Origin: Actinokineospora baliensis
GTDB lineage: Bacteria > Actinomycetota > Actinomycetes > Mycobacteriales > Pseudonocardiaceae
Direction of reading: 5' to 3'
DNA length: 64,000 nt
Assembly: GCF_016907695.1 (NCBI RefSeq)
Contig: NZ_JAFBCK010000001.1
Span: forward strand, 3,630,501 to 3,694,500
The notes under the pieces were generated by a model. It had not been told where the DNA came from and made no database searches. It saw nothing but the letters and a program-made list of their open reading frames with translations. Positions 1 through 64,000 of this stretch are shown piece after piece. The translations under genes were made by a program, and so were the position numbers. Every line of letters begins with the position of its first letter. Position 1 is the first letter of the stretch.

Positions 1-1
1 G

Positions 2-403
2 CCGCTGCGGCTGGCCGGTGAGCAGCCGGACCGGGCCTGGTTGCGGCAGGTGGTGGACCGGGTCGGGATAGGCGACCGCTTGGGCCACCGGCCCGCCGAG
101 CTCTCCGGTGGCCAACAGCAGCGGGTGGCGATCGCCCGGGCCCTGGTGACCCGGCCGGAGGTGCTGCTGGCGGATGAGCCCACCGGTGCCCTGGACACCC
201 GCACGGGCAGGCAGGTTCTGGAGCTGCTGCGCACCTTGGTCGACACCCTTGGCCAGACAGTGCTGATGGTGACCCACGACCCGGTCGCCGCTTCTTACGC
301 CCATCGAGCCCTGTTCCTCGCGGACGGTCGGTTGGCGGGATCGCTGGAGCGCCCGAGTGCCGCCGCGGTCGCCGAGCGCATGACGCACCTCGGGGAGTGG
401 TGA
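2..403 (+). CDS. ABC transporter ATP-binding protein, 3' part
   Basis: Only the C-terminal two thirds of a MacB/LolD-type ATPase are in the window; the frame is open from base 2, so the true start lies upstream. Visible motifs are the ABC signature LSGGQQQRVAIARAL, Walker B VLLADEPT, a D-loop (GALDT) and the H-loop VTHD. Such subunits power FtsX-type permeases, and one starts 3 bp downstream, so the two form one transporter. Family members usually act in lipoprotein, peptide or antibiotic export or in cell-envelope stress. The substrate cannot be told from sequence. No unusual residues were seen in the nucleotide-binding motifs that are present. Confidence 0.93.
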   Translation, partial: PLRLAGEQPDRAWLRQVVDRVGIGDRLGHRPAELSGGQQQRVAIARALVTRPEVLLADEPTGALDTRTGRQVLELLRTLVDTLGQTVLMVTHDPVAASYAHRALFLADGRLAGSLERPSAAAVAERMTHLGEW

Positions 404-406
404 GCC

Positions 407-2929
407 GTGCTGAGCCTTTCGTTGCAGACGGTCCGGACCCGGTTGAGCGGGTTGGTGGGCGCGTTCCTCGCCGTGTTGTGCGGGACTGCGCTGGTCGGAG
501 CATGCGGGGTACTGATCGAGTCGGGCATCCGCGCGGGGGTGCCCACCCAGCGCTACGCGGCCGCGGCGGCGGTCGTCGGCGGCAAGCAGTCGGTGCGACC
601 GGAGGGGGTCGATGCGATCGCGGCGTTGCCCGCGTCGGAGCAGGCGGCGGTCGACGCGGGCCTGATCGATCGGGTCGCCGCGGTGCCGGGGGTTCGCGCG
701 GCGGTCGGTGAGGTGGACTTCCCCGCGACGCTGGTCACCGCTTCCGGTCCGGTGGCGACCGATACTCGCGGGCACAACTGGGCGGCGTCGGTGCTGGGGC
801 CGTTCCCGATCACCGCAGGCGCCGCTCCGACCCGTGCCGACCACGTGGTGCTGGACGCGAACCTGGCTGCGCGTGCCGGGGTCGTGCCAGGTCAGCGGGT
901 ACGGGTGGAGACACCGCTGGGCATCCGGGAGTACGAGGTGAGCGGGCTCGCGGCGGCGGACGGGCTGACCAGGCAGTCGGCGCTGTGGTTCGCCGAGGAC
1001 CAGGCAGCCGCGTTGTTCGGCAGGCCGGGGCAGGTGCACGCGATCGGGGTGCTCGGCGACGCGTCGGGGGTCGAGCGGGCGCTGGCGGGCGCCGACCTGG
1101 AGGTGGCGACGGGCAACGACCGCGGCACGGTCGAGTTCGCCGACGTCAGCCAGGCCAGGGCGATCCTCACCGCGCTGGCCGCGTCCCTCAGCGGCGTGGT
1201 GGTGCTGGTCATGGTGTTCGTCGTGGGCAGCACCCTCGCGCTGTCGGTGGCGCAGCGGCGGCGTGAGTTCGCCCTGCTGCGGGCGATCGCGGCGACGCCG
1301 AAGCAGATCCGGGCGCTGATCGGTGCCGAGACGCTGCTGGTGACCGGGGTCGCGGGCCTGCTCGGCGCGGTCGGGGCGATCCCGGTGGCCGGGCTGCTGC
1401 GGGACGCGTTCGCCCGGATCGGCATCGTGCCGTCCGATTTCGAGCTCGCCATCGGACCGCTGCCCCTCGTGGCGGCCTTGCTTCTCGGCGTGGGCGCGGC
1501 CAGGTTCGCTGCCTACACCGCCGGTCGCGGCCCTTCGCGGATCTCACCGGTCGAGGCGCTGGGGGAGGCCGTAGTGGAGCGGCGCGCGCTAGGGCGTGGG
1601 CGGACCGTGGCTGGGGTCATCGCGCTGGCGGTCGGGGTCGTCGGGTCAACGCTGCCGCTGTTCCTGCACGGCCCGATCGTCGCCGGGCTCAGTGCGCTGG
1701 CGGCGTTGGTGATCGTGATCGGCGTAGGCGCGCTCGGCCCCCGGGTCGTCGGTGCGGCGATCCGTTTCGTCGCTGGACCTCTTGGCCGCGTGTCGCGGGT
1801 CGGTGGCTACCTCGCGGCAGCCAACAGCCGCGCCAACACACGGCGGTTGGCGGCCGCGATCACGCCGCTGATGCTCGCGGTCGGGTTCGCCGTCGCCCAG
1901 TTCTTCAGCCAGACGACGCACACCGCGGCCGTGCAGCGGCAGACCGAGCTGAGCACCGTCGCCGACTACGTAATCACCAGCCAGTCAGGTGGGCTGCCAC
2001 CGTCGGCCGCGGTCGCTGTGCGCGAGGTTCCTGGCGTCGCGGCGGCGACCCCGGTGGTGCGCACGCAGGTGTTCACCACGACGAAGATGGGCGAGAACGT
2101 GGAACTCCGCGCGGGAGCCGCCCTCGGTGTCGACGGCGACCAGGTGCGCGGCACCGTCGACCTCGGTTCGGTGACCGGTGACCTCACCGCGCTGACCGGC
2201 GACACCGTCGCGCTGAGCGAGTCCCAGGCGAGCTGGATGGACAAGCGGATCGGCGACCGCGTCCCACTGCACTTCGGTGACGGCCGCGCGGCCGAACCCC
2301 GCCTGGTGGCCACCTACACCCACGACCTGGCCTTCGGCGACTTCGTCCTCCCCGCCGCGACCGCCCGCGCCCACACCACCAACCAGACCGACAGCTCCAT
2401 CCTGGTCCGCCTGACCCCCACCGCCGACGGCGCCCCGGTCGCCGACGCCCTACGCGCCCTGACCGCCCGATTCCCCACCCTCGTCGTCGGCGACCGCACG
2501 GCGATGACCGCCGCGGGCACAGCCGTGCGGGAGCAGCAGTTCTGGGTCAACGTGGTCGCCTTCGGCGTGGTCCTCGGCTACATCGTCATCTCGGTGGCCA
2601 ACACCCTCGTGATGACCACGGCCCAACGAGCCCGCGAGTTCGCCCTGCTCCGCCTCATCGGCGGCACGAGGCGCCAGGTCAAGCGCATGATGCGGATCGA
2701 GGCCCTGCTGGTCGGCGGCATCGCGGTCGTGGTCGGCAGCCTGATCCCGTTGCTACCCTTGACGTTTCTCGGCATCGGTCTGGCGGGCAACCCGGTCCCT
2801 TCCGGACCGTTCCTGACCTACCTCGGCATCATCGGCTCAGCGCTGCTGCTCGGCCTGATCGCGATCACCGTCCCCACGCGACTGGGGTTGCGCGCCCGCC
2901 CGATCGACGCCATCGGCCTGCGGGATTGA
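407..2929 (+). CDS. FtsX-like ABC transporter permease
   Basis: An 840-residue integral membrane protein starting with GTG, 3 bp after the ATPase stop and preceded by GGGGAG. It shows the usual two-block MacB/FtsX layout of actinobacterial permeases: an N-terminal membrane segment (about residues 14-36), an extracytoplasmic domain, a first FtsX block (about 255-390) with the cytoplasmic coupling sequence RREFALLRAIAATPKQI, more membrane segments, a second extracytoplasmic domain, and a C-terminal FtsX block (about 710-835) with AREFALLRLIGGTRRQV. It partners the preceding ATPase. Export of a hydrophobic or peptide substrate is the family role; the specific substrate is unknown. A hairpin follows the gene. 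Confidence 0.92.
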   Translation: MLSLSLQTVRTRLSGLVGAFLAVLCGTALVGACGVLIESGIRAGVPTQRYAAAAAVVGGKQSVRPEGVDAIAALPASEQAAVDAGLIDRVAAVPGVRAAVGEVDFPATLVTASGPVATDTRGHNWAASVLGPFPITAGAAPTRADHVVLDANLAARAGVVPGQRVRVETPLGIREYEVSGLAAADGLTRQSALWFAEDQAAALFGRPGQVHAIGVLGDASGVERALAGADLEVATGNDRGTVEFADVSQARAILTALAASLSGVVVLVMVFVVGSTLALSVAQRRREFALLRAIAATPKQIRALIGAETLLVTGVAGLLGAVGAIPVAGLLRDAFARIGIVPSDFELAIGPLPLVAALLLGVGAARFAAYTAGRGPSRISPVEALGEAVVERRALGRGRTVAGVIALAVGVVGSTLPLFLHGPIVAGLSALAALVIVIGVGALGPRVVGAAIRFVAGPLGRVSRVGGYLAAANSRANTRRLAAAITPLMLAVGFAVAQFFSQTTHTAAVQRQTELSTVADYVITSQSGGLPPSAAVAVREVPGVAAATPVVRTQVFTTTKMGENVELRAGAALGVDGDQVRGTVDLGSVTGDLTALTGDTVALSESQASWMDKRIGDRVPLHFGDGRAAEPRLVATYTHDLAFGDFVLPAATARAHTTNQTDSSILVRLTPTADGAPVADALRALTARFPTLVVGDRTAMTAAGTAVREQQFWVNVVAFGVVLGYIVISVANTLVMTTAQRAREFALLRLIGGTRRQVKRMMRIEALLVGGIAVVVGSLIPLLPLTFLGIGLAGNPVPSGPFLTYLGIIGSALLLGLIAITVPTRLGLRARPIDAIGLRD

Positions 2930-3039
2930 GACTTGGAGGGATTGCTCATGTTGTTCTGGCGGGCGGGAATGGCGGATCCGATCATCCAGTGGAGGTGGTG
3001 GTTGCCGCCGCTGGTGCCCAGCCGGGAGGGGAGCACGGA

Positions 3040-3067
3040 AGGTGGGCCCGGCGAACCGGGCCCACCT
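3040..3067. terminator. Hairpin terminator between convergent genes
   Basis: A 12-bp perfect stem (AGGTGGGCCCGG / CCGGGCCCACCT) with a four-base CGAA loop sits between the convergent permease and metF genes, 2 bp from the metF stop. It lacks a clear T tract on either strand, which is common for terminators in high-GC actinomycetes. It probably serves both transcripts. Confidence 0.6.
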
Positions 3068-3069
3068 CC

Positions 3070-3954
3070 CTACACCCGCGCGGCCGTCAACCCCAACCGC
3101 GAAACGACCTCGCGGGTCGCCTTGGAGCGGTTCAACGTGTAGAAGTGCAGTCCGGGAACACCTTCGGCCAGCAACTCCTCGCACAACTCCGTGGCCAGGT
3201 CGATGCCCGCCGCCCGGAACGACACCTTGTCCTCCAGCCACGGTTCCAGTCTGGACAGCACCCGGGCGGGGGCGGGCACCCCGGCCAACTCCACCGCCTT
3301 CGCGAACGTGCGCGGTGCGGTGAACGGCATCACCCCGGGCAGCATGACCGCGTCGCACCCGCGGTCGGCGACCCGGTCCCGCAGCCGGAGGAAGTCGCCC
3401 GCTTCGAAGAACAGTTGGGCTATCGCGAAATCCGCTCCCGCGCGCAGCTTGCGCACCAGGTACTCGGTGTCGGTGGCCAGGTCGGGGGAGCGGGGGTGGC
3501 CGTACGGCGAGGCGGCCACCCCCACGCAGAAGTCGCCCAGTTCGCGGATCAGGGTGACCAGTTCCGCGGCGTACTGGAGACCGGCGGGGTGGGGGACCCA
3601 CTCGCCGTGGATGTCGCCGGGTGGGTCGCCGCGGATGGCCAGGATGGTGCGCACGCCCACGGCGGCGTACCAGCCGATGACGTTGCGCAGTTCGGCCACG
3701 GAGTGGTCCACCGCGGTCAGGTGGGCCACCGGGAGCAAGGTCGTCTCGGTGGCGACCCTGGCCGTGGTGCGGATGGTGCGGTCCCGCCGCGAGCCGCCAG
3801 CGCCGTAGGTGACCGAGATGTAGGCCGGGTCGAGGGGTTCGAGTTCGCGGATCGTGCGCCACAGCAGGCGTTCCTCGTCGTCGCTGCGGGGCGGGAAGAA
3901 CTCGACCGAGAACACCGGGGCGCGGCCGCGCAGGCGGTCGAGGGCGGTCGTCAT
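3070..3954 (-). CDS. metF: Methylenetetrahydrofolate reductase
   Basis: A 294-residue TIM-barrel flavoprotein of the MetF family. The FAD-dependent enzyme reduces 5,10-methylene-THF to 5-methyl-THF, the methyl donor for methionine synthesis. Family landmarks are the N-terminal SVEFFPPRSDDEE, the substrate/flavin-site segment ISVTYGAGGS and the mid-protein AIRGDPPGD. Its length matches bacterial MetF. It begins 3 bp after the metK stop, and two methyltransferase genes lie upstream in the same direction. This layout suggests it regenerates methyl groups for the secondary-metabolite methylations here rather than serving only housekeeping needs. That role is inference; a second housekeeping metF would be expected elsewhere in the genome. 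Confidence 0.95.
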   Translation of the reverse strand: MTTALDRLRGRAPVFSVEFFPPRSDDEERLLWRTIRELEPLDPAYISVTYGAGGSRRDRTIRTTARVATETTLLPVAHLTAVDHSVAELRNVIGWYAAVGVRTILAIRGDPPGDIHGEWVPHPAGLQYAAELVTLIRELGDFCVGVAASPYGHPRSPDLATDTEYLVRKLRAGADFAIAQLFFEAGDFLRLRDRVADRGCDAVMLPGVMPFTAPRTFAKAVELAGVPAPARVLSRLEPWLEDKVSFRAAGIDLATELCEELLAEGVPGLHFYTLNRSKATREVVSRLGLTAARV

Positions 3955-3957
3955 CGC

Positions 3958-5148
3958 CTAGCCGACCACCTGGCGCAGCGCGTCGGCCCGGTCGGTGCGC
4001 TCCCACGGCAGGTCGACGTCGGTGCGGCCGAAGTGGCCGTAGGCCGCGGTCGGCGCGTAGATCGGCCGCAGCAGGTCGAGGTCGCGGATGATCGCCGCGG
4101 GCCGCAGGTCGAACACCTCGCGGATGGCCTGCTGGATCTTCACCGGGTCCAGCGTCTCGGTGCCGAAGGTCTCCAGGAACAACCCCACCGGCGCTGCTTT
4201 GCCGATGGCGTAGGCGACCTGCACCTCAGCCCTGGTGGCCAACCCGGCGGCCACCACGTTCTTGGCCACCCAGCGCAGCGCGTACGCCGCCGAGCGGTCT
4301 ACTTTGGACGGGTCCTTGCCGGAGAACGCGCCACCACCGTGCCGCGCCATGCCGCCGTAGGTGTCGACGATGATCTTCCGACCGGTCAGCCCGGCGTCGC
4401 CCATCGGCCCGCCGATCACGAACCGGCCCGTCGGGTTCACCAGCAATCGGGTGTCCGAAGAGGACAGCCCGAGCGCGGCCACCTCGGGCTCGACCACCTG
4501 CTCGCGTACGTCCACCGCGAGCATCTTCTCCAGGTCGACCCCGTCGGCGTGCTGCGAGGACACCACCACGGTGTCCAATCGCACCGGCTGGTCACCCGCG
4601 TACTCCACGGTCACCTGCGTTTTGCCGTCCGGGCGGAGGTACGGCAGCGTGCCGTCCTTGCGGACCGCGGTCAGCCGCCGCGACAGCCGGTGCGCCAACG
4701 CGATCGGCAGCGGCATCAGCTCCGGGGTGTCGGTGCAGGCGTAGCCGAACATCAGGCCCTGGTCACCGGCGCCCTGCTGGTCGATCTCGTCGGCGGCGCC
4801 GCCCACCCGCCGCTCGTGCGCGGTGTCCACGCCCTGCGCGATGTCGGGCGACTGCGCCCCGATCGCCACGTTGACCCCGCACGAGTTCCCGTCGAACCCC
4901 TTCGCCGAGGAGTCGTAGCCGACGCCGAGCACCACTTCCCGCACGATGGTGGGGATGTCGGCGTACGCCCCGGTGGTCACCTCCCCGACCACGTGCACCT
5001 GGCCGGTGGTCACCAGGGTCTCCACCGCGACCCGCGAGCGCGGGTCCACCCGCAGCAGCGCGTCGAGCACCGAGTCGCTGATCGCGTCGCAGAGCTTGTC
5101 CGGGTGGCCCTCGGTCACCGATTCGCTTGTGAACAACCTCGAGGACAT
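3958..5148 (-). CDS. metK: S-adenosylmethionine synthetase
   Basis: A 396-residue methionine adenosyltransferase that makes SAM from methionine and ATP. It carries the N-terminal [19 protein letters not shown] motif, the ATP-binding segments typical of the family, and the glycine-rich [19 protein letters not shown] signature. The start has a clear ribosome site (AGGAG, five bases before ATG). It sits 13 bp behind a methyltransferase gene and 3 bp ahead of metF, forming a methyltransferase-methyltransferase-metK-metF operon. This arrangement points to a dedicated SAM supply for the neighbouring biosynthetic genes. It looks intact; only its dedicated role is inferred. Confidence 0.97.
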
Positions 5149-5161
5149 GTCTTCTCCTAAG

Positions 5162-6190
5162 TCAGCGCTTGTGCGCGATGACGACCCCGTTGGCGCCGAC
5201 CGCGTCGAAGGCGACGACCTCGGGCTCGGCGAACCCGACGTCGGTGAGCCACGCCGCGTACTCCGCGACGGTGTAGTTGCGGCCCTCGGTCTCGACGAGC
5301 TTGTTGAGGCTCATCATCGCCGCGGGCAGCGGGCCGGTCTTGTCGTCGTCGACGAGCAGCTCGCACAGCACCACCGCGCCGCCGGGCTCCAGCGCCTCGA
5401 ACGACTTGCGCAGCAGCACCCGGTTGCGGGCCTCGTCCCAGTCGTGCATCACCATCGAGAACAGGTGCAGGTCGTGCCCGCCGGGGAACGCCTCGTCGGT
5501 GAAGAAGTCCCCGCTGATCGTGCCGACCCGCTCGGTGGCGCCCGCCGCCTTGATGTTGTGCTCGGCGATCTCGGCCACGAACGCGAGCTCGTAGACGTTC
5601 GCGCGCAGCTGCGGGTAGGCGAGGGTGAGTTCGATGTCGAACGCCGCGGAACCGCCGCCGACGTCGAGCAGCCGGTGGTAGCGGCTCAGGTCCACATGGG
5701 ACGCCAGGGTGCGCGCGGTCTGGGTGGACATGGCGTGCATGGCCTCCCAGAACACCTCCAGCATCCTCGGGTCGGCGCTCTCGAACAGCGAGCGCTCCCG
5801 GTCTGGGTCCCAGGTGGTCGGCCGGTTGGTGCGGATCGCGGTGGTCAGCTTGTCCCAGCCCGCGTACAGCCGCTGGTCGAACATGGTGATCAGGCCGCCG
5901 AGGTGGCTCGGCTTGCCCGGCACCAGGTACTCTTCGCTCATCGCGCTGTTGCCGTAGCGCCCGTCGCGCTTGTCGAGCAGCCCCAGCGCGGTGCAGCCGG
6001 TCAGCAGCATCTCCGCGGGCCGCTCCTCGATCCCGAGGTCCGCGGCCAGCTCGGCGGCGGTGACGCCCGCGGTGCCCGACAGCCGCGCGAACAGGCCGAG
6101 CTCGTAGGCCGAGGCCAGGGTCTTGAACTGCCAGAAGCTGGTGGCCAGCCCCATCAGCGGCAACGGGGACGGCGAGTCGGTCGGTGCCAT
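5162..6190 (-). CDS. SAM-dependent methyltransferase (O-methyltransferase family 2)
   Basis: A 342-residue methyltransferase with the two-part build of plant-type/ASMT-like O-methyltransferases. An N-terminal winged-helix dimerisation region (about 10-100) is followed by a Rossmann catalytic domain with SAM motif [15 protein letters not shown] (about 170-185) and the later [15 protein letters not shown] segment, where the family usually places its catalytic His-Asp. It is clearly more distant from the other two methyltransferases here than those are from each other. It lies 25 bp downstream of another methyltransferase and 13 bp upstream of metK, in one apparent operon. The substrate is unknown; a hydroxyl or amine on a 3,4-AHBA-derived ring is plausible from context. 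Confidence 0.88.
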
Positions 6191-6215
6191 GGTTGGGTCC
6201 TCTCCGGTAACGGGC

Positions 6216-7232
6216 TCAGGCGGGGACGGCGACGATCACGCTGGTCGGCGACGAGGTCGGCCGGATCTCGGTGATCCGCAGGCCCGCGGCCTCGAACAGC
6301 GGGACGAGCTCGGCCTCGGTGCGGATGTGCCCGGTCAGCAGGGTCAGCATCACGATGTCCTCGAACTTGCCGAAGTGCGGCGCGTCGCCGGGCGGCGGGA
6401 CCTCGTCGATGACGATCAGCGTGCCGTCGGCGGGCAGCACGGCGCGGATGTTGCGCAGCAGGGCAACGGAGTCCTCGTCGTCCCAGTCGTGCAGCGTCCA
6501 CGACACGATGTACAGGTCGCCGCCGTCGGGCACCCACTCCAGGAAGTCGCCACCCACGCACTTCGCCCGGTCGGCCACGCCCTCGGCGCGCAGCACCTCC
6601 TCGGCGGCGGGCACCACGCGCGGCAGGTCGTAGACGACCGCGGTCATCTCGGGGTAGCGCTTGAGGATCGAGGCGACCAGGTGCCCCTTTCCGCCGCCGA
6701 CGTCGACGAGGTGCTTGGCGCCGCTGAGGTCGTAGCTCTCCAGCGTGGCGCCGTTGACCAACTGGGACATGTTGCCCATCGCCGCGTTGAACACCGAAGC
6801 GAGTTCTCCGTGCGAGGTCAGGTACTCCCACCAGCTCACGCCGTGCACGTGGTCGAACGCCGGGGTGCCGGTGCGCACGCTGTGCAGCAGCGCGCCGAAC
6901 GCCTGCTGCCGCGGCGCCAACCCGACGTAGCGGGCGAGGTCGCGCATCGACCCGTCCGCGTCGCCGCGCAGTGTCGCCGCCAGCGGGGTGAGGCCGAACA
7001 CGCGCTCCTCGACCTCGGTGAACACACCGATGCTGGCCAGCGCGCGCAGCGCCCGGTACAGGCTGCCCGGGTGGCTGTCGGTCAGCTTCGCCAGGTCGTC
7101 GACGTGCCTGGACTCGCCGTCGCCCAGGTGGTCGGCCACCCCGAGCTCGGCGACGGCGATCAGGAGTTGGCTGGTCACCGAGCTGTACAGCAGCTCGTAC
7201 ATCCGCACTGCGGGGGGGACGTCCTGCGGCAT
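6216..7232 (-). CDS. SAM-dependent methyltransferase (O-methyltransferase family 2)
   Basis: A 338-residue methyltransferase. I place the start at the ATG giving MPQDVPPAVRMYELLYSS, because GGAG lies five bases upstream and the related gene at 17626-18660 begins in the same way; a longer reading frame to 7337 adds only low-complexity sequence. It has an N-terminal dimerisation/winged-helix region, the SAM-binding VDVGGGKGHLVASIL, and the catalytic-region SWTLHDWDDEDSVALLRN. It is a close paralogue of the methyltransferase on the other side of the AHBA genes. First gene of the methyltransferase/metK/metF operon. The methylated substrate is unknown. Confidence 0.9.
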   Translation of the reverse strand: MPQDVPPAVRMYELLYSSVTSQLLIAVAELGVADHLGDGESRHVDDLAKLTDSHPGSLYRALRALASIGVFTEVEERVFGLTPLAATLRGDADGSMRDLARYVGLAPRQQAFGALLHSVRTGTPAFDHVHGVSWWEYLTSHGELASVFNAAMGNMSQLVNGATLESYDLSGAKHLVDVGGGKGHLVASILKRYPEMTAVVYDLPRVVPAAEEVLRAEGVADRAKCVGGDFLEWVPDGGDLYIVSWTLHDWDDEDSVALLRNIRAVLPADGTLIVIDEVPPPGDAPHFGKFEDIVMLTLLTGHIRTEAELVPLFEAAGLRITEIRPTSSPTSVIVAVPA

Positions 7233-7358
7233 CACGACTCCATCGGTCGGGGGTTCGGGGACCGCACCGCCGCACCGGCGCGTGCGCTCGTCACCTGCTC
7301 CTCCATCTTCACCGCGGCCGCGCGCCGCGCGCATCACGCGATCGCGCGACCTGGCCGC

Positions 7359-10175
7359 TCAGGTGGCGACCTCGTCGCGCTCGCCGTCGCGGACCACGAC
7401 CTTGCGGGTCAGCTCGACCCGGCTGTTCACCCCGAGCTTGCTGAAGCTGTGCCGCAGGTGACTGTCCACAGTGTGCGGTGAGAGGAACAACCGGTTGGCC
7501 ACCTCCCGGTTCGTCAAGCCCTCGGCGACCAGCCGCACCACCCGCAGTTCCGACTGGGTCAGACTCGCCCAGCCACCCGCGGCGGCCGGTTCCCTGCGGA
7601 ACCGACGTCGGACCCCCATCCGCCGCAGCGCCCGCTTCGCCCGCGCGGCGTCCCAGGTCGCCCCCGCGTCCAGCCACACGCCCAGCGCCTCTTCCATCAG
7701 CTCCACCGCGTCACCCGCGTGCCCGGCCGCGTCCTCGGCCAACGCGAGGTCCTCCACCGCTGCCGCGCGGGCCAGCACGCGCGGGCTCGACCGGTAGGTC
7801 CGCACCGCGGTCCGCAACAGCCCCAGGTCACCGCGCCACACCCCTTCGGCGTGCTGGGCGGCGGCGACCAGCGACGGCACCTCGGCGTTGCGCTCGGCCA
7901 GCAAGCGGGTCGCGGTGACCGCGGATTCGGCCCGCGCGTCGGCGCCCGCGCTCCGGGCGATGCGCACCACCTGCGCGCCGACCCGGGTGTCGTGGGTGAA
8001 CAGCTCCAGCCGGTCCGGCACGGCGGTGAGGGCCTCGGCCAGGCTCGACATCGCCGCCGCGGGCTCGCCCGCGATGTCGTGCAGCAGCGCGGCGGTCCAC
8101 GCCACGTCCTCCCGCGCGGCACCGACCCCCTCGCGCACCAACGACTCCGCGCGGTCGAGGTGGTGGCGCGCCAGGTCCAGGTCTTCGCGCTGCATCGCGA
8201 TCCTGGCCAGCAGCGTCAGCAGCGGCACACCCCTGGCGACGGTGGCCAACCGCTCGGCGAAGCGCAACCCCGCCAACGCCTGCGTCTCGGCCTCGTCGAG
8301 CCTTCCCCACGCCAGCAGCAGTTCCGCGCGGTAGAGGTGCCACAACGGCTGCGACCACGCAGTGCCCAGCTGCTCGGCTTCGCGCTGCCCCATGGTGAAC
8401 GCGGCGTCGGCGTCGGCGAAGCGGTCCACCGCGGTCAGCGTGCGGCCCAGCCACAGCTGCGGGTGCTGGTGGCGCACGATGCCACCGATGCTGTCGGCCA
8501 GCCCGACCGCGGTCTCGCCGTGGGTGACCGCCTCCGCGAGCTTGCCCTGGATCCGGGCGGCGACCCCGCGCGCGGCGTTGCCGCACACCCACGCCGGGTT
8601 CACCCCGATCGACTCCGCCAGCGCCGCCGCGTCCCGCCCGGTCCGCTCCGCCTCCTCGACGTTGGGCTTGTCCAGCAACGCGTACGCGCGGATCGCCATG
8701 AGCTGGGCGCGCACCGGCCCGGCCAGTTCGGGCCGGGCCAGCGCGCGGGCGGTGTACTCGGCCGCGGGATCGGTGAACCCGGCGATGTAGAGCGCCTCGG
8801 CCAGCCCCAGCAGCAGCGTCGCCTCGTCGTCGACGCTCAACCCCGCGTGCAGCGCCCGTTCGCCCAACTCCCTGGCGTGCTCCACCCGGCCTGCCGAGGC
8901 CAGTAGCCGCACGGCGTGCGCGACCAGCCGGGGCCGGGGCGCGTCGTGCTCGCCCATCAGCTCCAGCATCCGCAGGATGAGGTCCGCCGCTGTGTGCGGT
9001 GCGGTCGGGGCGAGCTCGCGCACCGCGTTGCCCAGCACGTCCATCGCCTGTTCGTCGCCGGTGCGGCCGCTGCGCACCAGGTGCTCGGCGACCTCGACCG
9101 ACGAGCGGCCCTCGCCCTTGACCACCTCGGCCGCCTCGCGGTGCAGCGCCAGCCGGATCGGGCCGGGCAGCGCGGTGTAGAGCGCTTCGCGCACCAGGTC
9201 GTGCCGGAAGCTCAGCTCGGTCCCGCCGACCAGCACCCCCTCGTCGACCACCTCGTTGACCAGCGGCACCACGTCGACCGCGGGTTGCCCGAGCAGGCCG
9301 GCGACCTCGTGCACGGTGAACGGCCTGCCGAACACCGATCCGGCGTCGAGCAGCCAGCGGGTGCGCTCGGAGAGCCCGCTCAGCCGCCGGTGCACCGAGT
9401 TCAGGAACCCCACGGGCAGGTCGTCGCGGTCGATGGCGGCCACCCCGTTGGCCACGCGCACGGTGCCCGCGTGCGGCAGGGTGGTGAGCAGTTCCTTGAG
9501 CAGGAAGGGGTTTCCCTCGGTGCGCTCGGCCAGCGCCAGCAGCCGCCGGTCCGGTGCGCCGCCGAGCACCCGCGCGCACAGGTCGGCGATCGCGGTGGAG
9601 TCCAAGGGGCCGAGGCGGACCCGGGGCGCGCCGTCGGCGATCAGCGCGTCGATGCTGTCCTGGCTGGGGCCGCGGGTGGGGGAGGGGCGCCGGGTCAGCA
9701 GCCACAGCACGGGCGCGTCGGCGAGCGTGGGGACCAGGCAGCGCAGGATGAGGCCGGTGAGCTCGTCGGCCCAGTGCGCGTCGTCGAGCAGGACCAGCAG
9801 CGGGCGGGTGGCGGCGCAGCGGGCGACGCGGTCGCCGAGCTTGGCGGCCAGCCGGGCCGGGTCCGCCCTGGGGTCGGCGGTGTCGGCCTCGTCGAGCGCG
9901 ACGATCTCGTTGGCCCGCAACAGGGTCCGCAGGGTGCGCAGCGGCGCGGCCCGGTCGAGCCGGGCGGCCCGGCCGAACACCGTGGTCACCCCGGTGCCCG
10001 CGGCGTCGGCGACCGCGCCGATCACCCGGCTCTTGCCGGTGCCCGCCGGGCCCTCGACCACGAAGCAGCCCCCGGTGCCGCCCGCCGCCGCCCGCACCGC
10101 GTCCCCCAGCAGTGCCACCGCTGAATCCCGGCCCACCAGCGGAAATTGGACCATCGCCGGTTCACCCCTCCCCAT
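7359..10175 (-). CDS. LuxR-family LAL-type transcriptional regulator
   Basis: About 938 residues. It has an N-terminal AAA/STAND ATPase with Walker A GPAGTGKS (about 42-49) and Walker B LLVLLDDAHWAD, then a long helical TPR-like middle, and a C-terminal LuxR helix-turn-helix (LTQSELRVVRLVAEGLTNRE, then LFLSPHTVDSHL). LAL proteins of this size are usually cluster-situated activators. I chose the ATG at 10175 (AAGGA seven bases upstream); the ATG seven codons later also has a GGAGGGG site, and a longer frame to 10229 is less likely. It lies 126 bp upstream of the methyltransferase operon on the same strand, so it probably controls the 3-24 kb cluster. Confidence 0.9.
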   Translation of the reverse strand: MGRGEPAMVQFPLVGRDSAVALLGDAVRAAAGGTGGCFVVEGPAGTGKSRVIGAVADAAGTGVTTVFGRAARLDRAAPLRTLRTLLRANEIVALDEADTADPRADPARLAAKLGDRVARCAATRPLLVLLDDAHWADELTGLILRCLVPTLADAPVLWLLTRRPSPTRGPSQDSIDALIADGAPRVRLGPLDSTAIADLCARVLGGAPDRRLLALAERTEGNPFLLKELLTTLPHAGTVRVANGVAAIDRDDLPVGFLNSVHRRLSGLSERTRWLLDAGSVFGRPFTVHEVAGLLGQPAVDVVPLVNEVVDEGVLVGGTELSFRHDLVREALYTALPGPIRLALHREAAEVVKGEGRSSVEVAEHLVRSGRTGDEQAMDVLGNAVRELAPTAPHTAADLILRMLELMGEHDAPRPRLVAHAVRLLASAGRVEHARELGERALHAGLSVDDEATLLLGLAEALYIAGFTDPAAEYTARALARPELAGPVRAQLMAIRAYALLDKPNVEEAERTGRDAAALAESIGVNPAWVCGNAARGVAARIQGKLAEAVTHGETAVGLADSIGGIVRHQHPQLWLGRTLTAVDRFADADAAFTMGQREAEQLGTAWSQPLWHLYRAELLLAWGRLDEAETQALAGLRFAERLATVARGVPLLTLLARIAMQREDLDLARHHLDRAESLVREGVGAAREDVAWTAALLHDIAGEPAAAMSSLAEALTAVPDRLELFTHDTRVGAQVVRIARSAGADARAESAVTATRLLAERNAEVPSLVAAAQHAEGVWRGDLGLLRTAVRTYRSSPRVLARAAAVEDLALAEDAAGHAGDAVELMEEALGVWLDAGATWDAARAKRALRRMGVRRRFRREPAAAGGWASLTQSELRVVRLVAEGLTNREVANRLFLSPHTVDSHLRHSFSKLGVNSRVELTRKVVVRDGERDEVAT

Positions 10176-10350
10176 GATGGATTCCTTGGATGTCCACGCA
10201 GCATCTTTCTTGACCGCCGCGGGGGACACGGACCACCATTTGGGTGAAAGGGAAACAAACTACCGGTCGGACTAGTTGATCTTGTTCGAGATGTACCCAC
10301 CTTTCGCACCGCATGGCGAAGGGGTAAGTGCCATCGGGGCGGGTGGAATG

Positions 10351-10391
10351 GAAAGGGCGGGGCCGACCGGGCGCGCGGGCCCCGCCCTTTC
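10351..10391 (-). terminator. Hairpin terminator after the wrbA-like gene
   Basis: Two perfectly complementary 14-base arms (10351-10364 GAAAGGGCGGGGCC and 10378-10391) enclose a 13-base loop, 31 bp past the stop of the wrbA-like gene. There is no T tract. It separates that gene from the LAL regulator on the same strand. The remaining sequence up to 10176 should hold the regulator promoter, but I see no clear -10/-35. Confidence 0.6.
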
Positions 10392-10422
10392 CCCCTTCAT
10401 ACGCCCGGCGGGCGCAGGGGGT

Positions 10423-11028
10423 TCAGGAGCGGTTCGAGTGGAACCGCGCGGCGGTCAGCGCGACCCGCCTGCCCTGGAAGTTCGCCGCGGCCAACTCCTC
10501 CTTGGTGGGGTCCTTCTCCACGTGGATGCTGCTGGCGCCGTAGGGGTTGCCGCCCGCGGCCGAGACCACGTCGTCGGCGTAGCCGGGGGTGACGATGATG
10601 GCGCCCCAGTGCATGAACACGTTGTACATGCTGATGATCGTCGACTCCTGGCCGCCGTGCACCTCGTCGGAGCTGGTGAACCCGCTGACCACCTTGTCCA
10701 CCAGCTTGCGCTCGAACCACAGGCCGCCCGTGGTGTCGATGAACTGCTTGAGCTGCGCGCTGACGTTGCCGTAGCGGGTGGGCGAGCCGAACAGGTACGC
10801 GTCGGCCCACAGCAGGTCCTCCAGCGTGGCCTCCGGCACGTCCGCGGTCGCCGCGGCGTGCTCGGCCCAGTCCGGGCTGCCCGCCACGACCGACTCCGGT
10901 GCCAGTTCGCGCACCTTGCGCAGCCGCACCTCGGCGCCGGTCTCCAGCGCGCCCTCCTCGATCGCCTTCGCCAACTGGTACACGTGCCCGGTGGAGCTGT
11001 AGTAGATGACCGCGACTTTGACGCCCAT
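10423..11028 (-). CDS. WrbA-like NAD(P)H:quinone oxidoreductase (flavodoxin family)
   Basis: A 201-residue flavodoxin-fold protein, the usual WrbA length. The FMN-phosphate loop is YYSSTGHVYQLAKAI near the N-terminus. The family signatures GSPTRYGNVSAQLKQFID and GGQESTI are followed by an HWGAIIVTPGY segment. WrbA enzymes carry out two-electron reduction of quinones with NAD(P)H, which avoids semiquinone radicals. The start is set by GAAGGAAG seven bases before ATG; the frame upstream of it is not coding-like. Next to aminophenol-forming enzymes it may keep an aminoquinone or quinone-imine intermediate reduced, or protect the producer. That role is inference. Confidence 0.9.
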   Translation of the reverse strand: MGVKVAVIYYSSTGHVYQLAKAIEEGALETGAEVRLRKVRELAPESVVAGSPDWAEHAAATADVPEATLEDLLWADAYLFGSPTRYGNVSAQLKQFIDTTGGLWFERKLVDKVVSGFTSSDEVHGGQESTIISMYNVFMHWGAIIVTPGYADDVVSAAGGNPYGASSIHVEKDPTKEELAAANFQGRRVALTAARFHSNRS

Positions 11029-11183
11029 TGTTGCTTCCTTCGAAGGGTGGGGTTGTTGTTTACCTGAGAGTGCGCCGCGGCATTGCCGGGAGTGCCGTCG
11101 CGTCCGTTGTCCGCGTTGTGCGTTCGAACGCGGGTACACCGGCCATAAAGGACCGCCGAACGCGCAAATGGGTGTTTATGTGC

Positions 11184-11870
11184 TCAGTCGATGGCCCGGC
11201 GCAGGAGATCCTCGTACACTGTTGGATCATCACGCTCGATCACCGGGAATCCGATTCCCCATTCGCCTTCCCAGCGCAGCGCGATACCCGGGTTGTGGTG
11301 CGCGGACCCGTCGGGCAGGAACAGCGTCGGCGAGCCCTGCACGGTGTCCCCGGCGCACAGCGGGACCTGGCGCTCGATCTCCGCGCGCGCCGAGCCGTCC
11401 ACCAGCCCGGCCTTGATGGCCTCGGCGTCGAGCCCGGCCTCGGCGGCGACCGCCAGCACCACGTGCCGCATCGAGATGTTGCGGCTCTGGCCGAACAGCG
11501 CCACCCGCAGCGCGAGGTCGAGCGCCTCGCTCGCGGCAAGGCCCTGCTTCTTGGCCACCTCCACCGCCTCCATGGCCAGCACGGTGGTGACCGGGTACTC
11601 GTGCGCGGGGGCCTGCCACACCTGCCAGCGCGCCTGCGGAGCCAGTGCGCCCGCGACCGGGATCTCGGCGTCGAGGATCAGCTTCGGCGTGGCCATGTCG
11701 TTGATCAACTCGAGCGGGAACGCCCGCACGTCGAAGCGCACCCGCTCGGTCAGGCCGAGCCGTTGCCGGGTGGTGTGCAGCCGGTAGGCGGCGATGTGCG
11801 CCCACGGGCAGCCGAGGTCGGCGTAGAAGACGATCGTCCCTGGGGCGACCTCGATCGCTGGGGTGTCCAC
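11184..11870 (-). CDS. DsbA-family (FrnE-like) thioredoxin-fold protein
   Basis: A 228-residue cytoplasmic protein with the DSBA-like fold found in FrnE and 2-hydroxychromene-2-carboxylate isomerase relatives. The N-terminal strand leads into the active-site region YADLGCPWAHIAAYRL, where the usual second cysteine of a CxxC pair is missing (CPWA). The all-alpha insertion and the C-terminal segment GSPTLFLPDG (containing the cis-Pro) are present. GTG at 11870 was chosen because GAGGAG lies just upstream; the longer frame to 11924 lacks this. With one cysteine it is more likely a glutathione/mycothiol-transferase-like or isomerase-like enzyme than a disulfide oxidase. It lies in the AHBA cluster; the substrate is unknown. 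Confidence 0.8.
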   Translation of the reverse strand: MDTPAIEVAPGTIVFYADLGCPWAHIAAYRLHTTRQRLGLTERVRFDVRAFPLELINDMATPKLILDAEIPVAGALAPQARWQVWQAPAHEYPVTTVLAMEAVEVAKKQGLAASEALDLALRVALFGQSRNISMRHVVLAVAAEAGLDAEAIKAGLVDGSARAEIERQVPLCAGDTVQGSPTLFLPDGSAHHNPGIALRWEGEWGIGFPVIERDDPTVYEDLLRRAID

Positions 11871-12000
11871 GTGGTGCTCCTCACCGGGGTCCACCGGAGC
11901 GGCTAACCGGAACCTGCTCCGCATCTGTGCCCAGGTTATCCGGAGTCGCCTCCGGGTGCAACAAGCGGAGGTGATTCCGGATCGTTGCGGCGCGCGTGCT

Positions 12001-12033
12001 AAAAGGCCCCCGACCTCGGTGAGGTCGGGGGCC
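12001..12033 (-). terminator. Rho-independent terminator
   Basis: A perfect 13-bp stem (GGCCCCCGACCTC and its complement) with a 3-base loop is followed on the minus strand by TTTT. It lies 18 bp past the stop of the FAD/NAD(P)-binding gene. This is the most canonical intrinsic terminator in the window. It separates that gene from the DsbA-family gene on the same strand. Confidence 0.88.
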
Positions 12034-12050
12034 GTGAGCCGGGGAGCGGG

Positions 12051-14009
12051 CTAGCGGGCGGCGTAGACGGGAGTGGGTGCGCTGGTGGGCAGCCACGCCA
12101 ACGGGATGTGCGCGTGGGTGTAGAGACCCGCCGCGGCCCACCGGGGCCGTGTCGTGAGTGCGAGGCTCGCGCGGGCGATGGCATCGGCGTCGCCGAGGAT
12201 CACCGAGTCGACCCCCGGCCGGATCCCGGCGGCGGTGACCCAGTGCACGGCCTCGGTCGGGATCCCGAAGGCGAACCGCCGCGAGTGGGCGCGGCCCTGC
12301 CCGTCCAGCACGTGATAGGGCCGCCTGGTGACGGCGAGGCCGCCGGTCTCGTACTCACCGATGCGGTACGGGACGCAGTCCCCGCTCGCGCGCAGACCCC
12401 CGATGAGCGCATCGGTGGTGTGCCGGACATCGACCTCCGGCAACCGCGCCTCGACGAGCGTGCTGACCACCACCGCCGACCCCGGCACCAGGTCCGCGCG
12501 CACCTGGAACCCGTCCGGCAGCGGCCGCACCGCCATCCCCGGGCCGAGCACGCGCAGCACACCCGCCTCGACGAGCGCGATCATCTCCTCGATCCGGCTG
12601 GTCGGCGGCCCGATCGACAGGTAGGCGTTGAGCGGGGTGTACCAGCGCTGCAGCTCGGTGCGATAAGACCGCCCGCTGATCCCGCTGTGGTCCACGACGA
12701 GCCGGATCTCGTTGCGCAGGTCCCGCAACACGTCCAGCGCCGCCTTGAGCGGATCGCTGACGTTGCCCCGCCGCGCGGCGGTGACATCGGCGCGCAGGTG
12801 CTCGAGCAGCCAGTCGTGGAACCGATCGGGGTCGCCGAACTGGCGGTCCCCGTAGGGCTTGGCGATCAGGTCCCAGTCCCAGCGGGCCTCGATCCCGTAC
12901 TCGGTGAGCAGCTCCTCCTCGCCCGCGCCCGCGATGTAGGACAGCTGGAACCGCTCGGCGTCCTCGGTCCGGCCCTGTTGTACCAACAACGCCCGGTAGT
13001 AGGTCAAAGTGACCTCTTTGGACACCAGCGGCCACACCCGATCGCCGAACTCCGCCGGGGTGCCCGCTTCCGCCGCGGTCCGCAGGTCCGCGATCACCTC
13101 GGCGGTGACGAACACCGGCTCGTGCCTGCCCGACACGCCCTTCTCGTTCTCGCCGCGCGCGTGGTACGGCACCCCGCGCCGCGAACCCGCGACCAGCACC
13201 GGCTCCGCGCCAGAGGGCAGGTACACCAACCCGCGCTCACCGTCGACGAACCGCCCGCCCCGGCCGGAGGTCAGCAGCGTCAGGTAGTCGAAGAAGTTCA
13301 ACCCCATGCCGCGCAACGCGACGACCTCCCCCGGGCGGATGAAGTCGAGGTCGACGTCGGCCGGGTTCGACGGCGGCACGTAGCCGAGGCCGTGCTCGGC
13401 GGCGTGTTCGGCCAGCCGCAGGTCCTGCGCCGCGATCGGCATGTCCACGTGCCCCTGCGCCAGGACCACCGCCGACAGGTCCGCGAGCACCCGGCCGTCG
13501 GCGAGGGTGACCACCTGCCCGCCGTCGGGACCGTCGGTGACCGACACCGCCACCGTCCGGTGCGTGCGCACCGTGACACCCGGCGGCGCGGTGAGCACCA
13601 GCCTGCGCAGCACCCAGGCCAGGTAGTGGCCGTAGAACGCCCGTGACGGGTAGGAATCCGGGCCCAGCGCCGCCGCTTCCCGCCGCAGCGGCTCGGGGTG
13701 CTCGGCGAAGCCGTCCACGGTGGCCAGGAACCGGGCCCACTCGTGGAGGCTGGGTCCGGGCACGACCGGCCCCGCGCAGCCCACGCTGTCGTCGGTGTAC
13801 ATGGTGACCTGCGAGGCGATCGTGTTCATCAGCAGCAGGGGCGACTGCCCGACCCGCCACACCCGCCCACCCTCGCCGACGTGCGGGTCGACCACGTGCA
13901 CCACCACCGGGTGTGTGGCGTTGGCGCACAACCGTTCCACCACCGAGATCCCGCGCGGGCCCGCGCCGATCACGCAGACCGCGGCCGTGCGGTCGCCTGG
14001 TGCACCCAT
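12051..14009 (-). CDS. FAD/NAD(P)-binding flavoprotein (NAD_binding_9 type)
   Basis: 652 residues, with an N-terminal dinucleotide-binding motif VIGAGPRGISVVERL (about 13-27) and a domain like the FAD-NAD(P)-binding family PF13454, seen in actinobacterial YdhS-like proteins. Further landmarks are LAQGHVDM (NAD(P)/FAD contact region) and the GMGLNFFDYL segment. ATG at 14009 is chosen because AGGAGG lies four bases upstream. The enzyme is probably a flavin-dependent oxygenase or oxidase acting on a small molecule. It is divergent from the aspartate kinase/AHBA operon across a 230-bp gap, which probably holds both promoters. It could oxidise the aminophenol scaffold; this is inference. Confidence 0.8.
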   Translation of the reverse strand: MGAPGDRTAAVCVIGAGPRGISVVERLCANATHPVVVHVVDPHVGEGGRVWRVGQSPLLLMNTIASQVTMYTDDSVGCAGPVVPGPSLHEWARFLATVDGFAEHPEPLRREAAALGPDSYPSRAFYGHYLAWVLRRLVLTAPPGVTVRTHRTVAVSVTDGPDGGQVVTLADGRVLADLSAVVLAQGHVDMPIAAQDLRLAEHAAEHGLGYVPPSNPADVDLDFIRPGEVVALRGMGLNFFDYLTLLTSGRGGRFVDGERGLVYLPSGAEPVLVAGSRRGVPYHARGENEKGVSGRHEPVFVTAEVIADLRTAAEAGTPAEFGDRVWPLVSKEVTLTYYRALLVQQGRTEDAERFQLSYIAGAGEEELLTEYGIEARWDWDLIAKPYGDRQFGDPDRFHDWLLEHLRADVTAARRGNVSDPLKAALDVLRDLRNEIRLVVDHSGISGRSYRTELQRWYTPLNAYLSIGPPTSRIEEMIALVEAGVLRVLGPGMAVRPLPDGFQVRADLVPGSAVVVSTLVEARLPEVDVRHTTDALIGGLRASGDCVPYRIGEYETGGLAVTRRPYHVLDGQGRAHSRRFAFGIPTEAVHWVTAAGIRPGVDSVILGDADAIARASLALTTRPRWAAAGLYTHAHIPLAWLPTSAPTPVYAAR

Positions 14010-14239
14010 CAGGCCTCCTGTGCTCGAAGGGAGCGCGTGGAATCCACAAAGGACATCCTGCGGCGCTCTTTCGCCCGCACCACAGCCTAGTCGGCGGCGC
14101 CGCCCGCGCATCCCGTCTTGACGTGATGTTCGCGTGGCGCGACGGCTCCGACCGGCAACATCACGCGTTCCCGGGATTACCGACCGCGACCGGCTGGGTA
14201 GAAAGGGAAGCGTCCGCTGTCGAGTCCTGCGGGGGTGCG

Positions 14240-15490
14240 ATGAGCACGACCGTGTTGAAGTTCGGTGGGACGTCACTGGCGACCCCCGACAAGATCCGCC
14301 GGGTCGCGGCGCTGGCGCACCGCGCGCACGCCACCGGCACCGGCACCGTGCTCGTGGTGTCGGCCAGGGGGAAGACGACCGACGCGCTGCTGGCCGCCGC
14401 GGCCGAGGTCAACGCCGCGCCGTCGGCGCGCGAGTCCGACCAGTTGCTGGCCACAGGGGAGAACGCCTCCGCGGCGCTGGTGGCGCTGGCGCTGCAGGAG
14501 CGCGGCGTGCAGGCGGTGTCGCTCACCGGACCGCAGGCGGGCATCCTGGCCACCGGTCCGCACGGGGCCGGGATGATCGCCGCGATCGACCCTGGCCGGG
14601 TCGGCTCGCACCTGGCCCGCGGTCGGGTCGTGGTCGTCGCCGGGTTCCAGGGCGAGGGCGACGACGGCGACATCGTGACCCTGGGCCGGGGCGGTTCGGA
14701 CACCACGGCCGTCGCGCTCGCGGTCGAACTCGGCGCCCGCGCCTGCGAGATCTACACCGACGTCAACGGGGTGTTCACCGCCGACCCCCGGCTGGTCCCC
14801 GGCGCCCGCGTGCTGGCGCGGGTCGACCCGGTGGTGATGGCCGAGATGGCCTTCTCCGGCGCGCAGGTCATGCACTCGCGGGCGGTCGAACTGGCCTCGG
14901 TGCACGGGCTGGACGTGCTGGTGCGCAACACGATGACCGACGGCGGCGGCACCACGATCCTCGGACGGAGCAGCGACATGATCGAGAAGCGGGGTTTCAT
15001 CACCGCGGTCACCCACGACCGCGCGGTGCTGCGGGTGGTCCTGCGCCGCGGCCGCCGCGACGTGGACCTGGCGACCACCGTGCTCGGCCCGTTCGCCAGG
15101 GCCGCGGTGCCGGTGGACATGCTCGCCTGGCACACCGACCGCGGCCGGGTCGACCAGGTCGGCTTCGCCGTGCACGCCAGCCACCTGCTGGCCACCCGGC
15201 GGCTGCTCGGGCACCTGGGCACCGCGCACGGGCTCGACACCGAACTCGACGAGGGCGTCGGCAAGCTCTCGGTGGTGGGCACCGGCTTGCTCAACCGCCC
15301 GGAGTTCCTGGCCAGGATGCTCGCCGCGCTCGCCGGGGTCGGCGTGGCGCCGGACTGGTTCGCCACCGCCCAGTCGCGGATCTCGGTGCTGGTGCCCGCC
15401 GACCGGCTCACCGGGGCGGTCATCGCGCTGCACCGCGAGTTCGAGCTCGACCGCGACGGAGTCGCCGCGCAGTCCATGACGCCCGCCTAG
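14240..15490 (+). CDS. Aspartate kinase
   Basis: 416 residues; phosphorylates aspartate to aspartyl phosphate, the first step towards aspartate semialdehyde. It has the N-terminal kinase motif KFGGTSLATPDKIRRV, the nucleotide-binding GRGGSDTTAVALAVELGA and the YTDVNGVFTADPRLV signature. The C-terminal third has the form of paired ACT domains (about 265-410), which normally bind lysine or threonine. ATG at 14240 gives the canonical N-terminus and is preceded by a weak GGGGG site. It is first in an operon with the two 3,4-AHBA-type enzymes, so it probably boosts the aspartate semialdehyde used by the next enzyme. No aspartate semialdehyde dehydrogenase gene is nearby, so the housekeeping one must serve. 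Confidence 0.95.
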   Translation: MSTTVLKFGGTSLATPDKIRRVAALAHRAHATGTGTVLVVSARGKTTDALLAAAAEVNAAPSARESDQLLATGENASAALVALALQERGVQAVSLTGPQAGILATGPHGAGMIAAIDPGRVGSHLARGRVVVVAGFQGEGDDGDIVTLGRGGSDTTAVALAVELGARACEIYTDVNGVFTADPRLVPGARVLARVDPVVMAEMAFSGAQVMHSRAVELASVHGLDVLVRNTMTDGGGTTILGRSSDMIEKRGFITAVTHDRAVLRVVLRRGRRDVDLATTVLGPFARAAVPVDMLAWHTDRGRVDQVGFAVHASHLLATRRLLGHLGTAHGLDTELDEGVGKLSVVGTGLLNRPEFLARMLAALAGVGVAPDWFATAQSRISVLVPADRLTGAVIALHREFELDRDGVAAQSMTPA

Positions 15491-15519
15491 ACCACCCGGC
15501 CAGACGAGAGGGGACACCA

Positions 15520-16344
15520 GTGTCCGCGAACAGATCTTTCGGCTCCCAGGTGCGGCTGCAGCGGCTGTTCCGCCACGCGGCGAACCGGCTGCTGGTCGTG
15601 CCGCTGGACCACTCGGTCGCCGACGGCCCGATCGTGGCCAACGGCGACCTGCCCGGCCTGGTCGGCTCGCTGGTCGGCAACGGGGTGGACGCGGTGGTGC
15701 TGCACAAGGGCAGCCTGCGCGCGCTCGACCCCAGGGTGTTCACCGGGACCTCGCTCATCGTGCACCTGAGCGCGAGCACCGCGCACGCCCCCGACCCGGA
15801 CGCCAAGTACCTGGTGTCCACTGTGGAGCAGGCGCTGCGGCTGGGCGCGGACGCGGTGAGCGTGCACGTCAACGTCGGCTCGGCCGACGAGCGCCGCCAG
15901 GTCGCCGACCTCGGCGCGGTCGCCGACGCCTGCGACAGGTGGAACATCCCGCTGCTGGCCATGATGTACCCGCGCGGCCCCAGGGTGGCCAACCCGCCGA
16001 CGCCGGAGCTGGTCGCGCACGTGGCCACCCTGGCCGCGGACATGGGTGCCGACGTGGTCAAGTCCGTCTACGCCGGGTCGGTCGCGGCGATGGCCGACGT
16101 GGTGCGCGCCTGCCCGGTCCCGGTGATCGTCGCCGGTGGTCCGCGCAAGGCGGGCGCCGAAGCCGTGAAGTCCTATGTGGACGAGGTGTTGCGGGCGGGT
16201 GCGGCCGGGGTCGCCATGGGGCGCAACATCTTCCAGGCCCCCGACCCCGGCGCCAGGGCCGCGCAGGTCGCCGCCCTGGTGCACGGCGGCCACGCGGGCT
16301 CCTCGCTGGAGCTGGAGCTGGCCGCCAGCCTGCCCAGGCGCTGA
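15520..16344 (+). CDS. 2-amino-3,7-dideoxy-D-threo-hept-6-ulosonate synthase (GriI-like aldolase)
   Basis: A 274-residue class I aldolase of the DhnA/ADH-synthase family. Homologues (GriI in grixazone synthesis, MJ0400 in archaea) use a Schiff-base lysine. GriI joins aspartate semialdehyde and dihydroxyacetone phosphate on the way to 3-amino-4-hydroxybenzoate. Visible motifs are LVVPLDHSVADGP near the N-terminus, VVLHKG, a mid-protein VNVGS and the probable Schiff-base lysine in ADVVKSVYAGS. The barrel end GAAGVAMGRNIFQ is also typical. The GTG start has GAGAGGGG upstream. It lies 29 bp after the aspartate kinase and 56 bp before the DHQ-synthase-II partner. This gene pair is the main evidence for a 3,4-AHBA-type pathway. 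Confidence 0.9.
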   Translation: MSANRSFGSQVRLQRLFRHAANRLLVVPLDHSVADGPIVANGDLPGLVGSLVGNGVDAVVLHKGSLRALDPRVFTGTSLIVHLSASTAHAPDPDAKYLVSTVEQALRLGADAVSVHVNVGSADERRQVADLGAVADACDRWNIPLLAMMYPRGPRVANPPTPELVAHVATLAADMGADVVKSVYAGSVAAMADVVRACPVPVIVAGGPRKAGAEAVKSYVDEVLRAGAAGVAMGRNIFQAPDPGARAAQVAALVHGGHAGSSLELELAASLPRR

Positions 16345-16400
16345 ACCGCGCCGCACAAGACAGAGACGTCCGGGAAAGACAGACGAAGGAGCGAACACCG

Positions 16401-17504
16401 ATGAAGCTCTGCTGGCTTGATGTCCGCGACACCGGGCCGTCGCGGGCGGCGATCCTGGAGGAGGCCCTGCACCAGCGGGTGGACGGGGTCGTCGCCGACG
16501 ACGCCGCGGCGCTGGCTGGCCTGCCGCCCACCGTCACCAAGGTCCTGCTGCCGCGCGGCAAACCGCTGCCCGAGTCGCTGGAGGGTGTCGACGTCGTCGT
16601 CGTCGACCCCGACCGCGACGCCGACCACGCCGAACTCGCCGCCCGCCACCCGTCGGTCCAGTTCGGCCGGTTCGTCGAGATCGTCGACGCCGACACCCTG
16701 GAACTGGCCTGCCAGGCCGCGCGCACCGAGGCGTGGTCGGTGCTGCTGTTCCGCGACCCGACCAAGATCCCGCTGGAGATCGTGATCGCCGCCGCGGCCA
16801 GGTCCACCGGCAGCATCGTCACCGTTGCCGCCGACGTGGAGGAGGCCGAGATCATCTACGGCGTCCTCGAACATGGCTCCGACGGCGTGCTGATGGCCCC
16901 GGCCAAGGTCGGCGACGCGACCGCGCTCAAGACCGCCGCCATCGCCACCACGCCCGACCTGGGCCTCGTCGAGCTGGAGGTCACCAGGACAACGCACATC
17001 GGCATGGGCGAACGGGCCTGTGTGGACACCTGCACGTACTTCCGCGAGGACGAGGGCATCCTGGTCGGCTCGCACTCCAAAGGCATGATCCTGTGCGTCA
17101 GCGAGACCCACCCGCTGCCGTACATGCCCACCCGCCCGTTCCGGGTCAACGCGGGCGCCATCCACTCCTACACGCTCTCGCAGGACGAGCGCACCCACTA
17201 CCTCAGCGAGCTCAAGTCCGGCAGCAAGGTCCTCGCCGTCGACGTCAAGGGCCAGACCCGCCTGGTCACCGTCGGCCGGGTCAAGATCGAGACCCGCCCG
17301 CTGATCTCCATCGACGCCGTGGCCCCCAACGGCACCGAGGTCAACCTGATCCTGCAGGACGACTGGCACGTCCGCGTCCTGGGCCCCGGCGCCGCCGTCC
17401 TCAACAGCACCGAACTCCGCCCCGGCGACGTCGTCCTCGGCTACCTCCCCTCCGCCGACCGCCACGTCGGCTACCCGATCGACGAGTTCTGCCTCGAGAA
17501 GTAA
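16401..17504 (+). CDS. 3-dehydroquinate synthase II family protein (GriH-like 3,4-AHBA synthase)
   Basis: 367 residues, the length of the DHQ synthase II/GriH family (unrelated to AroB). In archaea the family makes 3-dehydroquinate; GriH in Streptomyces griseus instead turns the GriI product into 3-amino-4-hydroxybenzoate. Seen here are the family blocks GERACVDTCTYFREDEGILVG, GSHSKGMILCVSETHPLPYM and RPFRVNAGAIHSY, and a C-terminal beta domain. AAGGAG lies nine bases before ATG. Linked to the GriI-like aldolase and aspartate kinase, the 3,4-AHBA role is much more likely than shikimate synthesis, because actinomycetes already have AroB. The gene ends with its own 15-bp hairpin. Confidence 0.9.
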   Translation: MKLCWLDVRDTGPSRAAILEEALHQRVDGVVADDAAALAGLPPTVTKVLLPRGKPLPESLEGVDVVVVDPDRDADHAELAARHPSVQFGRFVEIVDADTLELACQAARTEAWSVLLFRDPTKIPLEIVIAAAARSTGSIVTVAADVEEAEIIYGVLEHGSDGVLMAPAKVGDATALKTAAIATTPDLGLVELEVTRTTHIGMGERACVDTCTYFREDEGILVGSHSKGMILCVSETHPLPYMPTRPFRVNAGAIHSYTLSQDERTHYLSELKSGSKVLAVDVKGQTRLVTVGRVKIETRPLISIDAVAPNGTEVNLILQDDWHVRVLGPGAAVLNSTELRPGDVVLGYLPSADRHVGYPIDEFCLEK

Positions 17505-17516
17505 CCCGCCTCGTCT

Positions 17517-17554
17517 TGTGCCCGGCGACCGCGCCCCCTCGGTCGCCGGGCACA
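17517..17554 (+). terminator. Terminator hairpin of the aspartate kinase/AHBA operon
   Basis: A perfect 15-bp stem (TGTGCCCGGCGACCG and its complement) with an 8-base loop, 12 bp after the GriH-like stop. It is followed on the plus strand by CCCTTTC, a poor T tract. It is the first of two back-to-back hairpins between convergent operons. Confidence 0.75.
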
Positions 17555-17577
17555 GCCCTTTCAGTGGCACGACGCGA

Positions 17578-17611
17578 CGAAACCCCTCCCGGGTCGCCGG
17601 GAGGGGTTTCG
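17578..17611 (-). terminator. Terminator hairpin of the downstream methyltransferase operon
   Basis: A perfect 15-bp stem (CGAAACCCCTCCCGG and its complement) with a 4-base loop, 14 bp past the stop of the minus-strand methyltransferase gene. With the hairpin just before it, it separates the convergent AHBA operon and the ligase/methyltransferase operon. Confidence 0.75.
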
Positions 17612-17625
17612 CGGGTGGGGCGCCT

Positions 17626-18660
17626 TCAGTTCGGGTGGGCGATGAGCAGGCTGGTCGGGGCGGTGGTGGGGCGGGTTTCGACGTGGGTGAAGCCCGCTCG
17701 GGACAGGAGGGCGGCGAACTCCGACTCCGTGCGGGAGCGGCCGGTCAGCAGGGTCAGGATGACGATGTCCTCGAACTTGCCGAAGTGCGGCGCGTCGCCC
17801 TCGGGCAGGACGTCGTCGACGAGCAGGAGTTGGGAGCCGGTGTCGGCCATCGCGGTGCGGACGTTGCGCAGGATCCGCACCGAGTCGTCGTCGTCCCAGT
17901 CGTGGATGGTCCAGGACAGCAGGTAGGTGTCGCCGCCGGTGGGCACGGACTCGAAGAAATCGCCGCCGACGCAGGTCGCCCGGTCGAGCACGCCAGCGGC
18001 GCCGAGCACCGCTTCGGCCTCGGGGATCACCCGGGGCAGGTCGAACACGACCGCGGTCAGCTCGGGGTAGCGGGCCAGCAGGGTGGCGACCAGGTGCCCC
18101 TGACCGCCACCCACGTCGACCAACCGCCGCGCGCCGGACAGGTCGTGCGCGGCCAGCGTCGAGGAGTTCACCATCCGCGCCATGTTGCCCATGGCCCGGT
18201 CGAACAGCGTCCCCAGTTCGCCGCGCGTGGTCAGCAGCGACCACAGATCGGTGCCGTTGACGTGGTCGAACGCCGGTCGCCCGGTGCGCAGCGTGTGCGC
18301 CATCGCGCCGAACGAGCGCTGCCGTTCGGGGCGGCCGAGGTAGCGGGCGAGGTCGCGCATGGAGTCCGGGCCGTCGCCGCGCAGCGTGCGGGCCAGCGGG
18401 GTCAGCGTGAACACCTTGGGCGCGACCTCGCTGAACACCCCGACGCTGGCCAGCGCCCGCAGCGCGCGGTAGAGGGACTCGGTGTGGCACCCGGTGCGCC
18501 GCGCCACCTCCGCCACGTGCTCGGGCCCGTCGCCGAACACGTCCGCGGCCCCGACCTCGGCGACGGCGATCAGCACCTGGCTGACCAGGGAGCTGTAGAG
18601 CATCTCGTACATGCGCACCGACGGCGGGACCTCGGGCGCGCCCTGGTGGGTGTCGGTCAT
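17626..18660 (-). CDS. SAM-dependent methyltransferase (O-methyltransferase family 2)
   Basis: 344 residues, closely similar along its whole length to the methyltransferase at 6216-7232 (shared PPSVRMYEMLYSS, LYRALRALASVGVF, FDLPRVIPEAE, APHFGKFEDIV). The SAM motif is LVDVGGGQGHLVATLL, and the catalytic-region segment is SWTIHDWDDDDSVRILRN. It follows the carboxylate ligase gene by 24 bp on the same strand, so it is the last gene of that operon. The likely history is duplication of one methyltransferase with split placement around the core genes. It probably methylates a second position, or the same scaffold at another stage. The substrate is unknown. Confidence 0.9.
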   Translation of the reverse strand: MTDTHQGAPEVPPSVRMYEMLYSSLVSQVLIAVAEVGAADVFGDGPEHVAEVARRTGCHTESLYRALRALASVGVFSEVAPKVFTLTPLARTLRGDGPDSMRDLARYLGRPERQRSFGAMAHTLRTGRPAFDHVNGTDLWSLLTTRGELGTLFDRAMGNMARMVNSSTLAAHDLSGARRLVDVGGGQGHLVATLLARYPELTAVVFDLPRVIPEAEAVLGAAGVLDRATCVGGDFFESVPTGGDTYLLSWTIHDWDDDDSVRILRNVRTAMADTGSQLLLVDDVLPEGDAPHFGKFEDIVILTLLTGRSRTESEFAALLSRAGFTHVETRPTTAPTSLLIAHPN

Positions 18661-18684
18661 CTCGCTCCTCCGCGTGACTGGGCC

Positions 18685-20400
18685 TCAGGGGCGCTCCGGT
18701 ACCGCTGTCCGCTCGCGTGGGCGCGTCAGCGCGTCGGCGAAGTGCTCCCTTAGCTTGCGCTTGAGTACCTTGCCGGTAGCGCCGGTGGGGAAATCGGCGT
18801 CGTCGACGGCCAGCACCGCGCCGTGCAGCCTGCTCAGTCCGCGAGCCGCCAGCGCGGCGTTGAGCGTGCTGAGCACGTCCTCGGGCGCGCTGTGCCCCGG
18901 GCCCATCTTGATCGTCGCGAACGGGACCGAGCCCGTGCCGGAGGGTGCGTCGACGGCCACCACCGCGCAGTCGGCGATCTCCGGGCAGCCGACGAGGATC
19001 GCCTCCTCCAGCGGCAGGCTGTACACCGGGCCGGTGGCGGTGTGGATCACGTCCGGCACCCGGTCCAGGTGGAAGAACCGGTTGCGCTCGTCGCGGTAGA
19101 CCACGTCGCCGGTCAGCCAGAACCCCGACAGCGACGACTGCGCGGTCAACTCCGAGTTGTTCCAGTACCCCGGGGTGCGCGTGGGGGTGCGCACGCCGAG
19201 CCTGCCCACCTCGCCCGGCCCCAGCGTGCGGCCGTCGTCGTCGAGCACGGCGGCCTCGGTGACCACCTTCACCGGGGATCCGACGCAGCGGCCGTAGTCG
19301 GTGCTGGTCGGGTCGCTCACCTTGCGGAACAGGGCCATGCCCATCTCCGAGGACCCGAGCCCGTCGACGAACTCCGACCCCGGCTTGCCCGCCCTGCCGC
19401 GCTTGCCCGGCCGGTACCCGTTGCGCACCAAGGCTTTGATGTGCGCCTCGTGCGCGGAGTCGCCGGTGTTGATCCAGGTGCGCACCTCGTCGGCGGCACC
19501 GGTCAGGTCCAGCTGCGCCAGCTCGGCCCAGGTCTGCGGGAAGGCGAGCACCAGGGTCGGCCGGACGGCGAGCATCATCTCGCGCACCGCCGCGCCGGAG
19601 GTGTCGGCCATGACCACGATCGGCAACCCGAGCAGCGTCGCGGTCATCAGGTAGCTGATGCCCGCCGAGTGCGACTGCGGCAGCGCCGAGAGCGCGCGGT
19701 TGCGGCGCGCCGCCGGGAAGCTCCACAGCCGGTGCCGCTTGCCGAGGAAGAACTGCCGGTGCGCGAAGACCGCCGACTTCGGCGGCCCGGTGGTGCCCGA
19801 GGTGTGGCACAGCATCACCGGGTCGTCGTCACCCGGCGGGTACGGGAACAGGGAAGGCAGCGCCGACCGGTTCGGCGCGGTCGTGGGCAGTTCCTCGACC
19901 GCGGTCTGGAAACGCAGCGACCCGGGCAGGGCGCCGGAGGCGTCGAGCGCGTCGAGCCCGCCGCGGTCGGCGACCACGCCGACCGCCCCGATCCGCGCGG
20001 TGTAGGCGGCCGCGATCGCCGGGTCCATCCGACCGTTGACCAGCGCGGCGACCGCGCCGAGCGAACTGAGCGCCAGGAAGTGCAGGAACGGGTCGACGCC
20101 CTCGCCGAGGTACACCGCCACCGGGTTGCCCTTGCGCACCCGGTGCCCGTGGTACCAGGCGGCGAGGGCGTCGCGGATCTCGGTGATCCGGTCCAGGCTC
20201 AGCGGTTCGACCGCGCTGCCCCGGTCGGTGATCCGCTGCGCGAACAGGAACGGCGCCGCCGGGTCCGGGCTGACCGCGCGGGCCTTGTCGAGGAAGTTGC
20301 CGACCCCCAGCTCACCGTCGGCCAGCAGCCGCAGCCGGGCGGGCAGCGGCATGGCCGCCGCGGTCGTGATGGCGGGGGTCGCCGTCAGGGTGTCAGTCAT
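18685..20400 (-). CDS. AMP-dependent carboxylate ligase (ANL superfamily)
   Basis: 571 residues with the adenylate-forming enzyme layout. The P-loop is CHTSGTTGPPKSAVFAH, with Ser where a Gly usually follows PK. Next come an aromatic/Gly-rich region with DGLGSSEMG, the TGDVVYRDE motif, and the C-terminal domain with the catalytic Lys in PTGATGKVLKRKLR. It activates a carboxylic acid as acyl-AMP and then forms a CoA thioester or amide. Nothing nearby is a carrier protein, so CoA is the likely acceptor. In an AHBA cluster it may activate the benzoate carboxyl or a partner acid. ATG at 20400 is chosen (GGGAG upstream) over a longer low-complexity extension. Confidence 0.85.
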   Translation of the reverse strand: MTDTLTATPAITTAAAMPLPARLRLLADGELGVGNFLDKARAVSPDPAAPFLFAQRITDRGSAVEPLSLDRITEIRDALAAWYHGHRVRKGNPVAVYLGEGVDPFLHFLALSSLGAVAALVNGRMDPAIAAAYTARIGAVGVVADRGGLDALDASGALPGSLRFQTAVEELPTTAPNRSALPSLFPYPPGDDDPVMLCHTSGTTGPPKSAVFAHRQFFLGKRHRLWSFPAARRNRALSALPQSHSAGISYLMTATLLGLPIVVMADTSGAAVREMMLAVRPTLVLAFPQTWAELAQLDLTGAADEVRTWINTGDSAHEAHIKALVRNGYRPGKRGRAGKPGSEFVDGLGSSEMGMALFRKVSDPTSTDYGRCVGSPVKVVTEAAVLDDDGRTLGPGEVGRLGVRTPTRTPGYWNNSELTAQSSLSGFWLTGDVVYRDERNRFFHLDRVPDVIHTATGPVYSLPLEEAILVGCPEIADCAVVAVDAPSGTGSVPFATIKMGPGHSAPEDVLSTLNAALAARGLSRLHGAVLAVDDADFPTGATGKVLKRKLREHFADALTRPRERTAVPERP

Positions 20401-20485
20401 GTCGTGGGCTCCCGTCGGGGAGGACGCGGTGGTTTCGGGGGTGGTGTCGGCAGCGGGCGCCACCGGCGCCCGCTGCCCGTGCCGA

Positions 20486-20851
20486 TCAGCCCTCGTAGAC
20501 GGTGAGCTCGTAGCCGTCGGGGTCCTTGAACTGGAACTCCCGCCCGCAGAACCCGTCGCACGGCGGCTTGGTGATCGTCACCCCCGCGCTGGCCACCACC
20601 TCGGCCAACTTGTCCGGGTCTTCCGCCTTGATCCACAGCACCACGCCCCACCCCAACTCCGGCACGGAGTCCAGGTCGATGACCGCCTTGCGCAGCGCGA
20701 TCTTGATCGGCTGGGTGTCGAGCACGACGGCGTTGGGCGCGGCGGTCTCGGTGGTGGTGAACCCGACGGTGTTCGTGTAGAACTCGCGGGCGCGCTCCAG
20801 ATCGCGGACCTGCAGCGTGAGGAAGTTCGGTCCGATCGCGTTGTTGGGCAT
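20486..20851 (-). CDS. VOC-family protein (glyoxalase/bleomycin-resistance fold)
   Basis: A 121-residue single VOC domain. It shows the family start FLTLQVRDLERAREFYTNTVGF, a central segment resembling the paired beta-alpha-beta units, and the C-terminal FKDPDGYELTVYEG with the usual glutamate metal ligand. GGGAG lies five bases before ATG and fixes the start; longer frames run into the upstream repeat array. Proteins of this type act as metal-dependent lyases, isomerases or dioxygenases, or bind and neutralise small-molecule toxins. It is 85 bp downstream of the repeat array and just upstream of the ligase operon, so self-resistance or a tailoring step are both possible. Confidence 0.85.
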   Translation of the reverse strand: MPNNAIGPNFLTLQVRDLERAREFYTNTVGFTTTETAAPNAVVLDTQPIKIALRKAVIDLDSVPELGWGVVLWIKAEDPDKLAEVVASAGVTITKPPCDGFCGREFQFKDPDGYELTVYEG

Positions 20852-20884
20852 GGGATCTCCCTGTTCACGTGCGGCTCTGACCAT

Positions 20885-21430
20885 CCCAGCTTCGCCCCGG
20901 CGGCCGAGGCGATCATCACGTGTTCGCGTGATCCTGCCGCCAGACGGTCTACTGTGGACCTGCGGTCTCCTTGTGGCGCGGCCAGATGCCGTGTTCCAGC
21001 TGCCAGGCAAGCCGTTCGTGTGCCGCCTCGGCCGATATCCGGTGTGACACTTCGCGAACGGCCTGCGTGGGAAGAGAGTTCGCGTGGCCAGATCTTGTGC
21101 TCTGATTGCCGCGCCAGCTGTTCGCGCGCCGCCTCGCTCGAGGCGCACGGCGCCGCGCGGGCCACGTTCGACTGCCCCGTAGCGGAGACAACGGTGTGGC
21201 CGCGTCACCTCGCCCCAGTCCGGCCTGCTGTTCGCTCTCCGCAGTAGTCGGCCGGTGGTGGAGGCGGCTATCACCTGCTCGCCCGATTCCGCCGCCAGTT
21301 CGTCGACTATGGGCATCGGAGTTCGCTGTGGCGCGGCCAGATTCCGTGTTCCGGCCGCCAGGCAAGCTGTTCGTGTGCCGCCTCGGATGACACGCGGTGC
21401 GATATCTCCCGCACCGCCTCGGTCGAGGTG
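20885..21430. repeat. Degenerate direct-repeat array running into an SDR gene
   Basis: The gap between the VOC gene and the SDR gene is filled by diverged direct repeats. The best-matched pair is 20971-21030 and 21326-21387, about 60 bases differing at few positions and about 355 bp apart (both contain TGTGGCGCGGCCAGAT). A poorer copy lies near 21082-21136. The sequence before each copy also matches (20900-20970 with 21255-21325). The last copy overlaps the 3' end of the SDR frame and encodes its final 30-40 residues. No gene was seen in 20852-21306. Confidence 0.75.
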
Positions 21431-22194
21431 CCCGGTGCTCGTGCGCCTTCGTGGTCGGCCAGTCCGCGCAGGTAGTCGGCCACCAGCAAGGGCTCGTCGG
21501 CGATGTTGAGCACCGCGCCGCGCAGGCCGCGTTCCACCGCCGCCGCGGTGGCTGTGGCGAAGTCGGCCGTGTGCACCAACGAGACGTACCCGTCGTTCGG
21601 GTGGGGGTGGGCTGTGCCCGCGCGGATCCGTTCGCGGATCGTGTCCTGGGTCGTTCCGGCGCCGACGAACCGGGCGCCGCGCAGGATTGTCCATGCCACT
21701 TGATCTCCGCCGATGTCGCGGACCGCCTGCTCCATCGCGGCCACCGGTGCCACGATCGAGGCGCGGGCCGGGTCTTGGTCGAACGGGGCGGTTTCGGTCA
21801 GCCAGTGGTCGCCGCCGTCGGCGTAAGCCATGGTGACGCTCATCTGTACGACAGCGGGGACGTCCGCTGCCACCACCGCCCGCATCAGTCGGGCTGTGCC
21901 TTCCACGCGCAGGTTGGTGTTGCGGTCCCAGGCGCCCGGTGCGGTGAAGTCGCGGGGGATGGCCGTCGCGGCGTTGACGACCACGTCGACCCCGGTCAGC
22001 GCTTCGGTCAGCCGGTCGGTGATCCCGGGGTCGAGTAGGTCGGCGCGGACCCGGCCGACCCCGGGCGGGAGGCGGTCCAACCGCGCTCCCGGGGACATCA
22101 CGACCACCTCGTGGCCGCGTCGCACCAGCTCCGGCACCAGGTGGCGGCCCAGCACGCCGGTCGCGCCGACGGCGAAGACGCGCACGCCGCTCAC
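21307..22194 (-). CDS. NAD(P)-dependent epimerase/reductase (extended SDR)
   Basis: 295 residues starting at a GTG that overlaps the upstream stop by four bases (GTGA). The N-terminal Rossmann motif is VGATGVLGRHL, followed by the acidic turn, VVVNAATAIP and a substrate-side YVSLVHTADFA segment. The usual catalytic Tyr-x-x-x-Lys is not obvious, as in atypical SDRs. Residues past about 255 (from EAVREISHRVSS on) are encoded by a copy of the adjacent repeat and do not look like the family. The natural C-terminus may therefore have been extended by repeat sequence. It is translationally coupled to the NmrA-like gene. A tailoring reduction or isomerisation is possible. Confidence 0.75.
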   Translation of the reverse strand: MSGVRVFAVGATGVLGRHLVPELVRRGHEVVVMSPGARLDRLPPGVGRVRADLLDPGITDRLTEALTGVDVVVNAATAIPRDFTAPGAWDRNTNLRVEGTARLMRAVVAADVPAVVQMSVTMAYADGGDHWLTETAPFDQDPARASIVAPVAAMEQAVRDIGGDQVAWTILRGARFVGAGTTQDTIRERIRAGTAHPHPNDGYVSLVHTADFATATAAAVERGLRGAVLNIADEPLLVADYLRGLADHEGARAPGTSTEAVREISHRVSSEAAHEQLAWRPEHGIWPRHSELRCP

Positions 22195-23045
22195 CCGCTC
22201 AGCGCGTGGGCGAGTTCCGGTACCACTTCGGCGAAGTCGCGCGGTGGCCGCCCGGTCCAGTCGAGGACCGCGGTGCTCACCCGCTCCGCCGTGCCCGCGC
22301 GCAGCGTGCTGTAGAGGCCGATGCGCGCCGCGACCGCCCAGTCCGGCATGCCGTTGCCCAGCATGACCGCCGCCGCGTCCGCAGGCGAGATGTCGACGTG
22401 GGTGATCCGCCGACCGACCACTGTGGACACCAGCGCGGCCAGCGCCGGGTAGCTGATGGCCCTCGGTCCGGTCAGCTCCAGCACCTGGTCGTCGGTGCCG
22501 CCCTCGGTGAGCACAGCGGCGGCCACCTCCGCGATGTCGCCAGCGTCGATCATGCTGACGCGAGCGTCGCCGACCGGCAGCACGATCGCGTCCCGCGCGC
22601 GGATGGTCGGCGCCCACTGCGCCACGTTCTGCATGAACGTGTTGGAGCGCAACAGGGTGTACCGCAGCCCGGACTCCAGCACCGCCTGGTCGCCCTCGCC
22701 GTGCTGGCGGTGCACCGACACCGGTGACGCGGGATCGGCACCCAGCGCCGACATCCGCACCACGTGCTGAACCCCGGCGCGTTTGGCGACGTCCACCAGG
22801 CCCCGGTGCACCGCGCCCTGGTCCGGGTGCAGCGGGGTCAGCAGGAACAGGTCGCTCACGCCGTGCAACGCTTCGCGAAGGCTCTCCGGCCGCTCCAGGT
22901 CCGCTTCCACGACCTCGACCAGCTCCCCGGCGGGCCGCCGTCCGCCGGGGCGAACGACCGCGCGCACCCGGCAACCGCGGCCGACCAGCCGCGACACCAA
23001 CCGCAGGCCAACGGTTCCGGTGGCCCCGGTGACCGCGATGACCAT
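22191..23045 (-). CDS. NmrA-like NAD(P)-binding protein
   Basis: 284 residues of the atypical SDR (NmrA/QorB-like) type. The N-terminal VTGATGTVGLRLVSRL motif is followed by an NADPH-type basic patch (VVRPGGRRP), and the family segment LRSNTFMQNVAQWAP lies mid-protein. The ATG begins right after the stop of the FAD oxidase gene (TAGATG), and its own stop overlaps the next start, so the three genes are one tightly coupled operon. Members either reduce quinones or enones or only sense NAD(P). In this setting a redox tailoring role next to a flavin oxidase is the simpler reading. Confidence 0.85.
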   Translation of the reverse strand: MVIAVTGATGTVGLRLVSRLVGRGCRVRAVVRPGGRRPAGELVEVVEADLERPESLREALHGVSDLFLLTPLHPDQGAVHRGLVDVAKRAGVQHVVRMSALGADPASPVSVHRQHGEGDQAVLESGLRYTLLRSNTFMQNVAQWAPTIRARDAIVLPVGDARVSMIDAGDIAEVAAAVLTEGGTDDQVLELTGPRAISYPALAALVSTVVGRRITHVDISPADAAAVMLGNGMPDWAVAARIGLYSTLRAGTAERVSTAVLDWTGRPPRDFAEVVPELAHALSG

Positions 23046-24161
23046 CTACGCCGCCTCGAGCGCGTCCGCACCCGCGCGCTCCAGCGCCTCGGGCAGTTGG
23101 TCCTTCTCCGCGGCGTCGGCGAGCAGTTCGCCGAGCGCGGGTGCCATCTTGAACAGGTTGTGCCCGGCGATGGTCGTCACCCCGGGTCGGTGCCAGGCCC
23201 GCAGCGCGTCGCTTCCCTTGGGCAGCTTGGTCATCACGCACACCCGCGCGCCGACCGGCTCCGGGTCCAAGCCGGGCAACGCCTTCGCCACGTACGCGCT
23301 GACCCGCCGCACGTGCTCCTCCATGTCGGTGCCCGGGGGGAGCCCGCCGTCCGGTCCAAAGGGGACATCGACGGCGGGGCCGATCATCCCGACCACGTAC
23401 GTGCCGGTCGCGCCGATGGGGGAGCCGTACACGTTCACGCCGAACTCGCCGGAGATGTCCACCCAGCAGGGCAGCGGCGTGCCTGCGAACTCCGGGCGCA
23501 CCCGGAAGTGCGGGCGCGCGTGCAGCGCGCTGCGCACCGGGATGTCGAACCCGACGCTCGCGCCCAACCGGGTCACCGCCGTGCCCGCGCAGATCACCAC
23601 GTGCCTGGCCCGGTAGATCGCCTCCGTGGTCTGGAACTCCGCTCCGTCGCCGTCGGAAGGCACCGTGACGCTGTGCACGTCGGCCTGGACGATCCGGTCG
23701 CCGACCCAGTGCGCCAGCGCATCGATCGTCCGCTTCGCCCTGATCGCGCCCGCGCCCGGGTCGACCAGCAGCGGCGTGCCCACCCGCGCCAGCGCGGGGA
23801 ACACCTCGCCACCCACCGCACCGGGGACGAACGAGTGCTCGACCCGCTGCGCCGCCATCCCGGTGACGTGCGAATGGTCCATCCCGTGGTACACCGCGCC
23901 TTCCGGCCCGATCAGCTCGCGCCCGAGCCGCTGCTCCCAGCGGGCGAACCCGCGCCGCCCCTCCACCGCCATCGCCACGTGCAGCTCGTTGTCGTGCCGG
24001 TGCCGGAACGTCCTGGTGAGACCGCCCGAGAGCCCGGCGCCCGGCGGCCGCCCGTCGAACACCAGCACGTCGGCCCCGCGCCGCACCAGCGCCTCGGCCG
24101 TGGCCAGCCCCAGCACCCCGGCCCCGATGACCGCGATGTCGACTTCCCGTCGGTGAGTCAT
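23046..24161 (-). CDS. FAD-dependent amine oxidase (MSOX/SolA-like)
   Basis: 371 residues with the DAO/glycine-oxidase fold. The N-terminal FAD motif is IAVIGAGVLGLATAEALVRRG (about 8-28), followed by the LSGGLTRTFRHRH loop that resembles the flavin-approach segment of sarcosine and N-methyltryptophan oxidases. Its C-terminal segment TTIAGHNLFKMAPALGELLA is the usual flavin-contact end of that family. ATG at 24161 has GGAGAGGG just upstream. It heads an operon with the NmrA-like and SDR genes. Likely reaction: oxidation of a secondary or primary amine, possibly N-demethylation or imine formation on a cluster intermediate. It could also be a catabolic enzyme unrelated to the cluster. Confidence 0.85.
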   Translation of the reverse strand: MTHRREVDIAVIGAGVLGLATAEALVRRGADVLVFDGRPPGAGLSGGLTRTFRHRHDNELHVAMAVEGRRGFARWEQRLGRELIGPEGAVYHGMDHSHVTGMAAQRVEHSFVPGAVGGEVFPALARVGTPLLVDPGAGAIRAKRTIDALAHWVGDRIVQADVHSVTVPSDGDGAEFQTTEAIYRARHVVICAGTAVTRLGASVGFDIPVRSALHARPHFRVRPEFAGTPLPCWVDISGEFGVNVYGSPIGATGTYVVGMIGPAVDVPFGPDGGLPPGTDMEEHVRRVSAYVAKALPGLDPEPVGARVCVMTKLPKGSDALRAWHRPGVTTIAGHNLFKMAPALGELLADAAEKDQLPEALERAGADALEAA

Positions 24162-24337
24162 GTCCCTCTCCCGCGCCGAAGGTCCACCCCTACCCCTCCG
24201 AGCCTCGCGCCGAGGGCTCCCCTGCTCCATCCCGTGTTCGCGTGATCTGCCGAGAACCAGGCCCCGCCCCGCTCGGGGCCTGGGCGACACACCCACTACA
24301 TGTGGGGTCCCGGAACCGTCGGGACGGCCATGTATGG

Positions 24338-24526
24338 TGCCGACAGCTGGTTCGGCCGCTCAGCCAGAGCGGTCGTCGCAAGAGGGAACCCGGTGCGAGT
24401 CCGGGACTGCCCCGCAGCGGTGAACGGGAACGAAAGCCGTCAACGAAGCACTGGACGCCCGCGTCTGGGAAGCGACGGCCGGTAGGCGCCTGCCCAGGCA
24501 CGCCCGTGAGTCCGAAGACCTGCCAG
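24338..24526 (+). promoter_or_regulatory. Cobalamin (B12) riboswitch
   Basis: The region before nrdA contains hallmark adenosylcobalamin aptamer sequences: GGGAACCCGGTGCGAGTCC, then GGGACTGCCCCGCAGCGGTGA, and at the 3' end the B12-box element GTGAGTCCGAAGACCTGCC (24507-24525). Intervening stretches can form the expected arms. Streptomyces nrdABS operons are known to be repressed through such a riboswitch, so that class Ia RNR is off when B12 is available for the class II enzyme. The same logic is inferred here. The exact 5' edge is uncertain by 20-30 bases. Confidence 0.95.
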
Positions 24527-24554
24527 CACCCCGCCCGCGACCCGCGGGCGGGTG
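24527..24554 (+). terminator. Riboswitch expression-platform hairpin
   Basis: Directly after the B12 box, CCGCCCGCG and CGCGGGCGG pair across a 3-base loop, with three more pairs beyond a bulged C. No T tract follows. The start codon is about 95 bases further on, so this hairpin more likely terminates or stalls transcription than hides the ribosome site. Confidence 0.6.
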
Positions 24555-24647
24555 TCCGCGGCCCCGTGGGAGGGCGTGAGGACGTGGCGGTCGCGCGCGC
24601 CCGTGTCCTCCTCGACCCCGGGGCCCAGGCTCGCGAGGAGACAGGTT

Positions 24648-26978
24648 GTGACGACCGTCGACACGGTCACCACCATGCGGGTGCGCAAGCGCGACGGGGC
24701 GCTGGAGCCCGTCGACGTCGACAAGATCGTGCGCGCCGTGCGGCGCTGCGCGGAGGGGCTGCGCGAGGTCGACCCGCTGCGGGTGGCCACCAAGACGATC
24801 AGCGGTCTCTACGACGGCGCCACCACCGCCGAACTGGACCGGCTGTCCATCCAGACCGCCGCCGAGCTCGTCGCCGAGGACCCCGAGTACTCCCGGCTCG
24901 CCGCCGGGCTGCTCAGCGCCTACATCGACAAGGAGGTCCGCGGCCAGGGGGTGCACTCGTTCAGCCAGAGCATCGCCCTCGGGCACGCCGAGGGCCTGAT
25001 CGGCGACAGCACCGCTCGGCTGGTCGCGGCCAACGCGCGCAAGCTCGACGACGCCATCGACCTCACAGCGGACCGCCGGTTCGAGTACTTCGGCCTGCGT
25101 ACCGTCTACGACCGCTACCTGCTGCGGCACCCGTCGCGCCGCAGCGTTGTCGAACTGCCGCAGTACTGGCTGCTGCGAGTCGCGTGTGGCCTGTCGCACA
25201 CCGCCGCCGAGGCGATCGACTTCTACCGGCTGATGTCGTCGCTGGCCTACCTGCCCAGCTCCCCGACGCTGTTCAACTCCGGCACCGTGCACACCCAGAT
25301 GTCCTCCTGCTACCTGCTGGACTCCCCGCGCGACGAGCTCGAGTCGATCTACGAGCGGTACGCCCAGATCGCCAGGCTCTCGAAGTTCGCGGGCGGCATC
25401 GGCGTGCAGTGGTCGCGGGTCCGCTCGCGCGGCGCGCTGATCAGGGGCACCAACGGGCACTCCAACGGGATCGTGCCGTGGCTGCGCACGCTCGACGCCT
25501 CGGTCGCGGCGGTCAACCAGGGCGGGCGGCGCAAGGGCGCGGCGTGCGTGTACCTGGAGACCTGGCACCCCGACATCGAGGAGTTCCTGGAGCTGCGCGA
25601 CAACACCGGGGAGGACGCGCGCCGCACGCACAACCTCAACCTGGCCAACTGGATCCCCGACGAGTTCATGCGCCGGGTCGAGGCGGACGCGGACTGGTCG
25701 CTGTTCGACCCCGACGAGCTGCCCGAGCTCGTCGACCTGTGGGGCGACGACTTCGACCGCGCCTACCGGGCCGCCGAGGAGGCCGGTCGCGCGGTGCGCA
25801 CGGTCAAGGCGCGCGAGCTCTACGGCAAGATGATCCGCACCCTGGCGCAGACCGGCAACGGGTGGATGACCTTCAAGGACACCGCCAACCGCACCTGCAA
25901 CCAGACCGCCGAACCGGGCGACGTGGTGCACCTGTCCAACCTGTGCACCGAGATCCTGCAGGTCACCAGCGACGACGAGACCGCGGTGTGCAACCTCGGG
26001 TCGGTCAACCTCGGCGCGCACGTGCTCGGTGACGAGGTGGACTGGGAGCGGCTGCGGTCCACTGTGCGCACCGCGGTGGTGTTCCTGGACCGGGTGATCG
26101 ACATCAACTACTACCCGACCGAGCAGGCCGGGCGCGGCAACCCGCGCTGGCGTCCGGTCGGGCTCGGGGTGATGGGCCTGCAGGACGTGTTCTTCAAGCT
26201 GCGCCTGGCTTTCGACTCTGAGGCCGCCCGCGAGCTGTCCACCCGCCTCGCCGAGGAGATCTACCTCACCGCGCTGGAGACCTCGGCCGGTCTGGCCGCC
26301 GCGGCGGGCGCGCACCCGGCGTACTCGCGGACCCGGTCCGCGCGCGGTCAGCTGCAACCGGACCTGTGGGGTGTCACGCCGACGCAGACCGAGCGGTGGG
26401 CCGCGGTGCGCGAGCGCATCGCCGAGCACGGCCTGCGCAACTCGTTGCTGGTGGCGATCGCGCCCACCGCGACGATCGCCTCCATCGCGGGCTGCTTCGA
26501 GTGCATCGAGCCGCAGGTGTCCAACACGTTCAAGCGCGAAACGCTGTCCGGTGAGTTCTTGCAGATCAACTCGTACCTGGTGCGAGAGCTCAAGGGCCGT
26601 GGCATGTGGACTGACGAGGTCCGGGCCCGGCTCAAGCGCGACGAGGGATCGGTGCAGGGGCTCACCGAACTGCCCGACGAGGTGCGGTCGTTGTTCCGCA
26701 CCGCGTGGGAGTTGCCGCAGAAGGCGCTGATCGACCTGGCCGCCGCGCGTGGCCCGTACATCGACCAGAGCCAGTCGCTGAACCTGTTCGTGGCCTCGCC
26801 GACGATCGGCAAACTGTCCTCTATGTACCGATACGCCTGGCAGAGCGGCCTCAAGACCACGTACTACCTGCGTTCCCGCCCGGCGACGCGCATCCAGCAG
26901 GCCACCGTGACCGCGGCACCCGCCGAGGCCATCGCCTGCTCCCTGGAAAACCCCGAGTCCTGCGAGGCCTGCCAGTGA
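24648..26978 (+). CDS. nrdA: Class Ia ribonucleoside-diphosphate reductase, alpha subunit
   Basis: 776 residues. An N-terminal ATP-cone (MRVRKRDGALEPVDVDKIV onward, about 10-100) provides overall activity control. The catalytic barrel contains NSGTVHTQMSSCYL with a redox cysteine, and NLCTEILQ with the thiyl-radical cysteine region. Later landmarks are NLGSVNL and the SQSLNLFVASPTIGKLSSMYRYAW block. The C-terminal tail ends CEACQ, a CxxC pair for re-reduction. It reduces NDPs to dNDPs with NrdB. The GTG start has GAGGAG seven bases upstream. Expression lies under the upstream cobalamin riboswitch, matching the Streptomyces nrdAB arrangement. Its stop overlaps the nrdB start. Confidence 0.96.
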   Translation: MTTVDTVTTMRVRKRDGALEPVDVDKIVRAVRRCAEGLREVDPLRVATKTISGLYDGATTAELDRLSIQTAAELVAEDPEYSRLAAGLLSAYIDKEVRGQGVHSFSQSIALGHAEGLIGDSTARLVAANARKLDDAIDLTADRRFEYFGLRTVYDRYLLRHPSRRSVVELPQYWLLRVACGLSHTAAEAIDFYRLMSSLAYLPSSPTLFNSGTVHTQMSSCYLLDSPRDELESIYERYAQIARLSKFAGGIGVQWSRVRSRGALIRGTNGHSNGIVPWLRTLDASVAAVNQGGRRKGAACVYLETWHPDIEEFLELRDNTGEDARRTHNLNLANWIPDEFMRRVEADADWSLFDPDELPELVDLWGDDFDRAYRAAEEAGRAVRTVKARELYGKMIRTLAQTGNGWMTFKDTANRTCNQTAEPGDVVHLSNLCTEILQVTSDDETAVCNLGSVNLGAHVLGDEVDWERLRSTVRTAVVFLDRVIDINYYPTEQAGRGNPRWRPVGLGVMGLQDVFFKLRLAFDSEAARELSTRLAEEIYLTALETSAGLAAAAGAHPAYSRTRSARGQLQPDLWGVTPTQTERWAAVRERIAEHGLRNSLLVAIAPTATIASIAGCFECIEPQVSNTFKRETLSGEFLQINSYLVRELKGRGMWTDEVRARLKRDEGSVQGLTELPDEVRSLFRTAWELPQKALIDLAAARGPYIDQSQSLNLFVASPTIGKLSSMYRYAWQSGLKTTYYLRSRPATRIQQATVTAAPAEAIACSLENPESCEACQ

Positions 26979-28003
26979 CCACGCTCGAGAACACCACCCG
27001 CAAGCACGCCCTGCTCGACCCGGGCATGGACCTGACCCTGCGGCCCATGCGGTACCCGCAGTTCTACGACCGCTTCCGCGACGCCATCAAGAACACCTGG
27101 ACCGTCGAAGAGGTCGACCTGCACTCGGACCTGGCGGACCTGGCCAAGCTCTCGGCCGCCGAACGGCACCTGGTCAACCGCCTGGTCGCGTTCTTCGCCA
27201 CCGGGGACACCATCGTCGCCAACAACCTCGTGCTCAACCTCTACCAGCACGTCAACGCCCCGGAAGCCCGCCTCTACCTCTCGCGGCAGCTGTTCGAGGA
27301 GGCGGTGCACGTCCAGTTCTACCTGACGCTGCTCGACACCTACCTCCCCGACGACAACGACCGCGCCGAGGCGTTCGCCGCCGTGGAGACGATCCCGTCG
27401 ATCCGCGCCAAGGCCGAGTTCTGCTACAAGTGGATCGACTCGATCTCCGCTCTGTCGCGTTTGGACACCCGGGAGGACAGGCGGGGTTTCCTGCTCAACC
27501 TCATCTGCTTCGCCGCCTGCATCGAGGGCCTGTTCTTCTACGGCGCCTTCGCCTACGTGTACTTCCTGCGCTCCCGAGGCCTGCTCAACGGCCTGGCGTC
27601 GGGCACCAACTGGGTCTTCCGCGACGAGTCCATGCACATGGCCTTCGCCTTCGACGTGGTCGACACCGTCCGCCGCCAGGAACCCGACCTGTTCGACGAC
27701 GACCTCAACGCCCAGGTCCGCCAGATGCTGCGCGAGGCGGTCGACGCGGAGACCCAGTTCGCCGAAGACCTGCTCGACCAGGGCGTGGCGGGCCTGTCGG
27801 TACCGGACATGCGCGCCTACCTGGAACACGTCGCCGACCGCCGCCTGGCCGCCCTCGGCCTGGAACCGGTCTACGGCAGCAAGAACCCGTTCGGCTTCAT
27901 GGAATTGCAGGACGTCCAAGAACTCTCGAACTTCTTCGAACGCCGCGTCTCCGCCTACCAGGTGGCCGTCCCCGGCACGGTCACCTTCGACGAGGACTTC
28001 TGA
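26975..28003 (+). CDS. nrdB: Class Ia ribonucleotide reductase, beta subunit
   Basis: 342 residues; GTG overlaps the nrdA stop by four bases. Metal ligands expected for a diiron/tyrosyl-radical R2 are visible: Asp in ATGDTIV; Glu, His and the radical Tyr in FEEAVHVQFY; Glu in ACIEGLFFYG; Glu and His in RDESMHMAFAF. The radical tyrosine appears retained, unlike in R2c proteins. It makes the radical that NrdA uses. Streptomyces operons usually carry a third gene, nrdS; here none follows, and a long hairpin terminator comes 7 bp after the stop. Confidence 0.96.
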   Translation: MTTLENTTRKHALLDPGMDLTLRPMRYPQFYDRFRDAIKNTWTVEEVDLHSDLADLAKLSAAERHLVNRLVAFFATGDTIVANNLVLNLYQHVNAPEARLYLSRQLFEEAVHVQFYLTLLDTYLPDDNDRAEAFAAVETIPSIRAKAEFCYKWIDSISALSRLDTREDRRGFLLNLICFAACIEGLFFYGAFAYVYFLRSRGLLNGLASGTNWVFRDESMHMAFAFDVVDTVRRQEPDLFDDDLNAQVRQMLREAVDAETQFAEDLLDQGVAGLSVPDMRAYLEHVADRRLAALGLEPVYGSKNPFGFMELQDVQELSNFFERRVSAYQVAVPGTVTFDEDF

Positions 28004-28009
28004 CCCGAC

Positions 28010-28043
28010 CGACCCGCGACACCCGCCCGGGTGCCGCGGGTCG
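28010..28043. terminator. Long hairpin between nrdB and the MFS gene
   Basis: Sixteen-base arms (CGACCCGCG A CACCCG and its complement) pair with a single A:C mismatch and a 2-base loop. It lies 6 bp past nrdB and 44 bp past the convergent MFS gene. It probably ends both transcripts; there is no T tract. Confidence 0.7.
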
Positions 28044-28087
28044 GCCGTTCACCGAGCAGGTCACCCGGGAGCGAGACGAGTGCGCGC

Positions 28088-29326
28088 TTAGTTCTCGTCG
28101 GCCCCGGGCCCGTGCCGGGCGGCGCGCACCAGTGGCCGGGTCAGTCCCACCACCGCCGCGCCCGCCAGCGCGAACACCCCGCCCAGTGTGAGCCAGCCGA
28201 GGGTGCCCGCGGTGACGCACAGGGCCATGGCGCTGGGTCCGACGATGTCCTGGCCGACCACGCCGAGGTTGAACACGCCGAGGTAGACGCTGCGGCGCGC
28301 GGGCGGGGCGAGGTCGTAGGAGATCTCCCACGCGCCCGCCGAGTGCAGGAGCTCGCCGAGGGTGTGTGTGGCCACGGCGAGCACGAGGGCCGTGATCGCC
28401 AGCCACAGCGCGGGGGTGGCGCTGACGGCCAGGCAGGCGCAGGTGGCGGCGAGCGCGAGGCCAGAGCCGAGGCAGCAGTTGGCCGCGTGCCGCAAGCTGC
28501 GCACCCGGCTGGCCACGACCGGCTGGAACAGCACGGCCAGCACCATGTTGCCGGAGATCAGCAGCGGTACGTACGCCCCGTCCACCGCCGTGTGCGTGGT
28601 GACCCACAGCGGGAGACCGACCGAGAGCACCGTCAGGTACATCGCCAGCACCCCGTTGACGGCGGCGAGCAGCAGGTAGCGCCGGTCCCGCAACACCGCC
28701 GTCCTGGATACCCGCCCGCGCTCCGGTTGTCCGCTGTGGACGATCGGTACCAGCCACACCAGCACCGCCGCCACCGCGAAGGAAGCGCTGTTGCCCAGCG
28801 GGACCACCTGGTCCCAGCCGAGCGCGAGCGCTCCCGTCGCGGTCAGCGCGCCGACGGTGAACCCGACGTTGCGGACCGCCCGCACCACACCCATCACCAC
28901 GACCCGGTCGCCCGCCGGGGCGACCGAACCGATCGCGCTCTGCAGCACCGGCGAGGCCACCCGGTCGGCGATCCCCGTGAGCACCGCGACTGCCAGGTAG
29001 CCGCCGAAGCCCGTGACGAACGGGTACGCGCAGAACCACAACGCGCGCCACGCGTGCAACACCCCCAGCAGCCGGACCGGGGGGTACCGGTCGCCGAGAG
29101 CGCTGATCGGGACCGAGCACACCAGTCCGCAGACCGCCGCGACGCTGAGCCCGAGCAGGACCTCGCCCGAGCTGAGCCCGGTGCGGGTGAGCAGGTACAC
29201 CACGAACGCCGACCGGAACAGGCCCGTCCCGACCGCGTCCACCAGCGCGGCCCGCACGAGCCGACCGGTCGCGCCGCGGTCGGTCAGCGCCCGTCGGACG
29301 CCGGGGCGGGTGGTGGTCGAGGTCAT
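28088..29326 (-). CDS. MFS transporter
   Basis: 412 residues, almost wholly hydrophobic segments in the 12-helix pattern of drug/metabolite exporters. The loop between helices 2 and 3 reads ALGDRYPPVRLLG, a variant of the MFS GxxxDRxGRR motif. ATG at 29326 is set by AGGAG five bases upstream. It is the last gene of a five-gene minus-strand operon, 50 bp behind the PEP-enzyme gene. Its position at the end of a set of biosynthesis-type enzymes suggests that it exports the product, as BacE does in bacilysin clusters. Import cannot be excluded. Confidence 0.9.
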   Translation of the reverse strand: MTSTTTRPGVRRALTDRGATGRLVRAALVDAVGTGLFRSAFVVYLLTRTGLSSGEVLLGLSVAAVCGLVCSVPISALGDRYPPVRLLGVLHAWRALWFCAYPFVTGFGGYLAVAVLTGIADRVASPVLQSAIGSVAPAGDRVVVMGVVRAVRNVGFTVGALTATGALALGWDQVVPLGNSASFAVAAVLVWLVPIVHSGQPERGRVSRTAVLRDRRYLLLAAVNGVLAMYLTVLSVGLPLWVTTHTAVDGAYVPLLISGNMVLAVLFQPVVASRVRSLRHAANCCLGSGLALAATCACLAVSATPALWLAITALVLAVATHTLGELLHSAGAWEISYDLAPPARRSVYLGVFNLGVVGQDIVGPSAMALCVTAGTLGWLTLGGVFALAGAAVVGLTRPLVRAARHGPGADEN

Positions 29327-29376
29327 GGTCGCTCCTAGTCGGGGGCGGTTCACCCGCCCCGGTCGGCGTTGTGGTC

Positions 29377-30570
29377 CTAGATCGCCGCGGCGCGCGACAT
29401 CGCGGCCAGTTCGAGCACCGAGGTGGACGCGATCAGCTCACCGCAGCCGGTTTCCACCAGGCCCCGAGCGGTCTCGGGGTCCTTGCGCACCTCGCCGCAG
29501 ACGAACACCGGCGTCCCGTGCTCGGCGGCCACGCGCCGGATCTGCGCGACCACCGAGCGGTTGACCGCGCTGAACGGGTCGACCGCGAGCTCGGGGTGGT
29601 TGCGGTCCACCCCGTTGATCAACGCGAACAGGTCGGAGGTGCCGATGCCGATGAACGCGGGCCTGCGCTCGGCGAGCAGGTCCGAGAGCGCGTAGACCAT
29701 CGCGGGCACCTCCAGCGTGATGCCCAGCCCGATCCGGTCGAGCACGCCTACGTCGGCGAACATCGCCGACACCACGTCGAACTCCGCCACCGTGGACACG
29801 AACGGCACGCTGACCTGGAACTCGGTGTCGGGGAACCGGGTCACCACGTGCTCGATCGCGCGGACCTCGACCGCCCACCGCCCCGGCGCGCGCGGCCCGC
29901 GCACCCCCAGTTCGGGGTTGTCCTCGACCGGCACCTCGACCCCGAGCTCGCGCAGCTCGGCCGAGGTCGGGTCGGAGAGCACGACCCGGATCCGCCGCCA
30001 GCCGTGCTCGGCCAGCGCCACCAGGGTCGCGCTCAGGTGCGCCTCGACCGCCGCCGGGTCGCCGTAGGCCGTCCTGTCCCCGGCCAGCAGCTCGAACAGG
30101 CAGAACTTGAGCCGGAAGTAGCCGATGTCGGTGACGTTCCACGACCGGTACAGCTCGACGTTGGCCCGGGTCATCGTGGAGCAGATGGCGGTCACCGGCA
30201 CCGACAGGGCGCCGAGGTCGACGATGCCCTCGGCGTCGACCTGCAGCCGGTCGCCGTCGGCGATGCGCGCCAGCGGCTCGTGGCAGGTGACCAGCGCGAC
30301 CCGGCCCTCCTGCAGCATCTTGCGCGCGTGGTCGGCGATCCGGCTGGATCCGACGACCACCCCGCGCACCCGGGGATCGCGCAGCGCCGCCCCGGTGATG
30401 TGGAAGGTGAGCTCGGGTGCCACCAGGACGATGGGGCCGTCGTGGTCGGCGGGAGCGGCACCGTGGAACGCCGTCGCGGCGAACGGCAGGTCGGGTCGGA
30501 CGACGGTTTTGGCGGCGATCGTGGCCGACCCGCTGATCGGGTCGGTGCGCTCTGGCGTGGCCAGCGTCAT
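29377..30570 (-). CDS. PEP-utilising enzyme, truncated PTS enzyme I-like
   Basis: 397 residues. The C-terminal two thirds is a PEP-binding TIM barrel like PTS enzyme I: DIGYFRLKF matches the segment with the PEP-binding Arg, EDNPELGVRGPR matches the ENPxLGxRxxR segment, GLGITLEVPAMVY and IGIGTSDL follow, and the catalytic Cys is in VFVCGEVRKDP (Cys358). Residues about 45-130 resemble the swivelling phosphohistidine domain, but the usual GGxTSHAA motif is altered; the nearest histidine is in IADHARKM. The HPr-binding helical domain of enzyme I is absent. It therefore probably transfers phosphate to or from a small molecule. Not a known named family to me. Confidence 0.7.
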   Translation of the reverse strand: MTLATPERTDPISGSATIAAKTVVRPDLPFAATAFHGAAPADHDGPIVLVAPELTFHITGAALRDPRVRGVVVGSSRIADHARKMLQEGRVALVTCHEPLARIADGDRLQVDAEGIVDLGALSVPVTAICSTMTRANVELYRSWNVTDIGYFRLKFCLFELLAGDRTAYGDPAAVEAHLSATLVALAEHGWRRIRVVLSDPTSAELRELGVEVPVEDNPELGVRGPRAPGRWAVEVRAIEHVVTRFPDTEFQVSVPFVSTVAEFDVVSAMFADVGVLDRIGLGITLEVPAMVYALSDLLAERRPAFIGIGTSDLFALINGVDRNHPELAVDPFSAVNRSVVAQIRRVAAEHGTPVFVCGEVRKDPETARGLVETGCGELIASTSVLELAAMSRAAAI

Positions 30571-30592
30571 GTCAGCATCCCCTCGTCGGTGC

Positions 30593-31705
30593 TCACAGCA
30601 GCGTCACCGGGCCCCGGCCGAGCAGCCGGGCGCCCGCGTCGAGCACCGCGCCGCAGTAGCCGGTGGTGTTGTGCACGAAGGACTGGGTGATCACCTCGAC
30701 GATCCCCGACCCGGGGAACGGGTCGCGGGCGACCAGCAGGTGCTCCGGTGTGGTGATGACGGTCGCGGCGGCCGGGCTGAGCGAGAACGCGCGCGACCCG
30801 ATGGCGACATCGGTGGTGCCGATGACCCCGGGCAGCGCCGCCGCGGCGGCGAGCATGCCCGCCCGCACCGTCTCGTGGTCCAGCGGTGCGCGCACGAAGA
30901 ACCGGCACACCTGGTAGCCCGGCGGCTGGGTGAGCACCCGCAGCGACACGGTGTTCACCGACGACACCGGGGCCAGGCGCGCCATGGACGCGCTCAGCTG
31001 CGAGTGCCCCGGCCGCAGGTTGTCCCTGGCGTCCTCGGCGCGCGCACCGACCCCGGCGGTCCCGAACCGGCTGGAGGCGGTGTCGGGGTGCACGATCTCC
31101 ACCTCGACGCGCACCAGCCCGAGGTCGTCAACCCCGGCGAGCACCGCGGCCTCGATCAGCCCGCGCAGCGGGACCGCCCAGCCGACGCACTGGCAACTGC
31201 CCAGCGCGTACACGCCCCCCTCGGGGTCGAACGGCCGCGGTACCCGCCCGATGCGCGAGAGGTCGGCCCCGGCGAGCGGCGCGTAGAACCCCGGCAGTTC
31301 CGCGTTCTCGGCGACCCCCACGACGTGCTTGGCGACCTTGCGGAACCGCCCCATCAGCGCGGCGTCGCGCACGTGCGCGCGGGTGGTCGCCACGATGGCC
31401 AGGCCGAACTGGCCCAGCTCCAGCACTTCCGGGTCTTCCGCGTCGAGGAAGTGCACCCGCACCAGCCTGCCGTCGACCAGCAGCGCCTGTTCGCCCTCGA
31501 CCGGTTCCACCCGGCCGAGCATCGCGGGATCGGCCAGCAGCATCCGCGCGACCAGTTGGCCGAGCGCGGTGACCCCGGGGCCAGGGCGGACGGCGTGGGT
31601 GACCACGTCGCCGATCAGGAAGCCGTCGCGGTCGGGGTCGTTGCGGGCGATGAGGTTGCTGCCGATGTCGGCGCCGAACCCGAGCAGCAGCGCGCGTTCA
31701 GCCAC
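30593..31705 (-). CDS. GAPDH-superfamily dehydrogenase
   Basis: 370 residues with the overall form of glyceraldehyde-3-phosphate dehydrogenases. An N-terminal Rossmann start (LLLGFGADIGSNLI) is followed by a segment FGLAIVATTRAHVRDAALM at the place of the classic EATG region. A catalytic-cysteine motif ALGSCQCVGWAVPL (Cys171/Cys173) sits where SNASCTTN normally is. Then come RDNLRPGHSQ and PVSSVNTVSLRVLTQP, matching the phosphate-site and C-terminal sheet blocks. The motifs are far from housekeeping Gap, so a different acyl-phosphate or aldehyde substrate is likely. The GTG start overlaps the ATP-grasp stop by 8 bp, showing translational coupling. An ArgC/LysY-like role on an activated acid is possible. 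Confidence 0.6.
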   Translation of the reverse strand: MAERALLLGFGADIGSNLIARNDPDRDGFLIGDVVTHAVRPGPGVTALGQLVARMLLADPAMLGRVEPVEGEQALLVDGRLVRVHFLDAEDPEVLELGQFGLAIVATTRAHVRDAALMGRFRKVAKHVVGVAENAELPGFYAPLAGADLSRIGRVPRPFDPEGGVYALGSCQCVGWAVPLRGLIEAAVLAGVDDLGLVRVEVEIVHPDTASSRFGTAGVGARAEDARDNLRPGHSQLSASMARLAPVSSVNTVSLRVLTQPPGYQVCRFFVRAPLDHETVRAGMLAAAAALPGVIGTTDVAIGSRAFSLSPAAATVITTPEHLLVARDPFPGSGIVEVITQSFVHNTTGYCGAVLDAGARLLGRGPVTLL

Positions 31706-32993
31706 GGTTCTCGCCCCCGGCGAAGGCCAGACCCAGGTCCGCGCCCGCGTCGAGCAGCGTGCGCACCTGCCCGGCCGCCGTGCGGGTGGTCGTGGCGCGG
31801 GCGGTCCAGTCGACCGCGTGCGCCATCCTGGCACGCAGGGTCGGCTCGTCGTCGGCCCGCAGGATGAGCCAGCCGCCGTGGTCGCGGTTGGCTTGGCGCA
31901 GGTCGGGCATCGTGGCACCGGGCAGGGTCGCGGTGTGCGCCGCCACGGCACCGGGCAGGGCCAACAGCTCCTCCACCCCGGGCGCGGACTCGACGTACCC
32001 CGGGACCACGGGTAGCGCGGTCTTGCCGAAGATCCCCGGCTGCGGGGCCGGTAGCGGCGCGGCCGGGGCCCCGAGCACCGCGTCCACCGCCAACCCGACG
32101 AGGTCGACGCCGAACTTGTGGGCCACCAGCTCGATCGCGGCCCCGCCGCCCGGCCGAGCCGCGCACTCGCCGAAGGACACGGTTCCCTTGCTGTGGAACA
32201 GTTCCATGTGGAACGCACCGTCGCGCAAGCCGAGGGCAGCCAGCGCGGGACCGGCGGTGGCCAGGGCCAGGGCGTACCGGTCGGCGTGCGCGTCGGGGTC
32301 GAACACGTACTTCTGCGGCAGGCCGCCGCCGGTCACCGCCAGGGGAGGGGCCACGTACCGGCCGACCGAGGCGAACCGGAGCACGCCGTCGCCGACGACG
32401 CCGTCGACGAACCACTCCTCGTCGAAGGCGACCAGGTCCTCCAGGACGAACTGGCCGGTGACCCCGTCGGCGAGCAGCGCGGCGGCGGTCTCGCGCACGG
32501 CAGGGGTGTCGGTGACCAGCCGGGTCGCCTGGCAGGCGACCCCACTGGTCGGTTTCAGGACACCACCGGTGAAGCCGGGCAGGTCCAGGTGCGCGAACTC
32601 GGCCAGCCCGGCCACGGCGCGCACGGTCGCGGTCGGTATCCCGGCGGCGCGGACCCGCTGCTTCTGGACGACCTTGTCCCGGCACGCGACGGCTGTGTCC
32701 ACCGGCAGAGCGGCGACCCCGAGCGCGGCACCGAGCAGCGCGGCCGCGACGACGCCGGTTTCCTTGGCCGAGAGCACGCAGCCGATGTCCGACAGCGGCA
32801 CGCCCGCGCGGGCGAGCGCGCCGAGGAGCTCATCGGCGTTGGCGTGGTCGGCCACCTCGACGAGGGTTTCGCCCGGTAAGGCGGGATCGGTGCCGGTGGC
32901 ACAGGTGATGGGGCGCAGGCCGCGGTGTGCGGCGGCCGCGCGCAGGTGGGGGTGCGGGCCGAGCAGCAGTGCTCGGCCCAAGTGGACAGACAT
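31698..32993 (-). CDS. ATP-grasp ligase (amino-acid ligase type)
   Basis: 431 residues resembling BacD/carnosine-synthase-type ATP-grasp ligases. A preATP-grasp Rossmann part (about 1-110) is followed by the ATP-binding lysine segments (VVQKQRVRAAGIPT; GGVLKPTSGVACQATRLV), then the hydrophobic QFVLEDLVAFDEEWFVDGVV, and the metal-ligand block AFHMELFHSKGTVSFGECAARPGGG. Such enzymes activate a carboxylate as acyl phosphate and join it to an amine or thiol. ATG at 32993 has AAGGGA seven bases upstream. It lies between the aminotransferase (26 bp gap) and the GAPDH-like gene (8 bp overlap). An acyl phosphate is exactly what a GAPDH-fold enzyme could reduce; amide bond formation is the alternative. 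Confidence 0.8.
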   Translation of the reverse strand: MSVHLGRALLLGPHPHLRAAAAHRGLRPITCATGTDPALPGETLVEVADHANADELLGALARAGVPLSDIGCVLSAKETGVVAAALLGAALGVAALPVDTAVACRDKVVQKQRVRAAGIPTATVRAVAGLAEFAHLDLPGFTGGVLKPTSGVACQATRLVTDTPAVRETAAALLADGVTGQFVLEDLVAFDEEWFVDGVVGDGVLRFASVGRYVAPPLAVTGGGLPQKYVFDPDAHADRYALALATAGPALAALGLRDGAFHMELFHSKGTVSFGECAARPGGGAAIELVAHKFGVDLVGLAVDAVLGAPAAPLPAPQPGIFGKTALPVVPGYVESAPGVEELLALPGAVAAHTATLPGATMPDLRQANRDHGGWLILRADDEPTLRARMAHAVDWTARATTTRTAAGQVRTLLDAGADLGLAFAGGENRG

Positions 32994-33019
32994 GCTGGAG
33001 TCCCTTGTGTGGTGGGGTT

Positions 33020-34285
33020 TCAGGCCGCTTCGCGCAGGGCGTGGCGCAGGATGCCGAAACCGAGGTCCAGGTCGGTCGTGGTCGCCACCAGCGGGACCAG
33101 GACGCGGATGACGTTGCCGTGCGCACCGCAGCTCTTGACCAGCAGGCCCGCCCCGCGCGCCGCCTCGACCACCGCGGCGGTCGCCTTCGGCGCGGGTTCG
33201 CGGGTGTCGCGGTCGGTCACCAGCTCGATGGCCTGCATCGCGCCGAGGCCGCGCACCTCGCCGATCAGCGGGATCTCGGCGGCGAGCTCGTCGAGCCGCG
33301 ATCGCAGGTCCGCGCCGAGGTCGGCGGCCGCGCGCTGGAACGCCGGGTCGAGCACCTGGTCGAGGGTGACCCTGGCCGCCGCGCAGGACAGCGGGTTGCC
33401 CCCCATCGTCCCGCTGGCGATGCCGCCCGGCGGTACCGCGTCCACCAGTTCCGCCCGACCGGTGACCCCGGCCAGCGGCAACCCGCCGCCGAGGGACTTG
33501 CCCCAGGCGATGAGGTCGGGGACGGCGCCGGGGACGTGGGCGCAGGCCGCGGGCGGGCCGGTGCGGCACATCCCGGACTGGATCTCGTCGAACACCAGCG
33601 CGATGCCGTGCTCGGTGCAGATCTCCCGCAGCCCCAACAAGAACTCCGGCGGCGCGGGGAGGAACCCGCCCTCGCCCTGCACCGGCTCGAACACGACCGC
33701 GGCGACGTCGGCCGGGTCCACCTCCCGCGCCAGCAGCGAGCGCACCGAGGCCAGGGCGTCCTCGGCGCTCACCCCGCGGTAGGGGTAGGGGGCCATGGCC
33801 CGGTGGGTGTCCGGCACGGGGAAGGCGCCAGGCCGGTCGGTCAGCGCGGCGGTGAGCAGGGTTCTGCCGTGGAATGCGCGGTCGAACGCGATGACCGCGC
33901 TTCGCCCGGTCGCCACCCGCGCGATTCGCACGGCGTTCTCCACGGCTTCCGCACCTGATCCCACCAGCAGCGCTTTGTACGGCCCCTCGCCAGGGTGGCA
34001 GGCCACCAGCCGCTTGCACACCTGCGAATAGCCGTCGTATTGTGCGGCCGAATAGCCTACGTGCAGGTGTGCTTCGAGTTGTTCCCGTATGGCTACGACG
34101 ACGGCGGGCGGGGTGTGCCCGCCGTTGAGCGCGCCGACGCCGCCCGCGAAGTCGATGTACTCGTTGCCGTCGACATCGCGGATGCGCGCACCCTCAGCAC
34201 TGGCCACGACCAGCGGGGATGTCAGCACAGCCGCGGCGACGTACCTTCTGCGCTCAGCGTCCAAATCGGCTGAAAAAGGGTGCAC
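33020..34285 (-). CDS. Class III PLP aminotransferase (GabT-like)
   Basis: 421 residues of the 4-aminobutyrate/ornithine-type aminotransferase family. Landmarks are VDGNEYIDFAGGVGALNGGH, GSGAEAVENAVRIAR, AFHGRTLLTAALT, the cofactor-binding FEPVQGEGGF and FDEIQSGMCRTG, and the Schiff-base Lys in AWGKSLGGGLPLAGV. It transfers omega- or alpha-amino groups between an amine and a keto acid or aldehyde. The start is uncertain. GTG at 34285 gives a normal N-terminus; TTG at 34312 has a G-rich stretch upstream, and no in-frame ATG exists nearby. First gene of the ATP-grasp/GAPDH-like/PEP-enzyme/MFS operon. It could aminate the aldehyde formed by the dehydrogenase. Confidence 0.88.
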   Translation of the reverse strand: MHPFSADLDAERRRYVAAAVLTSPLVVASAEGARIRDVDGNEYIDFAGGVGALNGGHTPPAVVVAIREQLEAHLHVGYSAAQYDGYSQVCKRLVACHPGEGPYKALLVGSGAEAVENAVRIARVATGRSAVIAFDRAFHGRTLLTAALTDRPGAFPVPDTHRAMAPYPYRGVSAEDALASVRSLLAREVDPADVAAVVFEPVQGEGGFLPAPPEFLLGLREICTEHGIALVFDEIQSGMCRTGPPAACAHVPGAVPDLIAWGKSLGGGLPLAGVTGRAELVDAVPPGGIASGTMGGNPLSCAAARVTLDQVLDPAFQRAAADLGADLRSRLDELAAEIPLIGEVRGLGAMQAIELVTDRDTREPAPKATAAVVEAARGAGLLVKSCGAHGNVIRVLVPLVATTTDLDLGFGILRHALREAA

Positions 34286-34536
34286 ACGGGCACCATTGTG
34301 AAATGTGAACAAAGCAAACCCCCAAGGTTCCTCTGTGTCTCGTGGGCAAGCATAGGTGGCGGCGCGACCAAGATCACCAACGTTCTTGGATGCTGAGATA
34401 TAGCCAACAGACGCCGTCGCGCACCCGACCGGTCTATTGCTCGAAAGCGCGCGGCTGCGATACCCGCGCACTGCGGTGCGAATGGTCCTTACCAATTGCG
34501 CTGCGGGTCTGAATTGTCTGTCCACAAAGGAAGTGG

Positions 34537-36102
34537 CTATTCGATGTGGACATCGATCACGCCGGAGGCCGCGCCCGCCACCAGGTCGATGCGGTGCGGC
34601 CGCTGGGCGGGGGCGAGGGTCGTCCACCAGTGCAGGGCCGCCGCCGTGGCTGAGGGGGTGGTGGTGGAGGTGGCCGCGATGGCCGGGCCGACGCGGGGCC
34701 AGGCCCGGGTGGTGCCGTCCGCGCCGACGGCGGTGACCAGGCGGGCGGCCGGGTACCTGGCGAGCAGGTCCCGCGCGTGGGTGCCGTCGTCGGCCGCGAT
34801 GGTGGTCCAGACGACCGCGGCCGCTTCCAGGAGGGCGATGTCGGTGGTGGTGTCGGCGGTGCTCAGCCAGCCGGGGGACCAGCGGCCGGTGGTCCTCGCG
34901 ATCGCCAGCCGCGCGCGGCCCCCGTCGAGGTGGGCCTGGGTGACCGTCGTCCGGTAGTGCGACGGTTGGGGGAGGTCGACGCGCGGCCGGGGGACCGGGG
35001 TGACCGTCGGCCGCGCCACCGGCAGGCCCATGAGCTCGTAGAACACCTGGTCCACGGTCGTCGGTCCGGGGTGGAAGACGGCATCGGTGACCGACCGGGG
35101 CGCCGGGGCGGGCAGGTCGTCGGGGACCCCGTCGGCGGGGAGCCGGGGCAGGGTCGACAGCAGGTCCGCGAGCGGCGAGTGCGGGACGACCTCGGGACCG
35201 CCGTCCGCGGCGAGCAGCACGGGACGGCCCGCGGCCGCGGCGTAGGCGGTCACCGAACCGTGGTCGGAGACCACGACGTCGGCGGCGAGCAGCCCGGGGC
35301 GCCAGTCCTCGGTCGGGGGGATCAGCACCAGGCCCGCCTCGACCGCGGGCCGCAACCACGCGCGGACCTGCAGCGGGCCGTGCCGCTGCCAGACGTTGGG
35401 GTGCAGGGTCATGGCCACCCGGTACTCGTCGACGGGCAGCGACGTGACCAGTTCCTCGGCCAGTCCCGGGTTCGTGCCCAGCAGCGAGTGCCTGCCCCAG
35501 GTCGAGCACAGCAGCACCACCCGCCTGCCCTCGGCGTCGAAGTGGCGGCGGTGGTGCGGGCGGTGCGGTTCGCTCGCGGTGATCCGGTCCAGGCACGGGT
35601 CGGTCGCCACCACCGCGTGCCCGGCCAGCCGAGGGTCGACCGACGCCAGCGCCGCGACCTGGCGCGGGTGCGCCACGACCACAGCGCGCGGCAGGACCCG
35701 GCCACCCGCGACCAGCGCCGACGCGCGCAAGCCGGAGATGGCCGCCGGATCGCTGGTCGAGCGGCGGTGGTAGCCCGCCCCGTGCGGCATGAGGACCAGC
35801 GGGGCGGCGAACCGGCGCAGGTCGCTGTTGTCGCTGGCGGCCACGGCCAGGTCGAACTCGTCGCGGCCCGCCCGCGCCCAGGGCACCACCAGCGCACCCG
35901 AGTCGACCAGCCGCTCGGTGAGCCCGGCGGAGAACACCGACCCGGTGTCGACGGTGAACACCACCTCGACGCGGGGATCACCGACCACCGTGCCGAGCGC
36001 GTCCTGCAACCGCAGCAGCGCCGCGGGCGTCCGCACCACCACCAACACCCTGCGCTGCGGCGCGACGGTGTCCCACCGCCCCGCTCGTGCCGGTGTGCCC
36101 AC
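34537..36102 (-). CDS. CDP-glycerol glycerophosphotransferase-like protein
   Basis: 521 residues, GTG start. The middle of the protein follows the second domain of TagF/TagB-type CDP-glycerol transferases (GT-B-like fold): MTLHPNVWQRHG, then LLAADVVVSDHGSVTAYAAA and GRPVLLAADG, which parallel the nucleotide-site blocks of that family. The N-terminal half has LMPHGAGYHRRS at the place of the usual HGxxxK catalytic histidine. No membrane segment was seen. It may add a polyol phosphate to cell-wall polymer, or be a nucleotide-glycan transferase of unknown target. It is divergent from the STAND ATPase across 111 bp. The 251 bp on its 3' side, before the aminotransferase start, hold no gene that I can see. 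Confidence 0.6.
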   Translation of the reverse strand: MGTPARAGRWDTVAPQRRVLVVVRTPAALLRLQDALGTVVGDPRVEVVFTVDTGSVFSAGLTERLVDSGALVVPWARAGRDEFDLAVAASDNSDLRRFAAPLVLMPHGAGYHRRSTSDPAAISGLRASALVAGGRVLPRAVVVAHPRQVAALASVDPRLAGHAVVATDPCLDRITASEPHRPHHRRHFDAEGRRVVLLCSTWGRHSLLGTNPGLAEELVTSLPVDEYRVAMTLHPNVWQRHGPLQVRAWLRPAVEAGLVLIPPTEDWRPGLLAADVVVSDHGSVTAYAAAAGRPVLLAADGGPEVVPHSPLADLLSTLPRLPADGVPDDLPAPAPRSVTDAVFHPGPTTVDQVFYELMGLPVARPTVTPVPRPRVDLPQPSHYRTTVTQAHLDGGRARLAIARTTGRWSPGWLSTADTTTDIALLEAAAVVWTTIAADDGTHARDLLARYPAARLVTAVGADGTTRAWPRVGPAIAATSTTTPSATAAALHWWTTLAPAQRPHRIDLVAGAASGVIDVHIE

Positions 36103-36213
36103 CGTCCCCCGCGATCTCCGCCCCGAACTCCCGCAGCGGGCACCGTAGCAAGGCGCCGCGCGGGCCGAGCCCGTGCAGTACCGTGCTGCTCACGGATCAT
36201 CACGGGGGGCCGA

Positions 36214-38268
36214 GTGGGTACCGACGGAGTGCACAACGTGCAGGCCGGTGTTGCGGCGCAGGTGGTGCAGGCCCGCGACATCGGGACCGTCACGTTCCTG
36301 GCGCCGCAGGCCCCGGCGTCGATCCCCGCGCTCGTGCCGCCCGGCCCGGCCGCCTTCGTCGACCGCGTCGAGCACCTCGCCGCCGTCCGCTCGCTGATCG
36401 GGGCCGAGCCGACGCCGGGGCGGCCGGTGGTGGTCGCCGTCCGGGGCATGCCGGGCGTGGGCAAGACGGCGTTGGTGCGCCAGGTGGCCACCGTGCTGGC
36501 CGCGGACTTCCCCGACGGTTCCCTGCACGCCACTTTCGGTGTCGGCGGCGAGTCGCCGTCGGAGGCGCTCGGCAGGCTGCTCAAGGCATTGGGCGTGCCC
36601 GACGCGTCGGTGCCGACCGACTTCCGGCGCAGGCGGGACCTGTACCGCTCGCTCACCGCGCGGACCAGGCTGATCACCGTGCTCGACGACGTCACCGACG
36701 CTGGACAGGTCGAGGCGCTGCTGCCCAACTCGGCCGCGGGTCTCGTCCTGGTCGCGAGCAACACGGCCCTGGAAGACCTGCACGCCGACGGCGCGGTGCC
36801 GCTGGTGGTGGAGCCGTTGGAGATCAACGACGCGCTCGACCTGCTGCGCCAGGTCTGCGCCGATGGACGGGTCGACCGCGATCCGGCCGCGGCCGCCGAG
36901 CTCGTCGACCTGTGCGGGCGGTTGCCGCTGGCCATCAGGGCGGCGGGCGCGCGGCTGGCCGTGCGCCCGCGGTGGGCGCTCGCGCGCCTGGTCGAGGAGC
37001 TGCGCGGCACCGAAGCCGATCGCGTGCTCGACCGGGTCAACACCGTGTTCGACACCGTCTACGCCGACCTGCCGCCGCGCGCCCGCGCCGTCTACCGCGT
37101 GCTCGGTTTGCTGGTGGGCCGGGACTTCTGCGTCGAAGTGGTGGCCGCGGTCGTCGACGAACCGGTCGCCGAGGTGCGCGAACTGCTCGACCAGCTCGCC
37201 ACGGCCGCACTGGTCGAGGAGCGCGCCGACGACCGCTACGCCGTGCACCGCCTGGTCCGGGCGCACGCGCTGCGGGTCGCCGACGAGCACACCACCGGGC
37301 ACGACCGCGAGAACCTGTTGCTGCGCGCCGTCGACTGGTGGCTCTTCGGCGCCACCGCCGCCGATGTCGCCGCCACCGGCCGCGAACGCCTGCGCGTCGC
37401 CGACCCCGACCGCCTCCTCAGCGGCGTCGAACTCACGATGAGCCCCCACGCCGCACTGGCCTGGTTCGACCGCGAGCACACCAACATCGCGGCCGCCATG
37501 CGCGCGTGCGCCGAAAAGGGGTGGCACACGCTCGTGTGGCAACTGTTCGAGGCCACCTTCGCCTACTACGACGCCCGCAGGCCGCTCGCATCCTGGGTCG
37601 AGACCGGAATCCTCGCCGTCGAATCGTCCGTTGTGGACGGTGATGTCGCCGCCGAGGCCCGCTGCCGGTGCCTGCTCGCCAAGGCGTACCAGGAGCTGGA
37701 GCGCTACGACCTCGCCGAGTCCGAACTGGACAAAGCGAGGGCTCTGCCGGTCGGCGACCGTCTCCAGGGGTCGACCTACGATTTCACCGGGAATCTGGCC
37801 CTGCGCACCGGCGACTTCGAGGACGCGCTGCACTGGTTCACCATGGCCCGCGACATCAACGTCCGACTGGATCGCAAGCGCGGCACCGCCATGCAGACCC
37901 TGTTCGTCGGCCGAGCCCTCGCAGGCCTCGGCCGCACCGCCGAAGCCCTGACGACCTTCACCGAAGCGGCAGGCTTGGCGCTCGACGCAGGCGCCCACAG
38001 CGTTCTGGCCAAAGCCTTCCTGGCCACCGCGGCCGCCCACTCCACCACCCACCACCACGCCGAGGCCGACCAAGCCCTCGCCGAGGCCGAGCGGATCGCG
38101 CACGAGCTCGACAACACCGCGCTGCAAGCTGAGATCCACCTGCTCCGAGCCACCACAGCCACCACCCAAGGCGACCTGGAAGCCGCCCACTCCCACCGCC
38201 AAGCCGCCGCGGCCGCCTACGAACGCATGGGAAGCCCGAAGGCCGCCCGCCTACTGGCAGGCCACTAG
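36214..38268 (+). CDS. NB-ARC-type STAND ATPase with TPR repeats
   Basis: 684 residues, GTG start with GGGGGG four bases upstream. A short N-terminal beta motif (NVQAGVAAQVVQARDIGTVTF, about 8-28) of the kind common in actinobacterial NB-ARC proteins comes first. It is followed by a P-loop GMPGVGKT (78-85), Walker B RLITVLDDV, the NB-ARC GRLPLAIRAAG motif, a winged-helix region, and C-terminal TPR repeats (about 430-680). Unlike AfsR it lacks the SARP DNA-binding domain. STAND proteins are signal-activated switches that oligomerise; its output is unclear because no effector domain is recognisable. It could regulate the divergent transferase gene or act in defence. Confidence 0.85.
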   Translation: MGTDGVHNVQAGVAAQVVQARDIGTVTFLAPQAPASIPALVPPGPAAFVDRVEHLAAVRSLIGAEPTPGRPVVVAVRGMPGVGKTALVRQVATVLAADFPDGSLHATFGVGGESPSEALGRLLKALGVPDASVPTDFRRRRDLYRSLTARTRLITVLDDVTDAGQVEALLPNSAAGLVLVASNTALEDLHADGAVPLVVEPLEINDALDLLRQVCADGRVDRDPAAAAELVDLCGRLPLAIRAAGARLAVRPRWALARLVEELRGTEADRVLDRVNTVFDTVYADLPPRARAVYRVLGLLVGRDFCVEVVAAVVDEPVAEVRELLDQLATAALVEERADDRYAVHRLVRAHALRVADEHTTGHDRENLLLRAVDWWLFGATAADVAATGRERLRVADPDRLLSGVELTMSPHAALAWFDREHTNIAAAMRACAEKGWHTLVWQLFEATFAYYDARRPLASWVETGILAVESSVVDGDVAAEARCRCLLAKAYQELERYDLAESELDKARALPVGDRLQGSTYDFTGNLALRTGDFEDALHWFTMARDINVRLDRKRGTAMQTLFVGRALAGLGRTAEALTTFTEAAGLALDAGAHSVLAKAFLATAAAHSTTHHHAEADQALAEAERIAHELDNTALQAEIHLLRATTATTQGDLEAAHSHRQAAAAAYERMGSPKAARLLAGH

Positions 38269-38328
38269 CCCCCGCCTGTCCACGCTGGGGGAGCCGGCGG
38301 GCTGATGCTGACAAATTGCCCAAGTTCC

Positions 38329-38820
38329 ACACTTGGCCCGCCTGAGGCCGCCTCGCCGTCATCTGCGGCCACCCTCCGAGGGGTGCGCCCGCACGCCTGC
38401 GGCCCCGCTCAGACCCCAGTCACCGCCGGGCCTCGAACGGCGTCGCCAGGTCTGTCACGGGTTACGCCGTGCAGCATGTGCTCTAGTACTTCCGGTCCCC
38501 GCACCACCTGCGGCCACACTTGGCCCGCCTGAGCCGTGTCTCGGCCATCCTGCGAGGCCGCGCCGCCCGGAGCGCCGCACAGACCCGGTCACCCGCCGGG
38601 CCTTCAACGCCTCGTGCCATTCCTCCGCCTCCGCGCACCACCTGCGGCACGCTGGCCCAACAGAGGCCACCCTGCCAGGTCCGCGCCCGCCCCCGGAACG
38701 CCGCTCAGACCCCAGTCACCCGCCGGGCCTCCAACGGTGTCACCGGATCTCCCACAGCCACCCCGTGCAGCACCCACGCCAGTACCTCCGCCCCCCGCAC
38801 CACGCGAGGTCCCGGCCGGT
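38329..38820. repeat. Degenerate three-copy direct repeat covering the end of the BtuF-like gene
   Basis: Three diverged units. The element ACACTTGGCCCGCCTGAG occurs at 38329 and 38516 exactly, and in weaker form at 38649. CAGACCCC..GTCAC..CGCCGGGCC occurs at 38410, 38580 and 38706, and CCCCGCACCAC-type sequence follows each. Periods are uneven (about 187 and 130 bp), showing internal deletions. The third unit is the last 35-40 codons of the BtuF-like gene. The 436-bp gap 38269-38704 holds nothing else that I can see. Confidence 0.75.
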
Positions 38821-39613
38821 TGAAGTACGCGGGTCCGTCAACCACCCACACCTCTCCCGTCCGAACCGCGGGCAGCTCCGCCCACCCCGCCCTCCCGGTC
38901 AGCGCCCCCACCTCCGCCACCGTCCGATCAGGCGCCAACCCACAAGGCATCAACAGCACCACATCCGGACGAGCCGCCACCACCGCGTCCCACTCCACCG
39001 GTGACGTGTGTTCCCCCGCCGCCGCCAGCAGCGGCGAGCCTCCAGCCGCCGTGATCTGCTCGGGCACCCAGTGCCCGGCAGGCCACACCGGGTCAAGCCA
39101 CTCGATCGCCACCACCCGGGGCCGCGCCCGCCCCGCCACCGCTGCTTCGACCGCCGCCCAACGGTTCCGCAGCTCGGCGACCCGCGCGCCTGCATCAGCA
39201 ACGCCCAGCATGTTGCCCACCCGGGACACGCAGTCGAGCACATCCGCCGTGGTGCGTGGTTCCAGGCTCACCACCCGAGGCCCGACGTCCAGTACCCGTA
39301 CCGCGTCGGCGACCCGCTGGTAGGACACCGCGCACACGTCGCACAGGTCTTGGGTCAGGACCAGGTCCGGCTCCAGTTCGGCGAGCCGCGCTACGTCCAA
39401 TGTGTACAGTGATGAGCCGTGGTGGCCCGCCACCGCCGCGGAGATCTCCCGGCTGGTCAGCCGGTCGGGATCCACCCCGGTCGCGGTGACCACCGGGACG
39501 GAAGCCACCTCGGCTGGCCAGTCGCACTCGTGGGTGCGGCCGACCAGGTCGCCCGCCCGGCCGAGGACCGCGACGATGTCGGTCGCGGCGGGCAGCAACG
39601 ACACGATCCGCAT
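38705..39613 (-). CDS. BtuF-like cobalamin/metal-chelate binding protein without signal peptide
   Basis: 302 residues with the class III periplasmic-binding fold (PF01497). Landmarks are [17 protein letters not shown] at the N-terminus, [32 protein letters not shown] and a long bridging helix around residues 140-165. It starts directly at the mature domain, with neither signal peptide nor lipobox, so it is probably cytosolic; such BtuF-like proteins are common in actinobacteria and their role is unsettled. ATG at 39613 has no ribosome site; a GTG six codons earlier is possible, and a leaderless transcript would fit. Its last ~35 codons are repeated twice downstream as degraded copies. Confidence 0.8.
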
Positions 39614-39630
39614 GGGGTCAGGGTAAAACA

Positions 39631-39664
39631 CGTCCGGGCCCGCCGAGGTCGGCGGGCCCGGACG
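39631..39664 (-). terminator. katG terminator
   Basis: A perfect 14-bp stem (CGTCCGGGCCCGCC and its complement) with a 6-base loop, 15 bp past the katG stop. It is followed on the minus strand by TGTTTT. It ends the furA-katG transcript and lies immediately before the start of the BtuF-like gene on the same strand. Confidence 0.85.
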
Positions 39665-39678
39665 CGGGGTCGATCGGA

Positions 39679-42343
<2,665 letters not shown>

Positions 42344-42362
42344 GCGCCGAAGTCTGGTGGGC

Positions 42363-42381
42363 TTTCTGGAATTAGTCAAGT
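42363..42381 (-). promoter_or_regulatory. FurA box overlapping the furA promoter
   Basis: On the minus strand the sequence CTTGACTAATTCCAGAAA matches, by recall, the AT-rich FurA operator upstream of mycobacterial furA-katG. It includes the -35-like TTGACT, and a -10-like CAGACT follows 17 bp later, seven bases before the GTG start. Its A+T content stands out from the surroundings. It implies autorepression and a leaderless furA transcript. Confidence 0.8.
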
Positions 42382-42390
42382 TAACACCAC

Positions 42391-42925
42391 CCATCGCCAC
42401 CCGGTCGTGGCGGTGACGCGACCATGATCCACATCCGGCCCGACTGTTGTCACCGCGGGTGCCCGCGCACCGGCACTGTGCTCCGCCGTGCCCGTGGTCC
42501 GCAGGGCCACGTTGATGCGGCTATCCCGCCGCGCCTGCGCATGCGGCCACCATCCAGTCGTGGCGGTGCCGCCTCCATGATCCATATGCGGCCCGCTCGC
42601 CGGCGCGGCGCCGTCTTCCTGCGCATCGGCACTGCGCTATATCCCCCGTGGTCCGCGGGGTCACGCTGGATCCGGGCTATCCCGCCGCGGCGGCCACCAT
42701 CCCGGTGGTGGCGGGGTTGCCTCCGTGGTCCACATCCGGCCCGACTGCTGCCGTGGGTGCCGCGCGGCGCCGTCTCCCTCCACATCGGCACCCGAGCTAC
42801 ATCGGCGCCGAGTTCCGCCGTGCTCGCCGTCGGCTGTCGCCGCGCTGATCCGAGTCATCCCGCTGCGGCATCCGCTCCATGCGTCCACCATCCGGTCGCG
42901 ACACTTCCGCCTCCACGCAGGCGCG
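42391..42925. repeat. Degenerate ~150-bp tandem repeat array
   Basis: About three and a half diverged copies of a ~150-bp unit fill the gap between furA and the lectin gene. The unit start CCATGATCCACATCCGGCCCG is at 42422, with variants at 42575 and 42723 (periods 153 and 148). The preceding part (GCCACC..CGGTCGTGGCGGTG) recurs at about 42397, 42546, 42691 and 42886. Long open frames across the array arise from base composition and are not coding-like. The unit differs from the other arrays in the window. No gene was seen in 42344-42995. Confidence 0.8.
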
Positions 42926-42995
42926 CGTGCTGTCAGGTGGGGAGCACGCAGACGGGGCAGGCACCGGGTGGGTGTCTGCCCCGTGGGGTGTGGGA

Positions 42996-43538
42996 CTACT
43001 CGAACTCCCACCACTGCTGCGGCTGGAAGTTCTTGGCCCACAGCTGCGCCTTCGCGCCGTTGCCGCCGTGGGAGACGTCCCGGTCGACGACGGTGTTCTT
43101 GCCGTTGAAGAAGCGGCCGTTGTAGATGGCCAGGTCGTCGTAGTAGCGGAGCCACTTCTGCTGGTCGGAACTGTTGCAGGTCCACAGCTGCAGCTTGGTC
43201 CCGTTGGCGCCACCGCCGTTGAGGTCGGCGTCGAGGCACGCCCAGAACTTCTTGTTGATGAGCTGCTTGTTCTCGAAGTCGAGCAGCCACTGCTGCTGGT
43301 CAGAGCCGTTGCAGTCCCACAGCTGCACCTTGGTCCCGTTGGCCCCGCCGCCGTTGAGGTCGGCGTCGAGGCACTGGTTCTGGCTGCCGTAGAGGCTCCG
43401 GATCTGGATCCACTCCGCCGTCGCGGAAACCTCGGGTGCCGGGCGGTTCGGCGTGGTCGAGGCGTTGGCCGGTGTGGCTGTCAGCAGCAGCGGGGCCGCC
43501 GCCGCGATCGTGATGAGTGTCCTCAGGGATCTCCGCAC
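42996..43538 (-). CDS. Secreted ricin-type (beta-trefoil) lectin domain protein
   Basis: 180 residues. The GTG start has AGGAGA upstream. A signal peptide (RRSLRTL, then a hydrophobic stretch, ending TPANA at about residue 26) is followed by a beta-trefoil domain with three QxW-type units: QLWDCNGSDQQQW, QLWTCNSSDQQKW and QLWAKNFQPQQWW. The repeated LDADLNGGGANGTK segments are the sugar-binding loops. The product is a free secreted lectin with no attached catalytic domain; it probably binds galactose- or xylan-type polysaccharide. A shortened, decayed relative lies just upstream on the same strand. Longer frames upstream of the GTG are not needed. Confidence 0.9.
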   Translation of the reverse strand: MRRSLRTLITIAAAAPLLLTATPANASTTPNRPAPEVSATAEWIQIRSLYGSQNQCLDADLNGGGANGTKVQLWDCNGSDQQQWLLDFENKQLINKKFWACLDADLNGGGANGTKLQLWTCNSSDQQKWLRYYDDLAIYNGRFFNGKNTVVDRDVSHGGNGAKAQLWAKNFQPQQWWEFE

Positions 43539-43724
43539 GGGTTCTCCTGTCACATGACGGCCACCGACCCGCGCCGACATCGCGGCGCGTCACCTCCGGT
43601 GGCCTTCTCCCCAGTGGGCGGGCGGTCGCGCCCGACCCGGTTCGATCGTAAGCAGGAGAATCACCGTGGATCAATTGGCGCCGGGTGTTTCCGCCGGTTC
43701 CCTGAGAGAACTGTCATTCGGCCG

Positions 43725-44097
43725 CTACCGGGCCTCGACCACCCACCACTGCTGCGGCAGGAAGTTCTTGGCCCACAGTTGCGCCCTGGCGCCGTTGCCC
43801 GGTTGGTTGGCGTCCCGGTCGACGACGGTGTTGTCGTTGTTGCTGAAGCGGATGTTGTAGAGGGCCACGTCGCCGCCGCCGTTGAGGTCGGCGTCGAGGC
43901 GCCGGTCCTTGTTGCCGTAGAGGCTGCGGAAGCGAACCCACACGGCCGCGGCGGGCGCCGCGGTCGACTTGCCGGATTTGAGCGTGGCGCCGATCGGAAG
44001 GCGCTCGGCTGTCGGGGACGCTCCGCTCGGGGTGGTGCGCAGGGAACTGTGAACAGTTAAGAGAGCGTCGGAGGATCGGGAGCCCCTGCGGCACTGG
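43725..44097 (-). pseudogene. Decayed, internally deleted copy of the ricin-type lectin
   Basis: The frame ends with a lectin-like tail: FRSLYGNKDRRLDADLNGGG is followed directly by ALYNIRFSNNDNTVVDRD and the final AQLWAKNFLPQQWWVVE. Aligned to the neighbouring lectin, the middle repeat and most of the first are missing, and the junction falls at the LNGGG motif. Upstream, the frame stays open to a TGA near 44100 but offers no ATG, no signal peptide and no ribosome site; only an internal GTG at 43943 could start it, giving 72 residues without an export signal. It looks like a remnant of a tandem lectin duplication. Confidence 0.7.
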
Positions 44098-44347
44098 GTT
44101 TTTCACCTGTCTGGTTGCCATTGGCCGGTGGGAACCGGTGGGAATGCTGGGAAAGGGATCCGTGATTCGATGCGTACCAGGCGCGGTAGCGGTAGGTAGA
44201 GATATCCGTATGGCCACCCCACCTGCGAATATGCGATTTGTGCGATACGTCTTGCTTCCTCGAGTGCGGTACTCGTACGGTGTGCGCGGGTCGGCCGTCC
44301 CCTGTGTCCGGCCCGTTCACCCTGCGAAGTGAGGAATTCGGCAACCC
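44098..44347. other. Non-coding gap before the S8 protease
   Basis: No gene is supported here. The sequence is less GC-rich than its surroundings and should carry the promoter of the protease at 44348. An imperfect inverted repeat (CGAGTGCGGTACTCG, 44260-44274) is a possible operator. The plus-strand reading frames here are short and unlike any family that I know. Confidence 0.4.
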
Positions 44348-46195
44348 ATGAGGAAAACAACGCTGAAGGTGGTCGCCGGTGCGGCCGCCGTATCGGGAAT
44401 GGTCGCGTATTTCGTGACGCCCGCGTTTTCGGCCGAGCAGGCCGAGCAGGCCGCCCAGCCCGCCGCCATCGTGAACGCGAACTCCGCCGACGCGGTGCCC
44501 GGCCGCTACATCGTGGTGTTCAAGAGCCAGGGCCAGGGCGTCCAGTCGGCCAGTTCGACCGCCTCCGCGGTGGCCGGGCAGTACGGCGGCACCATCCGGC
44601 ACACCTACGGCGCCGTGGTCGACGGCTACTCCGCGGCGATGTCGGCCGAGCAGGCGGCGAAGGTCGCGCTCGACCCGAGGGTCGGCTACGTGCAGCAGGT
44701 CACCCGCTACACCGTCGCCGACACCCAGAACAACCCGCCGAACTGGGGCGACGACCGCATCGACCAGCGCGACCTGCCGCTCAACAGCGCCTACACCTAC
44801 CCGAGCAACCCCGGCCAGGGCGCGCGCGTGTACGTGATGGACTCCGGCATCAACGCCGGCCACACCGACTTCACCGGCCGCATCGCCCAGGGCTACGACT
44901 TCGTCGACGGCGACAGCACCCCGCAGGACTGCCACGGCCACGGCACGCACGTCGCCGGTACCGCGGCGGGCACCACCTACGGCGTGGCCAAGAAGGCCAC
45001 CATCGTCGCGCTGCGCGTGCTCGACTGCTCCGGCAGCGCCACCGACGACGACCTGATCGCGGCCATGAACTGGGTCAAGACCAACGCGGTCAAGCCCGCG
45101 GTCGTCAACTACAGCATCGGCTGCCGCTCGCGCTGCACCAACCAGACCATCGACAACGCCGTGAAGGCCGTTGTGGACAGTGGTGTGCAGTGGGTCCAGG
45201 CGGCGGGCAACTCCAACGACGACGCCTGCTACTACAGCCCGCAGCGCCTCGGCGCGGCGATCACCGTGGGCAACAGCACCAAGACCGACACGCGGCGCAG
45301 TGACAGCAACTACGGTTCCTGCCTGGACATCTGGGCGCCGGGCGACAACATCGTGTCCGCGTCCTACAGCAGCAACACCGGCAGCGCCACCATGTCCGGC
45401 ACCTCGATGGCCTCCCCGCACGTCGCGGGCGCCGCGGCGGTGTACCTGGCGAAGAACACCTCGGCCACCCCGGCGCAGGTGCGCGACGCCCTGGTCACCA
45501 ACGGTTCCACCAACAAGCTGACCGGCATCAACACCGGTTCGCCGAATGTGTTGCTCTACAGCGGTTTCCTCAACACCGACACCCCCGGTTCGGTCACCGT
45601 CGCCAACCCCGGCAACAAGACCGCCACCGTCGGGCAGGCGTTCACCCTGGACAACTCGGCCACCGGCGGCACCGCGCCCTACACCTGGAGCGCGACCGGC
45701 CTGCCCGCTGGCCTGTCCATCGCGTCGTCGACCGGCCGCATCTCCGGCACCCCGACCGCCGCGACCACCGCGAACGTCACCGTGACCGCCACCGACGCGG
45801 CCAACAAGTCCGGCTCGGCGAGCTTCACCATCACCGTGTCCACCACCGGCGGCTGCGGCGCGGTCACCAACGACACCGACGTCGCGATCCGCGACAACGC
45901 CACCGTCGAGAGCCCGGTCACCGTCTCCGGCTGCTCCGGCAACGCCTCCGCGACCGCCTCCGTGGCGGTCAACATCGCCCACACCTACATCGGCGACCTC
46001 GTCGTCACCCTCGTCGCCCCCGACGGCAGCACCTACGTCCTGCACAACCGCACCGGCGGCTCGGCCGACAACATCATCAAGACCTACCCGGTCAACCTCT
46101 CCGCCGAGGCCAAGAACGGCACCTGGAAACTCCGCGTCGCCGACCAGTACGTCAACGACACCGGCAAGATCGACACCTGGACCCTGACGGTCTGA
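44348..46195 (+). CDS. Secreted subtilisin-like serine protease (S8) with Ig-like and P domains
   Basis: 615 residues. A signal peptide (about 1-28, ending TPAFS) is followed by an inhibitor I9 propeptide (RYIVVFKSQGQG to about 120) and the S8 catalytic domain with Asp165 (VMDSG), His198 (HGHGTHVAG), the oxyanion Asn (AAGNSND) and Ser353 (GTSMASPH). A putative Ig-like domain (PGNKTATVGQAFTLDNSATG, about 420-495) and a C-terminal proprotein-convertase P domain (about 505-615) follow. It is a secreted, self-processing protease of the proteinase K group. A 16-bp perfect hairpin ends the gene. Two more S8 proteases lie in the window; this one alone has the Ig-like insert. Confidence 0.95.
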   Translation: MRKTTLKVVAGAAAVSGMVAYFVTPAFSAEQAEQAAQPAAIVNANSADAVPGRYIVVFKSQGQGVQSASSTASAVAGQYGGTIRHTYGAVVDGYSAAMSAEQAAKVALDPRVGYVQQVTRYTVADTQNNPPNWGDDRIDQRDLPLNSAYTYPSNPGQGARVYVMDSGINAGHTDFTGRIAQGYDFVDGDSTPQDCHGHGTHVAGTAAGTTYGVAKKATIVALRVLDCSGSATDDDLIAAMNWVKTNAVKPAVVNYSIGCRSRCTNQTIDNAVKAVVDSGVQWVQAAGNSNDDACYYSPQRLGAAITVGNSTKTDTRRSDSNYGSCLDIWAPGDNIVSASYSSNTGSATMSGTSMASPHVAGAAAVYLAKNTSATPAQVRDALVTNGSTNKLTGINTGSPNVLLYSGFLNTDTPGSVTVANPGNKTATVGQAFTLDNSATGGTAPYTWSATGLPAGLSIASSTGRISGTPTAATTANVTVTATDAANKSGSASFTITVSTTGGCGAVTNDTDVAIRDNATVESPVTVSGCSGNASATASVAVNIAHTYIGDLVVTLVAPDGSTYVLHNRTGGSADNIIKTYPVNLSAEAKNGTWKLRVADQYVNDTGKIDTWTLTV

Positions 46196-46211
46196 CCCAC
46201 CCGCGTTGATC

Positions 46212-46246
46212 GAGATGCCCGGCGAGTCCCACTCGCCGGGCATCTC
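46212..46246 (+). terminator. Terminator hairpin after the S8 protease
   Basis: A perfect 16-bp stem (GAGATGCCCGGCGAGT and its complement) with a 3-base loop, 16 bp past the protease stop. No T tract follows. The next 287 bp up to the RHS start hold no recognisable gene; the frame is open but not coding-like. Confidence 0.75.
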
Positions 46247-46533
46247 CGCGTTTGGCCGATCCCCGGGATTGTCTCGATTGTCTAAACTTCGCGTGGAGGA
46301 CTGACGGGCGCACGGGAATGTTCGACACTGGGCAACGCCGGGACTCGAAGTTGATCGCCTACGTCCACAGTAGAAACATCTACCCCGCGATACCGCTGTG
46401 TGGTAGGGGATCCCGCGCGCGATGGCGATTCGCCGCGATTACGCCTTTGGGCGTATTCCCAGCGGCCACCCCGGTCTGGTTGAGTCCAGAACTGCTGTAC
46501 TCACTGGGGCTCGTGATTTCACTGGGGTGTGAA

Positions 46534-49500
46534 ATGGATCAACGGCTGTCCTACGACGCTGTCCTGATGCCGCGACGCGGCAGATCGGTGCTGGTGCCGA
46601 TCATCGTGCTTGTTCTGATCTTCTCCGGCCTCACCGCGGTGCGGCCACCCGAAACCGCCGCCGCGCCGTCGCGGCTGCCGAAGGCGGCGCCGGACAAGGT
46701 GGTCGGTCACACCGTCCACGTCCCGCCGCCCAGGGCCGCCGCCGCACCGACCGATACCGGTCCGCGCGCGGCCACGGCCTGGCCCGCCGCGGGATCGGCC
46801 GAGGTGGTGCTGGGTGCCGACCGGCCGACCGGGCGCGCCGAGCGGGGCAACGCCGCTGAGCGCGCCGCCAGGACCCCCTCGGTTCGCCGGGCCGGTTCCC
46901 TGCCGGTCACCATCGCCTCGGGCACCGAGGAGCGGGTCCGGGTCGAGGTCACCGACCAGGCACTCGCGCGCCGCGCTGGCGTGCGTGGCGTCTTGGTCGG
47001 CGTGCGCTCCGCCAAGGCCGTCGACTCGGCCACGGTGTCGGTCGACTACGCCTCCTTCCGCCACGCCGGTGGCGCCGACCTGGGCAGTAGGCTGACCCTG
47101 GTGCGGCTCCCGGAGTGCGCCCTGACCACCCCGGACGTGCCCGCCTGCCAGGTGCAGACCCCGCTGGCCGCGCGCAACGACTCCGCGGCCCAGTCGGTGT
47201 CCGCTGCCGTCCCGGTGCGCGGCACGACGGTGCTGGCCGCCACCGCGAGCGGCTCGGGCGCCAACGGCGCGTTCACCGCCAGCTCGCTCACCCCGGCCAC
47301 CGCCTGGGGGGTCACCGGCAACTCCGGGGCGTTCACCTGGAGCTACCCGATCGAACTGCCGCCGACCGCGGCGGGTCCCGGCGCGCAGCCCAAGGTCGAG
47401 CTGTCCTACAACTCCGCCTCCGTGGACGGGCGCACGTGGGCGACCAACAACCAGAGCTCGTGGGTCGGTCAGGGCTGGGACTACGCGCCCGGATTCGTCG
47501 AGCGCACCTATCGCCAGTGCTCCGACGACACCACCCTGCCGCAGGCCCAGCGCACCGGTGACCTGTGCTGGGCGGGCCAGGTCGTCACGATGAACCTCAA
47601 CGGCCGCTCGACCTCGCTGGTCCGCAACGACGCGGATGGCACGTGGCGTTCGGCCAAGGACGACGGCACCCGCGTCGAGCTGCTCACCGGCGTCAGCAAC
47701 GGTGCCCGCAACGGTGAGCACTGGCGCATCACGACCACCGATGGCACCCAGTACTACTTCGGCCGCAACGACGGCCCCGGACGCACCACACAGGACACCA
47801 CCAACTCCACCTGGACCACCCGCGTCTACGGCCCGCGCTCAGGCGACCCCTGCTACAACGCGAGCGGATTCGCCCAGTCCCACTGCGCCCAAGCCTGGCG
47901 CTGGAACCTCGACTACGTCGAAGACACCCACGGCAACGCTGCCCTCTACTACTACACGCCCGAAACCAACTTCTACGGCGCCAACAACGGCACCACCGGC
48001 ATCGCCTACACCCGCGGCGGCACCCTCAAGCGCATCGACTACGGGCTCCGCAAGACCAGCGGTTCGGTCTACGGCGCGGTGGCTCCTGCCCAGGTCGTGT
48101 TCGACATCGCCGAGCGGTGCACGCCTTCCGGCGCGATCACCTGCGACCCGGCCCAGTTCACCGCGGCCAACGCGGCGTCGTGGCCGGACACCCCGCAGGA
48201 CCAGCAGTGCCTCTCCGGCGCGACCTGCAACATCCACTCGCCGACCTTCTGGTCCACCAAGCGGTTGACCACCATCACCACCACGTACGACACCGGTTCC
48301 GGTCCGGTCAGGGTCGAGTCGCACGCGCTGACCCAGACGTTCCCCTCGATCGGTGACCCCGAGCTGCGGCTGGACCAGATCGTGCGCACCGCCTACGACG
48401 CCGCCCAGGTCGGTACGGCGCTGCCGCCGGTGACCTTCACCAGCCAGCTGCTGGACAACCGGGTCAGTGGCTACAACGGACAGTCCGCCATGGCGCACTG
48501 GCGGTTGACCACCGTAGGCACCGGCACGGGTGGCCGCGTCCAGGTGTCCTACCTGCCGACCGAGTGCACCGCGACCACGGTCCCGACCGACCTGGCGAAC
48601 AACACCAAGCGCTGCTTCCCGGTGTACTGGACGCTCCCGCTCAACCAGAACCCCACCCTGGACTTCTTCCACATCCACCCGGTGTCGCGCGTCGAGGTGC
48701 AGGACGCCAACGCCATCTCGCCGACCGGTCGCACGGACTACGCCTACCTGGGCACCCCCGCCTGGCACTTCGACGACAACGAGCTCGTCAAGCCCGCCAA
48801 CCGCACCTACGGCCAGTTCCGCGGCTACGCCCAGGTCGAAACCCGCACCGGCAACCCGGCCAACCTCACCGACGGCGTCGCCGACCAGCAAACCCTCACC
48901 AAGACCACCTACCTGCGCGGCATGCACGGCGACACGCTGCCCGGCAACCAGCAGCGCACGGTCTCGGTCACCAACTCCCTCAACGAGTCCGTGGTGGACG
49001 ACAACCTCTTCGCCGGTGGTGAACTGGAAACCCAGACCTACCTGGGTTCCGGCGGCACCCGCCTCACCTCGACCCTGACCGAGCCGGTCAAGGTCGCCAC
49101 CACCGCCACCCGCGCTCGCACCGGGTTGTCCGCGGCGACCGCCGACATCGTCGCGATCAACCGCACCCGGACCATCACCGACCTCGCCGCGGGTGGCACC
49201 CGGGTGACCTCATCGGTCAACCGCTACGACGCGATCGGCCGCAAGGTGTCCACAACGGACTCCGCGACCGGTTTGCCGGACAAGTGCACGACGACCTCCT
49301 ACGCCGACAACACCACGTCGTGGATCCGTGGTCGGGTCGCCGAGGTCCAGCAGTCCTCGGTGGCGTGCCCCACGTCCGGACCGGTCGTCGCGCCCAGCCC
49401 GGTCGTCGCGGCCGAGCGCACCTACTACGACGGCCAGGGCACCCTCGGTGCCGTCTCCGGAGCGGGTGACGCGACCAGGGGCGACAAGGCCACCGCCAAC

Positions 49501-52500
49501 ACCGGGGGGTCGCTCACCTTCGCCACGGTGTCGACCGCGCAGTTCGACGCCTCGGGTCGTCCGGTGTCCCAGAAGGACGCTCTCAACCGCGAGACGAAGA
49601 CGGCGTACACCCCGGCCGATGGCGGGATCGTCGCACAGGTCGTCACCACCAACCCGAAGAACCAGACCACCACGACCACCCTCGAGCCGAGCCGGTCGAA
49701 CACCACCAAGGCCGTGGACGTCGGCAACCGCGCCACCGAGGCGACCTACGACGTCTTCGGCAGGACCACCGCGGTGTGGAAACCCGGTCGGGTCAAAGCG
49801 AACGGCGACGCTGCCAGCGCCTTGTACACCTACCTGGTGCGCGACGACGGTCCGCTCGCCGTCACCACGAAGACCCTGGTCGACTACGGCACCGGGACCA
49901 ACTACGTCACCTCGGTGACCCTGTACGACGCGCTCGGCAGGGTGAAGCAGACCCAGACCGACGACGTCAGCAACCCCGTCGCGGTCGCCAACCGGGTCGT
50001 GTCGGAGACCTTCTACGACTCGCACGGCTGGGCCGTTGAATCGCACAACCGCTACGTCACCACCGGTGTACCGAGCACAACTCTGGTGACCGCGCCGGAC
50101 GCCTCGGTCGACGACCGGACCGTCACCGGCTTCGACAACAGCGGTCGGGTCGTGCGCGTGGTGTCGCACCAGGGGCTGACCGCGAAGGCGACGACCACCA
50201 CCGTCTACGGCGGCGACCGGGTGACCACCATCCCGCCGACCGGTGGTGTCACGAAGATGGTCGTCTCCGATGCCCTGGGCAGGAAGTCGGAGATCCGCGA
50301 GTACAGTGCCGCGCCGACGGTGACCGGCAACGTCGTCAGCGGTGGAACGAGCCGCAACTCGGCGTTCGAGTACGACGCGCTCGGCAACGTGGCGCGCGCG
50401 ACGGACGGCGCGGGCAGCCAGTGGGTGTACGCCTACGACTTCCTCGGTAGGCAGACCGGCCTGACCGACCCGGACGCGGGCCAGGCAGGCCTCGCGCTGG
50501 ACCCCGCGGGCCAGATCACCTCGACCACGGACGGTCGTGGCCAGGTGCTCAGCTTCGACTACGATGTCCTCGGGCGAAAGACCGCCGAGTACAGCGGGGT
50601 CGGGCCGGGGCGGACGATGCTGGCGTCGTGGGTGTTCGACACGGCGACGGCCGGTGTCGGCAAGCTCCACTCCTCGACCCGCTACACCCCGTCCGGCAAC
50701 TACCAGGTGGGCGTGTCCGGGTACAACTCGGTCGGCCTGCCCACCAACAAGGTCGTCTCCGTGCCCGCCGCGGAGACCGGGCTCAACGGTTTCCACACGA
50801 CGACCTACTCGTACACCACGACCGGCCAGCTGACCGGGACGGCCTTGCCGACCAAGGGCGGGTTGCCCGGCGAGGCGCTGACGTTCGTGGTCAACAAGTA
50901 CGGCAAGGAGTCGCAGACCCGCAGCGGCGTGTGGGACTACGTGTCCGACTCTGTCTACACCGCCGCGGGTGAGGCCTCGGAGTACTCGCTCAGCTCGGGC
51001 AACAACGCGGGCAAGCTCACCTACGAACGCGACCCGCGCACCCACGTCGTCAACCACACCAACCTGTCGGTGCAGGCGGCCACCCCGCTGGTCGACGACC
51101 TGCGCTACACCCGTGACCCGGCGGGCAACCTCACCAAGGTCGTCAACGCCCGCCCGGCCAACACCCGCACGCAGTGCTTCGGCTACGACTCGCTCAACCG
51201 GCTCGACAACGCGTGGACCGCCACCGACGGCTGCGCGGCCCAACCGAGCGGCTCGACCGTCGGCGGCCCGGACCCGTACTGGACTTCGTGGACGTTCAGC
51301 GCGGTCGGCCTGCGGACCGGTCAGACCAAGCACGGGATCGGCCAGGGCGACACCACGACCACCTACACCTACCCGGCCGCGAACGCCGCACGACCGCACG
51401 CGGTGACCTCGACCTCGACCACCGGACCCGGTGGCACGGTCGGCGCGAGCTACGGCTACGACAACGCGGGCAACGCCACCACCCGCGGTGCGCACACCCA
51501 GACCTGGAACGAGAACGGGAAGCTGGCCCAGGTCCAGTCCCCGGCGGGCACCACGTCGTACGTCTACGACGCCGACGGAAACCAGTTGCTCCGCCGCGAC
51601 CCCGGGAAGGTGACGCTCTACCTGCCCGGTCAGGAATGGGCTCGCGACACCGCGACCGGCACGATCACCGGTACCCGCTACTACACCCACAACGGCACCG
51701 TCGTGGCCCGCCGCGTCGGCTCCGGCAACCCCGCGTACCTGTCCTCCGACCAGCACGGCACCACCCAGGTCTCGGTCTCGGCCGTCGGCTTCGCGGTGAC
51801 CAGGCGCGAGGTGGACCCGTACGGCAACCAGGTCGGCGCCGTCCAGGGTGGACCGTGGGCGGACAACCACGGGTTCCTCGACAAGCCGACCTCGGCCGCC
51901 ACCGGTCTGGTCGACATCGGGGCGCGCAAGTTCGACCCCGAGCTCGGTAGGTTCATCTCCGTCGACCCGGTGTTCAACCACGAGGACCCGAGCTCCTGGA
52001 CCGGCTACACCTACGCCAACGACAACCCGACCACCCACTCCGACCCCACCGGGTTGTTCTGCGACGGCTGCGGCCTCGACACCGTCGCGGGCAGCACCGT
52101 CGGGTGCTCCCTGTCCACCGGCCGCGTCTGCCGCAGTGAAGCGGAGGAGAAGGCCGCGTGGAAGAAGGAGATGGCCGACCGCCGCAAGGCGGAGTTGCGC
52201 AACATCCGCAACCGCTACCAGGTGGCACCCGACCCGAAGGGCAAGGTGAAGTACCGGGGCAGCGGGCTCGCCGGACTGGCCGCGCGGCTGACGGGAGTGA
52301 AAGAGCAGGAAGTGGCCCACAGCGAGATGGTCATCTTGTCGAACATGTCCTTGTCGGAGACGAACACCTTCCACTCCATCTTCAAGAAGACCCTGTGGAT
52401 GGGCAAGCACGCCTACGAGGGCAGGGGCGAGACCGACGGGCACGCGGACGCGTTCCGGCACATGTACTGGAACGCGATGATGTCCCGCCAGTTCGGTGAG

Positions 52501-52782
52501 CAGTGGACCATCGAGTACACCACCGCCCACGAACGCAAACCGGATGCCAACAAGGTCGCCATGGCCATGGACCTCTACAACAACGAGCAGGGGCGGCGGA
52601 TCGCGCGGGAGAACCCGCACGCCTCGGAGCAGCAGCTGGTCAAGATCATCGACAAGGCCATCCGCGACGGCGAGGCGGTGGTGATCCACGAGAAGGATCT
52701 CGCTTACAGTAACGACAACGGCGGGCCCGGTGTGCCGTCCGGGATCGGGACGTACGAGGTCAACTACCAGGACGGGTACTAG
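46534..52782 (+). CDS. RHS/YD-repeat polymorphic toxin
   Basis: 2082 residues. The ATG at 46534 is preceded by GGGG and leads to a membrane/signal segment (about 18-37). An actinobacterial RHS N-terminal part follows (about 250-560, with SYNSASVDG and SSWVGQGWDY), then dozens of YD repeats, ending in the core motif GRFISVDPVFNHEDP (about 1804-1818) and the NPTTHSDPTG hinge where RHS toxins are cut. The variable C-terminus (about 1850-2082) carries HADAFRHMYWNAMMSRQFG, TAHERKPD and MDLYNNEQGRRIA, which I recall as DUF6973-type toxin-associated signatures. A lipoprotein gene starts directly after the stop. Role: contact-dependent or released toxin against competitors. Confidence 0.9.
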   Translation: MDQRLSYDAVLMPRRGRSVLVPIIVLVLIFSGLTAVRPPETAAAPSRLPKAAPDKVVGHTVHVPPPRAAAAPTDTGPRAATAWPAAGSAEVVLGADRPTGRAERGNAAERAARTPSVRRAGSLPVTIASGTEERVRVEVTDQALARRAGVRGVLVGVRSAKAVDSATVSVDYASFRHAGGADLGSRLTLVRLPECALTTPDVPACQVQTPLAARNDSAAQSVSAAVPVRGTTVLAATASGSGANGAFTASSLTPATAWGVTGNSGAFTWSYPIELPPTAAGPGAQPKVELSYNSASVDGRTWATNNQSSWVGQGWDYAPGFVERTYRQCSDDTTLPQAQRTGDLCWAGQVVTMNLNGRSTSLVRNDADGTWRSAKDDGTRVELLTGVSNGARNGEHWRITTTDGTQYYFGRNDGPGRTTQDTTNSTWTTRVYGPRSGDPCYNASGFAQSHCAQAWRWNLDYVEDTHGNAALYYYTPETNFYGANNGTTGIAYTRGGTLKRIDYGLRKTSGSVYGAVAPAQVVFDIAERCTPSGAITCDPAQFTAANAASWPDTPQDQQCLSGATCNIHSPTFWSTKRLTTITTTYDTGSGPVRVESHALTQTFPSIGDPELRLDQIVRTAYDAAQVGTALPPVTFTSQLLDNRVSGYNGQSAMAHWRLTTVGTGTGGRVQVSYLPTECTATTVPTDLANNTKRCFPVYWTLPLNQNPTLDFFHIHPVSRVEVQDANAISPTGRTDYAYLGTPAWHFDDNELVKPANRTYGQFRGYAQVETRTGNPANLTDGVADQQTLTKTTYLRGMHGDTLPGNQQRTVSVTNSLNESVVDDNLFAGGELETQTYLGSGGTRLTSTLTEPVKVATTATRARTGLSAATADIVAINRTRTITDLAAGGTRVTSSVNRYDAIGRKVSTTDSATGLPDKCTTTSYADNTTSWIRGRVAEVQQSSVACPTSGPVVAPSPVVAAERTYYDGQGTLGAVSGAGDATRGDKATANTGGSLTFATVSTAQFDASGRPVSQKDALNRETKTAYTPADGGIVAQVVTTNPKNQTTTTTLEPSRSNTTKAVDVGNRATEATYDVFGRTTAVWKPGRVKANGDAASALYTYLVRDDGPLAVTTKTLVDYGTGTNYVTSVTLYDALGRVKQTQTDDVSNPVAVANRVVSETFYDSHGWAVESHNRYVTTGVPSTTLVTAPDASVDDRTVTGFDNSGRVVRVVSHQGLTAKATTTTVYGGDRVTTIPPTGGVTKMVVSDALGRKSEIREYSAAPTVTGNVVSGGTSRNSAFEYDALGNVARATDGAGSQWVYAYDFLGRQTGLTDPDAGQAGLALDPAGQITSTTDGRGQVLSFDYDVLGRKTAEYSGVGPGRTMLASWVFDTATAGVGKLHSSTRYTPSGNYQVGVSGYNSVGLPTNKVVSVPAAETGLNGFHTTTYSYTTTGQLTGTALPTKGGLPGEALTFVVNKYGKESQTRSGVWDYVSDSVYTAAGEASEYSLSSGNNAGKLTYERDPRTHVVNHTNLSVQAATPLVDDLRYTRDPAGNLTKVVNARPANTRTQCFGYDSLNRLDNAWTATDGCAAQPSGSTVGGPDPYWTSWTFSAVGLRTGQTKHGIGQGDTTTTYTYPAANAARPHAVTSTSTTGPGGTVGASYGYDNAGNATTRGAHTQTWNENGKLAQVQSPAGTTSYVYDADGNQLLRRDPGKVTLYLPGQEWARDTATGTITGTRYYTHNGTVVARRVGSGNPAYLSSDQHGTTQVSVSAVGFAVTRREVDPYGNQVGAVQGGPWADNHGFLDKPTSAATGLVDIGARKFDPELGRFISVDPVFNHEDPSSWTGYTYANDNPTTHSDPTGLFCDGCGLDTVAGSTVGCSLSTGRVCRSEAEEKAAWKKEMADRRKAELRNIRNRYQVAPDPKGKVKYRGSGLAGLAARLTGVKEQEVAHSEMVILSNMSLSETNTFHSIFKKTLWMGKHAYEGRGETDGHADAFRHMYWNAMMSRQFGEQWTIEYTTAHERKPDANKVAMAMDLYNNEQGRRIARENPHASEQQLVKIIDKAIRDGEAVVIHEKDLAYSNDNGGPGVPSGIGTYEVNYQDGY

Positions 52783-53205
52783 ATGCGAAAGCCCATGGTG
52801 TTCTCGTCCTTCGTGCTGGCGCTGCTGGTCACCGCGGTGGCCTGCGGTGCGGCGGAGGTGCCGGTGGGGCACGAGGACGCGGTGGACACCCGGTTCACCG
52901 AGTCGCTCGCCGCGAGAGCGGACCGGCCGCTGACCGAGTTCGTCGGCCGCGACTGGGACCTCGTCCACGTCTTCCCGTTGGAGACCGCCACGAAGGAGAG
53001 CGTGGAGGCTGAGGTCGGCACGCCGCTGGACTTGCCGGACTACTACCTGGGCAAGGGCGGCACGCTGTTGGTGTTCAAGTCCGGCGGCGAGGTGGTGCGG
53101 GCGCTGGAGGTGCACTCGATCACGCTCGGCCCTGGCACCTTCGACCGCGACGCCCACGTCGACTACGACGAGCGCGACGAGTACTTGCACCTGCTCGACC
53201 GCTGA
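52783..53205 (+). CDS. Small lipoprotein, candidate immunity protein of the RHS toxin
   Basis: 140 residues, ATG immediately after the RHS stop (TAGATG), so translation is coupled. A lipoprotein signal peptide ends at a relaxed lipobox (AVAC, Cys21). The mature part is acidic (HVDYDERDEYLHLLDR at the end) with no domain that I recognise. Its position directly behind the toxin C-terminus is that of an immunity gene, and membrane anchoring outside would let it meet an incoming or exported toxin. This is inference. It might instead be an unrelated envelope protein. A convergent-gene terminator follows. Confidence 0.75.
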   Translation: MRKPMVFSSFVLALLVTAVACGAAEVPVGHEDAVDTRFTESLAARADRPLTEFVGRDWDLVHVFPLETATKESVEAEVGTPLDLPDYYLGKGGTLLVFKSGGEVVRALEVHSITLGPGTFDRDAHVDYDERDEYLHLLDR

Positions 53206-53219
53206 TCACGTGCGGTGAC

Positions 53220-53256
53220 GCTGACCGCCCCACCGGGCTCCGGTGGGGCGGTCAGC
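53220..53256. terminator. Bidirectional terminator
   Basis: A perfect 15-bp stem (GCTGACCGCCCCACC and its complement) with a 7-base loop lies between the convergent lipoprotein and LAL regulator genes, 11 bp from the regulator stop and 14 bp from the lipoprotein stop. Confidence 0.75.
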
Positions 53257-53266
53257 GCGTTGCGGG

Positions 53267-55780
53267 TCAACTCGCGGTCGCGGGCATGTCGGCGTAAGTC
53301 TTGGTCACCTCGTGGCGGGAGGTGAGGTGGAGTTTGCGCAGGACGTTGGCCACGTGTTGTTCGACTGTGCGGCGGGAGAGGAACAGGACGTCGGCTATGT
53401 CTTGGTTGGAGCGGTGTTGGGCCAGCAGTCGGACGACTTCTCGTTCTCGGGGGGAGAGTTGGTCGCCGTAGCTGCGGTGGCCTCGGCGGAGGTGGGGGAT
53501 CGCGCCGTTGTCCCGCAGGAGTTGGCGGCAGCGGTTGGCGTCCAGGGTCGCGCCGAGGTGGCCGAGGTAGTCGACCAGGGTGAGCAGGTCGGTGGCCGCC
53601 GCGGGGGAGGGGAGGCGGCAGCGGGCGGCGGACTCGGTGTGCCGGGTGGCGCTGTAGCGGGGGCTGGAGCGCCTGGCGCGGGTGTAGAACTCGGCGGCGG
53701 CCTTCTGGTCGCCTTCGGCTTCGGCGACGAGGGCTTGGCATTCATCGGCCACTGTGGACGGGAGGTTCATGGTCGCCGTGTGGCGCAGGAACTCGGCTGT
53801 CAGTTCGCGGGCTTGATCTGCCCGGCCCGCGCGGCGGTGTGCGGTGACGGCGGCTGGGACCACTTCGCCCGCCCAAGCCCAGTTCCCCTTGCAGCGCAGG
53901 AGGTCTAGTCCCTGCCGCACGGCTTCTTCGACTTCCTCTGGTCGATCGCGGTGCAACCACATGCGGATCGCCGCCGCGTGCGCTGCCAGTACCACCGGCA
54001 CGCTCGCGTCCGCGGGGATCGCGGCCAGGTTCTCCTCCGCCGCGCTCCAGTCGCCCGTTGCCAGTGCCAGCCAAGCCAGCACGAGCGACCCCTCGGCGGT
54101 ACCGGAAGAAGCCGCCCGTTCGGCCAAGCCGCTCCACTGTCCACTGTGGAAGTCCAACACCAGCTCGACCGGGCTCCCAGCACGCGCGTGCTCGCGCGCC
54201 AACCCGTGGTGCCCCGTCCACGCCGCCGCCTCGGCGACCGCGGGACTCGGCTCGGGCACCATCGCGATCATGTCCCACGCGACCGGGTCGGCGGTGTGCA
54301 GCCGGTTGGCCGCCACAGCGGGCAGCAGCGGGCCCCTGATGTGCGCCGCCGCGGCCAGCACCCGCTCGGCCCGGTCCATCCACACCACGTTCTCCGCCAC
54401 CGGCCGCCGCCCCAGCGTTGGCGTCGCCAGCACCACCATCCCCCTGGCCGCCGACTCCTCCGGCAGGTCCGCCACCGCCCGCTCCACCTCGGCGACCCCC
54501 TCGACGGCCCCGCCGCGCACCAGCAGCAGGCCCCGCCCCAGCCGCACCTGCGCCCTGGCCGCGTCGGTCAACCGGTCGTCGAGGACCAGTCGCGTCAACA
54601 CCGGGAGACCTTCCGTGTCGACCTCGCGCGCGTACCTGACCGCCAACCGGCACAGGTCCTGCGCGGGCACCGCCGGTTCGGCCAGCACCCCGGCCAGCGC
54701 GTCGACGGTCCCCACCGCCTCCGCGTGCGCCACCCAGTCACCCAGCCGACCGGCCAACCTCGCGTGCTCGGCCAGCACCCGCCCGTCGATCCCCGGCACC
54801 CCGCGCAACGCCCGCAGCGCACGCCGGTGCAGTTCGATCCGTTCGAGGCCGGTCAGCCCGTCGCGCAGCACCCGCTGGTACACCCCGTTCGCCACGGCGA
54901 ACGCGTCCGGTCCGTGCTCGGCCAGCGCCCCCGCCCGCAACGCGGCCACCACCGCGTCCCGGCCACCGGACACCCCACCTACCCGCGCCAGCACCTGCGC
55001 CGAGGTGGGCACGCCGACCACCGCGGCCGCCACGACCACCGCCCGCGCGTCGGCCCCCGCGCCCGCGAGCCGCGCTTCGAGGTCGTCACCAGCCGCCGCG
55101 GGCACCGAGACGCCACCGCGCACCGTGGCCGCCACGAGGTAGGGAACCCCGCCCGTGTGCGCCAGCAGCGCGTCGACGTCCTCCAAGTCGACGTGTTCGA
55201 GGAGGTCCTCGCGCGTCAAAGGCCCGAGGTCGACCCGGGTACCCGGCACCCCGCACCGCCCCGGTCGGTAGGTGAGCACCACCGTCACTCGATCCGCCGC
55301 GGTGCTGATGAGGAAGCGCAGCAACGCATTGGTGTCCGCGTCCGCCCAGTGCGCGTCCTCGACCACCAGCAGCACCGGACCGCTCGCGACCAGCAACTCC
55401 CGCATCGCGCGCAGCACCAGGTGCCGGTCGGTGGGGTCGGCCACGCAGTCCGGTACCGGCGGCAGGGACTCGGCGACCTCCGGGAGCAGCGGGCGCAGCA
55501 CCCCGGTGATCGGGTTGAGCGGCGCGGACCCGTGCCCGGCCACCACCGCGCGCAGACCGTCGACCACCGGCCCGAACGCGAACGCCCCCACCGGCGGCGG
55601 CTGGCACACCCCGCGCACCACCCGCCGCCCGCGCACCGCCGGGTCCGCGACCAGTTCGTCGACGAACCGGGTCTTGCCGTAGCCCGCCTCGCCGACCACG
55701 TGCAGCGCCCCGCCCTCCCCGCGCACCGCGTCGACCGCCGCCGCGAGTTCGGCCCGCCGCCCCATCAGCACACTGGTCAC
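53267..55780 (-). CDS. LuxR-family LAL-type regulator
   Basis: 837 residues, GTG start. The AAA/STAND domain has Walker A GEAGYGKT (30-37) and Walker B VLLVVEDAHWAD (about 130-141). A helical middle follows, and the C-terminal LuxR helix-turn-helix contains LSPREREVVRLLAQHRSNQD and VLFLSRRTVEQHVANVLRKL. It is divergent from an S8/S1 protease pair and is a clear relative of the LAL regulator at 60305-63142, which is likewise divergent from an S8 protease. It probably activates the divergent protease genes in response to an unknown ligand bound by the STAND part. Confidence 0.92.
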   Translation of the reverse strand: MTSVLMGRRAELAAAVDAVRGEGGALHVVGEAGYGKTRFVDELVADPAVRGRRVVRGVCQPPPVGAFAFGPVVDGLRAVVAGHGSAPLNPITGVLRPLLPEVAESLPPVPDCVADPTDRHLVLRAMRELLVASGPVLLVVEDAHWADADTNALLRFLISTAADRVTVVLTYRPGRCGVPGTRVDLGPLTREDLLEHVDLEDVDALLAHTGGVPYLVAATVRGGVSVPAAAGDDLEARLAGAGADARAVVVAAAVVGVPTSAQVLARVGGVSGGRDAVVAALRAGALAEHGPDAFAVANGVYQRVLRDGLTGLERIELHRRALRALRGVPGIDGRVLAEHARLAGRLGDWVAHAEAVGTVDALAGVLAEPAVPAQDLCRLAVRYAREVDTEGLPVLTRLVLDDRLTDAARAQVRLGRGLLLVRGGAVEGVAEVERAVADLPEESAARGMVVLATPTLGRRPVAENVVWMDRAERVLAAAAHIRGPLLPAVAANRLHTADPVAWDMIAMVPEPSPAVAEAAAWTGHHGLAREHARAGSPVELVLDFHSGQWSGLAERAASSGTAEGSLVLAWLALATGDWSAAEENLAAIPADASVPVVLAAHAAAIRMWLHRDRPEEVEEAVRQGLDLLRCKGNWAWAGEVVPAAVTAHRRAGRADQARELTAEFLRHTATMNLPSTVADECQALVAEAEGDQKAAAEFYTRARRSSPRYSATRHTESAARCRLPSPAAATDLLTLVDYLGHLGATLDANRCRQLLRDNGAIPHLRRGHRSYGDQLSPREREVVRLLAQHRSNQDIADVLFLSRRTVEQHVANVLRKLHLTSRHEVTKTYADMPATAS

Positions 55781-55818
55781 CGCATTCCCCTTTCCGCGAT
55801 TCTCCGGGCATTTCCGAG

Positions 55819-55844
55819 CCTACGTAGGTAGCCCGGTAGCGGGC
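55819..55844. promoter_or_regulatory. Palindromic elements in the regulator/protease divergent region
   Basis: The 222-bp divergent gap holds a perfect 10-base palindrome CCTACGTAGG (55819-55828) followed at once by the small inverted repeat GCCCG-GTAG-CGGGC (55831-55844). Both lie between the LAL gene and the S8 protease, and either could be the binding site of the LAL regulator. Binding is inference from position. Confidence 0.4.
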
Positions 55845-56002
55845 GGTACGGCGATTAAATGGGTATCTCCACTTAATGGCGTGCGGATTGGCGCGCGGGT
55901 CCGTTCGGGGAAGGTGGGTGCCGGTGGTCGCCCGTTCCACACCCTGCTCGCGACCACTCGCCACAGGTGGCACCGCCCCTGGGCGCGGTGAATGGAGTTT
56001 CC

Positions 56003-57577
56003 ATGAATTACAGGCATTTGACGCGGCTTCTCGCCGTGACGGGCGTGGTGGCGGGCGCGGCGCTCGCCGTCGCGGTCGCCCCCGCGCTCGCCGCACCGGC
56101 CGAGGGACCGATCCGCAGCGCCGGTGTCCCCGGCTCGGTCTCCGGTAGCTACATCGTGGTGCTCAAGGACGTCGCGGGCGCCCAGGCGGTCAACAGCGTG
56201 TCGGCCGACCTGACCGCCCAGTACGGCGGCCAGCGGAAGCTGACCTACTCCGCCGCGCTGAGCGGGTTCTCGGTGTCGATGTCCGAGCAGCAGGCCCGCA
56301 GGCTGGCGGCCGACCCGAAGGTCGCCTACGTCGAGCAGGACGGCACCGCGCACGGCTTCGGCGAGCAGCCGAACCCGACCTGGGGCCTCGACCGCATCGA
56401 CCAGCGCAACCTGCCCGCGGACAGCAAGTACGCCTACCCCAACGACGGCGACGGCGCGACCGTCTACGTCGTGGACACCGGCGTCTACCGCGGCCACTCG
56501 GACTTCGGCGGCCGCGTCACCTCCGGGCGCGACTTCATCGACAACGACGCCGACGCCTCCGACTGCCACGGCCACGGCACGCACGTCGCGGGCACCGTCG
56601 GCAGCGCCACCTACGGCGTGGCGAAGAAGGTCAAGATCGTCGCCGTCCGCGTCCTGGACTGCCAGAGCTCCGGCCAGTGGTCGCAGATCATCGGCGGCTT
56701 CGACTGGGTCGCGGCCAACGCGGGCGCCAACTCGGTGATGACCGCCAGCCTCGGCGGCAGCTCCAACTCCTCGGTCGACGACGCGGTGGCCAAGGTCGTG
56801 CAGAAGGGCATCACCTCCACCATCGCCGCGGGCAACAACAACGGCGACGCCTGCCAGACCAGCCCGGCCCGCACCCCCAGCGCGATCACCGTCGGCGCCT
56901 CCGACAACGCCGACAAGCGCTCGCTGTGGACCAACGGCCAGGGCTCGAACTACGGCAGCTGCGTGGACCTGTTCGCCCCGGGCACCAACATCCTCTCGAC
57001 GCTGCAGAACGGCTCGTCCGGGACGATGTCGGGCACCTCGATGGCCACCCCGCACGTCGCGGGCGCCGCGGCGCTGTACCTGACCGCCAAGCCGGGCAGC
57101 ACCCCCTCGCAGGTCACCCAGGCGCTGCTCGCGGCGACCACCCCGGACAAGATCTCCGACCCCAAGGGTTCGCCGAACAAGCTGCTCTACGTCAAGGAGC
57201 TCGGCGGCGGCACCCCGCCCAACCCGGGCACCTGCAACCCGCAGACCAGCTCCGGCGCCGTCGCCATCCCCGACGCCGGGTCCGCGGACTCCCCGGTGAC
57301 CATGGCCAACTGCACCGGCAACGCCTCGTCCTCGACCACGGTCAAGGTCGACATCGACCACAGCTTCACCGCCGACCTCGCGGTGTCGCTGGTCGGCCCG
57401 TCCGGCGCGGTGTTCCAGCTGCGGCCCTCCGGCGGCATGGGTGACGGCAACGGCATCCACACCACCTACACCGTCAACGCCTCCGGCGAGGCCAAGAACG
57501 GCACCTGGAAGCTGCGCGTCGCCGACGTGTACCGCTTCGACACCGGTTCCATCACCTCGTGGACGCTGACCCCGTGA
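56003..57577 (+). CDS. Secreted subtilisin-like serine protease (S8) with P domain
   Basis: 524 residues; ATG chosen with GGAG five bases upstream. A signal peptide (to about residue 30, APALA) is followed by an I9 propeptide (SYIVVLKDVAGAQ onward) and the S8 catalytic domain with Asp158 (VVDTG), His191 (HGHGTHVAG), Asn in IAAGNNNG and Ser346 (GTSMATPH). A P domain (about 410-524, ending WTLTP) follows. It is similar to the protease at 44348 but lacks its Ig-like domain. A trypsin-like protease gene starts 23 bp downstream, so the two proteases are probably co-expressed under the divergent LAL regulator. Confidence 0.95.
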   Translation: MNYRHLTRLLAVTGVVAGAALAVAVAPALAAPAEGPIRSAGVPGSVSGSYIVVLKDVAGAQAVNSVSADLTAQYGGQRKLTYSAALSGFSVSMSEQQARRLAADPKVAYVEQDGTAHGFGEQPNPTWGLDRIDQRNLPADSKYAYPNDGDGATVYVVDTGVYRGHSDFGGRVTSGRDFIDNDADASDCHGHGTHVAGTVGSATYGVAKKVKIVAVRVLDCQSSGQWSQIIGGFDWVAANAGANSVMTASLGGSSNSSVDDAVAKVVQKGITSTIAAGNNNGDACQTSPARTPSAITVGASDNADKRSLWTNGQGSNYGSCVDLFAPGTNILSTLQNGSSGTMSGTSMATPHVAGAAALYLTAKPGSTPSQVTQALLAATTPDKISDPKGSPNKLLYVKELGGGTPPNPGTCNPQTSSGAVAIPDAGSADSPVTMANCTGNASSSTTVKVDIDHSFTADLAVSLVGPSGAVFQLRPSGGMGDGNGIHTTYTVNASGEAKNGTWKLRVADVYRFDTGSITSWTLTP

Positions 57578-57600
57578 CCGCGCCTGACCTGGAGAAGACG

Positions 57601-59394
57601 ATGTTGAGATCCAAGCGTTCCGTGCGCATCGGCGCGGTCGCTGTCGGTGTCGCGGTCAGCGCGCTCGCGGTCGTCGCGGTCGCCAGCGCCGCCCCCGCCA
57701 ACGCCAAGGCGGCCACCTTCGAGGGCGACACCCCGGTGCCCGCCCCCGACGCCACCGCCCAGATCTACAAGGGCGTCAACGCGACCCTGTCGGACTACCC
57801 GGCGGTCATCGGCGCGCTGCGCGAGGGCGGCTCCCGCCCCAAGGGCCAGTCCTGCACCGGCTCGGTCGTGGGCAAGCGCAGCATCCTCGTCGCCGCGCAC
57901 TGCTACGACCTCGCGGGCACGAAGACGTTCCTCTACGGCCTCGACGACCTGTCCGTCGGCACCGGCACCACGCTGACGGTGAAGTCCTACGAGAAGCACC
58001 CGAAGTACGTCAACTTCGACCAGGGCTACGACGTGGCCGTGGTGACCACCAACGAGGACATCCCGCTCTCGCAGGACAAGTGGGCCAAGTTCGCCACCTC
58101 CGCCGACGCGGGCAACGTCTGGAAGGTCGGTGACTCGGCACTGAGCATCGGCTACGGCAAGAAGACCCACGACGACGTCCCCGCCGACGTGTCGCTGGAC
58201 AAGCAGAACTTCCCGATCGTCAACGGCGACTCGGTCTGCCAGGGCGTCGGCGCCGGGTTCAAGTCCGCGTACATGATCTGCGCGGGCTACCCCGACGGCC
58301 GTTCGACGATCCTGCCCGGCGACAGCGGCGGCCCGCTGGTGGTCAACGGCAGGCTCGTCGGCGTCGCGTCGTGGAGCCGCTCGGACTTCAAGTGGTACGG
58401 CATCTGGGCCCGGCTCGACAACGAGATGGGCGACTGGGTCAAGGAGAAGGTCGGCTCGACCACCCCGCCGACCACCGAGTTCGGCGTCGCGGTGAACCCC
58501 TCCTCGGTGCGGGTCAACGCGGGCTCCAGCGGGTCGGTCGCGGTCAACACGACCGCCGGGTCGACGCCGGAGGACGTGGCGCTGTCGGTGACCGGCCAGC
58601 CCTCCGGGGTCGAGGCGGTCTTCCAGCCGACGTCGATCAAGACCGGTGAGGGCGCCAAGCTCTCGCTCAGCGTGGCCTCCGGCACCCCGGACGGCACGCA
58701 CACGCTGACCGTCACCGGCAAGACCGCGTCGGGCACCAAGCAGGCCAACCTGACCCTCACCATCGGCCAGGGCGGCCCCGGCGGCGAGTTCGGCCTCGGC
58801 GTCAGCCCCGCCGCGCTCAAGGTCGACCCGGGCAAGAACGCGTCGACCAACATCACGAGCACGGTCGGCGGCGGTGGCGCGGTGACCGTGTCGCTGTCGG
58901 CCAGCGGCCTGCCCTCGGGCGCCGAGGCGGTCTTCCAGCCCACCTCGATCACCTCCGGCCAGACCGGCAAGCTCACGGTCACCACGACGTCGAGCACCCC
59001 CAAGGGCGAGTACCGGGTCACCATCACCGGCACCTCGGGCTCGGTCAGCAAGCAGGCCACCCTCACCCTGACCGTCGGCGACGGCGGCCAGGAACCCCCC
59101 ACCGGTGGCCTCACGGTGACCCTGTCCCCGTCCTCGGGCACGGTCGCCAAGGGCGGCGCGGCCTTCCCGCAGATCCGCGTGACCGGCGGCACCGGCCAGG
59201 TAACCCTCTCCACCAGCGGTGTCCCCTCGGGCGTCACCGCGCAGCTGGTCCCCGCGACCATCAGCGGTAGCCAGACCTCGATGTTGTTCCTGACCGCCTC
59301 CTTCTCCGCGGCCCCAGGTACCTACACCATCAAGGTCACAGCCACCGGCGGCGGCAAGACGGGCAGTGCGAACTACACACTGACCGTGCGGTAA
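57601..59394 (+). CDS. Secreted trypsin-like serine protease (S1) with repeated Ig-like domains
   Basis: 597 residues, ATG with GGAGAAG upstream. The signal peptide runs to about residue 38 (ending PANAKA). The S1 domain has His100 (VAAHCY), Asp144 (YDVAVV) and Ser242 (PGDSGGP). The residue six before the catalytic Ser lies in STILPGDS, so primary specificity may differ from trypsin. Three immunoglobulin-like repeats follow (about 295-390, 400-490, 500-597), recognisable by the recurring GVEAVFQPTSI/GAEAVFQPTSI and KQANLTLTIG/KQATLTLTVG segments. These may bind cell wall or substrate. It follows the S8 gene in the same operon. Confidence 0.93.
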   Translation: MLRSKRSVRIGAVAVGVAVSALAVVAVASAAPANAKAATFEGDTPVPAPDATAQIYKGVNATLSDYPAVIGALREGGSRPKGQSCTGSVVGKRSILVAAHCYDLAGTKTFLYGLDDLSVGTGTTLTVKSYEKHPKYVNFDQGYDVAVVTTNEDIPLSQDKWAKFATSADAGNVWKVGDSALSIGYGKKTHDDVPADVSLDKQNFPIVNGDSVCQGVGAGFKSAYMICAGYPDGRSTILPGDSGGPLVVNGRLVGVASWSRSDFKWYGIWARLDNEMGDWVKEKVGSTTPPTTEFGVAVNPSSVRVNAGSSGSVAVNTTAGSTPEDVALSVTGQPSGVEAVFQPTSIKTGEGAKLSLSVASGTPDGTHTLTVTGKTASGTKQANLTLTIGQGGPGGEFGLGVSPAALKVDPGKNASTNITSTVGGGGAVTVSLSASGLPSGAEAVFQPTSITSGQTGKLTVTTTSSTPKGEYRVTITGTSGSVSKQATLTLTVGDGGQEPPTGGLTVTLSPSSGTVAKGGAAFPQIRVTGGTGQVTLSTSGVPSGVTAQLVPATISGSQTSMLFLTASFSAAPGTYTIKVTATGGGKTGSANYTLTVR

Positions 59395-59477
59395 CCGCCG
59401 CGAGGTGATCGCGTTCGACGGGCCGGGTGGGAGGCTGCAGGACCTCCCGCCCGGCCCTGCCCCTTTCCCGGGGAGGA

Positions 59478-60275
59478 GCCGGAGTTGTCCACACCCGACC
59501 AGTCACCCACCCCGCCGCGGCGGCGATCCCCGGTAGGCTGGATACGGGGGCTGCTCCGCCCGCTTTGATCTTGTTCCGGGCCGTTCCGCCCTGGGGAGCC
59601 GGAGTTGTCCACAGGCGACTACTCGCCCACCCCGTCCCGAGAGTGATCGCCGGTAGGCTGGTTTCGGGGGCTGCTCGACTCGTTTTGATCTTGTTCCGGT
59701 CTGCGCCCGAGCGCCCGCGGGTGGTCGCCCCTGGTAGGTCGGGCAGCTCTCGCGGGAACCGCGTTGTCGGGCCGGAGCTGCTCTTGGGAACCGCGGTTGT
59801 CCGCAGCCGACCAGTCGCCCACCCCGTCCCGGATGCGATCCCCGGCAGGCTGGATCCGGGGACCTGCTCCACTCGATTGGATCTTGTCCCGCTCCGAGCG
59901 CCCGCGGGTGGTCGCCCCGGCGGGTCGGGCAGCTCTCGTGGGAACCGCGTTGTCCGGCCGGCCGGAGTTGCTCTTGGCACCCCCGGTTGTCCACAGGCGG
60001 CCAGTCGCCCGCCCCGCCGCGGCGGCGATCCCCGGTAGGCTGGTTTCGGGGGCTGCTCAGCTGCCTTTGATCTTGTACTGGGCCGCTCCGAGCCGCGGGT
60101 GGTCGCCCCGGCGGGTCGAGTAGCTCTCGCGGGAACCGCGTTTGTCGGGCCGGAGTTGCTCTCGGCAGCCGCAGTTGTCCACAGGCCACCAGTCGCCCAC
60201 CCCGTCCCGGCGGCGATCACCGATAGGCTGGAAACCGGGGCTGCTCTGCTCGCTTTGATCTTGAGGCGCGTTCGG
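59478..60275. repeat. Five-copy ~190-bp direct-repeat array with DnaA-box-like sites
   Basis: Five diverged units of about 190 bp (the first about 120 bp) fill the 910-bp gap between the S1 protease and an LAL regulator. TTGTCCACA occurs exactly at 59485, 59605, 59987 and 60175, and as TTGTCCGCA at 59797 (spacings 120, 192, 190 and 188). Each is followed at a fixed distance by a TAGGCTGG-type element (CAGGCTGG in the third copy) and a TTGATCTTG-type element. TTGTCCACA is the preferred DnaA box of Streptomyces. Open frames across the array, including a 319-codon minus-strand one, are repeat artefacts. No gene was seen in 59395-60304. Confidence 0.85.
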
Positions 60276-60304
60276 TTGATCCCCGAAGCCCCCAACCCCG
60301 GTGC

Positions 60305-63142
60305 CTAGGACTCGCCCGCTTCGAAGGCGGCCCGCGAGCTCAAGCCCAGTTTCCGCATCGCCTTGGCCACGTGGTGTTCCACGGTGCGCGGCGACAGATA
60401 AAGCTCCTGCGCGATCTGCCGGTTCGTGCGCCCCGCCGCGACCAGGTCCACGACTTCGCGCTCCCTGGGCGACAGGTCGTCCCCGTACCCCTTGCGCCCG
60501 CGCGGCGTTCCCCGGCGGAACCGGCGGGCGATCTGGCGGCAGCGGGCTTCGTCCCGGGTCGCGCCGAGGTCGGCGAAGACCGTGGTCGCCGTCGTGAGGT
60601 GGCGGGTGGCGGTGGCGGTGTCGCCGAGGTCGAGGGCGCAGCGGGCGGCGGCTTCGAGGGCTGAGGCGCCCGCGTGCGGGTGGGGTAGCGCCGTGTAGTG
60701 CTCCCCGGCCGCGGCGTACTGGGCGACCGCTTCCTCTTGGCACCCCCGGGCGGCCGCCAGGACGCCCCGGGCCAGTTCGGCGCCCGCGGTGGCCAATGGC
60801 GCGTCTCGTCCCGCGATGCCCGCCACGTATTCGTCCACCAGGTCCGCCGCATCCGCGATCCGTCCGCTGCGGACGAGGGCACGGGTCGCCCACGGCGCCA
60901 ATTCCGCGGCCCACACCCAATTCCCTTTATTGCGCACTTCGCCGATCGCCCGATCCGCGCCGACCGCCGCAGCGGCTACGTCACCGCGGGCCAGCGCGAT
61001 CGACAGCCGCCCGGTGGCGACGGCTAAGGACACGGGCGCGTTCTCGGGGGCGGACAGCAGCGCGTCGTCGAGGTGGCGGGCGGCGCGGTCGCGGTCGTCG
61101 CGGGCGATGGCCAGCCAGGCGAGGGCCAGGTGCGCGTCGGCGGCCAGGTAGCCCATGTCACCGGCCTGGTCGATCAGGGCGGCCGCCGCGGCGGGCAGGC
61201 CGTCCCAGCGGCCCGCGGCGACGTCGAGGCGCAGGCCGGTGCCGGTGGCCAGCATGGACAGGAACGGCACGTCGGCGTCGGCGAGCAGGGAACTCCCCGT
61301 CCGCAGGTACTCCCGCGCGGCCCCGTAGTGCCCCAGCCAAGCCGACGCGTCCGCCAGGTTGTTGTACGCCCGGCTCAGCTGCCGTCGCACCCGCGAGGAC
61401 CGCGCGGACTCCGGCAGAGCCGCCGCCGCTGCCCACATCCGCGGGTCGCCCAGCTGCGCCAGCGCGGTGACCTCGTTGGCCCGCACCGACGCCACCAGCT
61501 CCTGGTCGCGCACCCCGTCGAGGACCCGGACCGCTTCGTCGAGCCACCGCAGGTGGAACTCGACCGGGCGGGCGCCGAAGCTGGGGATCGACAGCGCGGC
61601 CATGCCCCTGGCCGACAGCAGCGGGCGGTCACCCAGGTCGTGGATGGCGATCTCGATCTCGTTCTGCCCCAGCTCCATCCGGCCCGCCTGGTTCATCAGC
61701 AACCGGCCCAGGTTCAGCCGCACCTCCCCGCGCGCGGCCCGCCCCAGCGACCCGTCGCGCAGCAGCGCCCCCAGCCGTTCGACGGTGCCGCTGGTGGCGA
61801 TCGCGTTGAGCGCGACCCGGCTCAGCCGCACGGCCAGGGTGTTGCGGGCCCGGCTGGGCAGCGCGTCGTCGACCAGCGCGTCCTCCAGCAGTTGCAGCGC
61901 CAGCGCGGTGTCGCCGACCTCGGTGGCCTGGTCGACCGCGGCGAGGGTCTTGCGCACCCAGTCGGTGAGCTCGCCCGCGCGCCGGTGGTGGTGGGCCAGG
62001 CGGACCACCGGCGGGTCCGCCGCGGCGGCCAGCAGCCGGGCGGCCCTGGCGTGCAGGCGCTGCCGCTGCGGGCCGGGGACGCAGATGTAGGCGGCCTGCC
62101 TGGCCAGCGGGTGCCGCAGCGCGTACCGGCCGGTGTCGGTCTCGTGCAGCACCGCGGCGGCCAACGCCCTGGTCAGCGCGGTACCCACCCGGCGGGCGGG
62201 CAGACCGGAGACGGTGCCGATCTCCTGCTCGGTCGCGGGCATGTCGAGGACCGCGGCGGCGTGCACCACGGCGGCGACGGTGGGCCCGAGCCGGGCCAGC
62301 CGGTCGGACATGGTGTCGCGCAACAGGTCCGGGATGTCGACGAGGTCGAGCACGACCGGCCGCGGCGCGTCGCCGGTCTCGCGGACCTCGCGCAGCACCT
62401 CCTCGATCACGAACGGGATCCCGGCCGTGCGGTGGTGCAGCGCGAGCGCGAAGTCCTCGGGGACCTCGGTGCCCAGCAGGTCGGCGGCCAGCGCGGCCAC
62501 CGGGCCCGGCTCGAGCGGCCGCAGCCGCAGCAGCGAGTTGCGCGCGTCGGCCAGCAGCCGGTAGCCGGACCCGGGCAGCGCCGCGCCCTCCTCCTTGCGG
62601 TAGCTGAACACCGCGGACAGCTCCGGCGGCGGGGGACTGGTCAGGAACCGCAGCAGGTCCTGGGTGCCCTCGTCGGCCCAGTGCACGTCCTCGAGCACCA
62701 GCAGCGTCGGGCCGTAGGCGGCCAGCAGCTCGCGGACCGCGCGGAACACCCGGTGCCGCTCGATGGCGACGTCACCCCGGTCGAGCTCGGGCGGCAGCAG
62801 GTCGGCCAGCTCCGGCAGCAGCGGCCGCAGCGCCCCGGTGACCGGCGGCAACCGGTCGGCGATCCCGGCCAGCAGGTCACCGGTTTCGCGCAGGATGTCG
62901 ACCACCGGGCCGTAGGGCAGCGGGGTCCGCATCGGTTGGCACGCGCCGACCAGCACCGTGCGCGCCGCCACCTGCGGCAGCCGCAGCAGCTCGCGGACCA
63001 GGCGGGTCTTGCCCACCCCCGCCTCGCCCTCCAGCAGCGCCACCGCGGGCGGCCTGCGCACGCAGCCCGCCAGCTCGGCGAGCTCGGTGGCGCGGCCGAC
63101 GAACAGCGAGGTCGGCAGGCGAACCGGGGGCAACGGGGTCAC
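60305..63142 (-). CDS. LuxR-family LAL-type regulator
   Basis: 945 residues, GTG start with only a weak ribosome site. Walker A is GEAGVGKT (39-46) and Walker B is TLLVLEDVHWADEG. A long TPR-like region follows, and then a C-terminal LuxR helix-turn-helix with LSPREREVVDLVAAGRTNRQ and ELYLSPRTVEHHVAKAMRKL. It is a paralogue of the regulator at 53267-55780, with the same divergent layout towards an S8 protease. Between its stop and the repeat array there is only about 30 bp, and no terminator was recognised. It probably controls the protease at 63345. Confidence 0.92.
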   Translation of the reverse strand: MTPLPPVRLPTSLFVGRATELAELAGCVRRPPAVALLEGEAGVGKTRLVRELLRLPQVAARTVLVGACQPMRTPLPYGPVVDILRETGDLLAGIADRLPPVTGALRPLLPELADLLPPELDRGDVAIERHRVFRAVRELLAAYGPTLLVLEDVHWADEGTQDLLRFLTSPPPPELSAVFSYRKEEGAALPGSGYRLLADARNSLLRLRPLEPGPVAALAADLLGTEVPEDFALALHHRTAGIPFVIEEVLREVRETGDAPRPVVLDLVDIPDLLRDTMSDRLARLGPTVAAVVHAAAVLDMPATEQEIGTVSGLPARRVGTALTRALAAAVLHETDTGRYALRHPLARQAAYICVPGPQRQRLHARAARLLAAAADPPVVRLAHHHRRAGELTDWVRKTLAAVDQATEVGDTALALQLLEDALVDDALPSRARNTLAVRLSRVALNAIATSGTVERLGALLRDGSLGRAARGEVRLNLGRLLMNQAGRMELGQNEIEIAIHDLGDRPLLSARGMAALSIPSFGARPVEFHLRWLDEAVRVLDGVRDQELVASVRANEVTALAQLGDPRMWAAAAALPESARSSRVRRQLSRAYNNLADASAWLGHYGAAREYLRTGSSLLADADVPFLSMLATGTGLRLDVAAGRWDGLPAAAAALIDQAGDMGYLAADAHLALAWLAIARDDRDRAARHLDDALLSAPENAPVSLAVATGRLSIALARGDVAAAAVGADRAIGEVRNKGNWVWAAELAPWATRALVRSGRIADAADLVDEYVAGIAGRDAPLATAGAELARGVLAAARGCQEEAVAQYAAAGEHYTALPHPHAGASALEAAARCALDLGDTATATRHLTTATTVFADLGATRDEARCRQIARRFRRGTPRGRKGYGDDLSPREREVVDLVAAGRTNRQIAQELYLSPRTVEHHVAKAMRKLGLSSRAAFEAGES

Positions 63143-63185
63143 GTGCGCACGTTACCCGGCGGTCGCCCAACGGCGAAGTACCGCT

Positions 63186-63217
63186 ATTGCCACTTCCGTC
63201 CGCCATTGCCATTTCCG
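63186..63217. promoter_or_regulatory. Direct repeat in the LAL/S8 divergent region
   Basis: ATTGCCACTTCCG (63186-63198) and ATTGCCATTTCCG (63205-63217) are direct repeats differing at one base, 19 bp apart start to start. They lie in the 202-bp gap between the LAL regulator and the S8 protease, about 45 bp from the regulator start. Position and spacing (near two helical turns) suggest an operator for the LAL protein; this is not proven. Confidence 0.45.
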
Positions 63218-63344
63218 GACTTTGAATAGGGGTACCCATCAAACCACTCATCAGTTCTCCACCGGCCGGTCGGGCCGCATTGTGGTGTCGCGGCGGTGCG
63301 TCCCTTTCCCTGCCCCTTTTCACCGCGCGCGAAGGAGTTCACCA

Positions 63345-64000
63345 ATGTTGAGTCGGAAAGCAGGCCTCGCCGCGCTCGCGGCTGGCGTCGTCTGCGCCGG
63401 GGTGGTCATCGCCATCCCGGCTGGTGCCGCACCCGCGGTCGGCACCGTCGTGCAGGCGAAGGAGCACTACACCGGTCAGTACATCGTCGCCCTGCGCGAC
63501 GCGTCCGCCTCCGGCGCCGCGGTCGAGGCCAGTGCCCAGTCGCTGACCTCCAAGTACGGCGGCACGGTCGCCTCGCTCTACAAGGTCACCGCGCGCGGCT
63601 ACTCGGTGCACGGCATGACCGAAGACCAGGCCAAGCGGTTGGCCGCCGACCCGGCCGTGCGCACCGTCTACCAGGACGGCAAGATGCGCGGCTCCGACGT
63701 GCAGACCAACCCGACGTGGGGTCTGGACCGGGTCGACCAGAAGGACACCACCCTCGACCGCAAGTACGAGTACAACGCCACCGGCGAGGGCGTGACGGTC
63801 TACAGCGTCGACAGCGGCGTGCGGATCACCCACCAGGACTTCGAGGGCCGCGCCAAGTCCGGCTACGACTTCCTGGACAAGGACAACGACGCCTCCGACT
63901 GCAACGGGCACGGCACGCACACCTCGGGCACCGCGGTCAGCAAGACCTACGGCGTGGCCAAGAAGGCGAAGCTGGTCGCGCTGCGGGTGCTGGGCTGCGA
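63345..64000 (+). CDS. Secreted subtilisin-like serine protease (S8), 5' part
   Basis: 218 codons are in the window; the frame is open at the end. GAAGGAG lies seven bases before the ATG. A signal peptide (to about residue 28, IPAGA) is followed by an I9 propeptide (QYIVALRDASASG onward), then the catalytic domain start with Asp156 (SVDSG) and His189 (GHGTHTSG). The nucleophile Ser lies beyond the window. It closely follows the architecture of the proteases at 44348 and 56003 and is divergent from an LAL regulator. Whether it ends in a P domain cannot be seen. Confidence 0.93.
   Translation, partial: MLSRKAGLAALAAGVVCAGVVIAIPAGAAPAVGTVVQAKEHYTGQYIVALRDASASGAAVEASAQSLTSKYGGTVASLYKVTARGYSVHGMTEDQAKRLAADPAVRTVYQDGKMRGSDVQTNPTWGLDRVDQKDTTLDRKYEYNATGEGVTVYSVDSGVRITHQDFEGRAKSGYDFLDKDNDASDCNGHGTHTSGTAVSKTYGVAKKAKLVALRVLGC

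What the first reader, a model, noticed from the sequence alone, without database searches (positions are those of the whole stretch)
28088..34285. Five-gene operon combining aminotransferase, ATP-grasp ligase, GAPDH-like enzyme, enzyme I-like PEP enzyme and MFS exporter
The genes are codirectional with gaps of 26, -8, 22 and 50 bp, so they form one operon. ATP-grasp enzymes make acyl phosphates, GAPDH-fold enzymes convert acyl phosphates and aldehydes, class III aminotransferases aminate aldehydes, and an MFS protein could export the product. A PEP-utilising enzyme cut down from the PTS enzyme I type is unexpected in such a set. I know no named pathway with this combination; a small amino-acid-like or phosphorylated metabolite is possible.
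Basis: partly seen in the sequence, partly recalled or inferred. Interest (0 to 1): 0.82.

Follow-up and report, generated by a model that had tools for sequence, protein, structure and literature searches.

The report
Rare operon: GAPDH-like plus PEP enzyme
Two related soil bacteria carry a five-gene set that probably makes and exports a small molecule, built around two uncharacterised enzymes that also occur together in distant bacteria and may use the cell fuel PEP to turn an acid into an aldehyde.

Summary
The five genes are real and lie as described. The GAPDH-like protein matches no Pfam or NCBIfam family, but its model has a clear GAPDH fold and an invariant Cys and His. The PEP protein keeps the PEP barrel plus a swivel-like domain whose histidine aligns with enzyme I's phospho-histidine; it lacks the HPr-binding and ATP-grasp domains. 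The full set was found in two Actinokineospora species only. The conserved unit is the pair GAPDH-like + PEP enzyme, in 8 of 19 neighbourhoods read (Actinomycetota, Enterobacterales, one on a plasmid); these GAPDH-like proteins group together across phyla. Upstream activating genes vary (amino-acid ligase here, YrdC elsewhere). Best model (0.33): PEP phosphorylates the histidine, the phosphate passes to a carboxylate, the GAPDH-like enzyme reduces the acyl phosphate to an aldehyde, the aminotransferase aminates it, the ligase joins it to an amino acid, the MFS protein exports it. Evidence is fold, motif and linkage only. The Gly-Gly loop before the histidine is missing in 39 of 39 relatives and Pfam does not recognise the swivel domain, so the phosphocarrier step is uncertain.

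The parts
33020..34312 (-). Class III (PLP) aminotransferase, closest to 4-aminobutyrate transaminases; start TTG 34312 or GTG 34285
   Evidence: Pfam Aminotran_3 334.5 bits; TIGR00700 396 bits, under its equivalog cut-off of 507; solved GABA-T 1sf2 E 5.8e-103; best other match in this genome 39% identical
31698..32993 (-). ATP-grasp protein of the L-amino-acid ligase group
   Evidence: LAL_C2 26.9 bits, below cut-off; solved L-amino acid ligases 4wd3 E 4.8e-12 and 30vh E 2.6e-10
30593..31705 (-). GAPDH-fold oxidoreductase of a family without Pfam/NCBIfam match; putative catalytic Cys170 at 31193-31195 and His205 at 31088-31090 (numbering of P0003, which starts at the second codon)
29377..30570 (-). 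PEP enzyme: swivel-like domain (residues about 40-118) with invariant Asp80-His81 (His81 codon 30328-30330), then PEP-binding TIM barrel (about 120-397); no HPr-binding or ATP-grasp domain matched
   Evidence: PEP-utilizers_C 73.2 bits; hhalign to enzyme I profile 99.3%, 317 columns, His81 on the active His; model pLDDT 92; folds of PPS/EI/PPDK; DHA[RK]KML in 39 of 39
28088..29353 (-). MFS transporter, probable exporter; start GTG 29353 or ATG 29326
   Evidence: Pfam MFS_1 69.3 bits

Best explanation
The operon makes and exports a small amino-acid conjugate. Its core is a PEP-driven carboxyl reduction. (1) The PEP enzyme takes the phosphoryl group of PEP onto His81 of its swivel-like domain. 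(2) It hands the phosphoryl group to a substrate carboxylate, perhaps bound by the GAPDH-like partner, giving an acyl phosphate. (3) The GAPDH-like enzyme forms a thioester on Cys170 and reduces it with NAD(P)H to an aldehyde. (4) The GABA-T-like aminotransferase converts the aldehyde to an amine. (5) The ATP-grasp ligase joins the product, or its precursor, to an amino acid. (6) The MFS protein exports it. This is the logic of kinase-reductase-aminotransferase modules such as ArgB-ArgC-ArgD or LysX-LysZ-LysY-LysJ (recalled), with PEP in place of ATP as phosphoryl donor. Shown: gene order, folds of models, invariant residues, and linkage of the core pair across phyla. Inferred: every reaction, the direction, the substrate and the product.
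For: GAPDH fold with GSCQ and [VI]HPDT in 47 of 47 proteins. PEP enzyme: profile match to enzyme I over swivel plus barrel, His81 aligned with the active His, also in the co-alignment. Residues invariant in the 22-row family alignment include Arg153, Glu287, Asp313, Arg323 and Cys358, which align with enzyme I residues that I recall as PEP/Mg ligands and enolate proton donor. The pair is adjacent, same order, same strand in 8 of 19 loci, and PEP-linked GAPDH-like proteins fall on one side of a branch, support 99/98. The ATP-grasp protein matches solved L-amino acid ligases and the aminotransferase matches GABA-T. An EamA or MFS transporter gene lies within about 5 kb of the pair in 7 of these 8 loci; the eighth, L015, is a 4.6-kb contig. 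Precedents: enzyme I alone phosphorylated a small molecule in vitro, though this was not detected in vivo (PMC13099321, passages); split swivel-domain kinases HpeHI, CreHI and PpsAB phosphorylate phenolic substrates (PMC12167813, passages).
Against: The loop T/SxxGGxxxH, described as the conserved sequence before the swivel His (PMC12167813), is absent in 39 of 39 family members but present in 16 of 22 enzyme I rows, some of them partial. Pfam's swivel-domain model (PF00391) does not match the window protein nor, in the precomputed domains, the 39 family rows; the family-only profile aligned this part to PEP synthase at only -2.9 bits, though with His on His, and the 99.3% may be carried mostly by the barrel. 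The co-alignment holds three enzyme I rows and leans towards them. Whole-length structural alignments have rmsd 10.9-12.6, that is, other domain angles. The Arg of enzyme I's RTLD strand has no aligned counterpart, and the Asn of GTND is Ser312. No acceptor-binding domain is visible. The YrdC type of locus shows no match to the window's aminotransferase or ATP-grasp proteins. The two Desulfuromonadales members have neither phosphotransferase partner. A kinase reading of the partner in nine other loci failed a profile test. No biochemical data exist.
Confidence: 0.33

Rival explanations
1. The gene upstream supplies the activated acyl group: ATP-grasp here, YrdC or another ATP-grasp elsewhere, citrate-lyase type in Desulfuromonadales. 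The GAPDH-like enzyme reduces that acyl phosphate, acyl adenylate or thioester. The PEP enzyme then acts on the product, for example by phosphorylating a hydroxyl.
For: In 14 of 19 loci the gene(s) directly upstream are of a kind that activates a carboxyl or carbamate: L-amino-acid-ligase type in L011; YrdC in L010, L012, L013, L014, L016, L027; PylC/Ter-type ATP-grasp in L020-L023, L028; citrate-lyase type in L018, L019. It also covers the two loci without a phosphotransferase partner.
Against: L-amino-acid ligases normally pass the acyl phosphate straight to an amine. The upstream partner varies while the PEP partner is fixed in the PEP-linked group that I could read. L017, L025 and L026 show no such upstream gene among the kinds searched; L015 and L024 end too early to tell.
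Confidence: 0.27
2. The PEP enzyme is a PEP- or pyruvate-dependent C-C bond former: it adds an enolpyruvate unit to the aldehyde made by the GAPDH-like enzyme, as NeuB does with a sugar aldehyde, and the aminotransferase aminates the resulting 2-oxo acid.
For: The phosphocarrier Gly-Gly loop and one Arg are not found. The wider barrel superfamily includes HpcH/HpaI aldolases, seen as distant Foldseek matches. NeuB, a PEP-condensing enzyme, lies near GAPDH-like genes in 5 of 9 loci of the third type (L020-L023, L028).
Against: His81 and Cys358 are invariant, which suits phosphoryl transfer with enolate protonation. The nearest relatives by sequence and by fold are phosphotransferases.
Confidence: 0.15
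3. The PEP enzyme phosphorylates a hydroxyl and the GAPDH-like enzyme acts on the resulting sugar-phosphate-like aldehyde, as GAPDH or erythrose-4-phosphate dehydrogenase do; the product is a phosphorylated or sugar-derived metabolite.
Against: A shared fold says nothing about substrate. GABA-T-like aminotransferase and amino-acid ligase genes point to amino acids instead.
Confidence: 0.13
4. Five neighbours without a common pathway: the pair is one system and the aminotransferase, ligase and transporter another, brought together in an accessory region.
For: The set's GAPDH-like gene is in 2 of 390 family genomes. Elsewhere the pair has other neighbours. In 9 of 9 other Actinokineospora nrdB loci read, the DNA match to the window ends at nrdB.
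Against: Tight spacing with an 8-bp overlap between ligase and GAPDH-like genes, and retention at 96-99% identity in a second species, which may however be one inheritance.
Confidence: 0.12

Closest known systems
Phosphorylating GAPDH / erythrose-4-phosphate dehydrogenase
   Same: Fold over nearly the whole length of the model; Cys and His motifs in the expected order; Gly-rich nucleotide loop
   Different: No Pfam/NCBIfam match and no PDB match by sequence at E below 1; 11-18% identity in the structural alignments shown; own motifs GSCQ and HPDT; genes linked to a PEP enzyme or to activating enzymes
Enzyme I of the PTS / PEP synthase / PPDK
   Same: Swivel-like domain plus PEP barrel, aligned active His
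   Different: No HPr-binding and no ATP-grasp domain; Gly-Gly loop missing; one PEP-site Arg without aligned counterpart; PF00391 not matched
Two-component swivel kinases HpeHI, CreHI, PpsAB and rifampin phosphotransferase
   Same: Swivel-His phosphotransferases recruited for small molecules (PMC12167813, passages; PMC4844700, start of abstract in the listing only)
   Different: They use ATP through an ATP-grasp component and have another substrate domain; here the donor barrel is the PEP type
ArgB-ArgC-ArgD and LysX-LysZ-LysY-LysJ modules (recalled)
   Same: Logic of activation, GAPDH-type reduction and class III transamination, with an ATP-grasp step in LysX
   Different: No ATP carboxylate kinase among the five proteins; the reductase matches no Pfam family at all
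ATP-grasp dipeptide pathways, e.g. phosphonoalamides (PMC11867202, passages)
   Same: Aminotransferase plus L-amino-acid ligase making an unusual amino-acid peptide
   Different: No PEP mutase domain matched here; the passages seen name no reductase/PEP-enzyme pair

Membership tests
GAPDH (phosphorylating) | GAPDH fold | tested here: met
GAPDH (phosphorylating) | Sequence membership in the Pfam/NCBIfam GAPDH models | tested here: not met
   0 families for the protein
GAPDH (phosphorylating) | Nucleophilic Cys and catalytic His | tested here: inconclusive
   GSCQ and [VI]HPDT in 47 of 47; their equivalence to GAPDH Cys/His rests on sequence order and fold, not on a superposition that I could inspect
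GAPDH (phosphorylating) | Glyceraldehyde-3-phosphate as substrate | not testable with these tools
   Needs an assay
Enzyme I / PEP-utilising phosphotransferases | PEP-binding barrel | tested here: met
   PF02896 73.2 bits over a 22.8 cut-off
Enzyme I / PEP-utilising phosphotransferases | Phospho-histidine in a swivel domain | tested here: inconclusive
   His81 invariant and aligned; but PF00391 not matched and loop T/SxxGGxxxH absent in 39 of 39
Enzyme I / PEP-utilising phosphotransferases | HPr-binding (enzyme I) or ATP-grasp (PPS, PPDK) domain | tested here: not met
   397 aa, two domains in the model; only PF02896 matched
L-amino acid ligase (ATP-grasp) | Sequence similarity to solved ligases | tested here: met
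   4wd3 E 4.8e-12; LAL_C2 stays below its cut-off
L-amino acid ligase (ATP-grasp) | Peptide-bond formation between amino acids | not testable with these tools
   Needs an assay
4-aminobutyrate transaminase | Score above the equivalog cut-off | tested here: not met
   TIGR00700 396 bits against 507: class III aminotransferase near GABA-T, substrate open
ArgB-C-D / LysX-Z-Y-J type module | Amino-acid-kinase-family carboxylate kinase | tested here: not met
   None among the five proteins
Phosphonate pathway | PEP mutase (PepM) | tested here: not met
   None among the five proteins; only PF02896 in the PEP protein

The most novel reading that the evidence does not exclude
A transferable two-enzyme cassette that reduces carboxylic acids to aldehydes at the expense of PEP: a two-domain enzyme-I derivative makes an acyl phosphate through a phospho-histidine and hands it to a dedicated, uncatalogued GAPDH-fold reductase. 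It would have been plugged into different natural-product operons (amino-acid ligase, YrdC) by exchanging the neighbours.
Probability: 0.27. Interest if true: 0.78.

Novelty: new variant of a known kind. Interest (0 to 1): 0.6.

Why it matters
If the model holds, it adds a PEP-powered carboxyl-reduction step to biosynthesis and a small-molecule branch of the enzyme I/PPDK family with PEP as donor. It also names a GAPDH-fold family that Pfam and NCBIfam miss, so that source records call its members hypothetical (names). The pair is a compact handle for finding related small-molecule clusters in Actinomycetota and Enterobacterales.

Tried and rejected
Rejected or weakened: (1) 'A cut-down enzyme I is unexpected here': it is the regular partner of the GAPDH-like protein in one group. 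(2) A conserved five-gene pathway: found only in two species. (3) Phosphonate pathway: no PepM domain. (4) ATP-grasp as part of the conserved core: 1 of 20 listed homologues shares a contig length with the family; that search scored only 7,997 candidates, so divergent ligases beside other copies are not excluded. (5) Kinase reading of the protein downstream of the GAPDH-like gene in nine loci (L017, L020, L021, L022, L023, L024, L025, L026, L028); alignment A4 holds 8 of these 9, L025 left out. I see kinase-like residues by eye (Lys, Glu, H-x-N-x-x-x-x-N, D-x-D; recalled motif), but Pfam found nothing relevant, PDB sequences nothing relevant, and hhalign against seven APH-family stretches from the window's genome gave P 0.07 against 0.11 and 0.5 for two controls. 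It stays a lead. (6) Viral contigs: no relative; phages: none; complete E. coli genomes: no near match to the L015 stretch; plasmids: one. (7) No promoter-like site; one terminator-like site against 1.2 expected. (8) Paper searches listed no paper that, by title and start of abstract, describes this gene set; one search did not complete. HpcH/HpaI aldolases and pyruvate kinases appear only as lower structural matches.
Full report
Observation. The window lies in a 7.68-Mb genome whose operon is 96-99% identical in protein to that of Actinokineospora diospyrosa; the genus is inferred from that. The five genes are present with the stated order and gaps, with third-codon-position GC of 0.89-0.96. 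They lie convergent to nrdA/nrdB. In 9 of 9 other Actinokineospora nrdB loci that I read, the DNA match to the window ends at nrdB, while in A. diospyrosa it runs on from 28114 to 38261 and from 38736 to 42327, the end of the stretch fetched. The block is therefore accessory.

PEP enzyme. Pfam sees only the PEP barrel, not the swivel model PF00391 (likewise the precomputed domains of 39 family rows). Profile comparison with 12 enzyme I proteins gives 99.3% probability over 317 columns, including the swivel domain, with His81 on the enzyme I active His. The co-alignment agrees (it holds three enzyme I rows). A family-only profile finds PEP synthase and enzyme I in the PDB through the barrel; its swivel part aligns His on His with PEP synthase but at -2.9 bits. 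The model (pLDDT 92) matches PPDK, enzyme I and PEP synthase; several alignments run over both domains, with rmsd 10.9-12.6 because the domain angles differ. Invariant in the 22-row family alignment are Asp80, His81, Arg153, Glu287, Asp313, Arg323 and Cys358, among others. Against full competence: the loop T/SxxGGxxxH, described as conserved before the swivel His (PMC12167813, passages), is present in 0 of 39 family members and in 16 of 22 enzyme I rows, and one Arg of the PEP site has no aligned counterpart. The genome has one other PEP-utilizers_C gene.

Neighbourhoods. I read 19 loci (18 and the Pantoea plasmid) with tblastn. The gene next downstream of the GAPDH-like gene is the PEP enzyme in 8 (L010, L011, L012, L013, L014, L015, L016, L027), the uncharacterised A4 protein in 9 (L017, L020, L021, L022, L023, L024, L025, L026, L028), and neither in 2 (L018, L019: citrate-lyase-type genes upstream; PEPC downstream in L018 only). 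Of the 8, six have a YrdC-family gene upstream (five of them 76-84% identical to the Pantoea one; closest solved relative a threonylcarbamoyl-AMP synthase); L015 is cut short and L011 has the ATP-grasp, as in the window. The Rhodococcus loci add a PBP-family protein, MFS, aldehyde dehydrogenase and class I aminotransferase (Pfam for L027; similarity for L014). Four gammaproteobacterial ones (L010, L012, L013, L016) add EamA and an alpha/beta hydrolase. In L020-L023 and L028 a PylC/Ter-type ATP-grasp is directly upstream and a NeuB gene lies before it or nearby. On the GAPDH-like tree (26 rows, seven of them without known context) the PEP-linked members are one side of a branch with 99/98 support, spanning Actinomycetota and Pseudomonadota; the place of the window inside that group is only weakly supported. 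By equal contig length, 25 of 46 GAPDH-like rows share a contig with a PEP-family row; equal length is a proxy, and short contigs cannot show a partner. For Actinoplanes ianthinogenes and Streptomyces sp. CSDS2 the source names also carry neighbouring locus numbers (51130/51120 and 14050/14045).

Function. The ATP-grasp protein is closest to solved L-amino acid ligases and the aminotransferase to GABA transaminases, below the equivalog cut-offs shown. With an exporter at the end, a secreted amino-acid conjugate is the simplest product class. For the core I favour PEP to His81 to carboxylate to GAPDH-like reduction, because the two genes are adjacent in every PEP-linked locus that I read, GAPDH-fold enzymes work on acyl phosphates or thioesters (established knowledge), and a carboxylate acceptor needs no separate base. 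The main rival is that the upstream enzyme supplies the acyl group, which also covers the loci without any phosphotransferase partner (14 of 19 loci have an upstream activating enzyme). A PEP-condensing role of the PEP enzyme is a third possibility, supported by the missing Gly-Gly loop and by NeuB beside other family members. None of these is shown.

Literature. Enzyme I alone phosphorylated rifampicin in vitro, though this was not detected in vivo (PMC13099321, passages), and split swivel kinases act on phenols (PMC12167813, passages). So recruitment of swivel-domain enzymes for small molecules is known; a two-domain PEP-type member paired with a GAPDH-fold enzyme was not seen in the listings of searches of an open-access library that lacks most subscription journals.

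Noticed in passing
L018:5715-14038, L019:7-4965: In two Desulfuromonadales MAGs a GAPDH-like relative lies next to ATP-citrate-lyase-type genes (a 902-aa CoA-binding subunit with about 600 residues unmatched in Pfam), in L018 also beside PEP carboxylase.
   Followed up: partly
L017, L020, L021, L022, L023, L024, L025, L026, L028 (gene downstream of the GAPDH-like gene): An uncharacterised protein family (alignment A4) without relevant Pfam match, with an invariant H-x-N-x-H-x-x-N and D-P-D (8 rows) that looks kinase-like with Asn in place of the catalytic Asp; the profile test was not significant.
   Followed up: partly
L021:3210-14344, L023: Pelagibacteraceae clusters of nonulosonic-acid type (NeuB, cytidylyltransferase fused to class III aminotransferase, PylC-like ATP-grasp) that contain a GAPDH-like relative.
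   Followed up: no
L010:6632-14999: Pantoea alhagi plasmid, typed as mobilizable, carries the YrdC + GAPDH-like + PEP enzyme set with EamA, hydrolase and regulator genes and an IS3 transposase.
   Followed up: partly
window 46252-52782 (+): 2176-aa RHS-repeat protein ending in DUF6973.
   Followed up: no
window about 36400-38268 (+): NB-ARC plus TPR protein, possibly a regulator, on the other strand upstream of the operon; the region is shared with A. diospyrosa.
   Followed up: no
window 34537-36102 (-): 521-aa protein without Pfam or NCBIfam match, same strand, 224 bp upstream of the aminotransferase, 93% identical in A. diospyrosa; it could belong to the same accessory block.
   Followed up: no
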